From: Periconia sp. R9002
Taxonomy: Eukaryota > Ascomycota > Dothideomycetes > Pleosporales > Periconiaceae
Assembly (NCBI GenBank): GCA_023627715.1
Contig: JAMAHW010000032.1
Coordinates: forward strand, 248,001-312,000
Direction: 5' to 3'
Length of the DNA: 64,000 nucleotides
How positions within the stretch are numbered: position 1 is the first letter of the stretch; each line of letters begins with the position of its first letter. The position numbers were made by a program, and so were the translations under genes. This document shows, in pieces, positions 1 to 64,000 of the stretch. The notes beneath the pieces were generated by a model. The model did not search any database. It was given only the letters and a program-made list of their open reading frames with translations, and was not told the DNA's origin.

Positions 1-3000
1 TGTGAAGGGCCAAGAAAGAGGGCAAACGAAAAAAGCGATGCAGAATGAATGACGACCCGGGGATTATGCGGAAGCTTTGGGCGCTTGTCAGCTGGTTCTC
101 GTTTTGCTTTGAACCTCGGGATAGGTTTGGGCGAGTACCGACCTACCCACGTTGCGCACGTAGGTGGGTAGGTATGATGATGCGTTGAACGGGGTTTTTT
201 TGATTGGGAGAAAAACAGGTTATACCTGCGGCGTGAAAAGGAATGCAGAAGGTGTGTGCGTGGGACACACTGGGATCGTGGAGGTGTGAGGGGGTTTGTG
301 CATTGTTTTTTCCCCCCGAAAGAAGACGATGGAAAATGGGGATGAAAAATAAAACCAGATTTGCACTTTTGTCTTCATACTTGTTATCCCTCCTTCTTCT
401 TCTGCAACGTTTCGCTCTCCTTCTCACTTACAGGCGTTGTTGTTGAACTTTCAAAATTGAAATTTCAACGTCCTCGAGTCGATGTTCTTGAATCCCCTCC
501 TTCGGGTCCGTAGCCCCCAGTCCGAGTGAGGAAGGTACTTACCCATTCTCCGGTACTCGTCTTAACGGGTAACGGACTTTTTTAGAGCGAAGTAGCGAAT
601 TGGTGAGGTAGTGGTAGAAAAAAAGAGAAAACGATACCAATTCTTTTACACATTTTTTCTTTCTTTTCTGAAGTGCGTGTGATGCCTTTCTGCGTGGTGC
701 TGGAGGGAGAGAAAGTGTTCGTGGGATTGTTTACTTTTTTTATTCATCGTTTTGTTTCTAGCGTGAGGGATGGGTGCTGTGAGGGTTCAAATGTTGTTTT
801 AGGGAGAGAGGGAGGGATGATGTGTGTGTACGTGAAGGCATACTACTACTCCGACTACCATCTCTCTCTCTCTCTCTCAAAAAAAAGAAGAAGATAAAAA
901 AGAGAGAAAGTGCAATGAGTATCAGTTGGCGGGTTCCAACTAACTAAGTACCTAGGGTATTGAATAAATAGTTGTTTATTTTTGTTTTGGTGTTTATGAT
1001 GTTTGTAAATAAGTATGTCTCACGCTTCAAGCAGGAACGGAGAGGAAGGGAAACGGAAAGAATGGAGAGAGAGGAGTGTGTAGGGTGGGTGGTTATTGGA
1101 ACATGTGCGTATATTCGGCAAGGAAGCAAGAAAGGGAGGGATGGAGGGAGAAATACTTGGGTAAGAGCATAAAGTTCATAACACCCCCTTTCTCTTCTAG
1201 CATTTACTCTAAGAGAGAGAGAGAAACACCTTTTTTTTGGTGCGCGTGTGTGTGTGTGTATTAATTGCTATTCTTCACACACACACTGTTTAGCTACGTA
1301 CATACGTACGTACCCATCTACGTTCGCATCTATGCGATTTCCAGTGAGTAGGGAGAAAGTCTGGTTCAAATCCTTCCCTCATCTATTCACCTCACCTCCT
1401 TGTTCTTTTGAAAATCGAAGAAGTACGAGTGTTTAGTAGTTATAGATGGCGGTGTTGGATATGTGTTAAGGGAGGATGGAAGGGAAGAGGGGGAGTGATG
1501 TGTTTGTTAGGTATTTGGTAAAGTAATGGTTTGGAGGGTTTACCTCGGGTGGGTGGTGGTGGACCGTGATCATGAGTGTGATAAGGAAGAGGGGGGAGGG
1601 ATTGTTTGTGTAGACGATGATCGTGGTGGTGAAGAATGGGTGGGTCTTCTGTGAAATTTCTATGCTATTGTCTTTACGTCTCGGTTGCGTCACGTATGTT
1701 TCTTTCCTTTGTGCTTTTTCTTAATTTTGATTCGCTTTTGTTCCTCTTTTATCACTTTTTGTTAATGAAACATGGTCTTGCGGAGCCTCTCTTCTCTCCT
1801 TTTGCTCTTTTTTTTTCTGCATATGCTGTATTGTGGTGATGATTTGATTGTCCTTGAAGATAGAAAAGTGAGAGAAAAGGAAGGATGAGAAAGTTAGTAG
1901 AGATGTATATTTGCATATGGTCTGTCTATATCATTGATACGTTTAGAAACACACATTAAAGGTGGAATAAGATTATCGCATGGTTCTGGAGTTACTTGCG
2001 GTCTTTGAAACACTTAGACCTTGAAATTCTACGTTGGATATTCCACCGATAAAAAATCAATAGGCAAAAAAGAAATTCAGTTTTTCATCACTACTACCTC
2101 TGATTCAAACTATCCTCGTCAATCTTCTCCTGTATCTCGAACCATCACAGAGCACGTTCATTATTCAATCAACTGACTGGCTCTGCGTTAAGTACACACA
2201 TGCATCTACACGCCTCAGCTTCTGCAAACTCGACACATGAAATGTAACATTCAGCACGAATACCATTTTCCCAGACTGACGATGCTACGGCTAAACGTGT
2301 GTCGCCACTATATATAGAAACACACCGATACGGTACATATTTACGGGCGTAACCATCATATGGGGGCCGCAAATCGCTACACATATTGTTTGGTCTTTCC
2401 GCCATGTATACGAACTACTAGCATGAATTAGGACCTACCACGCGTTCTGATGCACGAAACCCTACCCAGTAAATGCACAATATACACATGACCCGTACCG
2501 CAGTGTTTTAGTGCGTGGATGGAAAGAGTAGGGACAGGGTGGGTGTGTCGCCACATACCAATCTAGTTACCAGCGTCGGCCTGACTGGCGAGGTGAGTTT
2601 CAAATCATGCTTTAGGCCGACCTTGCGGCCACATGGCAGCAGGCTGTACATACAGCAAGCAATGCACGTCTTACGACATACATCAATGCACTGATTGACA
2701 GAACACGGGTATTTTCGGGCCTGTTTTTGTTTTGTGATGTTCGCGGCGTTGATCAGTAGTGAGTAGATTGACAAGCTCGTATAGGTAATGGGCGGGAAGG
2801 CTAAAAGCCCCCCCGGTCCGAGGTATAAGATCGGACGTTAAGCGCGGGCGGTGGGCTGAGGCTTCGTTCGCTAAAGACTGCCATGCCAGTCTCTCTTTCG
2901 TCTCGTCTCGTGTTATGTCACTCGTATGATGGCTGTGGTGTTGTGCGCCTTGCGGGATCCTCAGTCTTGTTTACCAACGTAGGATGGAAATTCAGGAGCA

Positions 3001-4555
3001 ACTTAATCTACAGAAGCGTACTTCTAACCACATTTCACCTACATTTCATATATAAAGTAGGCGGAGAAGCCGCCTTTGGCTAGCGCCAGTTGGTAAAAAA
3101 GACATGGAAATGGTGATTCAGAAATTATTGGTTGTGGTTTCGGTACTTAACACGGATATAGTAGTTGACTTGTCACTTCGCTGGCCAAGCGAGACGTCGT
3201 AGTTGTGACATCCTTGAGTGGGGCAACACCTGTATGTCAATCACATGTGTTGATGCCCTTTGTTTGTTTTTGTCATCAAGACTGAGCTTGAGTATAGCCG
3301 ACTTGTGGGTCCGTGGCTGCAGATGCGCGTGTTATGTAGGTATGGGGCGTGAACGATTGGTGCCATAGATCTGTGGGGTTGGCAACACTTTCCTCCCTTG
3401 CTTTTTTTTGATATCACAACACCCGTATAGTGCAACGAGGAAAACAAGGCCCGTATTCCCCGTCCCTATTGTGAGAAGGCCCGAGCATATCGGGAAATAT
3501 GATCTGTTTCTAGGCTTTCGGCACAGGGGAATTGACTGGCAGATGGAGTCGAAGTTTCGGAAGAAACATGCTTTGCGTTCTTAGTCCTCGAGCGTTTCAC
3601 TGCGTTGTCCGTCTCACCTATTTCTGATCCCGGCATCAACCACTCAACGATGGCCCAGCTATAGACGAATAAAGTAGTATGTTAGCCCCCAACAGTGTAA
3701 TGCTTTGTGCTGAACAGTCGGCCGAAGTTTCGGGCAAAACGCAGTGTATACTGCGATGTACTGGCTGCTCGATGAGCCAGAACTTGCTGCCCACCGCCTA
3801 TTGTTTCTGCATGCAATGCATAGCCAGGTTCTATTGCCTACAGCGCGACCCGTTTTTGTTTTAGCTTGGTTGGTATTCATCACGAGGTGCACTTGATTTG
3901 ATAGTCTGCCTCGGCTGCTGTGTCAAAGTACTGCATGTTGCCGCATAGCGAGGTCGATCTTCACATTTGGCTGAGTGTACGGCGCTGCCATGCGTGAGAC
4001 TGATATTAACAATGGAGATTATTGAAGACTGACTGGTTGCTGTAGATGTGGGGCGAGATGGAACGGTCAGTTGGCTGCATGGACATCGCAGCTAGACTGG
4101 CCTCTAGGCCTCAACCAGGGCAGGCATGAAAGTGATATGCAAGAGCCCGAGCTAGGAGCAGATGCACTGTTCGGAATAAAGGTGGGGTTGGCCATAGTGA
4201 GGTGTCAATCAAGTCGCTGGGTATGAGAACGATCAAATGACCAGTCAACAGATTTGGTCTCTTGTGAGGGTAAGAAATGTGCTGGCAAAGGTACACGAAA
4301 ACAGGCTTGATAGAAGTTCAATGCAAATTAAAAGGTGAATTGACGGTCTGTCGTAGTGTGAAGTTGAGCTAGTGGATTGGAGAAGAATGGGGCAGTCACG
4401 ACTGACCCGCCTCGATTTTAGTAGCAACTACACGAGAATTGGGTCATCTTACCATAAGCTGGTCTCTCTTAGCCAACAGAGTGAATTTTTCTATTGCACT
4501 GCTGTTTATTCCTACCTATCGCTCTCCTTGAACCGATCCACCTCTCCTTCAACCA
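1..4555. other. Gene-free leading stretch
   Basis: No open frame here shows family similarity, splice structure or a signal peptide. The sequence has purine- and pyrimidine-rich runs, short CT and GT tracts and a small hairpin around 3059-3075 (GGCGG/CCGCC arms). It is probably intergenic DNA and UTR of genes lying outside the window or starting further right. A short exon or a non-coding RNA could be missed. Confidence 0.5.
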
Positions 4556-5902
4556 TGCAGAAAGTATTCGCATATCGAAGAATACCCTATGGGGTACCAG
4601 ACTACGCCACCAGTCATGGTCAAAAGCAGTATTTTACGTGAGCGGGAGTCTCTATATACTGACACAATTTGCAGCGCCCCTCGTGTTACTCTCTTCCATC
4701 GATCCTTATCGTCCATCTTCCCTAGCTGCCACCCTCGTCCATACCCACCCACAGATCGCGCGGCAGGACGTCGTAATCCCCCGCGAGCCGCTCACATTGT
4801 ACAATCTCAATCAACTGAACGAGTTGGGTGGTAAAGGCGGTGAGGACGTTTACCTAACTGCCAACGATGGCATCCCCGCCGACTCCAGCATCTCCGCCGA
4901 CTCAGAATGGTTGAAGGGATGCACAATAGACGAGTATGGAGGAACGGGCGGACACAAAACAGGCGTCATCATCCTAGTGGATAAAGGGGAAGGGGTGGTT
5001 GACGTCTTCTATTTTTATTTCTTCGCATTCAATTATGGAGGAGCATTTCTGGACAGGCAACTTGGTAAGTGCCGAGGTGATTTACATTCATGCTCACTAT
5101 TGTCAAAAATCTGAATTTGTAGATCATGGAAAGCTAATAAAAAGATTCGTAGGCGATCATATCGGCGACTAGGAGCACAACATGATCCGTTTTCACGACG
5201 GGCAACCGAAGTACATCTGGTTCTCTCAACATTCTACCGGCGAGGCATACACATTTGATGCTGTGATTAAAGAAAGGACTGGAAAACGCGTGAGCATCTT
5301 GCTACCTCTTCGCATCTCACGGTGTCGAAGACACACATCGTCAACTAAATGATACACAATAGCCCCTTGTCTTCTGCGCAAACGGATCGCATGCATTATA
5401 TGCACTCCCCGGACAGCACGAGTACACAGTGCCCAATCTCGCCGTCCCTTGCCGCCTCCGTCTCGTAAACGAGACCGATGCAAATGGCCCTATTTACGAT
5501 CCACTTCAAGCTTCCTATTACTACATCTACACACCGTCCCTATCAACCCTTGTCCCATTCACAACCACCGATTTTGCGCATCCATCCTTCCATTCACACG
5601 CTCCTACAGGATTTTTATACTTCAAAGGTCGGTGGGGCAACCAGGTTCCCAAGGCTTCGAATGATGCTTGGAAGAAGGGTCAAAAGGATAATATAAAGAC
5701 GTTTGTCAGTGGTCCTACGGGGCCCCTAGACAAGCAATTAGGCCGTTCAAAAGTGTGGCCTAGAAATTCTGAGTTTGTCCCGCTGCTACGACACTCCCTC
5801 ACCCGGTCGTGGATCCTGGATGAATGGCTGGGTGGTGTGAACTCTCTTTGGGGAAATGCGAAAGTCAAGGGTGTCAAGGTCAACGGGGAGTCTGTTGAGT
5901 GA
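4556..5902 (+). pseudogene. Vps62-like (DUF946 family) gene with a nonsense codon
   Basis: The exons spell a Vps62/DUF946-type protein, a family named for vacuolar protein sorting whose biochemical role is poorly known. Exon B (4675-5064) encodes PLVLLSSIDPYRPS, DVYLTANDG and GVVDVFYFYFFAFN. Exon C (5153-5289) encodes the region around the GDHxGDWEHNMxRF family motif and WFSQHSTGEAY. Exon D (5363-5902) encodes ANGSHALYALPG, GFLYFKGRWGN and SGPTGP. All three later introns have GT/AG ends. In exon C the conserved Trp of the GDWEH motif is a TAG stop at 5170-5172, a single G-to-A change from TGG. The rest of the frame is open to the normal end, so the gene looks recently inactivated, or the base is an assembly error. 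The first exon (about 4556-4613) is uncertain: the best phase-matching donor, GTCATG, is not canonical. Confidence 0.7.
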
Positions 5903-6632
5903 GTGGACGTAAGGTCATTGTTTCATCCTTAGCGAGTACCTGTCTTTTTTGAGGGGTCTCCTGTGTCTTTTGCTTGTACTTTGAAAGATTCTCTCGAGTA
6001 AATTGTCATTCGCCAAGTGTGTTGTTGCACATGTCTTCCAGCCTAATGATAGCGTATAAAGTGTTATTCCCCGCAAATTGGACGTTTCTTCTTATCCTAC
6101 TCGCAACTTGGACTCGTTGATGGGGTTCGAGAGGAGATCGGTGTGGGACCAAATATGGGCGTCGATCATGGAGTACGGGAGTATTACTATGAAAAATATG
6201 ACGTTTATTATCGCAGAGTATTGAATTACTTCCGATATCTACTCAGTAGTAAAGTGACACAATAACTTCCTCGGCCATTGTGCACGCATGTTAGAGAGTA
6301 TCGCTATCAAGAGTGTTTTTTTGGTAAAGTAAAGTAAGTAAAGTAAGTAAAGGAGATAGATGCCAAGGTTTTGTTACGTCACTAACCTTTTGCAAGGTAC
6401 TAACTGTGAAGTGCTTCGAGGAAGTAGTGTTTTATATAAACGACAAAGCTACGACATAGTAGGAGACAAAAAAAATTCCGGCATAAAAGGACCATTCCTC
6501 AAATCCATTTATCATACTTCACCCCTCCTCACTCAACCTTCTCGTTCAAACCAAATTCCTTACTCTATTCAAGCCATACCACACCATCCCATGCCCTCTC
6601 CAAAAAATACTAATCACACGCACGCACGCGAC
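5903..6632. other. Gap between Vps62-like gene and small Cys-rich gene
   Basis: Contains the 3' flank of the broken Vps62-like gene and a short AAAGTAAGT repeat near 6325-6352. No gene or RNA gene is seen. It ends at the stop codon of the reverse-strand Cys-rich gene. Confidence 0.5.
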
Positions 6633-7241
6633 TCAAGGCAACCTATCCACCCCATCCTCCACCTTATCCCCCACCTCATCCTCCTCCTCATCCACATAAT
6701 CCTCCCTCGTAGGCTCCACGTACTGCGACGTGCAGTGCATGGTGTAGAACGTCAAAATCCCTATTTCCCCCATCAACATCAGCCACCATCTATCCATCCC
6801 TTCCATCCCAGAGCACAAAACAAAGGGAGAAGTAGAAGTAAAATGTGGACTGGACGCACCTTCACCAAACCCCCTAACCCCAACCATCCCCTTCTTATCC
6901 GCACAATGTTTCTCCATGCAGTTCGTAAACGGATGCAGCCAATCGAGCGTGTGCGGGTAGGTCCCGTGGCAGAATTGGGTGGGGGTTGTGAGGCGGGTTA
7001 GGCATTGGTACTGTTTTCCACCGTTGCCGGCAACAATTAGCATTGCGTTAGATTCTGGGTCGAGGTATGGATGGGTGGGGGAAGGTTGTGGGGCCAGAAA
7101 GGACGTACCTCGCATTGCTCGGAGTTTAGATGTCTGAAGGGTTGGTTTTCGGGGTTTTTGTGTTTGAAGGAGAGCGGGGTGGAGGTTGTTGGGGGTGTGA
7201 GGAGGAGGAGGGAGAAGAGGGAGGTGAGGGGGGTGAGGTGC
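6633..7241 (-). CDS. Possible small Cys-rich membrane protein, 5' end unresolved
   Basis: Three reverse-strand exons can be chained in phase: 7241-7109, 7010-6860 and 6799-6633, with GTACGT...AACAG and GTGCGT...GGAAG introns. The joined product has a hydrophobic stretch near its start (LFSLLLLTPP). A cluster of five cysteines follows, with the core CHGTYPHTLDWLHPFTNC. A likely membrane helix (WWLMLMGEIGILTFYTM) and a very acidic tail end the protein. A CCCCAG acceptor at 7242 suggests at least one more upstream exon, but I could not find its start in phase. I do not recognise the family. The order of elements suggests a secreted or single-pass membrane protein. Support is splice geometry plus cysteine spacing only, so this could be chance. 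Confidence 0.4.
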   Translation of the reverse strand, partial: APHPPHLPLLPPPPHTPNNLHPALLQTQKPRKPTLQTSKLRAMRGTSFLAPQPSPTHPYLDPESNAMLIVAGNGGKQYQCLTRLTTPTQFCHGTYPHTLDWLHPFTNCMEKHCADKKGMVGVRGFGEGASSPHFTSTSPFVLCSGMEGMDRWWLMLMGEIGILTFYTMHCTSQYVEPTREDYVDEEEDEVGDKVEDGVDRLP

Positions 7242-8013
7242 CTGGGGAAGGGAGGGGGTTAGTTGGGTTAGGTGGGAGGGTGGATACGATGGGATGGTTG
7301 CTTGTCGTTTTGTTATGTTGGGGTTGGGATGAGGGAGGGAAGGACGTACGCACATTATAAATTGGCTTGAACGACGTTGTTACTGCCGCGAAGCTCCTGG
7401 GATTTTACTCGTTTGCGGCCCTCTAGTTATGATGGATTGTGTAGGTAGAAAGAAGGATGTGTATATGCTGAAGGGCTATTTCTCGTTGAGTTTTTAATCG
7501 CAGTGTGCGCGTGGTTTGGGTGGCGAGAGAGACAGATGATGAGGTTGACCACACGCTCGGGTAGCCTTCGTGGGGAGTGTTGGATTCGATTGGCTTCTCG
7601 ATTTTGGAGAAAAACGCATTGGGCATAGATATGGATTCTATTGGAAGTGGGTGTATGTTATTGTGCTTCTGATACCATGGCTAGGTGGTGCTGCGTGGAT
7701 GTCACTATACGGTGATGGTGCGCTTCACTCATTTCAAGCGCAAACGACTGGGGAGTTCGACAGAGAAGAGGGAAATCGGTCATCACTCAGGACCATGATA
7801 TGAGTATCATAAAAAAGCCATGTAAGAAGAGACACATTACACTTGATTTTTTTCTCTCGTTAAAGTCTACATACACATACACGAAAAGTCCACCATTTTT
7901 TACGGGGAAAGGAATTCCCCGTAACAAGCAAATAGAACGCCTCGCCGCCAATATGCGCCCATAATCAAACAAGAAAATAAGGGATCGGCCAACGTCAATT
8001 GCAGGTCAAACTC
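7242..8013. other. Intergenic, possible 5' exon of the Cys-rich gene
   Basis: Purine-rich DNA on the + strand around 7190-7350, then plain intergenic sequence up to the RPA190 stop codon. The missing first exon of the reverse-strand Cys-rich gene should lie here. No other feature is seen. Confidence 0.4.
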
Positions 8014-11000
8014 TTACGCATCCAGCATATCCACATCCTCTCCGCCCTCAACCCCATTCACGACATCTTCCTCCTCCTTCAACGGATCCCAAACCTGCAC
8101 AGGAGCCAGCACATCAAAGGCGCCCGTGCCGACCTTGCCCAATCTACCTACAACAATCCTAGCGGAGGGGTTGCTGAGATCATCAACATCGCGCTCGAGC
8201 ACGGCATCTTTAAGGAAGGCTACTGTCGTCTCGAAACTCATCTTCATGAACGGCGAGGGATTGCTCTTCATGCCGATGCGATTGAAGGGTACAAAGCCAC
8301 CACCTTTAGTCATGGTATCGGCAATGAGATTGAGATGGCGATTGTCAACCGAGATACCGTGACCGGAGAAAACGGCATCCATTTCACGGACGATGGAGGC
8401 TCGGCACGCTTCAACTCCGTACAGCTGTAGCATCGCAGCGATGTCGTTGGTGAAGATGCGAGAAGTGTCGATAATGTCGGCGAATTCACGCATTGCGACA
8501 GGGTTGGCGCCTTCAGTCATGATGATTGGGATTTCGATCTCTTTGCCTGTTGTCGCGTCTTTGCCCTTTTCCGTGGTGACGAGAGCGGATGTGATGCCTG
8601 GGATGACGTGAATTGTGGCGAATTCCGCTGCCGCTTCGACGTGGTGCAGCATGAGAAGTTTGGCGGCCGTAGCAGCAAGTTCGATGGTAATCTCGCAGTA
8701 GGCTCCAGCTTTGTCGTCGAATTTGAAAGCACTGATATCCTTGCATTCCCCTCTAATACGTTCTTGGCGAATCTCGGACGACTCATCCTTAGGAACCAAC
8801 GTCTCCTCTTCTGAGTCGGATTCAGGCTCAGGAGAGCTGTTGCGGGAAGGCTTCGGGCTACCGCCGTATGTTTCATCTTCGCTTTCTTCGCGGTCGAGCT
8901 GATCGTTGATGGCTTGCTCTTCTTCTTCCGGTGCATCAAATTCCACGCTGTCTTCGCGCCTGCCGCGAGACTTGAGATTGGTGGCATCTCCATCATCTGC
9001 GCCGCCATCATCACTCTCGGCATCGTCAATGCCGCCCTCATTATCTGCATCATCTTGTCGGACGGTTTGCTGTTCAATAGTGCCTGACGACTCGCCAACC
9101 GTAGGAAGGCCTGCTGCTCGCGCTGTAGACAATGACTTGCTGGCCCCCTTCTTCTTCAAGTCCGCGTTGATCATCTTCTGCAGACGAGGACAGAATTTCT
9201 TCTCGATCGAGTCCGCAACGTCCCGAACTTTGATGGCATACTCTTCAGTGTATTCTTCCGCAGGGTAGAAGTCTAGACGAATTTTGTACTGACGTGCTTG
9301 CGAATATTGAGTGCCTGCACCCACCTTCTCCGTCACAATGACCTTGTCCAGCACGGAAGACAGGGGAAGTCGGCCAATACTCTTGGCAAATTTTTCTACG
9401 TCCGCCTTGGATAGTTCAGGGTGGGGGTACAACGTCATGGCAGGAGTTGAGATCTTCGCACTGGCGGTCATCACAATCTCACGTAGTCGAGGAATACCGA
9501 GCGTGACGTTCTTCGCAGCGTGACCTGCCAAATGGAAAGTGTTGAGCGTCATCTGTGTCGACGGCTCACCAATGGACTGTCCGGCGACGACACCAACAGC
9601 TTCACCAGGTTCCACTAATGATCGTAGATATTTCATGTCGAGCATAGCCTCGAAGTTCTTCTTTAGGACTTCGCCCTGTACATCGTGCTTTTTGTTCTTG
9701 AGCAGCTTGTCTGGATTGTTCTCGCAGTACTGTATCATGTCAGAGAATGAAAATCAGACTCGCAAAAAAGAAAAAAGAAACTTACATTGCGTTTCGCAGC
9801 AAGGAATTTCTCGGAAGTACTTCCGCTGTAACGGCTTGGCTCGTACACTGCAGTTGCTGGATCCATAACAGCACGGTTTCGAGTCTTGCGGCATTTCTTC
9901 CAGGCAGTCTTGTTGTACTCGGTCGCCTCTTTGCTAACGACATGCTGATAGCTATCCACGGCATTCAGCGACTGTCCCAGCGAAATGAAATTCTCAGCCT
10001 GGAACTTGAAGTCATTGAGGTACTTCTGCTTCGTTGTGTCCAGTCCGTCTTCTCCGTAAAGGAACTGTACCATACTTCCATCGGAATCGCGAACTGATGT
10101 ATCGTACTCAACGTGAAGACCTTCCATACCCTTAATAATACAGCGTTGGAGATAGCCAGAGCGAGACGTCTTAACTGCAGTGTCGATAAGACCTTCACGC
10201 CCAGCCATAGTATGAAAGTAGTACTCCTGAGGTCGAATGCCTGTCAAGAAACGATTGACAACATAACCACCGGCACGAACGCTTGTTTCAAAAGGTTTGA
10301 AGCATGGAAGCGTTTTTCCACTAACCATGACAGGGACACGACGTCCTTCCAAAACCTGCTGTCCAAGGTTACAGGAGATCTGATTGGCGTTGACCATACT
10401 ACCCTTAGCACCAGAACCAGTCATGGTCTGCATTTGATTCTTGGGGAACAGCTTGATAAGGTTATCCGGAAGACAAGCATCTGTCACAGCGGAAGAGACT
10501 TTGGAGTTTGCGGTGTTGGTAAGCATATCGAGTGCATGCTGCTTTGAGTCGTCACGAAGGACCTGCTCTAACCGCCTTTTTAATTCAGGATCGTTAGGCG
10601 TGATTTTCGTAGGGTCCAGTGAAACATATTTTGCAGCAACCTCAAATCCAACTTTCTGCGCCTTATTCAATTCTGCAAGTCGTGCTTCCTCACCTTCTTT
10701 GGTGAGAATGAGATCTTCGACACCGCAGGAGAATGCGCGCATATTGAGAAGTCTTGTAAGGAGTCGTCCGAGGACACTTAACGTTTGACCGGCCGTTTTG
10801 GGACCATATACCTCATAAATGCCGTTGACCAAACCACCTCCTGCAGGGCCGATTTGACTCTTATCCAGAATACCGCAAAGAAGCTCACCATGTTGAACAA
10901 TGACATCTTGCTCTTCGGAATTGCGTCCCCAGTGCTTGCTGTTGGTTTGTGATCTGGATGATAGGGTCAACTCGACGTATTCTTGGGGTTTGATGTTCTT

Positions 11001-13309
11001 GAGAATCGTTGTGACTATTTGTTTACCAGTCCAGAGTGCTCGAGGTTTCAAAATCGCCGGTTCAACGGTAAGAAGAGTACCAGATGTGGTGTGTCCATCT
11101 TCAGGTCGTAGGGAGCAGTAGATCAACTGTTGATATTCCTCACGCGTGAAGAACATATCTCTGTTGGTTAGCCATACAGCCATAGAGATATGATCCTGAA
11201 TGAGACCTCTCAGGGGCTTTCCAGCTGTCGCGGACAAATACTGGTTGTCGGTGTTGGCAATCAGCATGGCCTCGGCTCGTGCCAACTCGTTCTGAGGAAA
11301 GTGCATGTTCATTTCGTCACCGTCAAAGTCGGCATTGTAGGTGTTACAGTTAGCGTAGTGCATACGGATCGTTTTTTCGCCGGGTAGTACGCGAGCACGA
11401 TGCGCCATCATGGACGGCTTGTGCAAAGTTGGCTGACGATTCATGATGACAACGTCACCGTTGTTGAGATGCCGATGCACCTTCTTGTTTTTGGAGCCAT
11501 TCACTGACGTACTGGAAGGCGCCAAAAGTTGGTTCGCTAGTGCTTGTCGCTCTTCGTAGTTCTTCTTCCTCAAAGATATAACCTGGCCAAACTCGTTCTC
11601 GATGGCTACGGCGCCTGGCCACTTGTCAGGCCCATTGAGAACTGCCTCCTTGAGGTCGTAGAAGTTATGATTCGTGACGGGCTCGGGGTAGGTCAACTTC
11701 TTAGCGAACACAGGCGGAACGCCAATCTGGTTTGTTTCAATATTGGGGTCTGGGGAAATGACACTTCGTGCGGCGAAATTGACACGCTTGCCCATCATGT
11801 TCTTTCGGAAAAGACCTTCCTTCTTCTCCAAATGCTGCTTGATGCCGTCTGCGTTGGACTTTGCCGCAGCGCCCTGCACCGGATTGGCGTCGCGGTCGAT
11901 AAGCGAATTCACTGCCCCTTGAAGATTTACCCAGATCGTCTGAAGATCTCCAAAATCACGCCGTCGGTAGCCAGCTTCGTTCTCTTGGCCCTTCATTTCG
12001 TTTGTGATCTGTCGCATCGACTCACAAGCATTCAGAATGTTCTTAAAGAGGCTGTTCCTCGGGTTCTCAGCAATGGAGTCGCCAGTTTTGTCTTCCATCC
12101 TATATCGATTGGGAGCGACTATGACGTTGTGCATGAAAAACATGTCGGCGTTGACGTCAATCAAAGCCGATTTCGATCGTGCGTACGGACTGTAGAGGAG
12201 TCGCAGCACGTCCTCCTCCTTCTCGAAAAGTAGTATCATGGCCGCACGAACTTCTGCCGGGTTCAGGTACTCCTGTATGCTTTCCTGCGTCTCGGCCGTC
12301 GCTTTGGCCCTGTTTGCTGAGCCTGTCATGGCCTCTGAAACAACAAGAGATCCAGTATCATCCATCATATCAACGTCGGATTCCTCTTCCGAAGGTGGGT
12401 CCAAATCAGCGACGCCCTCGTCAGCGTGAACGGGTTGTTTCTTCGCCTTAGCATCTCTCCTTCTTAAGATGTCTAATGGATTTTCGAAGCGCTTTTCAGC
12501 GGCTGCCATCAATGCCTTCTCCTTCGTGCTAAGGTTCTTGCGAAAAATTTTGATAGCACGGTCCTTGCGGTAAGTCGGGTTGATACCATTGCAATTGCGA
12601 CACTTCTTTCCTGCTACTATAGCAGCATAAAACTCTTTTATAAGTTCGCGACGGGCCTCGGCAACGGCTTCGGTTTTGTGCCTGACGGCATGAGCGTCAC
12701 TTTTTGAGATTCCAGCCCTCTTCATGCATTTCTTGACGTAGCTGTTTCGCTCACTAATAACATCATCGTCGTCATTCTCCTCGTCCGAAGAGTCGGCCCC
12801 TTTGTTTGTTTTGCCTTTGTGTTCGTGGACATGCTCACGCATGTCATTTGCCTCTTTGATTAGGCCGCAGCGTAGCAATCGAAGCTTGGAAGCGACTTCG
12901 TGGGTGTCTTTGCGCGCAATACGAAAATGGTGGCAGTATACGCATTTGCCGCGGAGGAGCCGATACAGTTGATCAATAAAGGTCACATGGTAAACAGGGA
13001 CGGGAAGTTCAATGTGACCGCAGTGGCCCGGACAGCCATTGTCCGTCGTCAGTCCGCAAGTAGAGCATCTGGCTGTGTCAATTTTGAAGTTCAAATGCTC
13101 GGACCAGACAAAGTGGCTGAAGCTTACGCATTATCAAGGAAAGCGCCGAGCGCAGCATCATGCAGACCACCGGGTACGGGATGTAGCAGACTATCGAAGG
13201 TGGTTGGGTTGGTTATGCGCTTCACCGAGAGAGTGCGAATGTCGTCGGCAGTGAGGAAGCCAAACTGGACGCTGTTGATGGCGGATGAGACGGGCTGAGA
13301 AGTGTTCAT
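8014..13309 (-). CDS. RPA190: DNA-directed RNA polymerase I largest subunit (RPA190/A190)
   Basis: Largest subunit of nucleolar RNA polymerase I, which transcribes the rRNA precursor. Three exons: 13309-13128, 13068-9786 and 9729-8014, giving about 1726 residues, normal for the family. The first intron splits the zinc-binding clamp motif (CSTCGL..., [17 protein letters not shown]). The second joins KRN to YCENNPDK. The catalytic Mg-binding loop NADFDGDEM lies near residue 640, and [15 protein letters not shown] and [20 protein letters not shown] are the usual active-site strands. A Ser/Asp/Glu-rich insertion at about residues 1360-1475 is the acidic jaw insertion typical of Pol I. For the 59-nt first intron I chose the CCAG acceptor, because the alternative ACAG four bases upstream breaks the frame. 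The gene is divergent from PRP3. Confidence 0.95.
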
Positions 13310-13764
13310 GATGGCGACTCGACCGACACGCGCTGCACCCGCGCTCACAGTTTGACGTGAGTTTTCTAAAGTTTTGAAATTGGCTTGCGGCGACGGCGAC
13401 ACAAGAAGCTCCCAGATTTGCGGGGACAATTTTTTGACCTGGAAAAAGTTCGGCCGGGGTTTTGCCGGCGCACGGATCAATCGGCCAGGCAGTAGCCTGC
13501 CTTCCACTTGCCTTCCTCCCTGTCGCGTCACCACTCTGCAACGCTCACTCATCCACCTTCCTTCTCCATTGACACCTTCGCTGGTGCTGGGCTATTTGAT
13601 CTCGATCGACCCACGATACTTCTCTACGGCTACATTAGGCCTCCACATCGTATTGGTAAGTCGGAAGTTAGTGTGAAAGGACACCTGGGGGGGCCGCCAA
13701 CCCCTCCGCGCGAAACTTTCTGTAAAGCAGCAGCCATCTTCACCATCCGTCACTATATCGCATC
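13310..13764. promoter_or_regulatory. Divergent promoter of RPA190 and PRP3
   Basis: The 455 bp between the two start codons must hold both 5' UTRs and promoters. It contains a pyrimidine-rich stretch before the PRP3 ATG. The + strand near 13655-13740 has donor-like GTAAGT and GTGAAAG sequences that could belong to a 5' UTR intron. I see no clear TATA box. Co-regulation of the two genes is inferred from geometry only. Confidence 0.5.
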
Positions 13765-15294
13765 ATGGTAGAGAAACGCCCCTATCCTGGCGACCATGGC
13801 GACCCGAACAAGCGCTCCAAACACGATGCCATCGCCATAGCCCTCGCAAAAGCTGCCGAAATCAACGCCAGAAACAAAGCTCAGATGGCAGCAAAGGCCA
13901 ACAGCAATGGAGCCCCGTCCTCGCCTGCCCCTCCTTCCCCTGCTGCTGCGCCTCCAATGTCAAAACTTGAAGCCCTCAAAGCAAGAATAGCCAATATTTC
14001 TGCTGCCAAAGGCGTGGGCTCCGGGGGACCCGTCACCTCCGCCGACCCTTCGCATCCTACTACTGCCGACGGCAAATCACCCCGACCTGATCCAAAAGCC
14101 GCCGAAGAAAAACCCGGAGAAAAACCTCAACCTGTCAAAGAGGTCGTCAATCCTTACTTTGACCCCAGCTCTGTAGGAACCTCGCGTGATTCCAAGCCGC
14201 GGGACCTTCAGTTCAACTCGCGTGGAAAATATCTCGAACAGGGCTCTAAGATCCGTGCCCAACGCCGTTTGGAGCAGGTCAAGAGGACTTTGGCTTTGAA
14301 GGCTCGTCGTGCGGGCCTTGACGAGAACAGCGAGAAAGGCTATCTCATCCAGCCTCCTCCCGACATAGAATGGTGGGACGAGGGACTGCTTGACGACAAG
14401 TCGTACGAAGGACTAGATGATCCAACCAAAATCAAACTCGATGGGGAGGATTCCGTCATTACCATTTATATTCAACACCCTCCGTATCTCAAAGCACCCC
14501 AGGATCAGCTACTGCACATCGCGAAGCCGATGCACCTGACTCCCAAGGAGCAAGCCAAATTGCGCCGGATGCGCCGTGCGGAGGAGCTGAAGGAGCACCA
14601 GGCAAAAATTCGTTTGGGTCTGGAGCCGCCTCCACCTCCCAAAGTCAAGCGTGGAAACATGATGCGTGTCATGGGCGAGCAAGCCATTGCGGATCCGACC
14701 GCCGTCGAGCAGCTGGTCGAGGCGCAGATCAAGGAGCGTCTCGATAAACATCTTGCAGACAACGAGGCACGCAAGTTGACCAAGGAACAACGTCATGCGA
14801 AACTCGAAGAGAACCAACAAAAGGATGCCCAGAAAGGTCTTTATATGTGTGTCTTCAAAATCGATACACTGGCATTTGGCAAGCACCGCTACAAGATCGA
14901 TAACAACGCCAAGCAGATGGCCCTTACTGGCATCACCATATTCAACCCCAACTTGAACTTGGTCATTGTCGAAGGCGGGATCCACTCAATCAACAAATAC
15001 AAGAAACTGATGCTCCAGCGCGTTAATTGGTCTGAGAATGCACCTCCCACCGAGACCCAGGCCGAGAAACAAGCCAAGGATCCACAGTGGTTGAGGTCAG
15101 TGGATGATGAGGGCAACGTAAAGGACCTATCGCATAATACCTGCAAATTGGTCTTTGAGGGTGAGGTCAAACAGCGATCATTTCGCAAATGGGGCGCCAA
15201 GAGATGCGAGACCGACGGCGAGGCCAGGGAATTCCTTTCACGAAGCAAGCTCGACAGCCTTTGGGCTCTTGCGAAGAGCTCATCCGGCATTTGA
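13765..15294 (+). CDS. PRP3: U4/U6 small nuclear ribonucleoprotein Prp3
   Basis: Spliceosomal protein of the U4/U6 and U4/U6.U5 particles, acting in the nucleus in pre-mRNA splicing. A single uninterrupted exon encodes 509 residues. The N-terminus is low-complexity, rich in Ala, Pro and Lys. From about residue 130 the Prp3 domain begins (NPYFDPS, LQFNSRGKYLEQGSKIRAQ, then PPPDIEWWDEGLL). From about residue 360 comes the C-terminal DUF1115 domain (YMCVFKIDTLAFGKHRYKID, LVIVEGGIHSINKYKKLML). The length is close to the yeast protein and shorter than the animal one. The start is the first ATG of the frame and follows a pyrimidine-rich leader. Confidence 0.95.
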   Translation: MVEKRPYPGDHGDPNKRSKHDAIAIALAKAAEINARNKAQMAAKANSNGAPSSPAPPSPAAAPPMSKLEALKARIANISAAKGVGSGGPVTSADPSHPTTADGKSPRPDPKAAEEKPGEKPQPVKEVVNPYFDPSSVGTSRDSKPRDLQFNSRGKYLEQGSKIRAQRRLEQVKRTLALKARRAGLDENSEKGYLIQPPPDIEWWDEGLLDDKSYEGLDDPTKIKLDGEDSVITIYIQHPPYLKAPQDQLLHIAKPMHLTPKEQAKLRRMRRAEELKEHQAKIRLGLEPPPPPKVKRGNMMRVMGEQAIADPTAVEQLVEAQIKERLDKHLADNEARKLTKEQRHAKLEENQQKDAQKGLYMCVFKIDTLAFGKHRYKIDNNAKQMALTGITIFNPNLNLVIVEGGIHSINKYKKLMLQRVNWSENAPPTETQAEKQAKDPQWLRSVDDEGNVKDLSHNTCKLVFEGEVKQRSFRKWGAKRCETDGEAREFLSRSKLDSLWALAKSSSGI

Positions 15295-17827
15295 AGAAAT
15301 GGCGGCTCTCGACTTGGCGTCAAACGAAAGATGACTTTTTTATTGTATTATATGACCGGGGTACGCAGCCTACCTCATGTTTGCACCACTTGCGGTTTCG
15401 GCGCTGTGGTGCTGTTTATTCGCTTTCGCGGACCTTGCTATGGTTGAGGGAACTGGGAAGCGACGATATTTTGCAATGGAGGGTTATGCGCGGGGAAGGC
15501 ACCATTTGCTTCCATGTAAGTTTACTCAGACCATCCTATAGCTTTGGAAGAAATCCAGAATGTTAATGCAAAGACTTTTACGGGTTTTGTTCAGATATAC
15601 ATCCCTATCCGTCGCCTGCTGTAGACCTGCCGTGACATGATCAGGTAGGTATTCGTGGTATCTTCCTTTGCCCTTCGAACCCTTCCCCTGATCCATTTTC
15701 CTATACATGTATGCAGTGTAGGCGTGACATGTTCGAACGTTGTGAGTGCTTCTCCGTTCAGATCACCATCCTCTTCTTCCCCACCGACTCCCAATGCTGG
15801 GATCTTGTGATAAATTAACTGGGCCCGAAACGATCAGCTCCCTCCTTTAATATGATGCTCGCAAGTTATCACGCACGCACATTTCCTGCATCAGAAACCC
15901 ACACACATTCCACAATCAGTTGTAAGGCACTTGAAATAGTACGTATACTACATACCTAGGCTGCCTACGCCCGGTTTGAAAAAGTTTTTGAAAAGGGTGT
16001 TTGTAAAAATCATTCCACAATGAAGAGAAGCAATACCTATAACAGTTGTGCAGAAGTATGAATTGGTCCTCGCAGAGTGTTGTACTACTCTCGGTATCGC
16101 TATAATAGTTAACCATACACACGACGATACATCACATTACATCCCCCTTACCCTTCTCTCCCTCCCACCTACCCACCTTACCATCTCCCACACATCTACT
16201 AAAATAAACCCTCCCGACGCATACATGTAGTCCGTTCATACATCCATCTACCGATCTATTTATACATTTCTCTCCCATCTTCCCCCGTCTCGGTGTCAAG
16301 GACATCCTGTGAGTCTGGAAGTACTTGATGACTTGTTGTATCCAAACCTATGTACGCTATTGATTGATGGGATACAATGTCGATGTTTTTACATACATTG
16401 ACTCTTTAATACTTTTCGTATACTGAGAGGGGGGGAGTAGGCTAGTAAGTAGGTAGGGTATACCTACGGGTTAGGGGTAGGTTAAGTAAAAGTAGTTGAA
16501 GCTTAGGTAGAGACCTCACAACCAACTACAGCTGCTTATCGTCGAGGAACAACACATTGATGTGGCCCCTTAATCTACAGCTATGTAGCGCGCATCAAGA
16601 CGATTTTAAGGCTTCGTCGCCACCACCATTTCCGCCTAAGCTTCTACCCCAATGGAGCCGCGAGCTATTTACGAAAGTTTCTGAGCTTAGGCATCCAAAG
16701 CCTTATTTTAAAATTAGGTGGCTAATAGCTTTCAGTCATATCAACTTTCCTCGACCTGAACTATGAATGCATGAATTACATCTATGACACCAAATAGGGG
16801 GTAATTCCAGTATTGAAAAGCGAGGTCGAAGCCGATCAAAATCGGGGTCGAGAGCAGAGATGAACATTGGTGCTAATTATTCTATGTGGAATAAGTAAAG
16901 GGTATGGTGGATTTGGTGAAGATAACCACCGCTTTCAGCCGCGAATATCTGGACTTGGTTTCCCTAGGGGATGCTCTGGTCCTAGCTTGACTGACCTTGG
17001 TTTAAAGATTCACACGAAGTAAAACTATTGCGGCATAGTATGTTTCCACATACACATATATATATGCCCCATATGCCATGCTCCTGAAACACATGACGCC
17101 CCTCTCGTCTTTTCACAAGTAGATATTTTACATCGCTGAAAAAAAAAACACTACTTTAAGCTCTATCCACCGACAAGAAGGTACCTGAGATATATCTGTG
17201 CTACCGATGAAAAATGTAGGTAAAGATAAGAAGTTGCGCCGCGCGGGCGCGACACTTTAAGCCTTTCCTACCCTTGGTATTCCTTGTCATCATATGCTTG
17301 GCCTCGACGTCGCCGATTCGTGATTCAGTCGAATACGTTCACTTAATCACACACTAAAAGCACCAGTACATAGCGTCATTTTACATTTTCCCCCCTTCTA
17401 TATGGGGTAATTGCTACGTTAACTTCAGGCTGTGACATCCTTCCGTTGTGTCAACCAGGATCATACATAGCATTGGGCCAAAAGCAATAACGATTCGATT
17501 ACAAAAAGTCGAGATCGGTAACAAAGGTTACAGAATTCAAATCTTTGGATTCATGGTTTAATTTAGCTCAGCTACGTAACGAGCGGTATGTAGCGTTTCC
17601 AACCCCTTCAGCCAACCACCCATCCCCTGTTCTTTCCATCGCAAACAAACCCAATACCATGATCGCTCCAAAAGGTTCCCCCTCTAGTATCAATACCTAT
17701 ACAGAAACGCAAAATTATCAGCACTGATACTAACAGTCATGAATCCCCCGCACACAGCAGGAGGTATTTACCCTCTTTTGATCTCTGGCCGTGCGGCTCA
17801 GGCATTGGGGGCTCAGGTTCAAACATC
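15295..17827. other. Gene-free stretch after PRP3
   Basis: Contains the PRP3 3' flank, then AT-rich DNA with many TAGGTAG/CTACCTA words (16435-16510). A degenerate-looking patch lies at 16550-16870, with a short open frame that resembles nothing I know. No gene, tRNA or array is visible. Confidence 0.5.
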
Positions 17828-17977
17828 TCAGTTGCGGCAGCCAGCGCAAAAAGCGCATCCGTGTTGGCGAATGTAGAGGTCGCGCTCGACGAGGTCCCGG
17901 GGGCAAGGACCAGGTGCCGGGTTTGCGACGGCAAAGCCGACGGAGATGAGGGCGACAGCAGCAGTGAAGAAAAGCAT
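17828..17977 (-). CDS. Candidate small secreted Cys-rich peptide
   Basis: A 49-residue frame, too short for most ORF filters. It begins with MLFFTAAVALISVGFAVA, a textbook signal peptide with a likely cleavage after AVA or ANPA. The mature part would be about 30 residues with four cysteines (CPRD, then CAFCAGC near the end). A perfect reverse-strand TATAAATA (18075-18068) sits about 90 bp upstream of the ATG, as expected for a promoter. Small secreted Cys-rich proteins are often effectors or surface peptides in filamentous fungi, but nothing here assigns a role. A further 3' exon is possible: an overlapping frame stays open downstream and would alter the C-terminus. It lies in gene-poor AT-rich DNA. 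Confidence 0.5.
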   Translation of the reverse strand: MLFFTAAVALISVGFAVANPAPGPCPRDLVERDLYIRQHGCAFCAGCRN

Positions 17978-18067
17978 TGCGGAGAACTGACTCTGAAGAG
18001 TGATAATTGAGGGTGTGTGTGATAGTCTTTGCTGGATGAGGAGGTCATCTACCAGGAATTCAATGGG

Positions 18068-18075
18068 TATTTATA
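18068..18075 (-). promoter_or_regulatory. TATA box of the small secreted peptide gene
   Basis: Reads TATAAATA on the reverse strand, about 90 bp upstream of the peptide ATG. Spacing and sequence fit a strong core promoter. It could be chance in this AT-rich DNA. Confidence 0.45.
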
Positions 18076-19249
18076 CATGTGCCGGTGCTCTTCGTTCCCT
18101 ATGGAGAATCGAAGCGTATATTCTTTCGTGCGACACTTTTTCGAACTAGAGCTATCAAATACCGAGGCCTTGATGCACCAGTCTTTATGGGGAAGGTTGA
18201 ATATGCTGGGGGATGGATATACCTCACCTTCGAATTACGCCCGGTGGAGCCTCACTACGCCCGGGGAGCCTAACTCGATCCCCGCAACAAATCAGGTCCG
18301 GAACAAACAATTGATAATTGATAAGACTTTACTAGGATCATCATGCGAGGTTGAATAAGTTGCTTCTTTCCAGATAGAAAGGAATGAGAACGGCGTTGAG
18401 TTGGCATCAACACATTTTGCACTTTTACGTACTTGTACAATAACGAGATTCTCATAAACGTAAATGCACCTTCACATAGCTTTAGAAGGAGCATGAACAA
18501 ACGGCATATAGCTGCAGCCAACTTATCACAATCAGACTGTGACAGCAAGATCCATCATTCACTTTACAACTATATGCATGCAGAATAGACTCGCATACAG
18601 TAGCACGTATCTTTTCGTTCCAATGGTTCCCGATACAGCAGTGTACGGGGGGCAGTAAGATATGGACGCCTTGCATCGGGCGTATTTTAACGCCTGAGAG
18701 GATTGATCTGCTGATACTTGAACACTTTTTGGAGTAGATGCCCAAAACGTTATGTCGGTCACTCCTCATTGTATTACTATTAAATAGCTAGTATGCATAC
18801 GTATAATGTATCAAAGTACCATGACCAGGGCAGTAAAAGTCCATATCTAGACATTTGTACGCCGCAATGTGCCGAGGATGTCATCGTGAGAATCGATGCG
18901 CTATTGACTGACAAGAAATACAGCGATACAGTCTCATTGGCTCTTCTCATATTTTGTTTATGGCGTACAAAGCTAATAGTTCTGGAAAAAGGCCAAATCA
19001 CGTATGTGTTTCTTAGCCACTCTCTTGTAGTTAATTTGACACCAACGAGTCGATCAAGTTGATCAAAAAGACGCGAAGCCGACATATTGCCCCTCTGGTA
19101 CTCAGCTGAATAGTAGGTAGCACCATAGTCTCTCTAATAGCTAAATAACTCTTATCATCTAGTAGCCTATTTATAATATCAAAACAACTTTTATAAATTA
19201 AATTTACTAATTTTCCAAGCTTTTTAAGATATTTACTAGTATTATTATG
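18076..19249. other. AT-rich gene-free DNA
   Basis: No coding region is recognised. Composition becomes very AT-rich near 19130-19250 (TTATAAATTAAATTTACTAA-like), resembling mutated repeat DNA, just before the foldback element. Confidence 0.5.
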
Positions 19250-19481
19250 AAAGTGTCTTCTTCTTCGCAATTGATTGGTGTAATTAGTCACAGTATTAAC
19301 ACTGGTTTGAATTTCACAGGTAACGTCCTTGGCTGGGGACGTGATTTGTATTATTATAAAGCTTAGTTAATCAATAGTTACCTATGAGCACGTCCCCAGC
19401 CACGGACGTTACTTGAGATTCGAAACTAGTGTTGATACCGTGACTGATTACACCAATCAATTGCGACGAAGAAGACACTTT
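19250..19481. mobile_element. Foldback MITE, copy 1 (full-length)
   Basis: A 232-bp element whose two arms of about 94 bp are near-perfect inverted repeats around a loop of about 45 bp. It begins AAAGTGTCTTCTTCTTCGC and ends with the complement, GCGACGAAGAAGACACTTT. The arm continues through AATTGATTGGTGTAAT and ends at GGCTGGGGACGTG. There is no coding capacity, so it must depend on a transposase elsewhere. Two related copies lie at 23960-24034 and 55672-55818. The superfamily is not certain. The TTAA/TA flanks of copy 3 would fit a Tc1/mariner- or PiggyBac-type target site. Confidence 0.85.
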
Positions 19482-19606
19482 TGATTATTGCTCTTGGTGG
19501 GTTATCGCTCTCGCTAGCAGAGTAGAGTTAATATCAATAACGTCTCCTATTTTTCTACGTAATATAAGAAGACTAGCTAGATACTAGATGTATTACGAGC
19601 GGCATA

Positions 19607-20914
19607 TTAATTAGTTGATTCAGCCTTGCCCAGTGACTCCTGTAGCAGTCTGACGACCTTGTTTGCGGAACCAACTGAGTTCTGATATCCAGCGCCCGCA
19701 TGCCCGTAGGCGTGGCAGACCACGAAATCACCGACTTTCTCCATTTCTAACCTGACGCCACCCTGCCTTGCGGGTCTTAGACCGACTTGAACACTGATAA
19801 CTTCGAAGTTCCCTGCTTCATTCAACAGTTCTGGAGCCCACTCCTTGGCGCGGCGAAGAATTTCTTCTGTTATCTTCGGATCCGGCTCCTCACTCCAGTT
19901 ACCAACTTCTTTAGTTCCACCAAGAATAGTAGTGTTCGAATGCTGTCTTGGAAGCACGTAGATGATGGGTGTTCCGGTGCCATCATGAGACGAGTTTGCT
20001 TCGATGGTTGTGATTTGCTTCGCCTCTCCGGCAACGGTGACTGTCTGACCTTTCACGGGATAGACGCCTAAATCTGGAACAAATTTTAGAGCAGAAATTC
20101 CAGTTGCATTGACAAATGCCGATATTTGGCACGCTTCTTTCTCGTCAAAGTGCGCTGCAACAGTCTTCGTCGCTACTGTTAGGCTCTCGGCAAGATTTGA
20201 AGAGCATGGTAGCTCCGTATGAATATCCTGTACACCGAGCTGACGAGCCGTTCTCAAAAGATACTCGAGATACATTGGCGCGTTGATCATAATGGAAGTG
20301 TAGGTGTGACCATGTTTGAATCCGGATTGCATTTCATTCTTTGGTATTTCTTTGTAGTCCATCACAGTCGTGGAGTACCAAGGGCCTTCATTTGACGCAC
20401 TGTATCATATGAAGAGTCAGTCATCCTATTGCTTGGGTGGCAACTCCAAAATGTACCTGAAATATTGAGACTTGCGCAGTGCTAGCCCGGAGAGTGCACA
20501 CTGTGTAGGATCGGTGACTTCCTTCTCAATGATATCTCGCATGTGCTCGTATGTTTCCGTGTCCCATTGCTGTTGCTCCGGATCCGATCCGCTGGCATGA
20601 GAGCGCCAATGTGCACCAGCCCTGTGTGAGAGATTAATGGCTGCTTGATATTGATAATACGCGGTTGCGAATTAGATTGTGGCATCAGAAAGTGTAGCAC
20701 TTACCATGGAGAAGTATATTCAATTGCGCGATCCCCAGGAAAATGCCTCGCTAATACAACTACCCGATACCCAGCGCGACGAAGTGATATGGAGGTTTGA
20801 AGACCCGTCACCCCAGCCCTGTCATACAAGTCAGTACCATCACCATCAAATCTGCCAATGCTACTAAGGAGAGATTTACCCAATGACTGCAATCAGTTTT
20901 GCCCTTGAATTCAT
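19607..20914 (-). CDS. D-amino-acid oxidase family FAD flavoenzyme
   Basis: Predicted FAD-dependent D-amino-acid oxidase (oxidative deamination of D-amino acids to keto acids, ammonia and hydrogen peroxide; usually peroxisomal). Exons: 20914-20880, 20818-20705, 20621-20457 and 20399-19607, joining in frame to 368 residues, normal for the family. Exon 1 has only 35 nt and ends inside the dinucleotide-binding motif, which splicing completes as VIGAGVTGL. Later family marks are SPWAGAHWRSHA, RKSQYF, YILPRQHSNTTILGGTKEVGNW, GLRPARQGGVRLE (with the substrate Arg region) and HAYGHAGAGYQNSVGSA. The C-terminus (AESTN) is not a canonical peroxisomal PTS1. It lies in AT-rich accessory DNA between a MITE copy and a HET gene and is divergent from the latter. 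Confidence 0.9.
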
Positions 20915-21595
20915 TATGTATCACAGAATTACGGCAAGGGAGTGCTGAATCAGAAGAATTCTTCCATTTTTAAACTTCGTGGTTTGCGCGAGGTTGCTCA
21001 CCGGTCAATTGGTACGTGATCAACTGTCATTGACCGGCACATGCACAGCCACCACCAAAATGTTCGTGCATAGAACGAAAAGTGCCAGATAATGTCAGAA
21101 ATCTGGCCAGAACTTGATCCGCCTGTGGTTCTGGCTCATGCGCATATGGCTTTATCTTAGGCAATTCTTTCGACCCTTCCCCACCAATACTCCTGTTGGA
21201 CTGGACACCCTGAGGATATCGGCCGGGGGCTGTGCTTCGATTTTGAGGGACAACATTCCACATAAAGAATGTTAAAGATTCGCCCGTTTTGACCGGTTCG
21301 CATCTTCTGACTTCACACCGCACCATACTACCTTCAAGTGGCCATGAAAGATTTAATTAGTATTATCGCATAGTAACGGAATTACATACGGCATTAATAC
21401 AGCGAAAAAAAAAAACTTTGTTAAACCATAAATCGTTACAGCCGTAATAAGCTAACATAATAGGGTTAGTATCAAGTTATTTAGTGCTATAGTTCTTAAA
21501 ACTATCTACCTTCTGACTACTACTACTAACTATTGATAGATTGCTAAAAGCAGCTATTATTCGTATGTGGCAATTCGGTGTGTCCAAACTATACT
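20915..21595. other. Intergenic between D-amino-acid oxidase and HET gene 1
   Basis: Must contain both divergent promoters. It turns very AT-rich at 21340-21560, with a run of 11 A near 21404. A 99-codon reverse frame at 21027-21326 has no recognisable domain and is not called. Confidence 0.45.
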
Positions 21596-23851
21596 ATGGG
21601 AAGCGCGCTGGGTTGCAAGATGTATGCATCATTGATTCAAGGCCTTCGACATATAAGGGAGCCTGCGCTTCTCTCAACCCGCCTCTCTGAATCTCCGCTT
21701 CTTGAATCGACTTCAAAAGACTCTATATGTGCCATGTGCAGCAAAATCGACTTTGATTCCTTTGCGAAAGGTCATCGGGACCCGGGGCGTCAGCCATTCT
21801 CCGCAGACATCGATCTAAATTATAGTCGATCCATGACCTGTAATTTTTGCGCCCTGGTGCAGCATTGTCTTGACCAAAACGAAATCGTAGATTCACATCT
21901 GTTAGGCGACATCCGGGGCGTTCATAGCGGCCATGAGCTTCACCTCTACGTTGAAAACAAAAAACTTGAATACAGTATCCAGCGGTGTGAATACAGCACC
22001 AAGTCAAAGCTAGACCGCTTCTACCATACCTCTGAACGATATGCACCCACTGAGCTGGTGGATTGGCTGGAGAAATGTAATAAACATGGGTGTCTTCCGA
22101 ATGACTGCAACTCAACATCTCACGAAAAGCTTCCCGAAAACTTCCGCGTTATTGACGTAGAAAGGAGACGCATCTATAAACCTCCGGCTTTTGTCAAGTA
22201 TTGTGCTTTGAGTTATGTCTGGGGATCTATCAACCAGTTCTTTCTCACGAAAGAGTCAGAAAAAGAGTTGGAATGTGATGATGGAATAAAAAAGATTGAG
22301 CGGCTTCCACAAACGATTCTTGATGCTATGAGTTTGTGCAGGGATATTGGATGCCGTTACCTCTGGGTTGACAGCTTGTGCATCGTCCAAAATGACGATC
22401 ATGACCGGCATCACCAAATTCGTTCCATGGCTGAGATATACAGTCGGTCATATCTCACAATTATTGCAGCAGCAGGCGATGATGCAAATTCTGGACTGCC
22501 TCCATACGGAAAGTTTGGGAGACTACCACAAACGCAGTTACTTGTTGTCAACCTCCCGGGACTAGGCAGCTTCATGGGAAGCAGAAGTCCCCAGATTGCT
22601 GGGGATAATATAGCCAAATCGATCTGGGCTTCCCGAGGCTGGACACTACAAGAGCAAATCCTTTCTCGCAGAGTCCTTTTTTTCACTGGCGCATACACAT
22701 TTCTTCGATGCGAGTATTCGTTGTGGACTGAAGATTTCGGTCTCGGTTTCCAAAGAAACCATTTCGAACATGAAGACCAAGAATGGGATCTCCCTCTTCC
22801 AGCGTTCTACAGACGAAAATCGGTGGACGGGCACATCTACTCAAGCACTTTCAAGCACATCCTTGGAGAGTATCTGCGAAGACAGCAAAACTTGACCATT
22901 TCGGCAGATATCCTTAACGCCATAACAGGCATCTTGGTCAGATTAAAAAACGAAATCGGGGAGCATCTCTGGGGTTTACCGTCAAAACGATTTGCGGCCG
23001 CCTTACTGTGGAAATCTGAACGGCCATCTCCCGGCAGGCGACGCTCTGGATTTCCCAGCTGGTCATGGGCGGGTTGGTTACACGAGAAGGATTTTGGTAA
23101 ATCCTGCGCGGACGGGCCACCTCACGACATCTATGGGGATGGTGCAGATGATGATGTTACAAATCAGTCGGCTCTCTACTGCTGGATTGTCGGATCAAAG
23201 AAACAAGAGATTCACGAAATCGAGCAGCTTGCTATTGACTCTATCTATCAGCAGTTGGGGGACAAAAAAAGGAGCATGAGAGTCGATGAAGCTAACGATC
23301 GTAGCTCTGGGGCGCTTCTGGATGCCCTTCAAAGTGTATTTCGTCACCCACCAGCCACGAAGCTTTCGTTTGAAGTTTTTAGCAAGCAAATCCAGCAGAA
23401 CCCTCCTCTAGAGGATTGCGAGATCCCACAACATCTATTGATATGGGCTAGCTGTGCGACTCTAAGTGTTGACCAAAATTACCACAGCCTAGTAGGGGCA
23501 TCGGGAGAAGCTGGAAGATTTTTTCTGCGGGTACGCCCAGGAGGTGCTATAGTCGGTGCCATAGATTTGGCATTGGGATGGCGAGAATCAGAAAAGACCC
23601 GCCAAAGTAATAGCATGGAGTTCTTTGCTATAACTGTCGGTGTCTACCCATCCGAGTCTGTAGGACCTTTCTATAATGTCCGGGTCCGAGTCATGATGGT
23701 CGAGGCTTTCGCTTGCAACGCATCAGACAAGGTTGATTCTCAGAGTTCATTTCCTTGTATTTATCGGCGGATTCAAGTTTCACTCACTGGTATTCGCCTT
23801 CAGGATTGGGCTAAGTGCAGACCGGAAAGCAAATTCGTAGTTCTTACCTAA
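21596..23851 (+). CDS. HET-domain (heterokaryon incompatibility) protein 1
   Basis: Single-exon protein of 751 residues, counted from the first true ATG of the frame. The N-terminal 200 residues carry a Cys pair (ICAMCSKIDF, MTCNFCALVQHC) common ahead of HET domains. The HET domain runs from about residue 200 to 360: YCALSYVWGS, LPQTILDAMSLCRDIGCRYLWVDSLCI, RSMAEIYSRSYLTIIAA and SIWASRGWTLQEQILSRRVLF. HET domains execute cell death when genetically different hyphae fuse and are structurally related to TIR domains. The C-terminal half has no domain I recognise (FPSWSWAGW is a usual downstream motif). The full open frame suggests an intact gene despite its AT-rich, MITE-flanked setting. Confidence 0.92.
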   Translation: MGSALGCKMYASLIQGLRHIREPALLSTRLSESPLLESTSKDSICAMCSKIDFDSFAKGHRDPGRQPFSADIDLNYSRSMTCNFCALVQHCLDQNEIVDSHLLGDIRGVHSGHELHLYVENKKLEYSIQRCEYSTKSKLDRFYHTSERYAPTELVDWLEKCNKHGCLPNDCNSTSHEKLPENFRVIDVERRRIYKPPAFVKYCALSYVWGSINQFFLTKESEKELECDDGIKKIERLPQTILDAMSLCRDIGCRYLWVDSLCIVQNDDHDRHHQIRSMAEIYSRSYLTIIAAAGDDANSGLPPYGKFGRLPQTQLLVVNLPGLGSFMGSRSPQIAGDNIAKSIWASRGWTLQEQILSRRVLFFTGAYTFLRCEYSLWTEDFGLGFQRNHFEHEDQEWDLPLPAFYRRKSVDGHIYSSTFKHILGEYLRRQQNLTISADILNAITGILVRLKNEIGEHLWGLPSKRFAAALLWKSERPSPGRRRSGFPSWSWAGWLHEKDFGKSCADGPPHDIYGDGADDDVTNQSALYCWIVGSKKQEIHEIEQLAIDSIYQQLGDKKRSMRVDEANDRSSGALLDALQSVFRHPPATKLSFEVFSKQIQQNPPLEDCEIPQHLLIWASCATLSVDQNYHSLVGASGEAGRFFLRVRPGGAIVGAIDLALGWRESEKTRQSNSMEFFAITVGVYPSESVGPFYNVRVRVMMVEAFACNASDKVDSQSSFPCIYRRIQVSLTGIRLQDWAKCRPESKFVVLT

Positions 23852-24473
23852 TATACTATCATGAATGAAATTAAATTTATTTCTTTTAAAATGTAGTTCA
23901 TGCTATACTTAATATTAGGATATAAAAACAATATAGGCAACTATTCTAACTATATCTTTACGTTACCTGAGATCCAAACCAGTGTTGATACCGTGACTGA
24001 TTACACTAATTGATTACGAAGAAGAAAACGCTTTGATATAATTATTTAGACATATAGTAACCTACTCTATATAATCTAATCTCTACCTATTACTAGCATT
24101 ACAAACATACGCAGAGGTGAAGTAGAGGTAGACCTATATGGTATCAAACTCTTACTTTTACCTAACCTCCTACCTATATATTACATAACTCTACCCCTAC
24201 CTAACCTATATCCATTTGCCAGTCTAGGGGAGAGGGAGAAGACGAGATGGAGTATGCGTAAAAGGGAATGGCGTGTAAGGAATGCAGTGAGGCGGTTATA
24301 TAGGTAGTTAAAGATCTACATATGCGTGACTGTGACTGTATCGATTAGTTGATGGAATACCTCCCTACACCCAGGATACGTTATCACGAGGAAGAGGGGT
24401 TGGTCAAGACACAGCAGTGTCGAGAGTAGGAAATGAAGGTAAGCTACGTAACCAAACGAATAAATTGAGCATG

Positions 24474-24474
<1 letters not shown>
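23852..24474. other. AT-rich flank of HET gene 1
   Basis: AT-rich DNA carrying the truncated MITE copy (listed separately) and many CTACCTA words. No gene is seen. Confidence 0.5.
23960..24034. mobile_element. Foldback MITE, copy 2 (right arm only)
   Basis: About 75 bp matching the right arm of the element at 19250-19481: CGTTACCTGAGATCC, AACCAGTGTTGATACCG, TGACTGATTACACTAAT, then GAAGAAGAAAACGCTTT. The left arm is absent and the end is mutated (GACACTTT has become AACGCTTT), so this is an old, truncated copy. Confidence 0.75.
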
Positions 24475-24552
<78 letters not shown>

Positions 24553-24651
24553 NNNNNNNNNNNNNNNNNNNNNNNNNNNNNNNNNNNNNNNNNNNNNNNN
24601 NNNNNNNNNNNNNNNNNNNNNNNNNNNNNNNNNNNNNNNNNNNNNNNNNNN

Positions 24652-24728
<77 letters not shown>
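24475..24728. repeat. (TGAT)n microsatellite interrupted by assembly gap
   Basis: Perfect TGAT tetranucleotide repeat on both sides of 99 Ns (24553-24651). At least 150 bp of repeat is visible. True length is unknown because the gap falls inside it. The QSIN-repeat peptides encoded across it are artefacts. Confidence 0.97.
24553..24651. other. Assembly gap (Ns)
   Basis: 99 undetermined bases flanked by the same TGAT repeat, so the assembler probably failed to cross a long microsatellite. The gap size may be arbitrary. Confidence 0.99.
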
Positions 24729-24731
<3 letters not shown>

Positions 24732-24893
24732 GTTGAATAAAGTCTTGAGGATATGCGTCGCAAGATCGACAGTCGAAAAAGAGAAAAAAAGGAAAATGAA
24801 CAAGACAAAAAAAACACCTAAAATATCTTCATCCACAACTCAACGTGCCGGATGACAGGAAGAAAAATGACGACGACTATATAGTGGATGTAC

Positions 24894-27250
24894 CTAGATC
24901 AATTCGCCCTCGCCCTCATCCACCTCTCCATCCTCGTCATCCCACTCGACATCCTCAGCCATTTCCTCGGCCTTCCTCTGCACCTCCGCCAGCCCAGACA
25001 TCTCCTCGACCCAGCCCTTCTCGTTGAGCGCGCGCTTCACAAACCCCCACTGGTCCTCCTCATACGCCTTGATGACCCTATCGCTGCACGCCGAGCAGCA
25101 ATCGTACGGCTGGCCCTTGACCTGGAGGTTGGAGAAGTTGTTGAGGTAGCCGCGGATGGTGTGCGGGACACTGCCGAGGGGGTGCACGAAGGGCGCTGGG
25201 AGGGAGGGGTGTGAGGAGGAGAGGGAGGTGGTGGTGACGATGGGATTGTTGGCTGCGTCGACGGGGGCGCGGGCTTTGGAGGGGTGTTGGAGGATGCTGA
25301 CGAGCAGTTCCACGAGGAGGCTGGAGGCTAAGGGTGCAACACCGGGCCGGGTCACGGTGCATTGTTGGTCTAGAGTTGCGTTGCTGAGGGACTGTTTGTT
25401 GGTTAGTCTGTGTTCTGTGGTGTATGGGCGGGGGAGCTGTTTACATCTGCAGGTGCAACTACATCGTTGCAGAAATAGCACCCTACTTCTTCTTCGCCGT
25501 TGGTTGAGTTGATTTTGAGGCCGTGCCTCATCACGACGTATGTGTCGAAGCCCAGTGCCGCGTTGAGAACTATTTTGCCCGATGATTTTCCCATGACGGT
25601 GGGCAGCCATCTACTTTCGCGCGTGTCCATGAGAAGGAAGATTGCGTCATGCTCATCTATAAGCTTCTTGAGCTTCTCAAAGTGGTTCTTCGTCTTCTCT
25701 TCGTCGGTGATGGGGTGCCCCAACATGGGGACTTCCATTACATGCCCAGCAGAGTCAACACCGGGATAAATCTCCTCCAGTGCGGCCGCCGCGCGTTCGG
25801 CTTTTTTGGCGCCTCCGTGCAAGCAGTCCTTGAAATCGAATAGGGGCTGTCGTACCGGGTTCGAAAAGCTGACATTCGCGTTGTCGATGAAGGTGATTTT
25901 CCTCACGCCCCATCCCATCAACGTTCGGGAGACGTAGGATCCCAGAGTACCGGCGCCGAGCAGTAAGCACTTGCAATTCTTGATCACGTCCAAATCTATG
26001 TTGGGCGCTATCCGCCATTTGATAAGTTTCAAGTTGAGGTCCACGGCTTGGTCGGCAAGCTTGCGTTCGTCCATGTACTCCGAAAGGTCAACGTTGCGAG
26101 ACGAGAGTTTCCCAGCATCATTACGCTCCCAGCCAGTGACCTTGGGCATCTTTGGTGCTTTCGGACTTGCTCCATCTTCTGTAGCTGACGAGGCTGCTGC
26201 TTCAGGAGGCGGATCGGATTGGAGCTGGAGGATTAAGGAGTGGGCATTATCTCGCTGGACATGGGTGTCACGATAACAAAGAATTTGTACATCGTTCAAA
26301 CGCCAACGCTGCCGTATCAACACCAGCAAATTCCGCAGTGGCCAGCCAGGATTCTCTTCGTATGTGGAAGGGTCGGCAAACGATACAAAGCGGTCTTCCT
26401 TATCCACGCCATCGAAGAAACCCTTTTCATAAGCATCCAGCCTCCCAATGACCCATCTGTAGCCAATCTCATGGCCATGTGTGGTGGGTATGTCGGGCAG
26501 TTCTTCACTATCCGTGTCCCCTCCACGCACTCGTTTGGCCAGAAAAAAGCCTCGCTGGCGGGTGTCGGAGCTGTATTTCCATGTCTGCACGGCATCAACG
26601 AGCTGTGTTGTCTCCTGGGAATTTAGCCGGCCGATGCCGCCTGATTGTCTCCATGCGGGTTCTGATTGGATCGCGGGGAAGGCGAAGTGATACGTGAACT
26701 TGTACTTTTTGAGGTTCGCGAAGGTGATGAGTGTGAAGGCGGAGAGGAGGGATGGGCACTCGTAGATGGATCCATCGTGGATAGCTTCCCAGATCTACGC
26801 CATGTTAGACTAACGGAACGGATATGGGTGGCGGAGGAAGAGGAAATGTACCGTTTGGCCGCACCTTTCGAGGGTTGCTGATCGGTCGAGGTTTTTAAAG
26901 TCTTCAATAGTATTGCAGTTTTTGATGATTCCCTCTGCGCGACAAAAGTTGGGTGGGGTGCTAGAGCGCTTGGGTCAGCCATATGGCGAGAGATGATGGA
27001 ACGGGCATTCTACAGACTCGTCTGATGTCAAGGCATTAGGGTGAATCTGAATGCGCATGGAGCGAGAGGTGTGGTCGTTGGGGCGCACTTCGTACAGGCC
27101 TAAGACCTTGCGGGCTGAGTCGTCGAGACGGTCATGGTTGATCTTGATGTGTGCTAGAGCAGCATAGAACTGAACGTCGACGTCGCTTTGCCAGGGCGCG
27201 TATCGAAGGGGCGTCGTAGTAGAACTAGCTGTTGATGATGGCGTAGTCAT
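24894..27250 (-). CDS. ATG7: Autophagy E1-like activating enzyme Atg7
   Basis: E1-like enzyme that activates Atg12 and Atg8 in autophagosome formation. Four exons: 27250-27014, about 26968-26852, 26794-25445 and 25391-24894, about 733 residues. The N-terminal domain reads [57 protein letters not shown] and [10 protein letters not shown]. The nucleotide-binding loop [15 protein letters not shown] is near residue 397. The catalytic cysteine is in [12 protein letters not shown], near residue 579, just after the last intron. The C-terminus has YDCCSACSD and an acidic tail. The first intron is the weak point: GTAGAA...CCCAAG (45 nt) keeps the frame, but a GTCTGT donor with a CTCTAG acceptor at 26961 also would. 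The gene is divergent from DCD1. Confidence 0.93.
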
Positions 27251-27734
27251 ATTGGAGGAGGAAGAATATATAGGGAAACAAGCTTCAGCTAGTATGCAGT
27301 AGGGAGGGCGTCGGCGGGTATGTATATGGCGAAGGTACCTAGGAGAAAGCAAGGCAACAATGAATGGCAAACGTAGCGGGCGCGTGCGATGAGGGAGTCA
27401 TAAGCAAGTGCTCAAGTAGAGAATTAATCATCGAGGGCTGGATAGTTGCAAATCCAAGGTCACGGGGGTGGTAGGCACGCGTGTGAATGTCTCAGGTGTA
27501 GCTTGAGAGAGGAGGTCACATTACATGTACATACATACCAACAATGTAGCTGAGGTAACCTTGTATACTATGCGATACCCCGCTCTGACGAATGATGGCG
27601 GGGCATCCCTGCCAAGACGGTCCCATCCGAATCGACGCGACATTTTACTTGGACGCGTTTCTTTCACTAATTACTCTCAACTCAGATACCACATCACAGC
27701 ATACACGCTTGCTTCATACAAAACCACGGGAATC
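27251..27734. promoter_or_regulatory. Divergent intergenic region ATG7 / DCD1
   Basis: 484 bp between the two start codons, holding both promoters and 5' UTRs. I see no clear TATA box or named motif. Shared control is inference from geometry. Confidence 0.45.
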
Positions 27735-28900
27735 ATGTTTATCGGGCTCTGCGGAGGCAAACTACACCATCTCCCCCCTATCCTCACCTTCGATAATAAT
27801 TGATCTTCTCAGGCATCTGCGCGGGCAAGAACACCATTGCATCCTATCTAGTCGAAGAGCATGGGTTCAAGAGAATCCACCTCAACCGTCCTACTGCCAC
27901 CCCCGCCGTCGAAAAGTCTGCCTCCAATGCTCACGTCTCATCCCTCCATCCCACTCCCACCGATGATCGCTATACTTTTGCAAACGTAGATACACTACTC
28001 GACTTCGTGACCCTGCGCTGGAGGGAGAGGTTTGTAACCACCGACATCTGGGATGACAAGGTCGTCGATGGCTTACTACGCCGCCCCTTTTTCTTGCTCG
28101 TGAGCGTCGATGCCCCCGTAAGCACCCGATGGCAACGCTTCAAAGACCGATGCGCTACCAACCACCTCACCCCCCCTACCCTCGAAGAGTTTGTTCTGAG
28201 GAACGATGACCACCTCTTCGCCCCCGATACCGGCCTTCAAGTCCTATTTGAACGAGCCCAGTTGAAACTACTCAATTCGACGACACTGCTTCCGCCCCTG
28301 TACTCCGCCCTGAATGCCCTCGATCTTCCAAACGAGGCGCGTCTTCGCCCCAGCTGGGACCAGTACTTTATGCAGCTCGCAGACCTCGCTGCACATAGAA
28401 GCAACTGCATGAAGAGGCGCGTTGGCTGCGTTGTAGTACGGGAGAAGAGGGTCATCAGCACTGGCTACAACGGCACACCTAGGGGTATGACCAACTGCAA
28501 TGAAGGGGGATGCTCGCGCTGCAACAGCGCTGCAAAGGGTGGTGCTGATCTGTCCGCCTGCCTATGCCTCCATGCCGAGGAGAATGCTCTTCTGGAGGCC
28601 GGGCGTGACCGTATCGGCGAGAATGCCACATTGTACTGCAACACCTGTCCCTGCCTTACTTGCAGTGTCAAAATCACCCAGGTCGGCATCAGTGAAGTTG
28701 TTTACAATCAGGGCTATTTGGTAGATACAAAGACGGCGGAGATTTTTGCTGAAAGTGGCGTTCGTCTTCGACAGTTCACACCGCCTCGGGAAGGACTCGT
28801 GCATCTTTCGCAGAACTCGTTCCATAGCCCAAGCTCTACTACGGTGGATGACGCACGGCAGGTCCTAGACGATAGCAACTTTGTCCGCCCACTTAGATGA
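27735..28900 (+). CDS. DCD1: Deoxycytidylate (dCMP) deaminase
   Basis: Converts dCMP to dUMP, feeding thymidylate synthesis. Two exons: a 22-nt first exon (27735-27756) encoding MFIGLCG, and 27813-28900, total 369 residues. The N-terminal half is the P-loop kinase-like domain usual in fungal DCD1; its loop is rebuilt across the intron (GLCGGICAGKNTIASYL). The C-terminal half is the zinc deaminase: RSNCMKRRVGCVVV, STGYNGTPRGMTNC, the active-site HAE in CLHAEENALLEAG, and the zinc cysteines in CPCLTCSVKI. The intron (27757-27812) begins GCAAAC rather than GT. The phase fits only with this GC-AG splice, and no GT alternative rebuilds the family N-terminus. Divergent from ATG7. Confidence 0.93.
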
Positions 28901-29378
28901 AATGAGATAATCACTAAGATTAATCTCAGCGGCAGACAATAATAAGCAGTTGGCACTTCATGCCAATTTTTCGAACGCTTCTGAATTTTCCTTGCTTTTC
29001 CCAAGCCATCGTCGGTCGATGTCTCGTATTAGGCTTATCTCAGTGAACTCAGCCGTCTAATCAACTTTGTGGGATGACAAATGCCGATTTGACGTCTAAG
29101 GGATTTATTATAATTTATTAGAAAGAACTCTATCTTTCATTTCTCAATTTTTATCTATAACCTGAGTAAAAAATCTCCATTTTGCTAACAAATTTGGACA
29201 AGTAGGGCCATCTCTTCGCCTAGCTAATATTAGGGACACCGCCACGCCTGCATGACTAGTGTGGCTGAGCCGTAGGTGGGGGCCGATAAATACATGTGAT
29301 CCACCACCCTTCCGTCTCATTTACACGTTGCACAGTTTCGATTTCCAACTTTTATTTCGTCATGTCGTAGCAGGAGGG
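28901..29378. other. Intergenic before HET gene 2
   Basis: AT-rich patch around 29095-29200, otherwise plain. It holds the DCD1 3' flank and the HET gene 2 promoter. An upstream in-frame ATG at 29259 would add 40 residues to HET gene 2. Confidence 0.45.
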
Positions 29379-31610
29379 ATGGCAATCAGCAACATCTATA
29401 CGCCGTTGAAGTCACGGGGGCGAACCATTCGACTTTTGAACCTACACCCTGGCCCGTTTCATGACCCCATCAATGCTACTCTAATTGAGAGCACCATTGA
29501 AGAAGCTGCACGCAATGGATACACAACTATTTCCTACACATGGGGAAGCATCGATACGACTAGACAGGTTCTCATCCAATGCAATGAAACTCAGTATTCT
29601 GTTTCTGAGAATCTTTTCGACATTCTCCGCCGGCTGAGACGGCCTGACCTCCCAATCATTGTCTGGGCAGATGCTCTGTGTATCAACCAAGCTGATATGG
29701 CAGAGCGGACTCATCAGGTCGGTCTTATGGGCGAAATATACAAGAATAGCTCCGAAACCGCGATATGGCTTGGCGAACCAGCTATAGATGATGACATGTT
29801 CGATCGCTTCCGCCATTGCCTCTCCAAAGAGAACCTCGCATCCATATCGAAAGGTGGCCCGCCTCGAATAGCTTGGCAAGGGAACAAGCGAGACAGAAAA
29901 CTTCTTCAAGAATATCTCTACTCATTGGGAGATACTTGGCAGGGCTCAGGAAAAGAGTTGGGTGCGCGAGATGATGTCTTTGGGGCTTTCTGCCTCATAC
30001 AGAGTATCGCGGACGGTACCAGTGCGCCTTTGTTCAAACGATTCGAAATCCGGGGGAAGATTGGTTCCCCTTTCTTAGGACTTGAGTCGAAGGCTGATGG
30101 AATTTTGGATGGATTAAGACGGTTGATGAGATCACCTTGGGTGAGTATTCCCGCTATCTTCTGATGCACAATCAAGTCACCATTTGGGATTATTGTGTTC
30201 AGAAAATTCCAAAAATCACTTACCTTATCGAAGCTGACAATGTATTCACAGTGGCAACGAATATGGGTGATTCAGGAGACAGTATTGGCATGCAAAGCCA
30301 CCGTGCATTTCGGCATGCTCTCGGCTCCATGGTCAATGCTGGCTACCGCTGCAGCTCGCTGGGCGCGGGACCACCATTCGCTCTGCCTAGATCTTTCGGG
30401 AACTTTTCAAGGTCACGATGTATTAAACCAGTTCAGTAACGCAGTCCTTCAAATTGCTGGAACTCGCAACGATCATCAAAATTCGGCAACGGGATCTACT
30501 TTACTTTCATTGCTCTGGAAATTCCGACCGCTGGAAGCAAGTGACAAACGTGACAAGGTCTACGCATTGATAGGATTGACGACGGATTGGCAACGGCGTC
30601 CGCCCATGGAGCCAAATTATAACATCGACACGGCCACGGTGTTTCTCCGGACAACCGTCAACAACGTTCATCGACACCAATCACTAACAGTACTTGCCGG
30701 TGATCTTGAAGCCACGCTCAACCGAAAAAGGATAACCGGTTTACCTTCTTGGGTGATGGACTGGTCACTTCCCTGCCTGCCCCAAGAAATCAACAGAGTC
30801 GCTTCACTCGGCATCTACAACGCGAGCGGCAGTCGACGCGGCCCCGTGCGCCTCCACCGAAAAGAATCAATCCTAGAAATGGAAGGCGTCTACGTCGACT
30901 CCATCATCGCCGTGGGCAACGTAAGTCGCCACACGCAAATCAGCGACACGCACGCCGTGATCCGCGAGTGGAACTGGATGTGCCGGGCGCAGGAACGCAA
31001 ACGCAGAAGCGCCCGCTACCCCCTCACGCAAGGGACCTACCAAGACGCCTTCTGGCGCACCCTCATCGGCGACCAGGTCCACGTCGCCACGGACTCCACC
31101 CTCAAGCACCGCCGCGCCACGCCAGAAGACGAGAGTTCGTTCCGCTCCTGGTACATGTGGTCGCGCTGCATCTCGCGCGACACCATCGACCGGCGCGCCG
31201 CCTTCTCCGAGCAGGATCTCGCAGAGGGCATCGCGTCCATCAACTACTCGCTCAAAACCGCGACCGCGTCGCGGCGCTTCTTCATCACGAGGCAGGGGTT
31301 CATGGGCATCGGACCCAAGACGACGGAACCCGGCGACGTCGTGTACACGGTTAAGAACAGCCGCGTGCCGTTTGTCCTGCGCCTCGCTGCCAATCGGGAA
31401 TCTTCTCGTGGTTCCTCTTCCTCGCTGTGGCAGAGTTCGCAGTGGCAGACCCTCATCGACGGCTCTACCAAGTTCAAAAACAACGAGAGGAGGTCGAGGA
31501 AGTCGGGGGCGAATTTCCGGTTGGTTGGGGATTGCTTTGTGTATGGGGCTATGGATGGCGAGTTTTTTCAAAAGGGGGACGAGTTGGTGGAGAAGGTGTA
31601 TCTGGTTTGA
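29379..31610 (+). CDS. HET-domain (heterokaryon incompatibility) protein 2
   Basis: Exons 29379-30140 and 30252-31610 (intron GTGAGT...CACAG, 111 nt) give 706 residues. The HET domain is N-terminal: IRLLNLHPG, YTTISYTWGS, PIIVWADALCINQADMAERTHQV and GEIYKNSSETAIWLGE (about residues 12-130). After the intron comes WQRIWVIQETVLA, the second conserved block, then DKVYALIGLT and LPSWVMDWSLP. The likely role is a cell-death domain in non-self recognition, as for the other HET gene in this window. From about 30770 the coding sequence becomes much richer in G+C than the first 1.4 kb. I chose the ATG at 29379 because HET proteins of this type start shortly before the RLLxLxPG block. Confidence 0.92.
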
Positions 31611-34600
31611 CAGTTCCCCCTTCATGGAGAGAGGAAGAGAAAGGAAGTAATACCCACTGTTTTCTCCCCGTTTTCTTGTTTGTTTTGAATTTACGACGCT
31701 GAAACTCTTGAGATACCCCCTTCTTCCCGTTATCTTCTCAGTCAATAATTCAATCCTTTTATAGTACGGTACCCAAACATGCAAGTGTATGTATGTACGT
31801 TATGTAAGTTAGTAATTGTCCTACTAACAAGTACTTGTTGTTCAGTCTATACGCAGCAAACAAAATCGCGAACCGCAAAGGTGAGACCCCCCAATCAATT
31901 AATTACATTTTTCAATGTTCCACATCCAAAATACTCTTAAGACAAGAAAAAGAGAAGAGTTTTTTCTTTCCCGACTACGACTTCTCTCTCCTTCCTACTC
32001 ACTCCTAGACACACACACCCTCTCTAAAAAAAGACCCTATAAATATCAGAAAATACAAACTATTACATACTCATCCTTCCTTACCTCCTAACCCTAACTA
32101 TACTAGGACTTCCTTATACTTGTATACTTTTCTGTCTCTCTCTTTTTTTTCTTTTTTGGGGTTGAAGTATAAGAAAGGGGGGGATAGGTGTAGATGTATA
32201 GGTGTGTGTGTAGGTTCTGTTTCTAGGATTTTACGGGGAAGAGAAAAGGAAGGGAAGGGGGTGGAAGGAAGGAAGGGGGGTTAAGTGTTGTAATGTATAG
32301 GATTGAAATATGTGCCTTATTTTTTCTTCAATCATTTTTTACGAAGGAGGGAAAGAAAAAAAAAACACTTTAATTTGATTTTTTTCTAACATAGGCTGGG
32401 CGATTCGGGCGGTCAACGGAGGAGGAGGAGGAGGACCAACGGTTGGTCTCACTGCATAGGTACTTACTACAATGATGTAACATTGTGACTTCTATGAACC
32501 ATTTTCTTTATTTTCATTTTTTAATAAATGGCAAGATACGTGTGTATGGTACATATATAGAGTTGTTCGTGATTGCGAGTTTTTCCCTGCGTTGGATATC
32601 GCGAGGAGTACAGTACTCTGCGAGATGATTGTCTGATAATTTATTTTTCGTATTTGTCGTGATGTACAAGGTTTAATTTACCCTCCGCCAAAAAACGATG
32701 GATCATAATCCGTAGCAGCAGCAACAAAGGGGAGAAGGGGGAATCACATGAAGAGTCTTCACCCTGACGAAGAAGAGACGTACACACAGCGAAGTGAATG
32801 TTGTAAGGGTGTATACAGGTGCATGCGTGTGTGTGTGGAGTTGCGAGCAGAAAGGCCACTCGAAAAACAATCCACGGCTCGGGGGGCATCGATTGACCTA
32901 CGGTAGACAGACAAGTGAGTTCACCCATTCACTGCTTACCAAACAATTACACAGGTAGGTATCTAGTCTACCACGACGACGAAGCCATCCATGGGTCTAT
33001 TGATAAAACTAGTCGAAAGAACGTGAACCCCCACGCACATGTTGCACCTAACCCAATTGACCAATGATGGAGCTGAATCGAGAAGTGTCTGGACTCCTTT
33101 GAGATCCTCGGTTTGGTGTTGCTGCGTGCTTTCCGTGTGCGTGTTCTCTCTGCGGCAGCATGTGCAATTGTGCCAGCGGTGAGCCATGTTGGCTGATAAG
33201 ACGGACATGATATGTGGAGGAGAAAGCGGAGCTAGGTGGAGAAAGAGCAGCAGCTTGGCGGAGGGCCTCAATGGTTGCCTACATGTGTATGTATGTGCGC
33301 GTGTACGTTCAAGATATTGCTGCCTGCGGGCTCGCTGGAAGATCAAAAAGAGGCACGCAGGTCAGTGTCGTCCAACTAACCTCTTCAACAAAGGCGTTCG
33401 CCCCCGGTCGGACGGCAGCCTCATCCCGGTCTTGTTGAGCTTTCGCATGCAAAGCGAGAGGCATGGCATTGGCGTAGGATTGACGGACGGGTGGATCATT
33501 CCATCAGCCACAACAGGTGTCTGCCCTGCCATGCTGGCGGCTGCATAAGCACGTGAAAGTATCGGTCAGGATAGGGACAGTTTGAAGGGCTGCGTTCACT
33601 CCACTGACACTGACAAGGTGCAGAGGCCACGCCGCTCCTGTTTGGTTGTGTATTTTCCAATGCGATCAATGCAGGCGGCGGGCAATTGTGGGGCGACGGA
33701 GTTGCCATACCGAGGTGTGCTTTTGATTGTCGGCAACATCTGATGGATGCATTCACTTGAAAACACTCGAGAACGGAGCAGCGTGCGACGGAGAGGATGC
33801 CATTGGCACGGGGGGGGAGTGGTGACTAAGCGGATCTCGCCTAGCTACGCGAGCGAAGTGATCTCTCTTCACATGATGATGATGATGATGCTCGCCCGTT
33901 TTTTCCTGTGATTCTCAACACGCTGCCTTGACGCCATCTGCTGCCCCCTGCCCTGCCCTACCCTGCCCTGCATTACCGACCACAGTGCAACAGCCTGCCG
34001 GTTATCATCATTACTCGCTTCTCTGCAATGGGGACTAAGTTACCGTTGTACGACTGGTCTTGCTTTCGATAAGGCAACGGGATGGGCGGGGTCCAATCTT
34101 TTTCCATCCAGACTCACCGTTGAGGGAGAATACGCCATGCAACAACCCCTCTTTTTGAATCCAAATATATCAGTTGCGCCATCTATTTCGTTGAGATGAA
34201 TGGTTGGGCTCGCGTCCCGGTCCAACCCAACCCAACCATGCTGCTCCAGCAATAATGCCATGCTGTTCCGTTGTTGGAGACAGATCGGGGATGCCAACTT
34301 GACGTTATGGTCTTGACAACATTACCATTCCAATGCCATCGCCCTGGGGTACCGTTCAAAGGAACCGCACGGGAAGCTGGATGGGCTTCGGTTCATATGC
34401 CTCAATATCTAGCTAGAGAGGTGGCCGGGGGGTGCGGATTGGATTTAGGGAGAGGAATACAAAACAAGCGCGCGCGGCGTACATGCGATATCCACAGGAC
34501 GTGTAGAAGTTGGTGATGCGACGAGGATAGTGTGGTATTGGTCTAGCCCTTATCTTGGACCTTGTCTGTGCCATTCCTCGGAGCCGTGACGTTTGACAGC

Positions 34601-35506
34601 ACTTGAGAGGATAGCTGGCCCGTGCGCCTTTCACATGTCAGACGCAGCACAAGGCTCAGCATCAGTGGAATGAAGACTGGAATGGATGAACGAATGCTTG
34701 AATGGAGTGACTGACAGGAGACTGGCAGACCGGATGAATGAAGGTGGAGTGCACGATAGGTAGATGGATGCAGGGCATGGATGGATGAATGCGGGCTTGC
34801 ATTTGCATTGCATTTGCTGTTTCCCATGCGTCAATCAGAGGACCCAATTCAACAACCTTTTCTTACCTACATGGCCAAATTAGCATGCCAGAGCTGCGTA
34901 TAACTGGGCTCGCCGTCGCTCTGGCTCCCCTCTGTCATTTGCATTCCCACTTTTCTTACTTTCTCCCCCTCCTCCAGAAGCCAAAGGATACAGAGGAAGT
35001 CCGAAGAAAAAGGTGCGTACGATACATTATCCAGTACAGACAAGGCATGCATATGTACCTGTACATACATATACATGTACATGCATCAATGTTATGTATC
35101 TGATGGTTATCGATAAGTCCCACTCACTACCCACTCGCACGCACCACCTCACTTTCACATGTCACACACTTCACACCACCAGTCCGCTCGCCCCTCCCAC
35201 TTCCCACGTCCGTCCCATCTGAACATGTTTCTGGCGCCATCCTGGGCCCAAGGCCGCCGCCGCCGCCGCCGTTTTCAGCAGCCCTGTTCGTCATTTCCCA
35301 ACACCATCCATCCATAAATATTCTCCAGCTCCCTCTTCTCTCCCTCCGCATCGTATACTGTATATCCCACTTCCACCTTCAGCTCCGCTCCGCTACCCAT
35401 TCGCGCCAACCTTCTAACTCCATCCAACCCCCCAGCAACCCGTCAGTTACCATTCTAAACCCACAGTCACATTTTTTGAATCGACCCCCACGCACTTTTG
35501 CACAAG
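31611..35506. other. Long gene-free stretch upstream of CAP20
   Basis: Nearly 3.9 kb without a supported gene. It holds pyrimidine and purine tracts (31920-32360), an ATG-trinucleotide run (33872-33890), a CCCTG-type run (33945-33970), a GCC run (35252-35269) and a long CT-rich leader before the perilipin gene. Several 60-130 codon frames lack any domain. A long regulated promoter or an unannotated non-coding transcript is possible but unsupported. Confidence 0.5.
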
Positions 35507-36172
35507 ATGCCTCACGTAGAGCACGTCAACGGCGAGTCCCATGACGAGACCCCCATGACCAACGGCGAGAAGCCGCACTCCAAGGTCTTGTCTGTAAGTC
35601 CATTTTTCCCTACTTCCCTCGTTCCAATTGAACCTCAAACCCCCCTACCAACCTTTCCCTCCATCACCACCCCAAACTAACAACCCCCGCAGCACCTCTC
35701 CACCTACCCCGTCTTGAACGACACCTACAGCGCCTACAAATCGCACCCCTACGGACAAAAATCTCTCTCCCTGGCTCACCAAACCTACGTCCGCTTCGTC
35801 GCGCCCCTCCACCCTTACCTACAAACACCCTACTCGTACGTGTCGCCGTACCTGACGCGGGCCGACGAGCTCGGCGACACGGGGCTCAGCAAGGTCGACT
35901 CGCGCTTCCCCATTGTCAAGGAGGACACGAGCAAGCTCAAGGAGACGGTCGTCGGCTACGTGCACGCGCCGCTGCAGCTCGTGGGTCAGGGCAAGGAGTA
36001 TGTGCTTGACACGTGGAAGGAGGAGTATAAGAATACCAAGGGCGAGGATGGAATTGTGAAGAATGTCAAGGCGCTTATTAGCACTGAGTTGAAGCTTGGC
36101 GTTGATGGGTTCCATTTTGCTCTTTCGTTACTGAGGCAGGGGAAGCAGGAGGTTAATAAGAAGGTGAATTGA
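35507..36172 (+). CDS. CAP20: Perilipin-like lipid-droplet protein (CAP20/MPL1 family)
   Basis: Lipid-droplet coat protein of filamentous fungi, involved in lipid storage and, in plant pathogens, in appressorium turgor. Exons 35507-35593 and 35693-36172 (intron GTAAGT...CCGCAG, 99 nt) give 188 residues, the usual family size. Key blocks are HLSTYPVLNDTYSAYKSHPYG, which spans the intron, then SLSLAHQTYVRFVAPLHPYL, PYSYVSPYLTRADELGD, LSKVDSRFPIVKEDT and GKEYVLDTWKEEY. The N-terminal 25 residues are polar and variable, as is normal for the family. A CT-rich leader of more than 200 bp precedes the ATG. Confidence 0.9.
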
Positions 36173-37133
36173 GAGATATTGCGCGCTTGATGAGGGGAGT
36201 AGAGGGGGTGTGGTGAGGGCGAGGGGGGTGTTTACTGTTCGTTTACTCTTTTTTCCGTTATTCTAGATACCTGTTTGTTTTGTTTTCAGGGGGCACGTGG
36301 CTCAACGCGTGCTGTGGATGTACAGGGATATTTCCATGGCGGTTTCGATTGTTTGTTCAATTGTGTTACAACTAAAGGGGGATTTCTTTTCGATGGTTAC
36401 GTACTCGGCATAGACTGAAAATAATTTCATGGCAAGGCTTTTTCTTTTCTTTGTTGCTAGTCATTCCTATCGACACCCACAGAAGTTACGGACACCCCCC
36501 CCCCTGTTCTACAAGGGAGTTGACTAATGTTAAACATGGAGTTTTTTTTTGTATGAGAGCATGATGTTTTCGTATGAAAAGAACCGATTATATACCCCCT
36601 TGATGACGATTGGTTTCAACGGGGGGACAAAGGCGGGGGGAGGTGTCCGTCACTTTGGGGTGTCGATAGAACATACATGTACATACATGTACCAATGCAT
36701 GAGATATGACCGTGATGCTTCGTTCTGGGGGGTGGATATTTGACTCGGAAGAAGATTGTGATGTTCTTTTTGTTCGAAAGGGATACATGCTTGTCGGAAA
36801 GGAAAATAACCATTCATTCGATACATAGATATCGTTCGTCATGATGGGGGGGGGGGGCATTTTGGATGCTGTGGAGGAGGAGAGAAAACATGAGCAAAGG
36901 TTGATCCTGGGTGCATTTTTTGTAGTTTCCCCTTTGTTGATAAAAACTACAGCCCCCCCTCACATGCCCACCAGCCAGCCAGCCGTCCGTTAACGTTAAC
37001 CACACCAAAATAAAAAAAGGAAACGTTTTGTTCGAACGCCGACTCCCCCTTTCATTTCTCAGTGCCAGCTAGTTTTAGTTACACCGTTTTCGAATCGTCC
37101 TCTCGCTTCCTTCTCCCCCTTCACTGATCCACT
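36173..37133. other. Intergenic between convergent CAP20 and RPL27
   Basis: 3' flanks of two convergent genes. Contains homopolymer runs of C (36497-36506) and G (about 36846-36857). No gene is seen. Confidence 0.5.
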
Positions 37134-37974
37134 CTAGAACTGTAACGGGGTGAAGAACCACCTGTTCTTGCCGGACTGGTATCGCTCCTCGAAGGCCTTC
37201 TTGACCTGCTTCTTGGCGTCTTCCCGCTGCGAAACCTCCTTGAATGTGTCGTTTGAGACGACGCCCTTGAGGGTCTCGAGCTCGATGGTGTAGCGAGTGG
37301 GCATCAGGTGGGTGTCTGTTTCGCGTGCGGGTTGGGTTAGCCAGTATTACTCTCAATCATCCAATTTCTGTTTTATGGTCTTCTTCGTTTTCCCGAATGC
37401 GCGCCCGGGATGGGGCAATGGGCTTCTTTTGTGGGCTGGGCTGGGCTTTGACGTACAGTTGACCTGCTTGATGAAGGGCTTGACCTTGCTCTTCTTGGCC
37501 TGCTTGGTTTTCGACATGCGGCGGGTGACCTTGGAGGGGTAGCGCTCGATGCCGGCGACGAGGGCGTGGGGGAAGGGGTGCGACTTGGTGCCGTTGTCGA
37601 GGGGCGAAATGATCACGCACTTCTTGCCCGCATAGCGGCCCCGGGTGATGATCTGGATATTGTGTGAGTTTTTCCAATGTTCGTGTGTGCAAGCGAGGCG
37701 GTTCGAGCCGGGGGGTTAACGTACGACAACGCGTCCGACCTTGAGGCTGTGGAATGGATTGTTAGCTATTTCTTCTTTTTCTCTGGGGACTGCATTGATT
37801 TGGAGGGACCTGAAGAAGATACGGCGATTGTTGACGACGTCGGTTTTGCAGCGCTTGGCTCTTTCATCAAATGCCCACCGCCGCAGCCATCTAACCAGCC
37901 GCACAGTCGCCAATCTCCGGACTTCTTCAAATATTCCCCTCGTGGAATGTGCTGAGGTGTACGTACAACTTCAT
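37134..37974 (-). CDS. RPL27: 60S ribosomal protein L27 (eL27)
   Basis: Structural protein of the large cytosolic ribosomal subunit. Four exons: 37974-37967 (8 nt, ATGAAGTT), 37746-37725 (22 nt), 37652-37457 and 37315-37134. They join to 135 residues, the expected length. The protein opens [20 protein letters not shown]. It continues with [41 protein letters not shown] and [21 protein letters not shown], all diagnostic of eL27. All introns are GT-AG (220, 72 and 141 nt), with GTACGT donors in all three. The two tiny first exons make automated prediction likely to miss the N-terminus. Divergent from SOF1 across 252 bp. Confidence 0.95.
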
Positions 37975-38226
37975 CTTCGCTGTTCTTTCGGGCGGGTGTG
38001 GATATGGAGGGTCGTCGGTTCGTTGTGAGGTGTGATTAATGGCTCGCCAGACCCAAATTGTTCGTGTGCGCTACGGTCGCTAAAACCTTTCTCCGAGCCC
38101 CGCCCGCGCTAAGTCGTTCTGGTGAGCAAGGTTGTTGCCGCCCCATAGGAAAAAAAAGTTACTGGGCGGCATCGTGAAATAATAGTCGAAGAGTCTACAG
38201 TATAATCACGTCTTCGCATTTCAGTC
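37975..38226. promoter_or_regulatory. Divergent promoter of RPL27 and SOF1
   Basis: 252 bp separate the start codons of a ribosomal protein gene and a ribosome-assembly factor gene, so one compact promoter probably serves both. I see an A-run at 38150-38157 and GC-rich words, but cannot name a factor site. Confidence 0.55.
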
Positions 38227-39614
38227 ATGAAAATCAAGGCGCTTTCGAGGTCCGCTGCCTCGGCGCAAACCCCTGGAGCGGTTGCTATTAAACACACGCG
38301 CAACCTCGATCCCAACCAGCATCCATTCGAACGAGCCCGCGAATATACAAGAGCGCTCAATGCCACCAAACTCGAGCGCATGTTTGCGCAGCCCTTCCTC
38401 GGCGACTTCACACCTGGCCACGTTGATGGTGTATACAGTTTCGCCAAAGACCCTCAGAGTCTCGAGCATTTTGCATCCGGCAGCGGCGACGGCATTGTCA
38501 AAGTGTGGAACCTGCCGAACCGACAGGAGAAATGGCAAAGCCAGGCGCACCAGAACATCGTCAAGGACATGTGTTGGACAAGAGATAGGAAACTTTTGAC
38601 CTGCGGAAGCGACCAAAAAGTCAACATGTTCGAGCCGTACACCACCCCATCCAAAAGCCCGCCTGTAGCGACATGGCATGGCGGCGCATTCACATCCTTG
38701 GCGCATCACCGGAATTTACCTTCCTTCGCGGCGGCTTCTGATAAAGTTTCTATATACGACATCTCGAGGACTTCTGGTGCTCCCACACAGACTCTACAGT
38801 GGCCTTCGGCGATTGACACCATCACCTCTTTAGCATGGAATCAGTCCGAAACCTCTATCATAGCCTCCACTGCGACAGACCGCGCTATTATCCTCTACGA
38901 TCTGCGGACGAACTCACCCCTTCATCGAACCGTGCTTCACCTTGCCTCCAACTCGATCACCTGGAACCCAATGGAACCTTTCAACTTTGCCGTGGGTAAC
39001 GAAGACCACAATATCTATGCGTAAGTTATATCCCACCATACGTTCTTTTACGTTGCTAACGCTTTTTCAGATTCGATATGCGCAACATGAAGCGCGCATT
39101 GAACGTGTACAAGGGGCACGTCGCGGCCGTCATGAGCGTCGAGTTCAGTCCGACGGGAGAAAAGCTGGTATCAGGCTCGTACGACCGATCTGTGCGGCTA
39201 TGGGACCGTCAAAAGGGCCATTCAGAGGACATCTACCACACCAAACGGATGCAGAGGGTATTTTCAGTGGCGTGGTCCGCAGACAACAACTATGTCTTGA
39301 GCGGCAGCGATGACGGCAACGTCCGATTATGGCGTGCAAAGGCTTCCGCTAGGCAGGGCATCAAGTCTGCTGCGCTCCGACAGAAGCTCGAGTACGACGA
39401 GGCGCTCAAGGAACGATACAAGCACATGCCTGAAATCAGACGCATCGCGCGCCACCGGCACGTGCCTAAGGTGGTGAAGAAGGCGGGCGAGATCAAGAAC
39501 GAAGAGCTCAAGTCGATCAAGAGGAAGGAGGAGAACGAGCGCCGGCACTCGAAGAAGGGTCAAGTGAGGCGCCAGGCCGAGCGTGAGAAGATGATTCTGG
39601 CGAGGGAACAGTAG
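38227..39614 (+). CDS. SOF1: U3 snoRNP / SSU processome WD40 protein Sof1 (DCAF13)
   Basis: Component of the small-subunit processome needed for 18S rRNA maturation in the nucleolus. Exons 38227-39020 and 39071-39614 (50-nt intron GTAAGT...TTTCAG) give 445 residues, the family length. The N-terminus reads MKIKALSRS and DPNQHPFERAREYTRALNATKLERMFAQPFLG. WD40 repeats follow at about residues 65-340 (SGSGDGIVKVWNL, SGSYDRSVRLWDR, SGSDDGNVRLWRA). The conserved basic Sof1 tail is at about 350-445 (YKHMPEIRRIARHRHVPK, then Lys/Arg/Glu-rich helix). Divergent from RPL27. Confidence 0.95.
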
Positions 39615-41270
39615 CGCGAAGTTGATGACTTCTTTTTTTCAGTATGCATAGCGAAGGCGTTTGTCTCTTGGTGGATTCTATATAAAAGCATAGCTTTCGT
39701 GGACATATTTGGATATTTCTAGTCTGTGTAGGTAGAGTTGGATGTTGTGTCTCCGGCATCAACTTCCCAACAAAGAATAAAAGCATAACAATAACGACCG
39801 CTTGTTTCATATGTTACCTGATCCGCCTCTAGATCACTCAGTGCTCCAACCGACACTTGCCCATACATGTAAACCGTGGTATAACTCTACTTGTGAGACA
39901 ACAACCCATCAAACGAAGTTCCACCAAATCATTCTAAAAAGCTTGAACAGTCCCTGTACAGAAAGCGCAAAGCTCTCTTCAAGCAGATGCTATGCTCTAT
40001 GTTTAAGCCGTTTTCGCATCGTGCTCATTGAACTAACTATTGGGTTCTCGTAGGCAGGTGATGATGGGATAGAGTTTCGAGGTAAAATCCCGTGAGAAAG
40101 TACAGAATGCAGCATGGTTCAGTACTTTATACCAACGATGGTCCCAAACTGAGCCTTCTATTTTCTTTCCGTGTCAGTCCATGCTCTCTCACAAAATCGG
40201 ATCTAACATTCGCTCAGGATCGAACTTGAAATCTTTGCCGGGAAACAAACTAGCGTAATGAACAAGAAAAGCTGGAAACGACAGATGGAATGTGCTTTTT
40301 CTAAGAATCTCGTAGACGTTCAAGACACGTATCCACGGCATGATATCCTGATCAACCGAGATATAGGGGAAAATTCGTGCATTAAGCCTACATAGACTTG
40401 TCGGTACTCGTGCGGTGTGAGTATGTAGGTAGGTATTGATCGTCGGTCACTCACGAGGGGTAGCGGGAACGTGGTGATGTAAAGCAGTCGAAAGATTGAT
40501 TTCATGCACTTCTATTGTAAACTAAATACAGAGCCAACCCATAAAAAGAGTTACAGTCCCTAAACAAACTTTTCACCTCTCCAATCCTGCCTATCTCCTT
40601 ACTCGTATCCGTCCTGTCCTCGCTCGGCTAATCGACATGTAGCGTTAGTTGGTGTAGCCGCGGGGCACCATTACGCCATTGCGTAGCCCTTCCCTAGGTA
40701 TCTTCAAACGACCAGTACGTACATCCCTCCCCTGGTCTACATGTGGTGGAGACGTGCATTGCCATGTCGTGATATTTGTAATCAGCTTTACAACCACGCA
40801 TGAACTAATGTATTACCATAGGGCGTGCGCGTTTTGATTGTTTGGTGTGATTTAACTTGGAATTGACGTTCGTATTTAAAGACGTGCGGGGTCTTCAATC
40901 TTCGCGAGACTTTTTGTTCCTGTGCAGTTCAGCTTTTAGAATTGGAAGGGCTTTCCGGTGTATCCGCGTTTCTTTTAGCAATTCTCGGTGTCTGCCCAGC
41001 TGCAAGGTACGGATCGAAGGAAGTATCGAGAAGATTGTGAGTTTTTTGCGTTGAGAGGTGAGACATAATTACTCCTTGTGTTCCTAGTTTTGGGGAGATC
41101 ATCATCTCGCACTTGCACTTTCATGAGTCGATTGAAAAAGCAGGGGACAAATGAATACAGTTTATGAACGTCTTCGCTAACTCCGTCTAGAATTGTACAG
41201 CGACTAGATCTACGACAGAAAAGCACAAACCTCCACGCATAAAACGAAAAAAAAAGACATAAGGGAGAAA
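39615..41270. other. Intergenic between SOF1 and alpha/beta hydrolase
   Basis: 1.66 kb with no recognisable gene. Short frames of 60-125 codons lack domains or splice support. No RNA gene is seen. Confidence 0.5.
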
Positions 41271-42153
41271 ATGTCAGCCATCTCACGACAAGACGAAAAG
41301 TTTGCCTCGCTCGGCCTCTCCAAACCCACTCACGCAGAGGGAGGAGCAAAAAGAGAAGAAAAAGGCGGAGGAGAAGGGATCAACGCATACACGCGAAACC
41401 TCTCTTCCTCATCCCCTTCGAACCCCGTGCTGGTTCTGCTACATGGGTATCCCCAGAGTAGCTACATGTGCGTTTTACCTATTTTCTCAAAGCTTCCATT
41501 CTTCTCGATTTATCTCTCTCTCGACCAGTTTCTCTTTTGCTTTTCTTCTTGCTTTCAAGAAGATCGATTAGTTTCAGATGCACTCGTACGCATCCTACCC
41601 GTTTCAATCTACTTACACTCTCCCCCTTCCCAAGGCAAAAAAATCCATTTACATCCTCACCCTTAAGTTTCTCTCCTTTCCCTTCCCAGTAAACCCTTCC
41701 CTCCACCCCCAACCAAACAACATCATCTACCCCAACCTCCTAACATTCATCAAACCCAGGTGGCGAAACCTCATCCCACACCTCCCCCCATCCGCCCCTC
41801 TCTACGTCCCCGACCTCCCCGGCTACGGCGCCAGCGCGCCCCTCCCCGATTCATTCAAGTTCCACGACAAGCTATCGGTCGGCAAAGCTGTTCTCGGGGG
41901 CTTGAAGAGCGCGTTAGCAGCAGAGTCCAATGGTAAGGAGAAAGAGGAGACACATGTCGTACTCATTGGACATGATCGAGGCGCGAGAGTCGCGCATCGG
42001 CTTACGGTTAGTAAAGAGGAGGTTGGGGAAGTGGGGGTTAAGGTTAGGGGGGTTTGTTTGGTGGATATTGTGAGTTCTTTTCTTTTCTTTTGTGACTGCT
42101 GCTGTTCTCTCCTTGTCCCCTCTCTTCCCTCTCCTAATTCTTTCGCAAATCCT

Positions 42154-42196
<43 letters not shown>

Positions 42197-42795
42197 AACC
42201 CCCTTCCCCCTCCCTTCCACAACCACCACCACACAAACTAACCCCCCAACCCCAAAAGGTCCCAACAACCACCCAATGGTCCGGCGCCAAATCCCCCCAA
42301 GAAATGAAAACCTACTGGCACTGGGCCTTCCTCGCCAACCCCTCCATCGCCATCCCGATGATCACCGCATACAGCGGCTCCAAATGGTGCTCGAGCTCCA
42401 TCTCCGCCTGGCTCGGCAATTCCCCACGCGGACTCGACACGTTCCACGCCTCCGACTCCCTCTCCGTCTACGCGTCCTTATTCGAAGACCCCAGCGTCAT
42501 CGCGGCGAGCTGTAAAGACTACGAGGCCGGCGCGGGTGTGGACGTGGACGCGCAGAAAGAGGATCAGGAGCGCGGGAGGAAGATTGGCGTGCCGTTGCTG
42601 TTAGTGTGGAGTGCGGGGAACTTGGGGAGGAGGTTTGATGTGCAGGGGAGTTGGGTGGAGTGGGTGGAGGACGAGGTTGAGATTGACGGTTTAGCGCTCG
42701 GCGATGGAATTGGACATTTTGGAGCCGAGGAGGCGCCCGTGGAGACGGCGGAGAGGGTTAATGCGTGGTTGGGGAGGACGGTTGGGAAGGTGTGA
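41271..42795 (+). CDS. Alpha/beta hydrolase, haloacetate dehalogenase / epoxide hydrolase type
   Basis: Exons 41271-41467, 41760-42069 and 42259-42795 give 347 residues. The fold is clear: VLVLLHGYPQSSYMWRNLIP with the HG oxyanion loop, VPDLPGYGAS, and the nucleophile elbow LIGHDRGARVAHR. Asp as nucleophile is the mark of haloalkane/haloacetate dehalogenases and epoxide hydrolases. The cap region TYWHWAFLANPSIAIPMI resembles haloacetate dehalogenases. The C-terminal catalytic His is in GIGHFGAEEAP. The substrate is unknown. The first intron is long (292 nt, CTAAC branch) and the second (189 nt) contains a CCCATA expansion, so automatic translation through both introns can give a falsely longer protein. 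Confidence 0.85.
42151..42197 (+). repeat. (CCCATA)n microsatellite inside an intron
   Basis: About seven perfect CCCATA units within the second intron of the hydrolase gene. It lies about 60 nt before the acceptor. Confidence 0.9.
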
Positions 42796-42936
42796 TGGGG
42801 TGATGGGGAGGGGACTTTATATATCCTGTAAGCTCATAACGAATCTTGTTTTATATTCTGTTGTTTTCCTCGTACCTGTTAGATGTTATCGCGAGAGTAC
42901 GGTCATCTAAGGCATTTCAGTAGTTTTAGTATTTAA

Positions 42937-44118
42937 TTAGTAGCTATACCTAACGCCGTGCACGTCTCCAAAATGAATTCGGGTCCCGTTCCCGAAGTTA
43001 TTGTTCGATATGGTGTTCTGATTCTGCGGCGCTGAAACAGCCTGACTGAGAACAGTCTCAGCAGGCACACCACTATCTGATGGGGCGTACCGGTCCAGCA
43101 CGGCCCTCGTAACTGCTGCTGCCGTGATGGCAGCGAAATCCTGCCAGCGCTTGTTCTTGTGGCTGTCTGCGTAGTCACAGATGCCCTTGATGACGATGCA
43201 CGGGACCTCTTCCCACGCGCCGGCAGCCTCCATCTCAAATGCAATTAGCTGATGCTGTTTAGCGAGCGCATCGCGGTGGGTACCAGACTTCATGACTGCA
43301 TCACCTGACCCAATGCGTCCGACGAAGATGGCCGGAGCCGGCGCCTGCTCGGGTGCCATAGCGGTATCTCGCTTCTCGTCCAAGCGCGCCCGCACCACCA
43401 GATGATCCTCGTTGCAGCCTAGCTCTGCGCAGCAATTCTGAGTCGCCTCGGGGCAGGGGCCGTCGCCGCACAGATCGCATGCCTTGTAATGCCGGTGTAC
43501 ATATGTCGGCGCGAAGAGCTTGTCTTCAGCAGAGCCTGGGTATCGATAGTCAGCCTGCCGCCCATCACGGACGGCGGCGGCCTGTATATCCTGTAGATGC
43601 CTGGCGGCCTTTCCTCGCAACCGCCCTCGCCCAAGCTCCGTCTCAAAGACAGCGACGAGATTATGAATTGTCCGACCCGGCTTGCGGGGACCATCTTCGA
43701 TCGTGTCTTTGGCTTTGAACTCGGTTGGGTATTGCCGGCCAAAGTCGTGCTGGACGACGAGTTTGCTGATTACGACGTCTCCTAGAAGAACCTCGCTAGT
43801 GCCAACACGTGGTACGCCACCGCATATGCCCACGAGGAACACAAGCTCCAGCCTGCTATAGCTCGAGCGAAAGCTGGCCGCCGCTCCGGCCGCCGATGCC
43901 TTACCCATACCAGGGAGTAGTACTAGCACGACATCGTGCTTCCCAATGGTACCCGTCGTGTACTGGTTGGGGTCCCCCGGCGCCTTCCCATAGGGATCGC
44001 CGTCTTCGTCCCAGAATCGATCGAAGAGTAGGGACACAGCATCGAACTCAAGACTCAACGCGCAGACGATACCGACACGAAAGTCCTCGCGACAGGCGGG
44101 CTGTTTCTCACCAGCCAT
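42937..44118 (-). CDS. Nucleoside-phosphorylase-fold protein with C-terminal NLR-type motif (candidate NLR effector)
   Basis: Single exon, 393 residues. Residues 13-340 form a PNP/UDP-phosphorylase-like domain as found in fungal NLR proteins: FRVGIVCALSLEFDAVSLLFD, LVFLVGICGGVPR, GDVVIS and the ligand-site strand AFEMEAAGAWEEVPCIVIKG followed by ICDYADSHKN. A Cys-rich insertion (ACDLCGDGPCPEATQNCC) is usual in this subfamily. After a short linker the last 25 residues carry ISNNNFGNGTRIHFGDV. The same pattern opens the NLR encoded 500 bp upstream on the same strand. In fungi such matched pairs of C-terminal and N-terminal short motifs are amyloid-signalling partners: the NLR templates the effector. 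Whether the enzyme domain cleaves nucleosides or nucleotides during signalling is inference. Confidence 0.85.
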   Translation of the reverse strand: MAGEKQPACREDFRVGIVCALSLEFDAVSLLFDRFWDEDGDPYGKAPGDPNQYTTGTIGKHDVVLVLLPGMGKASAAGAAASFRSSYSRLELVFLVGICGGVPRVGTSEVLLGDVVISKLVVQHDFGRQYPTEFKAKDTIEDGPRKPGRTIHNLVAVFETELGRGRLRGKAARHLQDIQAAAVRDGRQADYRYPGSAEDKLFAPTYVHRHYKACDLCGDGPCPEATQNCCAELGCNEDHLVVRARLDEKRDTAMAPEQAPAPAIFVGRIGSGDAVMKSGTHRDALAKQHQLIAFEMEAAGAWEEVPCIVIKGICDYADSHKNKRWQDFAAITAAAVTRAVLDRYAPSDSGVPAETVLSQAVSAPQNQNTISNNNFGNGTRIHFGDVHGVRYSY

Positions 44119-44618
44119 GATGCGGAATGAGGACTGTGGGGTGCCTGGAGATGGTCATCAGCAAGGCTGTTGAACTGCAAAGGAACCATTTCTGGTCCCC
44201 GGCTCGATAACGTAATCCACGTCATGCATAGAGGTACCTAGGTACCTAACCAAGTACTTATAGCCAAAGAACTCCATTTCACGACTGAACCACAAGCAAT
44301 AAGCCTAACAGTTCTGTGTATACAATCAAACAATCTGGTCCACATCGTCGGGACCTACCTAGGTAGGTATATACTCTTATGTACCAGTCAAGCCATTTAT
44401 AATTCGAGTTGCTTTAAATGTGACACTTGATATATGAAGCCGTTGTACTTTCCTGGTGTCTCTAGGCAGACCACTGCGACGGTCAAGCGTCCCAAATTTG
44501 TTGTTTTCACAAACATGATTGTGTTCTTCTCAAGCCTTGTGCTCCCTCACTTCCCTCCCACCTCGGAACTTGTTATTCTGAGATCCCAACTGCGGTGGTA
44601 AAGTATGGAGAGTATTGT
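44119..44618. other. Intergenic between PNP-like gene and NLR
   Basis: 500 bp holding the NLR 3' flank and the PNP-like gene promoter. It contains the palindromic word AGGTACCTAGGTACCT at 44232-44247 and CCTACCTAGGTAGGTA near 44355, common intergenic words in this window. Confidence 0.5.
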
Positions 44619-47600
44619 TCATAATAGGGGATTTGGTTTTGCGAAGTTGAAAAAGAGGACACGACCTGATCTGCACCCGATGGCGGCCACTGTTCCATGG
44701 AAAGTCGATGTTGATGGTCGATACTCTGATGGCAACCAGAGAAGATTCTGGTCTTGGTATGAGAGCCAGGTATATTCAGTGTCGAAGCCGTATGATGCAA
44801 GTCGGGGCAGGGAATCGAATCGCTCTAGAGGTTCTGTAGCAGTTTGTACTTCAAAAGTGCCGAACTTGGTATGTAAATGGTCAAAGTTAGTCTTCTCAAA
44901 CTGTAAATCCTTTCCGAAGGACGTGTGGTCGACCGCAAGTGATGACATGCATTGGCCAGTCGCCAGATCCCAGATCTTGATAGTCTTATCTTCCGCGGCC
45001 GACGCAAGGCGTGCCGCGTTGTGCGACCAGGCCAGGGACCTCACATAAGCGCCATGTCCCTCAAGTGTTAATATATGCCGACCGGTTACGAGGTCCCAGA
45101 TTTTGATGGCGAAACTGGGCGATGCTAATGCGAGCTGGGTCATGTCTTGCGACCCAGCCACAGCACTTACCCAGCCACTGGAGTCCTCGATCGTTGACAC
45201 GCACTGGCCCGTTGCGGCATCCCATATCTTGATGGTGCAGTCTTCTGATGCGGAAATTAGTCGAGTTGAATCACCGGACCAGTTTATAGAGTTCACCCAA
45301 TCTTGATGTCCCTCAAGCGTTAATATACACTTGCCAGTCGCTGGATCCCAGATCTTGATGGTACAATCATCTGATGCGGAGGCAAGACGGGCTGCGGTAT
45401 ATGACCAAGATATGGAGTTAATCCAGCCGTTGTGGCCTACGGGTATCGATACATGCTCGCCGGTCTGGATGTCCCAGATGCTGATGGTGCAGAGGTCAGA
45501 TACTACTGCAAACTGGCTTGTGTCGTACGACCAGGACATGAGTCTTATCTCGTGGCCGAGACCCTCGAGCGTCGATATATATTGACCAGTTCCTGGTTCC
45601 CAGATTTTGACGACATGGTCGGCTGATGCTGATGCGAGGTAGACCGCATTGTATGACAAGGCTACAGAGGTGACCCTCGCGCCGTGGCCCTCAAGTGTTG
45701 AAACATATTGACCATTCGCCGGGTCCCAGATCTTGATGGTACGATCATGCGAGGCTGACGCGAGTCTAGCTATGTTGTTTGACCAGGATATGGCCCTGAT
45801 GTTGTGGCCATGGCCTTCGAACGTCGATATGCATTGGCCAGTCGCTAGATCATAGATCTTGATAATGCTGTCGAATGCCGATGCAAGCCGGGTTGCGTCG
45901 TGCGACCAGGTTATGTTATGAAGACGACTTGCGACCTTTATAGTTGATGTACACTGGTTGGTTGTCACGTCCCAGGTCTCGACAGTTCCATCGTCCGCAG
46001 CGGATTTAAATTGGTTCGTACTGCTGCGCAGCCAAGTTATAGATCGAACATAAGTGCCTCCACTTTGAAGGGTTGTTATGCACTTATTAGTCGCCTGGTC
46101 CCAGATCTTGATAGCATTGCCTTTATACGATATAAACGCGAACAAGGCCGCAGTATGCGACCAAGAAAGAAAGGAGAAATCATCCTTGCGGCCTTTGATT
46201 ATCGTTTTACACCGGCCAGTCGCTCGCTCCCAGATCTTAATGGTCTTGCTCTGGTGTAAGATAGACGCAAGCCACAGGGCGTCATGCGACCAACTCATAA
46301 ACTTAACCGATATATCGTCCCCAGGCTCTGGTATATCCTGATCGGCCACCGTCTCTTTGAGATTCGCGGAATCGTCGTCTGATGTTGCTGCGAGCAAGGC
46401 CGGGTCCTGTGACAAGTCCGCAATGTGGGCAGTGTCGGTATCGTCGGATCCGGTGTCGCCCTCGAACGTCGATATACACTGACCGTTTACTGGGTCCCAA
46501 ACCTTGATAGTATGATCTTCCGACGCTGTTGCAATCCAAGCTGTGTCTTGCGACCAGGTAACGGAGGTTACGGATTTGCTGTGGCCTTCTAGTGTCAATT
46601 CACACTGCCCAGTTACCGCGTCCCAGATCTTTCCAGTCTTATCTTCTGACGCCGTCGCAAGCCTGGCTGCATCGTGTGACCAGACCACAGAGTTGACTGA
46701 TCCGCCATGGCCCTCGAGCGTCTGTACGAGAAACGTGTTCCATCCTGAGTCCACAACTGGAAAGGGGGATATCCAGGAGGGCATTTGGTCGATGAAGGCA
46801 TTTCGGATTTCGCTGTTTTCGGGAGAAAAAACCATAGCCGAATTGTAGAGCTGCAGAGGAAACCTCGTTATGACAGAGATGCAGTTCAGAGTGAACCGGC
46901 TCGCGTCCCGGAGAAATTCTTCAAGCATGGTCCCAGGCTAAGGCAGGTTAGAGCAATTCTTGAGCAGAAGCTTCCCTGATCAGTGATGACATACCTGGAC
47001 GAATTTCAATAGGGCATCTAGCATGGCGATACTCGCCCTTATCTTCTTCAGGAGACATAAGGCTTCCAACCAATGAAGTAGGTGGCGCTGAAGAAAGAGG
47101 TCGATTTGCACCTCGGTGACGCGACCCTTACTCTGCTCTATATGATACACCCAATACAGGCAGGCATACTCGACATGTGCTGGCAGATACATCTTAACCA
47201 CGCTGGGATCGACTCCCGAGCCAGCCACACCAGGAGCTTGTAAATTACATACATCTCTCTTTAGATTTGCCTCTAGGACTTGGAGGCAGCGATTTGCGAG
47301 TCGCTCGTGGCACTCTCTCTCGTCCACGCAGAACTCATGCCGTCTGACAGGATCGACAAGAAAATCGCGGAAAGACAGGTGGAAGATCCTGATAGGGGCG
47401 TCTGGCTGGGAAGATACATTGACGAGGGAATGGAGAGTTCTGAGCCGGCCGCTTATGGCTGCTGGGCGGATGCCTAGGAGGTCTGCAAGAGCAGCGATGG
47501 GGAGAGGCGCCGCGAGAAGGACAATGGGGCCAACAACAGCACGAAATTCATCCACCAAGCGACTCCTCTTCAGGCCAGCGGTTCCGTCGATCAGCCGGTT

Positions 47601-48665
47601 GAGAATTGGAAGATATGTCGATTCGAGCTTGTCCAGCTCGGAATCACCGGCGTTGGACCGATATTCCAGCACTTTCTCCAACTGACTTACGGGATCTGAC
47701 CAGACTGGGTCTGCGACAAAGCGGCATATGGTCGTGGCGAAAATGAATAGAGGGACGGCCATTTGGGCAAGGATTTGGATGGCGTTGTTGCCAGGCCATC
47801 CCGATGGAAGTTGCAGATCCTCATAGTAGTCTTCTCGTATTCTTGTGAATTCAGACTGAAAGAATAAGAATATGTCGTGTTCAATCACGGGCTCGGGTAT
47901 CTGGTGCAGAGCAATGTCCTTATACGTGCCCGTTATTGACCTGAAACCAAGCCGGATCGGCAGCTCGGGCCGGCTGGTGATGAATATCCTCATGCGTACC
48001 GAAGTCAGTGCCTTGACCTGTGGCAACAACTCGATAATGAGCCCGATGGAATTCTCTTGGTCGCATTCATCCAGGGCGTCGATAACAACCACGACTGGCT
48101 GGTCTAACCGCTGGACCTTGCTTAAGGGTTGTAGGATGAGCTTCTCAAACTGCTCTCGCAGGCTCTTGTCCTCAATGCCTTTGTAGGCCTCCATGGCTTC
48201 CGCCACAGAGCCCTGTAGGGCGGGTTCCCAAATCACAAGCTGCGAGGCAATCGTAGTGAAGAACAAGCGTGCATGCCCCCGATCTTCCTCGCCCCTCTTG
48301 AAGAAGAAGCTAGCGCCGAGTGCTCCCCTTTCCTGGAACGACCGAGCAACTGTGCGGGAAATGGTTGACTTTCCCGTGCCTGCCATTCCGTTCAGCCAGA
48401 ATATGCATTCGGTGGATGGATTGTCTGCCCACTCCTTGATTTCGCGAAGGAGGTCGACTCGCGTGCCGGGAAGGCAGTGTCTGTTGTGCTGCTCGGCAAA
48501 GGAGGCGAACTCTGCATCTCTAGCGGTGGGAAGGGGCTTGCGGAATGCAAGATTGTTGATGATATCGCCATGGTGGATGTGCGTATAGTCTCCAAAGGTA
48601 TTTTCAGATATATTCAGGATCTTGTGGCTCTGCGCTGTTAAGCTGGGAAAGGGACGAACGTCCAT
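44619..48665 (-). CDS. NACHT-WD40 NLR-type receptor
   Basis: Exons 48665-46995 and 46937-44619 (57-nt intron GTATGT...CCTTAG with a CTAAC branch) give 1329 residues. I start at the first true ATG; the longer frame begins at GTG. Residues 16-34 hold ISENTFGDYTHIHHGDI, matching the tail of the downstream PNP-like protein. The NACHT ATPase follows: P-loop WLNGMAGTGKSTISR (near residue 93), Walker B VVVVIDALDECD, and RIFITSRPELPI. A helical arm (LPAHVEYACLYWVYHIEQS) follows. About 13 WD40-like repeats fill the C-terminal half (KIWDxxTGQC ends), one disrupted by an acidic insertion. This is the architecture of HET-E/HET-D/NWD2 receptors of fungal non-self recognition. The repeats are diverged from one another rather than near-identical. 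Divergent from the ankyrin-Sec5 gene. Confidence 0.93.
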
Positions 48666-49022
48666 CGCCGTCAAGGTAAAAAATGACACTTCGGGCTTAC
48701 AGAAATGCTAACAGACGAGAAAAGGGCCAAGCAGTACCAAAGTCAAAAGGACGGAGGATGTCAAGCATCCCTGCATAATCTCGGTATGGTTGTAGATGTG
48801 AGGAGAAACCCCGCTCGTCCCATCACGTGCTGTGCCGTGCAAGGCTGAGTGACCGGATGAAGAACAATGCAAGAGTAGGGCGTTATAGCGCACAGACCTC
48901 TTACAGTTGTCCACTGCAACTAGGTAAGACAATATCGAACTTTCCTACCTAGATCCTCGTACTGAAGCTTTACTAATTACCTAGTATACATCTAAAGACC
49001 CATCACATGTGAGAAAACGAGA
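48666..49022. promoter_or_regulatory. Divergent promoter of NLR and ankyrin-Sec5 gene
   Basis: 357 bp between two start codons. Such a short shared region suggests joint expression of the NLR and the fusion protein. No specific site is identified. Confidence 0.55.
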
Positions 49023-52000
49023 ATGGATAAGTCTCTCGCATCACCGGGCGAGGAAACGGGAAATGACAAGTCTCACAAACCACCAGGGGAGCCCGAGCTC
49101 GAAGGAGATCATGGGATCATGATGCAGAACTTCGAGAAGCATCTGGGGGATGAAGTTACCATTATCCTGCAGTGGATCTGCCAATCCATTCGGCTATTGT
49201 ACGTGGCGCAGCTGGCCGAAGCAACCAACTTGCAAACGGACGTGCTGTTCGCAAGGCTTGAATCTTGCGGCCAGTATATCAAACTAGACGGCGCAGGGCC
49301 CCCAGCGTCAAGGAAAATCAGTATTATACACCCGTCCACGCGAAAGCATATCCTCGACTCACAATTCGACGGCAAGAAGGATTTGTGGCGTTTGGGACAC
49401 CTTCGACTGGCCCACGTATGTCTCGCTGCCATCGAAAAAAGCACGCTCCAGGAACGACCTATGGATAAAGATGAATGGCTCGATCACCCATGGAGCTTTC
49501 TGCACTACGCAGCGAAACACTGGCCTGAACACGCTCGGCATGCGCGGTCCAAAGACCTTTTCAAAGAAAAAAGCGCTTTTTTTTGCACATCATCGGTTGT
49601 GGACAACTGGGTGAAGACGGTGAACCAGTTCCGAGACCTCAGGCACTTTGCCGTGCGCTTCCCATATGCGACCCATCGCTATTTTCTGGACGAAGAAAGC
49701 CCTGACATATCGGAGGAGTTCCCTATCCCGACCACTCGCTTGTCTCTTGCTTGCGGGCTGTACTTGCCTCTGTGGGTCGAAACACTCGTTGAAGCCTGCG
49801 CGCCAGACGAGAAGAAACGCCTTATGGATGCAGTCGACGATGCTGATGGCACCCCGTTGTATTGGGCCATTCAGTGCATCGGCTTGCACCCCGGGAGTGA
49901 CAACCCTACCTTGATCCGATATCTACTTCGCCATGGAGCTACTGTGGATGAGGCTATAGGGCCTGATGGTCTCTACGCCTTACATCGTGCTACAGACAGG
50001 GCCGGCCTGATGAAGGACCTACTCGACCATGGTGCCAGTGTTGACGTGACAGTAAAAGCTACTGCTCGATCGCTAAGAATCTGCAAAAAGCTCAACAGTT
50101 CCGGTTTTCGCATCGCCGAAGGGGAAACGCCCTTGATTCTGGAAGCTGCTGAGTCGTCCAGCGTTGGCAACCTGCAACTCTTGCTGGACCGAGGCGCGAG
50201 CCCGCACGCTGCGTGCACTGAAGGGAAAACGGCCCTGATGAAAGCCGCACGCTCCCACCACCCACAGGTGGTAAAATTGTTGCTGAGTGGCGAGTTCAAT
50301 CCCGACACTCGCGATAAGAACGGTTGCACGGCCCTATTGCTCGCTGCCAAATCAAGTCGGAACAGTGGTAATGATGACCGCGCTGTCAGTACAGTCCGGC
50401 AACTCTTAGATTCCGGTTTCGATCCCAAAGCCGTAAGTTCCGATGGGAGGACTGCCCTCCACTGGGCCGCACTCCAAGGAAAGACCGAACTTATAAATAT
50501 ACTCTTGGAACACGGACTCAACGTGGATGTCAGGAGTCATCACGGCTCCACGGCGTTGATGAATGCAGCTCGGGCAGGACGTCTGGAAACTGTCCGCGAG
50601 CTGATTCATGCCGAAGCGGACGTCAATGCCGTTGATAGTGATGGCAGGACAGTGATGATGTGGGCGACGAGCGGAGTCAGCAACGTGGGGGTCCTGGATT
50701 GTCTTCTTGGTCGAGGAGCGGACCTCCAGATTCAAAGTCTGACAGATGGTGACACGGTCTTGCATTCCGCTGCTCGAGATGGCAGTTCGCAAGGTGTCAG
50801 ATTTCTGTTGGATAACAAGCTAGATATTGAGATCCGCAACAAACTGGACAAGACTCCCCTGATGTGCGCAATAAAGGCAAACCGGGTGGAAGTAGTCAAG
50901 CTCCTTCTAGACCGTGGATCGGATGTCAACGCACGGGGCGAGCTGGTGAAGGAGCCTGACTTTACCGTCTCTACGTCGCCCCTGACTGAGGCGATAGAGA
51001 CTGGAAACCTCGACATATTGCAGCAGCTTCTGGCTAAGGGGGCCAAGATTGGCGTACCCGAGCACGAGGAAGAGACAGCCCTTCTATTCGCTCTATCACG
51101 TGGACGAACGGCACAGGACAAGATGACCGCTTTATTTCTGGACCGCGGAGCCAATGCTAATCACAGCGATTCTAAGACTAAGCGCACTCTCTTGCGCCTG
51201 GCAATCCGCCACAATCGCCTCCGTTGCACAAATCTACTCCTGGAGCGTGGCGCGGACGTGGACTATGAGGGAAATAACTGCTTTACTGCCTTGTTGTATG
51301 CCGCGCTGTGGGGCTATACACGGATTTTAGAGACGCTCTTGGACCACGGGGCCAATATTGAACATCAAGATAGAGTTGGCAGAACTGCCTTGATGCTTTC
51401 CGCCAAACATGGGCACACAGAAGTAGTGAAAGTGCTCCTAGACCATGGAGCGGAAGTTGGCCAGCAAGACGCACAAGGCGGGACTCCCCTGACGTGGGCT
51501 GCGTCTGAGGGGCGTGCCGAGGTCACCAGAGTGCTTCTGGACCGCGGATCGGATCCTGACCACCGAAATGCAGCTGGTATGAGCGCACTGGCATTATCGA
51601 CACAGAATGGACACTTGAGCGTTGTAGAGATACTCCTTGAGCATGGGGCTGACGTTAACATCACTACGGCCGATTTAAGAACCCCCTTGATCATTGCATC
51701 AGGATTTGGCCATGAACGGATAGCTGAGGTATTACTCAAACGAGGGCCCAATATTGAGGCCTGCGATAATGAGGGGGGTCCGGCTTTGCTCATTGCAGCG
51801 GCACGTGGGCACACTAAGATCACGAAATTACTTCTGGACTATGGTGCTCAACTGAGCTCTGTTTCGCCTTCGAAGAACAATAAAACTGCGCTAGCTTTGG
51901 CGTCGCTGGGTGGTCACGAATCGGTAGTCAGGCTTCTGCTTGAACGAGAGACGCAGATCGAGGTCTACGACGACAACGGAGACTCGCCCCTGACCTTGGC

Positions 52001-55000
52001 AGCATATAATGGGCACAATGGAGTGGTGAAGATCCTTCTGGAAGCGGGGGCAAACGTAAATATGGCCACACAGCGTGCGGACGGAGCTCTTACTCCTCTG
52101 CAGATAGCATCGAGTCGTGGTCACCACGAGGTGGTACAAGCACTTCTTGAAGGAGGTGCCGATCCTGAGACTTCTGATGGGAAAGGCCTTACGGCATTGA
52201 TACTTGCTGTCCAAAATAGACATGCCGAAGTTGTTAAGGCGCTCGCTAAGGGAGGGGCGAACGTAGAAGCACTCGACGAGAACGGTGATACGGCACTGCA
52301 TTGTGCAGTTCGCAACAGAAACGCCGACGTTACAAAAGCGCTTGTTGAAGGAGGAGCGAACCTCGAAGCTTTCAACCAGAACGGCAATACGCCATTGCAA
52401 TTCGCCAGCCGGAGAGGGTACTCTCGGAATGCAGAGGCTCTCATTGCGGGAGGAGCCGATACTGAGACTCGTAGTTCAAAAGGGTATACAGCACTGATAT
52501 ACGCTGTCCTTAACGGGCAAGCCAACGTCATAAAGATTCTCATCGAGAGAGGAGCTAGTGTGGAGGCCCTTACTGAAAGTGGCCACACGCCATTGCTGAA
52601 TGCCAGTATCAAAGGCTATGCTAAATCTGCCGAGGCGCTCGTTAAAGGGGGGGCCAATATCGAAGCTCGTACTCAAAAGGGCAGCACGGGACTGCATTGC
52701 GCCAGCTTCAACGGGCATACTGCAGTTGTAAAGATTCTCCTCGAGGCAGGGGCACGCACTGACACCCTCGACCAAGACGGCGATACAGCATTACATTGTG
52801 CCGTGCTTAACAAGCATGCCGAAGCTGTAAAGGTTCTCCTCGAGGGAGGCGCATCCATTAAAGTCCGAGATGCTCGCAGCAATACACCGTTGATCATTGC
52901 GATTACCAAGGACAGCGAGGCATCATTCGAGGTCCTTCTACAGGCCGGCGCCGATATCAACGCCTCCGGGGAAGGGGACATGTCGGCCCTAAGCTACGCT
53001 GCTCTCCAAGGGCGCACAAGAATGACCAAGATGCTCCTCGAAGCAGGGGCCAAAGTCGAAGGATGTCCTGGAGAAGTCGATTCACCCTTGATATGGGCCG
53101 TGAGAAAGGGTTCCTTGCCCACGGTTCAGGCCCTTCTAGAGGGCGGAGCTAAAGCCGGAATTGAGGCCCACGATCATGATGGCCATACGCCCTTGACTCG
53201 TGCGGTAGGGCACAATTCTGCCGACTTGATTCGAGCCCTCCTCGAAGCCGGGGCAAATATCGAAGGCCGACATAAGAATGGACGAACACCTTTGCTTATT
53301 GCAGCAGCTGACGGACACCCAGTTGCTGTGAAGACGCTTCTCGAAGCGGGGGCGGACGTTGATGCTGTTGATCCGAGCAAGGGCTTGACTGCTTTGATGT
53401 GGGCCTCATGGATGAGGCACAAAGAGGTGGTTGAAATCATACTTAAGAAAGTAGAGGAGACTTCCCATCTTGAGGTCGGCGCGGCGGATGACCTAGTATT
53501 AGCTTGGCTTCTCAATCGCTTCGAGTTCTTGATGGCGAAGTTTCTGTCCACGGTAAGCAAGTACAGGACAGAGATCAAGGTGATGCGACGCCGCCTTGAG
53601 AACTCCGAAAAGCCTAGTCGCCGAACCATTGCATCCTACATGAGATGCGTCGACAATCAGGTCACCATTATGGAGGATGAGCTGTCCTCTTGTGACCTGC
53701 CTGGATGCTTGGAGTTGTGGGAGAAAATGCTGGCCTTTTTAACAGATCTACTCTCCCGGCAAGGGATCTTGGGCGAAGTGCTTGAGCTCTGGCAGAGCGT
53801 CCAGAGTTTAGTAGAGGGTGCGACTCAGCAGATCGTAGCTGTTGGATACGAGGGACAACTGGAGGAACGTTACCGACTCTCTCAGTCGGAGGCAGCCGGC
53901 TTGCAAAAACAGACGGTTGAACTTATTGACATGATCCGCGAGGAAGCTCTGGTGTTCTTCGAGTCGCCTCCCGAAAATATGTCATTGCCTTTATCACCTT
54001 TGCCGCAATCCTCAGAGTCTCCAGGCATACCTAACACCTCCGAAAGGCCCCAATCGACAGACTTGGGGGACAATTTGGATCTAAGCAGCGTGCCCCATCC
54101 TGCCCCTAAGCGTGGAGAGACCTGGGAGAAATTTGCATTCTGGCCACCATGGTCTAACTCTAGGAGCGGAGCCCATTATCTCTCCGAAATGCTAGCCCTC
54201 GTCGCGTCAGGTGCGTGTGATATGGCCTCCATCTCGCCCATTTGGCGAGAAGATGCAGATGGTTCGGTGAACCTGAGGCGCTTGGTCGGTGTGGCACGGG
54301 AGAGGTGCGTAGCTGCTCTCTGTGAGGCTTGGCGTCGGGATTTCAAAGCTTTCAAGTTCGTGGAGGATTGGGAACAGCCATACGACGGTGGCGGCATTAC
54401 CATGATGCCGGCCTCTTTGGCCGCGTTCGAAAGTGCCGTTTTGAGCGGGATGCAGAAAATACTTTCCATTCCCGGCGCCGTTTCTAAGCCCGAGGCTGCC
54501 GATGTCGTTCCACCACCAGCACCGGGGTTGTGTCGGATGATAAAGAGCCAATATACCACGACGATCTATGTTGTTTTGGCTGGCATGGTCGAGAATGCTG
54601 AAAAATCTGTGACAAGTGTAGACGAGGACGAAGAGGACAGCGATGTAGAGAGTAATACAGCCGCGAGTGGCCCGGCGAATGGACGAGCCGAGAAAATCGA
54701 AATCGACGGCGCCGCCAGTGCTTGTGATCAGGTATGTCATCCTCTAAGCAGTGGCTGTGAAATGGTTCTCCGTTACCTAACTGATGCGCAGAATACGCGC
54801 ATGCTCTTGACGATTGGAAATATCCAGCGCCTCCAAGCTGAAGTCTTGCCCAGCCTCAATGACCAACTTGAGAACGTCATCTCCACCAAGTTCGCCGACG
54901 ACACAAAAGAGCTCTCCACCAAGCTCGCCGACGTGCTGCAAAACATTGACGCACGTATCTTCCAGTCATACACGCGGCCGATGGTCCAGAAATTGGCCGA

Positions 55001-55484
55001 AGCTATCAGCGCCGGCGTGACATCACCCAACTGGGTGCCGGCGCCGGGCCGAAAGCCACGCAAAGCGAGTCCCTTTGTGTATCAGGTTCTACGAGAGCTC
55101 GTAGTGGTGCAAAAGAATGTCTCGACAACGGCGTCGGCGACTCTGGCGGCAAAGGTGATTTCGTTTCTGCTGGAGATAGTGTCCGCCGAGATGCTCAAGG
55201 CGTTTAGCAGTTATACGTACTTGGACGTCGAGCCCTTGATGCAGGCCACGATCGACTCTGAATTCCTCTATCAGATCCTGGCGCACTACACGACGGTGCG
55301 GACGTCGAATCTCCAGTATCGTGGATATTATGCGCTCGACAACCGCACAGATGATAAGGCTCGCCATGCTCTCACAATCGAGCTGCCCGAGCTGCGCAAT
55401 TTGCTCCGGCGCCTGAAGGCGGCTTGTATGGGGGAATTTATGTGCTTCCGCAAGCCTGTGCGACATGCATACAAGCATGACTAG
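49023..55484 (+). CDS. NLR-arm / ankyrin-repeat / exocyst Sec5 fusion protein
   Basis: One open frame, 2133 residues after removing a 60-nt intron (54732-54791; GTATGT donor, CCTAAC branch, GCGCAG acceptor) that is in frame and stop-free. Residues 40-260 resemble the winged-helix and arm that follow NACHT in fungal NLRs (IILQWICQSIRLLYVAQLAEA, FLHYAAKHWPEHARHA), yet no NACHT domain precedes them. Residues about 270-1475 are roughly 35 ankyrin repeats (GxTALxxA, VVKxLLExGA). From about 1490 the sequence reads as the exocyst subunit Sec5: LGILGEVLELWQSVQSLVEG, LSPLPQSSESPG, PAPKRGETWEKFAFWPP, GAHYLSEM, RERCVAALCEAW, MPASLAAFESAVLSGMQKIL, ARIFQSYTRPMVQKL and RRLKAACMGEFMCFRK. The N-terminal third of a normal Sec5 is absent. 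Sec5 identity is from memory of family motifs, so needs a search. A role as NLR bait or decoy is inference. Confidence 0.85.
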   Translation: MDKSLASPGEETGNDKSHKPPGEPELEGDHGIMMQNFEKHLGDEVTIILQWICQSIRLLYVAQLAEATNLQTDVLFARLESCGQYIKLDGAGPPASRKISIIHPSTRKHILDSQFDGKKDLWRLGHLRLAHVCLAAIEKSTLQERPMDKDEWLDHPWSFLHYAAKHWPEHARHARSKDLFKEKSAFFCTSSVVDNWVKTVNQFRDLRHFAVRFPYATHRYFLDEESPDISEEFPIPTTRLSLACGLYLPLWVETLVEACAPDEKKRLMDAVDDADGTPLYWAIQCIGLHPGSDNPTLIRYLLRHGATVDEAIGPDGLYALHRATDRAGLMKDLLDHGASVDVTVKATARSLRICKKLNSSGFRIAEGETPLILEAAESSSVGNLQLLLDRGASPHAACTEGKTALMKAARSHHPQVVKLLLSGEFNPDTRDKNGCTALLLAAKSSRNSGNDDRAVSTVRQLLDSGFDPKAVSSDGRTALHWAALQGKTELINILLEHGLNVDVRSHHGSTALMNAARAGRLETVRELIHAEADVNAVDSDGRTVMMWATSGVSNVGVLDCLLGRGADLQIQSLTDGDTVLHSAARDGSSQGVRFLLDNKLDIEIRNKLDKTPLMCAIKANRVEVVKLLLDRGSDVNARGELVKEPDFTVSTSPLTEAIETGNLDILQQLLAKGAKIGVPEHEEETALLFALSRGRTAQDKMTALFLDRGANANHSDSKTKRTLLRLAIRHNRLRCTNLLLERGADVDYEGNNCFTALLYAALWGYTRILETLLDHGANIEHQDRVGRTALMLSAKHGHTEVVKVLLDHGAEVGQQDAQGGTPLTWAASEGRAEVTRVLLDRGSDPDHRNAAGMSALALSTQNGHLSVVEILLEHGADVNITTADLRTPLIIASGFGHERIAEVLLKRGPNIEACDNEGGPALLIAAARGHTKITKLLLDYGAQLSSVSPSKNNKTALALASLGGHESVVRLLLERETQIEVYDDNGDSPLTLAAYNGHNGVVKILLEAGANVNMATQRADGALTPLQIASSRGHHEVVQALLEGGADPETSDGKGLTALILAVQNRHAEVVKALAKGGANVEALDENGDTALHCAVRNRNADVTKALVEGGANLEAFNQNGNTPLQFASRRGYSRNAEALIAGGADTETRSSKGYTALIYAVLNGQANVIKILIERGASVEALTESGHTPLLNASIKGYAKSAEALVKGGANIEARTQKGSTGLHCASFNGHTAVVKILLEAGARTDTLDQDGDTALHCAVLNKHAEAVKVLLEGGASIKVRDARSNTPLIIAITKDSEASFEVLLQAGADINASGEGDMSALSYAALQGRTRMTKMLLEAGAKVEGCPGEVDSPLIWAVRKGSLPTVQALLEGGAKAGIEAHDHDGHTPLTRAVGHNSADLIRALLEAGANIEGRHKNGRTPLLIAAADGHPVAVKTLLEAGADVDAVDPSKGLTALMWASWMRHKEVVEIILKKVEETSHLEVGAADDLVLAWLLNRFEFLMAKFLSTVSKYRTEIKVMRRRLENSEKPSRRTIASYMRCVDNQVTIMEDELSSCDLPGCLELWEKMLAFLTDLLSRQGILGEVLELWQSVQSLVEGATQQIVAVGYEGQLEERYRLSQSEAAGLQKQTVELIDMIREEALVFFESPPENMSLPLSPLPQSSESPGIPNTSERPQSTDLGDNLDLSSVPHPAPKRGETWEKFAFWPPWSNSRSGAHYLSEMLALVASGACDMASISPIWREDADGSVNLRRLVGVARERCVAALCEAWRRDFKAFKFVEDWEQPYDGGGITMMPASLAAFESAVLSGMQKILSIPGAVSKPEAADVVPPPAPGLCRMIKSQYTTTIYVVLAGMVENAEKSVTSVDEDEEDSDVESNTAASGPANGRAEKIEIDGAASACDQVCHPLSSGCEMVLRYLTDAQNTRMLLTIGNIQRLQAEVLPSLNDQLENVISTKFADDTKELSTKLADVLQNIDARIFQSYTRPMVQKLAEAISAGVTSPNWVPAPGRKPRKASPFVYQVLRELVVVQKNVSTTASATLAAKVISFLLEIVSAEMLKAFSSYTYLDVEPLMQATIDSEFLYQILAHYTTVRTSNLQYRGYYALDNRTDDKARHALTIELPELRNLLRRLKAACMGEFMCFRKPVRHAYKHD

Positions 55485-55901
55485 AAGTAGCTCGGGGTAT
55501 ATATAGTTTATCAAGGAAAACATGTTATGAAGCGGGTTGAAATATATAGCTGCCCTACCACTTCTTACAATTCAAGATGTATCTAATTGCATTTCCATGT
55601 CAATAATGTGAGCATCAACATATGATACATCAAGCTCTTTTGCAGCTAGGGAGAGTGTAGGACGATACATTAAAGTGTCTTCTTCTTCGCAATTGATTGG
55701 TGTAATCAGTCACGGTATTAACACTAGTTTCATATCTCAGGTAACGTCCTTAGCTGGGGGCGTGCTCACAGGTAACTATTGATCACACACTAACTAATTA
55801 TAAAGAAGAAGACACTTTAATATAATATCATTCAGTCTTATAAAGAAACGGCCAATCAAGACCGTGCTCCGAAACCTACATAATCACGGGTAGGCTAGGT
55901 A
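55485..55901. other. Intergenic carrying MITE copy 3
   Basis: 3' flank of the ankyrin-Sec5 gene, the MITE (listed separately) and 83 bp up to the end of the decayed rhodopsin-domain gene. Nothing else is seen. Confidence 0.5.
55672..55818. mobile_element. Foldback MITE, copy 3 (internally deleted)
   Basis: 147 bp with the same left arm as copy 1 (AAAGTGTCTTCTTCTTCGCA, AATTGATTGGTGTAATCAG, then GGTAACGTCCTTAGCTGGGG). The right end is shortened and diverged, closing with GAAGAAGACACTTT. The ends sit in TTAAAGTGTC...GACACTTTAA, so TA or TTAA flanks both sides, a likely target-site duplication. It lies about 190 bp after the ankyrin-Sec5 stop codon. Confidence 0.85.
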
Positions 55902-57217
55902 TTAGTGGCCGTGGTGCGCGGAACTGGTGGATGGTATACTCGACAACGGTACCATATCCCTATGACTCCTTTCTCCTGAATCGTCCCCACCGCTGTAGAA
56001 CTCATAACCTTGATAAGCGGATCCTGACGCACGCTTATGGAAGTGGGGCGGTACAAAGTTGGTAAAATCGGCATACAACTGCAAATGATACCGATGGTCG
56101 ATCTCCGCTGAGCTGGTGGGATTTAGGGGTTAATGGGTTTTGGCGCTTTTTTGATTCTTCCGAGTTTTTTTGGGTACTGTGAGGGGGGGGGGGACTTGCT
56201 TGTAATTCACAATCGTGCCGAAATTGAAGCTTTTGTTGGGATTGTTGAGGGTGCTGATGGATACTTCTAAACGCAGGATGCTCACGACACACGCGCTGGA
56301 AATCGGTTAGTAATGAGTACATGAGATGTGGTATTGCGGGACATTACATACATGGAACCGACGACCAACGCGATACTGCTACGGATTTTGTGTCTGACGG
56401 GCATTTGCAAGCCCCAGATGACCGGGAGCGGCGCGAGCAAGATGCCGAAATCAGTCAGGATCGAAACGACGCAATCGGCGATGAAAATGGCGTTGGAATT
56501 GAGACATTTCCCAGCAACAAGTTTCTGCTTCCAAAATCTCGGGATCGGGGTGCAGATGAAGATTTTGAGAAGCGTGATGGCCGCGTAGTATAGAATTAAA
56601 AAGCCGATGAGGATCTTGATCGAGACGACAAAGGACTTTTTGATTGCGAAGAAGATGACGGGGCCGTAGAGGACTTCGAGGGTGAAACCGATCTGAAATG
56701 CCAGTGGTTAAGATATTGAGAAAGGCAAACGAAGTCTCTCATAGTAAAAATAATGCTCTCACCTCGAATGCCACGAAGAATTTCGAGGGCGGAATGTTCC
56801 ACATATGATTCCCTACCCCTAGGTGGCCTGTGATAAGACATAAAGCGGAATAAGCAAGAAATGGTATCTGTGTCTTCTCGTCAAAACAATGCGTCGAAAG
56901 CCCCCCTCATGAAATTCGTTCATTATTTTGACTACCAAGACTTACCCAAGTAAGGAGAGAGACCCCTTTTCAGATGATTTAGTCTTATATGTTTCGAGTG
57001 AATGAACCCCGTGTGCACCAGTACTCACAATCCTCTGCACAGTACTTCACCCGAGTCACGTATTTAGTAAACACCCGGATGAATACAAAGAATGGTGGAT
57101 GAAGAGAATGCCCACAACATTTGTCCAAATATTCCATTTCTCGGGCTTGAAATCGATGTTTGGTATCACGCTAGGTGGAGGAGGCAAGATACCCGGGTAG
57201 GGGGGCGTTTTCTCCAT
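55902..57217 (-). pseudogene. Fungal rhodopsin-domain membrane protein gene, frameshifted
   Basis: Exons 57217-57029, 56827-56763, 56692-56352, 56295-56211 and 56078-55902 spell a fungal 'rhodopsin' domain integral membrane protein (function unknown in this large family). Seen are MEKTPPYPGILPPPPSVIPN, FVFIRVFTKYVTRVKYCAEDC, GHLGVGNHMWNIP, IKKSFVVSIKILIG, FICTPIPRFW, SILTDFGILLAPLPVIWGLQ and ACVVSILRLEVS, then a polar tail. Exon 1 changes frame at about 57093-57100. Total exon length is 857 nt, one short of a multiple of three, so a single-base deletion explains it. The last transmembrane helix expected before the tail is also missing. Either the gene is dead or the assembly has one base error; the missing helix favours decay. 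Confidence 0.65.
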
Positions 57218-57673
57218 GCCGTTGAAGCCTGTTTCGTTGTGTCTTAAAGAGGTTCTGGAGGAGGAACTTTTTTGTTTGGATAATTAGTAGTTTTATGAAT
57301 GAAGTAGGTGATGGATATAGCGGGAGCCATATGGGCCGGCCGGCCTCATGGGTGCGCACAGTGAGTGACCATCATCACCCCCTCGTTCCCAACAATTGAT
57401 ACTACAACTCTATGCGTTTCATTTACCCGGAGCCCGAAAGAAAGGTTTCTAGTGGAAGATGTGATCATACAATGCATCTACTGGCATGATCGGTCGCCTA
57501 GTTGGTTGCCTGCGCTAAACGTCCTGCATACTTTCCATGCTTGAGACATTCCCCTCTTATCCAACCCACTCATCATATAAGTATGAGATGCCTTCCATCA
57601 TGTAACATACAGCGAGGTTCTGCGAGCTGAGATACTGCACAGGCGTCCATTTCGACTACATTTGTACATCAAC
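57218..57673. other. Intergenic between two decayed genes
   Basis: 456 bp between divergent pseudogenes. Nothing recognisable except promoter-like AT-rich patches. Confidence 0.45.
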
Positions 57674-57736
57674 ATGTCCGATCTGAAGGAAACCTACGTC
57701 GTTTCTCACGGCTACGACGAGTCCGGGCGGTGAGAG

Positions 57737-57783
<47 letters not shown>

Positions 57784-58560
57784 CATCCCATCCCGAAGCA
57801 GAAATCAACAGCTACGTAGATTGTACTTGCAGCATTGGATGTGGAAAGCAGAGTCGGGATACGATCTTCATCCCTCCATATCCTTACCAGCCACTGACGA
57901 TATTCGTATCGTAGATATTGGGTGCGGAAACGGGTATGTTACATGGCGATATCACGAAAGCCCCCCGTTGGCAAGCGAGAGCAAGACTAACAGAGCGTAA
58001 TAGGGCTTGGATAGTATCTCTAGCTATGGATTTCGAGAAAGCAAACAAGAAGGCTTCCTTCGTTGGCCTCGATGTTCAGGACGCGCGAATTTCCCCGTCG
58101 CCGGGAATCTACCCGAGAACATAAAGTCAGGCATCTTAGATGCCTTTACCAACACACCCCCAAAAGAAACATATTGACGTATACGATATCGTTCATATCC
58201 GCGCATTTTCTTCCGTCGTCAAGGCAGACAACCCCGGGCCTATCCTGAAGAATGCTTTCGAGTTGCTCAAGCCGGGTCGTTCCGTGCAGTGGGATGATCT
58301 TGATGGCAATACTTTCGAGGCCATGGCCCCAGAGTCTGGTCAGGAAAACTCTCCAGTCTCCATCCACAGAAGCAACCAGAGAGCTGATATCGACTTCTCG
58401 ACAGTCTCAGAAGGTTGCTATGAATCTGAAGTACGACTGGCTGAATCGATTCGGTGACCTCTGTAGGGAGCATGGATTTGAGATGGTCGAAAATAAAAGA
58501 GTGAAAGTTAGGAAGGAGCTTCGAAGTGTTCATGTCCACTTCATTGCTATTGATCCATGA
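57674..58560 (+). pseudogene. LaeA-like SAM methyltransferase gene, multiply frameshifted
   Basis: Pieces of a class I S-adenosylmethionine methyltransferase of the LaeA-like fungal group are in order but in different frames. They are HWMWKAESGYDLHPSI, the SAM motif IVDIGCGNGAWIVSLA (across an intron GTATGT...TAATAG), FVGLDVQDA, NFPVAGNLPENIKSGILDAF, IDVYDIVHIRAFSSVV, ILKNAFELLKPGRSVQWDDLDG and LNRFGDLCREHGFEMVENK. Frame changes occur after QDA (an apparent extra CG near 58080), near 58165 and again near 58400. The first intron (from 57731) holds a (CA)n run and does not join in phase. Such genes often sit in secondary-metabolite regions, but no cluster is seen here. Confidence 0.75.
57737..57782 (+). 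repeat. (CA)n microsatellite
   Basis: About 23 CA units in the presumed first intron of the decayed methyltransferase gene. Confidence 0.97.
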
Positions 58561-61500
58561 TCATATCGCGCGGAAAGCCGTTGTGAACGGAAAGATGGTT
58601 GGGACTGATAAAGATTGGGCAGAGGTTTTAGGCAAAGGCCGGAGTAGAGATCAAACAAGGTGTTGTCTCTTACAATGGATATGGTTGTAGCAGTCGGTCG
58701 TAAACCGTTGTTTGCAAGGATTAGGTGATGCAAATCGGGATGGAAACCTTCTCCATACAATGAACAGGTGTAACACACAATACCCCTTTGCTTCCGAGGC
58801 TTCACACAATAGAGCACGCATGGTACGACATGAACTTTGATTCTCAGAGGTTAAAAACTAGTGTACACATTGATTGCCGTTTTTTTTTTTACAAGACTAA
58901 ACAAAGATTTTTTGTAGCCGAGGCCGCCCACCTTGTTTTTGTCACTCTTTTTGGTTATTTTTTTTTTGGTTAGGTAGAACAACCTTCCAATAGTTCAATA
59001 CTACAAAAATAGGTGTGTGTACACATTCCTACCCCCTTTTTTGCCACAATTTTACAATCAACTTGCCTAATAGGATTTGATGAATGTTAGGCAGACAGAC
59101 ACGTAAAGAGAGAGGGAAGAGAGAGAGAGAGAGACATGGTGGTAGGAATAACGCTATATATACACACAGAATCTGCGTATTCATTCTAGTTAGGAAGGCG
59201 GAAAGTGGGAATGTAAAGGTTGGAGTACGTAGGTAAGTAGGTAAAACCACACACACGTACGTTTTTTTTTTTTTCTTTTGATTTATTTTAGATATACATG
59301 TGTTGTGTAGAAAGGTAGGTAAGTAGCTAGATGGATGCGAACGTCAAACCAATCGTAAAAAAACGTACATGTGCTCTGTTGTGTTCTGCTGTGCTCTACG
59401 TTTGAAGCTAATTTAATCAATTAATCAAATACTCCATATACTTAAACTACACCCCCATCAAAAACCATACCTCCCCTCCCCCTCCCTTCCCTCTAAACAA
59501 AAAACATCACAAAGCACATGTACCTCACTAACTAACTCACTCCGCCACAACTCTCTCCCTTTCTCCACCCACCTCCTCCAACATCTATTCCCACCTCTTC
59601 CAACAACTCTATTCCCTATTCCCATTTACATCCACCCACATAGCCAAAAAAAATGCAGCCTACCTACACGTCCAACCAACCCCCTCTCAAACACAAGGCA
59701 AGACAGAAGACCCATCATCAGTCCACACACCTCCACAAGCAAACCGCACCGCACCGCACCGCAGCACCGCCCGCCCCCAACTAAGGGGGGGCTATGCCGC
59801 AAAATCGTTCCACCCATCCATGTAGACCTACAAACGTTACAATTTCTCAGGTTTGGAAATACGGATTTACATGTGCAAGGAAGGAAAGGATTGCATTGCG
59901 GCGTGGTGCGGTGGGGGTGTCGTATACTGTATACTGTACACCATCCATGTAGATACATACATACAAACCGTTATAGATTTTTTCGTTTGGAAATACGGCT
60001 TCATGTGAAGGACTTCATTGCGGCGCGGTTGCCGTATAACTGTGCCGGGAGGAGGTAGGTGTCTGTATTGATTTTGGGGTTGGGGTTGGGGTTGGAGGGG
60101 GAAAGGAGGCGAGGGTGTGTATGTGTTGTGTGTTTCACGGCATACTTCGTTTATGTGTGTGTGTGGGGGAGGAGGGGAGCACAAAAAACGCTAGGCATAC
60201 ATACGCACAACACGGGTGTTGTGTGTGTGTGTGTATGTGTGTGTTGTGTATCATCATCAAATCGTGGGCGGGCGGCAGCGACAGCGCACTGCAGTGCAGA
60301 GTGGTTGCAGAGCGGAAACATGGCATCTGCAAGGGGTGAATATGGATGAGAGAATGTGGAAACATTTCGAGTATTGTGTTATGATGATGTAGGTATGTCG
60401 ACGCAGTATATGTGTGTAGGTGGACCGGCCGGCTATGTTCAAGCCTGCCTTCTGAGACGAAATTAGAGGGGTGATATCCTACCTTGGATAGACGTGAAGC
60501 AGTCCCAGTCAAAGGAGTCGGTAGCTGGGCTCAGTTCCAACTTGGATGGAAACGATGCTGCTCTCGCTTTGCAGTCGTCCAAACACCATCGCTTACGGCC
60601 GCAGCCCACGCCGTGACTTTCCAACACATCTCACCCAACCCCGCACGCCAAAGGCCTCGAAACGAACGGTAAAAGAGAATCCAAAACGAGGGACCCTCCC
60701 AACAAAAAGAGGACCATTTCCCAATTCATCCCGCTCGGTCCGTCCGTCTTTACTAGTTCTCGTCTTCGTCCCGGACCACGGCTTCACCTCACCTCACCTT
60801 ACCTTACCTCTAGGCTCGCCACCCTATCTTTCTAGGTACGGATTCCGAAGTCTAGATTGGGGACAAGAGTCCGATTTTCCCGGCTGGCACGAATCAGTGC
60901 GAGGCGGAAGAGAGATTGACAATGGCAAAACAATAGTCAAAGTCGGTCCCCGACAGAGTGGTTCGGAGGCACACACACGGGGGTACACACGGACATGTAG
61001 GCACGAAAACCGAACCCTGGACGGTGTCGATGTGCCTGATCATTTGTCAAGAGGGATCCCAATCTGGACCTTGCCCCTTCCGAATAGTCATCACGGGGGT
61101 TTTTTCTGGGATGCGCTTACGGATATCAAGCTGTGTTCTAACTTCTTTGTCAGTTGTTATCCTCGTATGGGCGGGTCGGGATTGGATAGTGCGGCTGGCC
61201 AGTGCGCTGCGTGCTTGGCCTTTGCATCTTTTGTTTTTGTTTCGATTGTGAAGAAATTCCGAACAAGGTAGGTGAAATGGTTTATTGATTAATTACTTCA
61301 TCTTGGGGCCCGAAGGACGTCTGAGAACCCGATCCCGAGCCCGCGCTTCGCACTTTCGCTTCGCTTCCATCTTGGGTCAGTCTGGATGCCCGTGGAGAGA
61401 GAAAGAAGTGAGGGGTTGGACAGAGAAATGGTTGGGCGTGTGCCATGCGTTGCCATGAATCGGCCATCGACTTTCCTCTTCTTGCCACGAGGGTGGTCAG

Positions 61501-64000
61501 CAAGTATCATGTAGAGGCGGCGGGCGGCATCCCACATCGATCCGCATCCACGCCCACATCGCGCGCCGGCTGCGCTGCACGTTTAATTTTTGCATACCGT
61601 GCGTACATAGCATAGTGCGTACATGAATGATCTACTGGCGTGCGCACGCGAGCGGGCGCCGGGTAGCGTAGGTGCGACTTTGCACGTCCGTGATCTGTCT
61701 TGTTCTAGGAGAAAATAGTATACTAGTGGGAGGTGTAGAATTTTTGCGTAGTACCACGGCATCATTTGCACCCAAGTACGATAACCCTTCTCCGTGCTCG
61801 GGGGGTACAGGTGCAGAGTGTGACGGGAGCGGGTCGCCCCAAGCTACAGCATTGCAGCTGTAATGGTCGTAATAGGCTCAGGGAAGGGCGCCTCATCCTT
61901 CCCGGGGCCACCTCTGTGCGATGGATACGAAGCTTGTCTGTTGGACAGCGGCCCATGCTATGCGTGTAGCGTCCCAAGACGCCTCCATCTGGCCGCCCCT
62001 CGCAGCCATCTGCTACCGGTATGGTCATCCTGTATACACACACGTACATGTGTCCAGGGAATTATCGGGCAGCAGCAGCTTGTACAAAGCTGTAGGTAAT
62101 ACTTGAAGATGCTGCTGTGCACGAGCCGTTTGCCCTGTCTCACCACGCGCCGAGAACGCGAGGGAGCGAAGGCTGCGCGGCGGCTAACCAGGCCAATAAC
62201 AGAGCAGGACCCTACCGCACCGTTTGTGCGTGCGCCGAAGAACGGAGGGGGCCTGAGGCAACGAACCAGCCATCTCTGAGAAGACGAACATGGCAGCCGT
62301 GGTGGTGCAGTCCGCAGAGCCGTTATGCTCCGCTAAACATTGCCAGACATCAAGGCGATTGTAAACATCAAGTCCATGCAACTGCGCAGTTGTTCACGGT
62401 CCGTGTACTAGACCGAGTGGGTGTGGCTGGTAAAGGTGCTTTTTGCATTTGAGGCTGCTACCGTTCGCATGGCGGGTGCATGAACGGACGGAGCGGCAGA
62501 CAGGGCAGCGATGCACAGTTAAGGTCATGTGACGCACGATATAGAATAGAGTGCCAAGCCGTGAATGGGTCTCGATGCCCACCTCGCAAACGATAAGATG
62601 GCGTGGCCGCAAATCTGGCTGTTCTTTTATTTGCCATGACCAAGGGGTGTTTGAGTGTGTAGAATTAGCAACGCCTGTACACGGATGGATACGATCGACC
62701 CCATCCATGTGCAAGCAAGCAAGCAAGCAGGTGGGTCGGCAGATGATGAGGATCGAGAATCGAGACTGAGGATGATGATGAAAGGGTGGATGACTTGTAT
62801 GTCTTGCACGCACCCCCCTCACCGGAATGGCGGGACGAGATGGAGTCGTGTCGGATTGTGTGTGAATGTGAGTGTGTGTGCGAGGATAGGTTGAGGATGT
62901 TGTTTGTTGTCGTTGTACGCCGGCCTGTGGGGAGGCCAAGGGGCAGGGATGGTGGAATGAGGACGGAGGAGTGAGGGAGAGAAGCGTGACTGGCAGGGAG
63001 CCGCAAAGGGATTAGCGCATTGCCAGCACATCAGTCTTCACACCGCAACACCAGTGGACCAATCAGGGCGTGCGGCGGCCCGCATCCAAAAGTCAGCGCC
63101 AGCGTCCACCCGACCTGCTAGGGAGCGTGGTGTAGCAAATTCCTAGAGAGACTACAGCGCGGCCGTTTAAAGTGGAGAGTTGGATAAGACAAGGCTACGA
63201 GCGAAACAGAGAGTCTGTCTGCTCGCTCGTTCGTAGCAGCGCCGAGCGGAGAACAAGACACCCTGCTGAGTGGCCGGCACACCCTCCTGATCATCACAAC
63301 AGACGTCCGTCCCAACACCCAGGCTGGCTGGCTGGCTGGCTGCTGCGCTTGCCGTGCGTGATTCGCTTCTTGCCTGCCCTCGTACTCTGTCGAGTCTCCA
63401 CGTAGCACCACCGTCGCCAACACTGCACACCCGTGGAATGCCTCCCGGGAGCCGCCAACGTAGTGATGCCATTTCCATCCTTTGCGCTATCATGGTCCTA
63501 CGGTACTGGCTGCTTGGTAAAACGTAAAATTTGTCCCTCCATCTAGTCGGAATCGTGAAAAACGTACGTAGCCAAAGATCCCATGCAACCCGCTTAGTAC
63601 ATACTTTGCCAAAGACGATTCACTAACGGGGGGAGAGGGGGGGCTCCCTGCGTCGGCTGCGTTTTCGATGATCCATCCCGTTCGCTTTGGAGCATCCTGG
63701 CCACACACATCGCCGTATTATGTCATGTACACCTTCTTTTTCGCAGCAGGCAGGGCAGGCGACGGGCATTTAGCCTGAGGTGGACATGGCTCGTTTTTTT
63801 TTTGGTTTGTCTTTTTCCTTTCCCACAATTTCTTCTTCGCCCGAGAGGCGAGGCCCGTTGTGAAAAAGGAAAGACGCGCGACACATTCTCGGCCACGATC
63901 GTGACGGCAATGTGCCTCACGTTTCAGAGCGGGAACGTGGCTGAACCCGGGTGAAGACGGTGAATATCGTGAAGTGTGCTGTGCACTGTGTACCTATGTA
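58561..64000. other. Gene-free low-complexity stretch to the window end
   Basis: 5.4 kb with GT/CA runs, a GGGGTT run (60073-60095), a CACCTT-type run (60785-60812), a GCACC run (59747-59765) and an imperfect 110-125 bp tandem duplication (separate entry). The longest frame (60546-61271, 241 codons) has no recognisable domain or signal peptide. I see no RNA gene. A gene could begin beyond the window. Confidence 0.5.
59812..60047 (+). repeat. Imperfect tandem duplication
   Basis: Two diverged units side by side. Both contain CATCCATGTAGA, then CAAACGTTA or CAAACCGTTA, then GTTTGGAAATACGG, then TTGCATTGCGGCG or TTCATTGCGGCG, and end in GCCGTATA/GTCGTATACTG. Units run about 59812-59936 and 59940-60047. 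Non-coding as far as can be seen. Confidence 0.7.

What the first reader, a model, noticed from the sequence alone, without database searches (positions are those of the whole stretch)
53460..55484. Exocyst subunit Sec5 fused to an ankyrin-repeat, NLR-arm protein
One uninterrupted frame runs from an NLR-like winged helix through about 35 ankyrin repeats into roughly 650 residues that read as the C-terminal two thirds of Sec5 (for example PAPKRGETWEKFAFWPP, MPASLAAFESAVLSGMQKIL, ARIFQSYTRPMVQKL). Exocyst parts occur as integrated baits in plant NLRs (Exo70), and in Neurospora the NLR-like PLP-1 responds to the secretion SNARE SEC-9. A secretion protein fused to NLR pieces beside a complete NLR may therefore be a fungal integrated decoy guarding the exocyst. 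Family identity is from recall; function is inference.
Basis: partly seen in the sequence, partly recalled or inferred. Interest (0 to 1): 0.92.

Follow-up and report, generated by a model that had tools for sequence, protein, structure and literature searches.

The report
Foreign exocyst bait beside an NLR
A fungus carries, besides its normal SEC5 gene, a second gene in which two thirds of a Sec5 that seems to come from a distantly related fungus is fused to the arm of an immune receptor, head to head with an NLR and a likely cell-death enzyme; it looks like a horizontally acquired bait that watches the secretion machinery, although its function is untested.

Summary

New: host SEC5 is 46-53% identical to 49 Sordariomycete Sec5s, yet the fusion's Sec5 is 76% identical to the P. 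fici fusion, 49-53% to Sordariales SEC5 and 36% to the host's own. AU tests reject origin from the host's SEC5 and from SEC5 of P. fici's relatives (P. fici's own was not seen). So the gene appears to have moved horizontally between fungal classes. A host-wide repeat 182 bp downstream and a divergent Sof1 on the same contig argue against contamination.

A NACHT-WD40 NLR lies head to head, followed by a PNP_UDP gene whose C-terminus matches the NLR's N-terminal amyloid-like motif. Best reading: a Sec5 bait for an NLR-amyloid-PNP death pathway. The anatomy is shown; the function is inferred.

The parts
49023..55484 (+). Intronless fusion gene, 2153 aa: NLR arm - ankyrin repeats - Sec5 C-terminal two thirds
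   Evidence: homologue P0002 of Pestalotiopsis fici, 1327/1930 identical
49155..49547 (+). Post-NACHT NLR arm (winged helix and following helices), residues 45-175; no NACHT
   Evidence: hhalign to nine own-genome NLR arms, E 9.9e-8; Pfam GPIID_WHD below cut-off
49830..53450 (+). Ankyrin repeat region (28 PF00023 stretches); ends approximate
   Evidence: start, end
53484..55448 (+). Sec5 module (profile 263-837/837; yeast Sec5 343-971)
44619..48665 (-). NACHT-WD40 NLR, head to head with the fusion; one 57-bp GT-AG intron at 46938-46994, read by eye
   Evidence: Pfam NPHP3_N 5.2e-35, WD40; sequence
48561..48611 (-). Amyloid-like motif at the NLR N-terminus (ISENTFGDYTHIHHGDI)
42937..44118 (-). 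PNP_UDP_1 (nucleoside phosphorylase superfamily) protein, next to the NLR on the same strand
   Evidence: Pfam E 9.8e-15; sequence
42961..43011 (-). Matching amyloid-like motif at the PNP_UDP C-terminus (ISNNNFGNGTRIHFGDV)
   Evidence: local score 55 against a maximum of 51 in 20,000 shuffles
55666..55786 (+). About 115-bp dispersed repeat found on many contigs of this genome, 182 bp past the fusion's stop

Best explanation
The gene makes a bait/sensor protein. Its C-terminal Sec5 rod imitates the exocyst subunit, without the N-terminal helices that would place it in the complex. Its ankyrin repeats and NLR arm couple it to the NACHT-WD40 NLR encoded head to head. When a hostile factor (from a parasite, or from an incompatible partner after hyphal fusion) engages the Sec5 bait, the NLR oligomerises. 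Its N-terminal motif then templates the same motif on the neighbouring PNP_UDP enzyme, which consumes nucleotide and kills the cell. Shown: the domain anatomy, an independent canonical SEC5, a Sec5 module that is not a copy of the host's SEC5, the same fusion in P. fici, the head-to-head NLR, and the matched motifs. Inferred: the bait role, NLR partnership, amyloid templating and cell death.
Against: No expression, binding or phenotype data. The fusion has no NACHT, and partnership with the NLR rests on position alone; whether the NLR and PNP_UDP genes accompany the fusion in P. fici could not be tested. Constraint on Sec5 sites is weak, which also fits slow decay. In the P. fici gene model the NLR arm is missing, so the arm may be dispensable or broken there (or the model is wrong). 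Head-to-head NLR pairs are rare in Sordariales (13 of 225 two-NLR clusters; PMC12258605 passages).
Confidence: 0.5

Rival explanations
1. Allorecognition determinant: the fusion is a polymorphic self-marker (like SEC-9 or HET-C), and incompatible pairs with the adjacent NLR kill fused cells; no pathogen is watched.
For: HET-domain genes in the same window; linked NLR; known NLR/SEC-9 incompatibility systems; ankyrin repeats gained and lost relative to P. fici.
Against: No allele data; known NLR ligands in fungal incompatibility are mostly relatively small proteins (PMC10197012 passage), unlike this 2153-aa fusion.
Confidence: 0.2
2. Poison of secretion: the Sec5 rod binds exocyst partners without completing the complex and blocks secretion when the arm is released, so the fusion is itself the effector.
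For: Rod retained, N-terminal third lost: the anatomy of a possible dominant-negative subunit.
Against: Canonical constraint is largely lost (ratio 0.67 against 0.07); the fusion keeps 71% of 155 sites invariant in Sordariomycete SEC5, while the host's own, more distant SEC5 keeps 86%. A module that must still bind the partners should keep more.
Confidence: 0.1
3. A selfish or decaying chimera: a recombination product of an ankyrin NLR and a SEC5 copy, carried along by horizontal transfer and not selected for its Sec5 part.
For: Weak site constraint; only two carriers found, in one search limited by length and shared words; NLR arm absent from the P. fici model.
Against: The Sec5 module stays open in both copies although they differ at 24% of 643 aligned residues; conserved sites still change less (p 0.007).
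Confidence: 0.18
4. Artefact: contamination, mis-assembly or two genes read as one.
For: Sec5 module is Sordariomycete-like in a genome whose own SEC5 is not.
Against: Repeat shared with 32 other contigs 182 bp downstream and a divergent Sof1 upstream on a 382-kb contig; the own-genome search found no Sordariomycete-like canonical SEC5; the same fusion is annotated in P. fici on a 6.1-Mb contig.
Confidence: 0.02

Closest known systems
Integrated decoys of plant NLR pairs (sensor NLR with a fused target domain, helper NLR head to head)
   Same: A copy of a cellular protein fused to NLR parts, head to head with an NLR
   Different: The bait protein has no nucleotide-binding domain; the bait seems to come from another fungal lineage; fungal, with WD40 NLR and PNP_UDP neighbour
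Candidate integrated decoys of Sordariales NLRs (CHK-2-type kinase domains; 185 non-canonical domains; PMC12258605, passages)
   Same: Fungal NLR-linked domain with a core-gene origin
   Different: Those nine kinases sit in complete tripartite NLRs; the word exocyst has 0 occurrences in that paper's main text
PLP-1/SEC-9 (Neurospora; NLR that recognises a secretion SNARE)
   Same: NLR linked to a late-secretion protein
   Different: SEC-9 is the functional free-standing protein; here a truncated extra Sec5 is fused to NLR parts
HET-S/NWD2 and PNP_UDP-HRAM (NLR12) amyloid signalling pairs (PMC9815663, passages)
   Same: Effector C-terminal motif matches the N-terminal motif of an adjacent NLR
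   Different: A third, divergent gene with an exocyst bait; adjacency is reported as rare for the PNP_UDP-HRAM class
Pestalotiopsis fici PFICI_04416
   Same: Same ankyrin-Sec5 fusion, 69% identical
   Different: Annotated model lacks most of the NLR arm

Membership tests
Sec5/EXOC2 | PF15469 homology | tested here: met
   E 5.6e-75, profile 263-837
Sec5/EXOC2 | Sec5 rod fold | tested here: met
Sec5/EXOC2 | N-terminal third with the CorEx assembly helix | tested here: not met
   Profile 1-262 absent; fusion residue 10 aligns with residues 379, 396 and 408 of three canonical Sec5s; that CorEx is N-terminal is from PMC11555703 (passages)
Sec5/EXOC2 | Functional exocyst membership | not testable with these tools
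   Needs binding or complementation
NLR (NACHT/NB-ARC) | Nucleotide-binding domain in the fusion protein | tested here: not met
   No NACHT or NB-ARC among the 13 Pfam families at E up to 1
NLR (NACHT/NB-ARC) | Post-NACHT winged-helix arm | tested here: met
   hhalign E 9.9e-8; Pfam model itself below cut-off
NLR (NACHT/NB-ARC) | C-terminal superstructure-forming repeats | tested here: met
   28 Ank stretches
Integrated decoy of a paired NLR | Domain resembles a cellular target gene that persists separately | tested here: met
   Host SEC5 on C21; but the module is not a copy of that very gene
Integrated decoy of a paired NLR | Head-to-head NLR | tested here: met
Integrated decoy of a paired NLR | Ligand binds bait and activates the partner NLR | not testable with these tools
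   Needs experiments
Amyloid NLR-effector pair (neighbouring genes) | Shared motif, effector C-terminus and NLR N-terminus, adjacent genes | tested here: met
   10 of 17 identical; 0 of 20,000 shuffles reach the score
Amyloid NLR-effector pair (neighbouring genes) | Motif forms templating amyloid | not testable with these tools
   Needs peptide or prion assay
Starship cargo | DUF3435 captain on the same contig | tested here: inconclusive
   Captain matches only on C165, C212, C26; none scored on C32; degenerate copies could be missed

The most novel reading that the evidence does not exclude
A mobile fungal immune module - NLR with amyloid motif, PNP_UDP executioner and a separate Sec5-ankyrin bait - spreads between classes of fungi. 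The bait was copied from a third lineage's SEC5, so that recipients gain ready-made surveillance of attacks on the exocyst.
Probability: 0.3. Interest if true: 0.92.

Novelty: new variant of a known kind. Interest (0 to 1): 0.8.

Why it matters
[quoted passage not shown] Whether fungi use baits of their own essential machinery is open: the Sordariales survey proposes kinase decoys, and the word exocyst does not occur in its main text. A truncated, apparently foreign Sec5 tied to NLR parts beside a complete death module would give fungal immunity a testable integrated-bait system and suggest that such baits move horizontally. The prediction is direct: delete the NLR, or express the bait in a laboratory fungus, and look at cell death.

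Tried and rejected
Origin from the host's own SEC5: rejected (AU p 0.009, lnL 21 lower; 36% identity). Origin from the SEC5 of P. fici's relatives (Seiridium, Truncatella, Neopestalotiopsis and the unnamed P0070; that these are the near kin of Pestalotiopsis is recalled): rejected (AU p 5e-7). P. fici's own SEC5 was not seen. Not rejected: the 37 canonical Sordariomycete rows as one clade without the fusions (p 0.095), or the fusions with 14 Xylariomycetidae (p 0.225; with 17, p 0.15 in the earlier tree). The groups were named after the tree was seen. So the donor order (Sordariales in the best tree, bootstrap 91, SH-aLRT 76) is not settled. A weak counter-signal: at 8 sites where host SEC5 agrees with the Leotiomycete Chlorociboria against Sordariomycetes, the fusion goes 5 to 3 for Sordariomycetes only.

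Starship transfer: no captain on this contig; not concluded. Compositional alienness: GC3 of the fusion (0.57) lies among the window's other genes (0.47-0.66); no support for a very recent arrival. Tandem arrays of near-identical ankyrin units: none at DNA level by TRF. Structure of the first 333 residues as a single sequence: mean pLDDT 41, not used. Foldseek's own top 50 rows did not include 5yfp_B; the second look did. PUASM motif: the pair here lacks the FxGxGxQxxGxGxF pattern given in PMC9815663; it looks HRAM-like (G-N/D bigram), my reading. Other long Sec5 proteins: P0003 (1184 aa, Sec5 alone), P0004 (with PF04082) and P0005 (with PPR and other domains) list no ankyrin; the latter two look like merged gene models and were not pursued. 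The first hhalign run used five wrongly oriented rows; it was redone with nine of ten arms (one of 126 aa left out); the ten came from 12 loci fetched out of 36 matches. The motif pattern was written from this pair and so favours it. In the 57 loci scanned (60 fetched, three of the fusion left out) it rang in the NLR (L018), in two loci of the PNP gene (L053, L060) and once more, in L019 beside an NLR on C81.
Full report

N-TERMINUS. Pfam's GPIID_WHD is below its cut-off (17.8 bits against 27; 20.4 bits in the genome search). I therefore built a profile from nine post-NACHT arms of other NLR-like frames of this genome and aligned fusion residues 1-270 to it. Residues 45-175 match at 94% probability, E 9.9e-8, score 53.8; 100 shuffles reach at most 22.9. 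The protein is the back half of an NLR: winged-helix arm and ankyrin repeats, no NACHT. A search of the own genome with the first 459 residues gives 19 matches; apart from the gene itself, every one lies in query residues 336-447, the ankyrin part. So the N-terminal part has no close paralogue found here.

SAME FUSION ELSEWHERE. A search of the protein collection with the Sec5 region, but lengths set by the whole protein, gave 4 hits among 7971 scored candidates. One, PFICI_04416 of Pestalotiopsis fici (1843 aa), has the same ankyrin-Sec5 architecture. It is 1327/1930 identical overall and 76% identical over Sec5 (643 aligned residues). Its gene model starts with a similar peptide but leaves out the NLR arm. 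The other three list no ankyrin domains.

SECOND COPY. The own genome (42.9 Mb, 267 contigs) holds Sec5 matches at two loci only: the fusion and a canonical gene on contig C21, which splices from three exons to 1052 aa. Exo70 gives one match. A review of the fungal exocyst contrasts land plants, where most subunits are duplicated, with animals and fungi (PMC11433146, one passage).

THE SEC5 MODULE IS FOREIGN. Host canonical Sec5 is 45.8-52.5% identical to the 49 sampled Sordariomycete Sec5s over the fusion's region and 46.6% to the Dothideomycete Teratosphaeria. By comparison, the Leotiomycete Chlorociboria is 64% identical to Neopestalotiopsis. The first exon of Sof1, on the window's own contig, is 149/264 (56%) identical to Chaetomium thermophilum. 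The fusion's Sec5, however, is 48.5-52.9% identical to 13 Sordariales SEC5s, 45.5-48.4% to 17 Xylariomycetidae, and 35.9% to the host's own SEC5. Two fast-evolving fusion copies that are 76% identical, in fungi whose essential SEC5 orthologues are about 46% identical (Neopestalotiopsis taken as stand-in for P. fici, whose own SEC5 I did not see), do not fit vertical descent. In the tree of 42 rows (of 54 aligned) the two fusions join Sordariales beside Diplogelasinospora (bootstrap 91, SH-aLRT 76; the set of 13 Sordariales and 2 fusions 99/98), on a long stem (1.6), while host SEC5 joins Teratosphaeria (99/98, but long branches meet there). AU tests reject fusion plus host SEC5 (p 0.009) and fusion plus the four rows taken as nearest to Pestalotiopsis (p 5e-7). 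They do not reject fusions outside the canonical Sordariomycetes (p 0.095) or with 14 Xylariomycetidae (p 0.225). Independently of any tree, at 83 sites where at least 90% of Sordariomycetes share a residue that host SEC5 lacks, the fusion has the Sordariomycete residue at 56, the host's at 11 and another at 16. Where host and Teratosphaeria agree against Sordariomycetes the count is 12, 3 and 3; where host and Chlorociboria agree, 5 and 3. At sites that separate Sordariales from eight Amphisphaeriales-like rows the window fusion goes 17 to 2 for Sordariales (15 neither), the P. fici fusion 14 to 4 (14 neither); against all 17 Xylariomycetidae 6 to 0 (6 neither) and 5 to 0 (6 neither). So neither carrier seems to have built the module from its own SEC5, and at least one horizontal transfer between classes is the simplest reading. 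Direction, donor and number of transfers are open.

NOT CONTAMINATION. A dispersed repeat of about 115 bp lies 182 bp past the fusion's stop. Sof1 upstream is, like host SEC5, far from its Sordariomycete counterpart. The own-genome search found no Sordariomycete-like canonical SEC5. The fusion's GC3 (0.57) lies among the window's other genes.

CONSTRAINT. Between the two fusions, 59 of 312 canonically conserved sites and 90 of 320 variable sites differ (ratio 0.67, p 0.007). Two canonical pairs give 0.07 each. The fused Sec5 is thus far freer than a working subunit but not unconstrained, and both frames stay open. Without P. fici DNA no dN/dS could be made.

NEIGHBOURHOOD. On the minus strand, 357 bp from ATG to ATG, lies an NLR: NPHP3_N/NACHT (E 5.2e-35) and WD40 repeats, joined over a 57-bp GT-AG intron read by eye. 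Its nearest relative in the genome is 38% identical. Behind it on the same strand is a PNP_UDP_1 gene (E 9.8e-15). Its last residues ISNNNFGNGTRIHFGDV match ISENTFGDYTHIHHGDI near the NLR start: 10 of 17 identical, local score 55, 20,000 shuffles of both segments reach at most 51. In the 57 loci scanned with a pattern written from this pair, it rang outside the pair once, beside an NLR on C81. PMC9815663 (passages) describes such pairs. A HRAM-like class (NLR12) occurs singly at the C-terminus of PNP_UDP effectors and at the N-terminus of NLRs, with adjacent genes in only a few cases. I file the pair as HRAM-like by its G-N/D pattern; membership was not tested with their profile.

MECHANISM. 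Best reading (0.5): Sec5-ankyrin is the bait or sensor, the NLR the switch, the amyloid-like motif the wire, PNP_UDP the executioner. [quoted passage not shown] Rivals: an allorecognition marker (0.2), a decaying chimera (0.18), a poison of the exocyst (0.1), an artefact (0.02). In Neurospora the NLR PLP-1 reacts to the SNARE SEC-9, and NLR/SEC-9 systems arose in four distant fungi (PMC10197012, passage), so secretion is a repeated object of fungal NLRs.

NOVELTY. Integrated decoys are known in plants and proposed in Sordariales NLRs (185 non-canonical domains, 13 head-to-head pairs among 225 two-NLR clusters; PMC12258605 passages). The word exocyst does not occur in that paper's main text. 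Searches of the open-licence library showed no exocyst subunit fused to NLR parts in a fungus: searches (3 of 3 papers listed; 9 of 9; 12 of 23; 10 of 12; none found; 8 of 40), titles and abstract starts only, except the papers whose passages are cited. Subscription papers are not covered. I therefore call it a new variant of a known kind, with two unusual features: a bait that seems borrowed from another lineage, and a bait on a protein without its own nucleotide-binding domain.

Noticed in passing
21548-23851 (+) and 29256-30164 (+): Two HET-domain (heterokaryon incompatibility) genes in the same window; their GC3 (0.47, 0.49) is lower than that of the other genes measured.
   Followed up: no
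55666-55786, 19247-19481, 23960-24040: About 115-bp dispersed repeat present on many contigs, in places as inverted neighbours; MITE-like.
   Followed up: partly
41572-42795 (+): Alpha/beta hydrolase gene beside the PNP_UDP gene; such hydrolases also occur as fungal NLR effectors (recalled), but no link was tested.
   Followed up: no
L005/L006/L013-L016 (G000:C165): DUF3435 captain-like pieces within 3 kb of an ankyrin frame with a weak winged-helix match (C165:3228-3515), and further NLR- and PNP_UDP-like matches on the same contig: a possible Starship remnant carrying NLR genes elsewhere in this genome.
   Followed up: no
G000:C21:375003-376151 and 384819-388090: Canonical EXO70 and SEC5 lie about 9 kb apart on the same contig.
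   Followed up: no
P0004 and P0005: Sec5 joined to PF04082 (Chlorociboria) and to PPR and other domains (Teratosphaeria) in database proteins; probably merged gene models.
   Followed up: no
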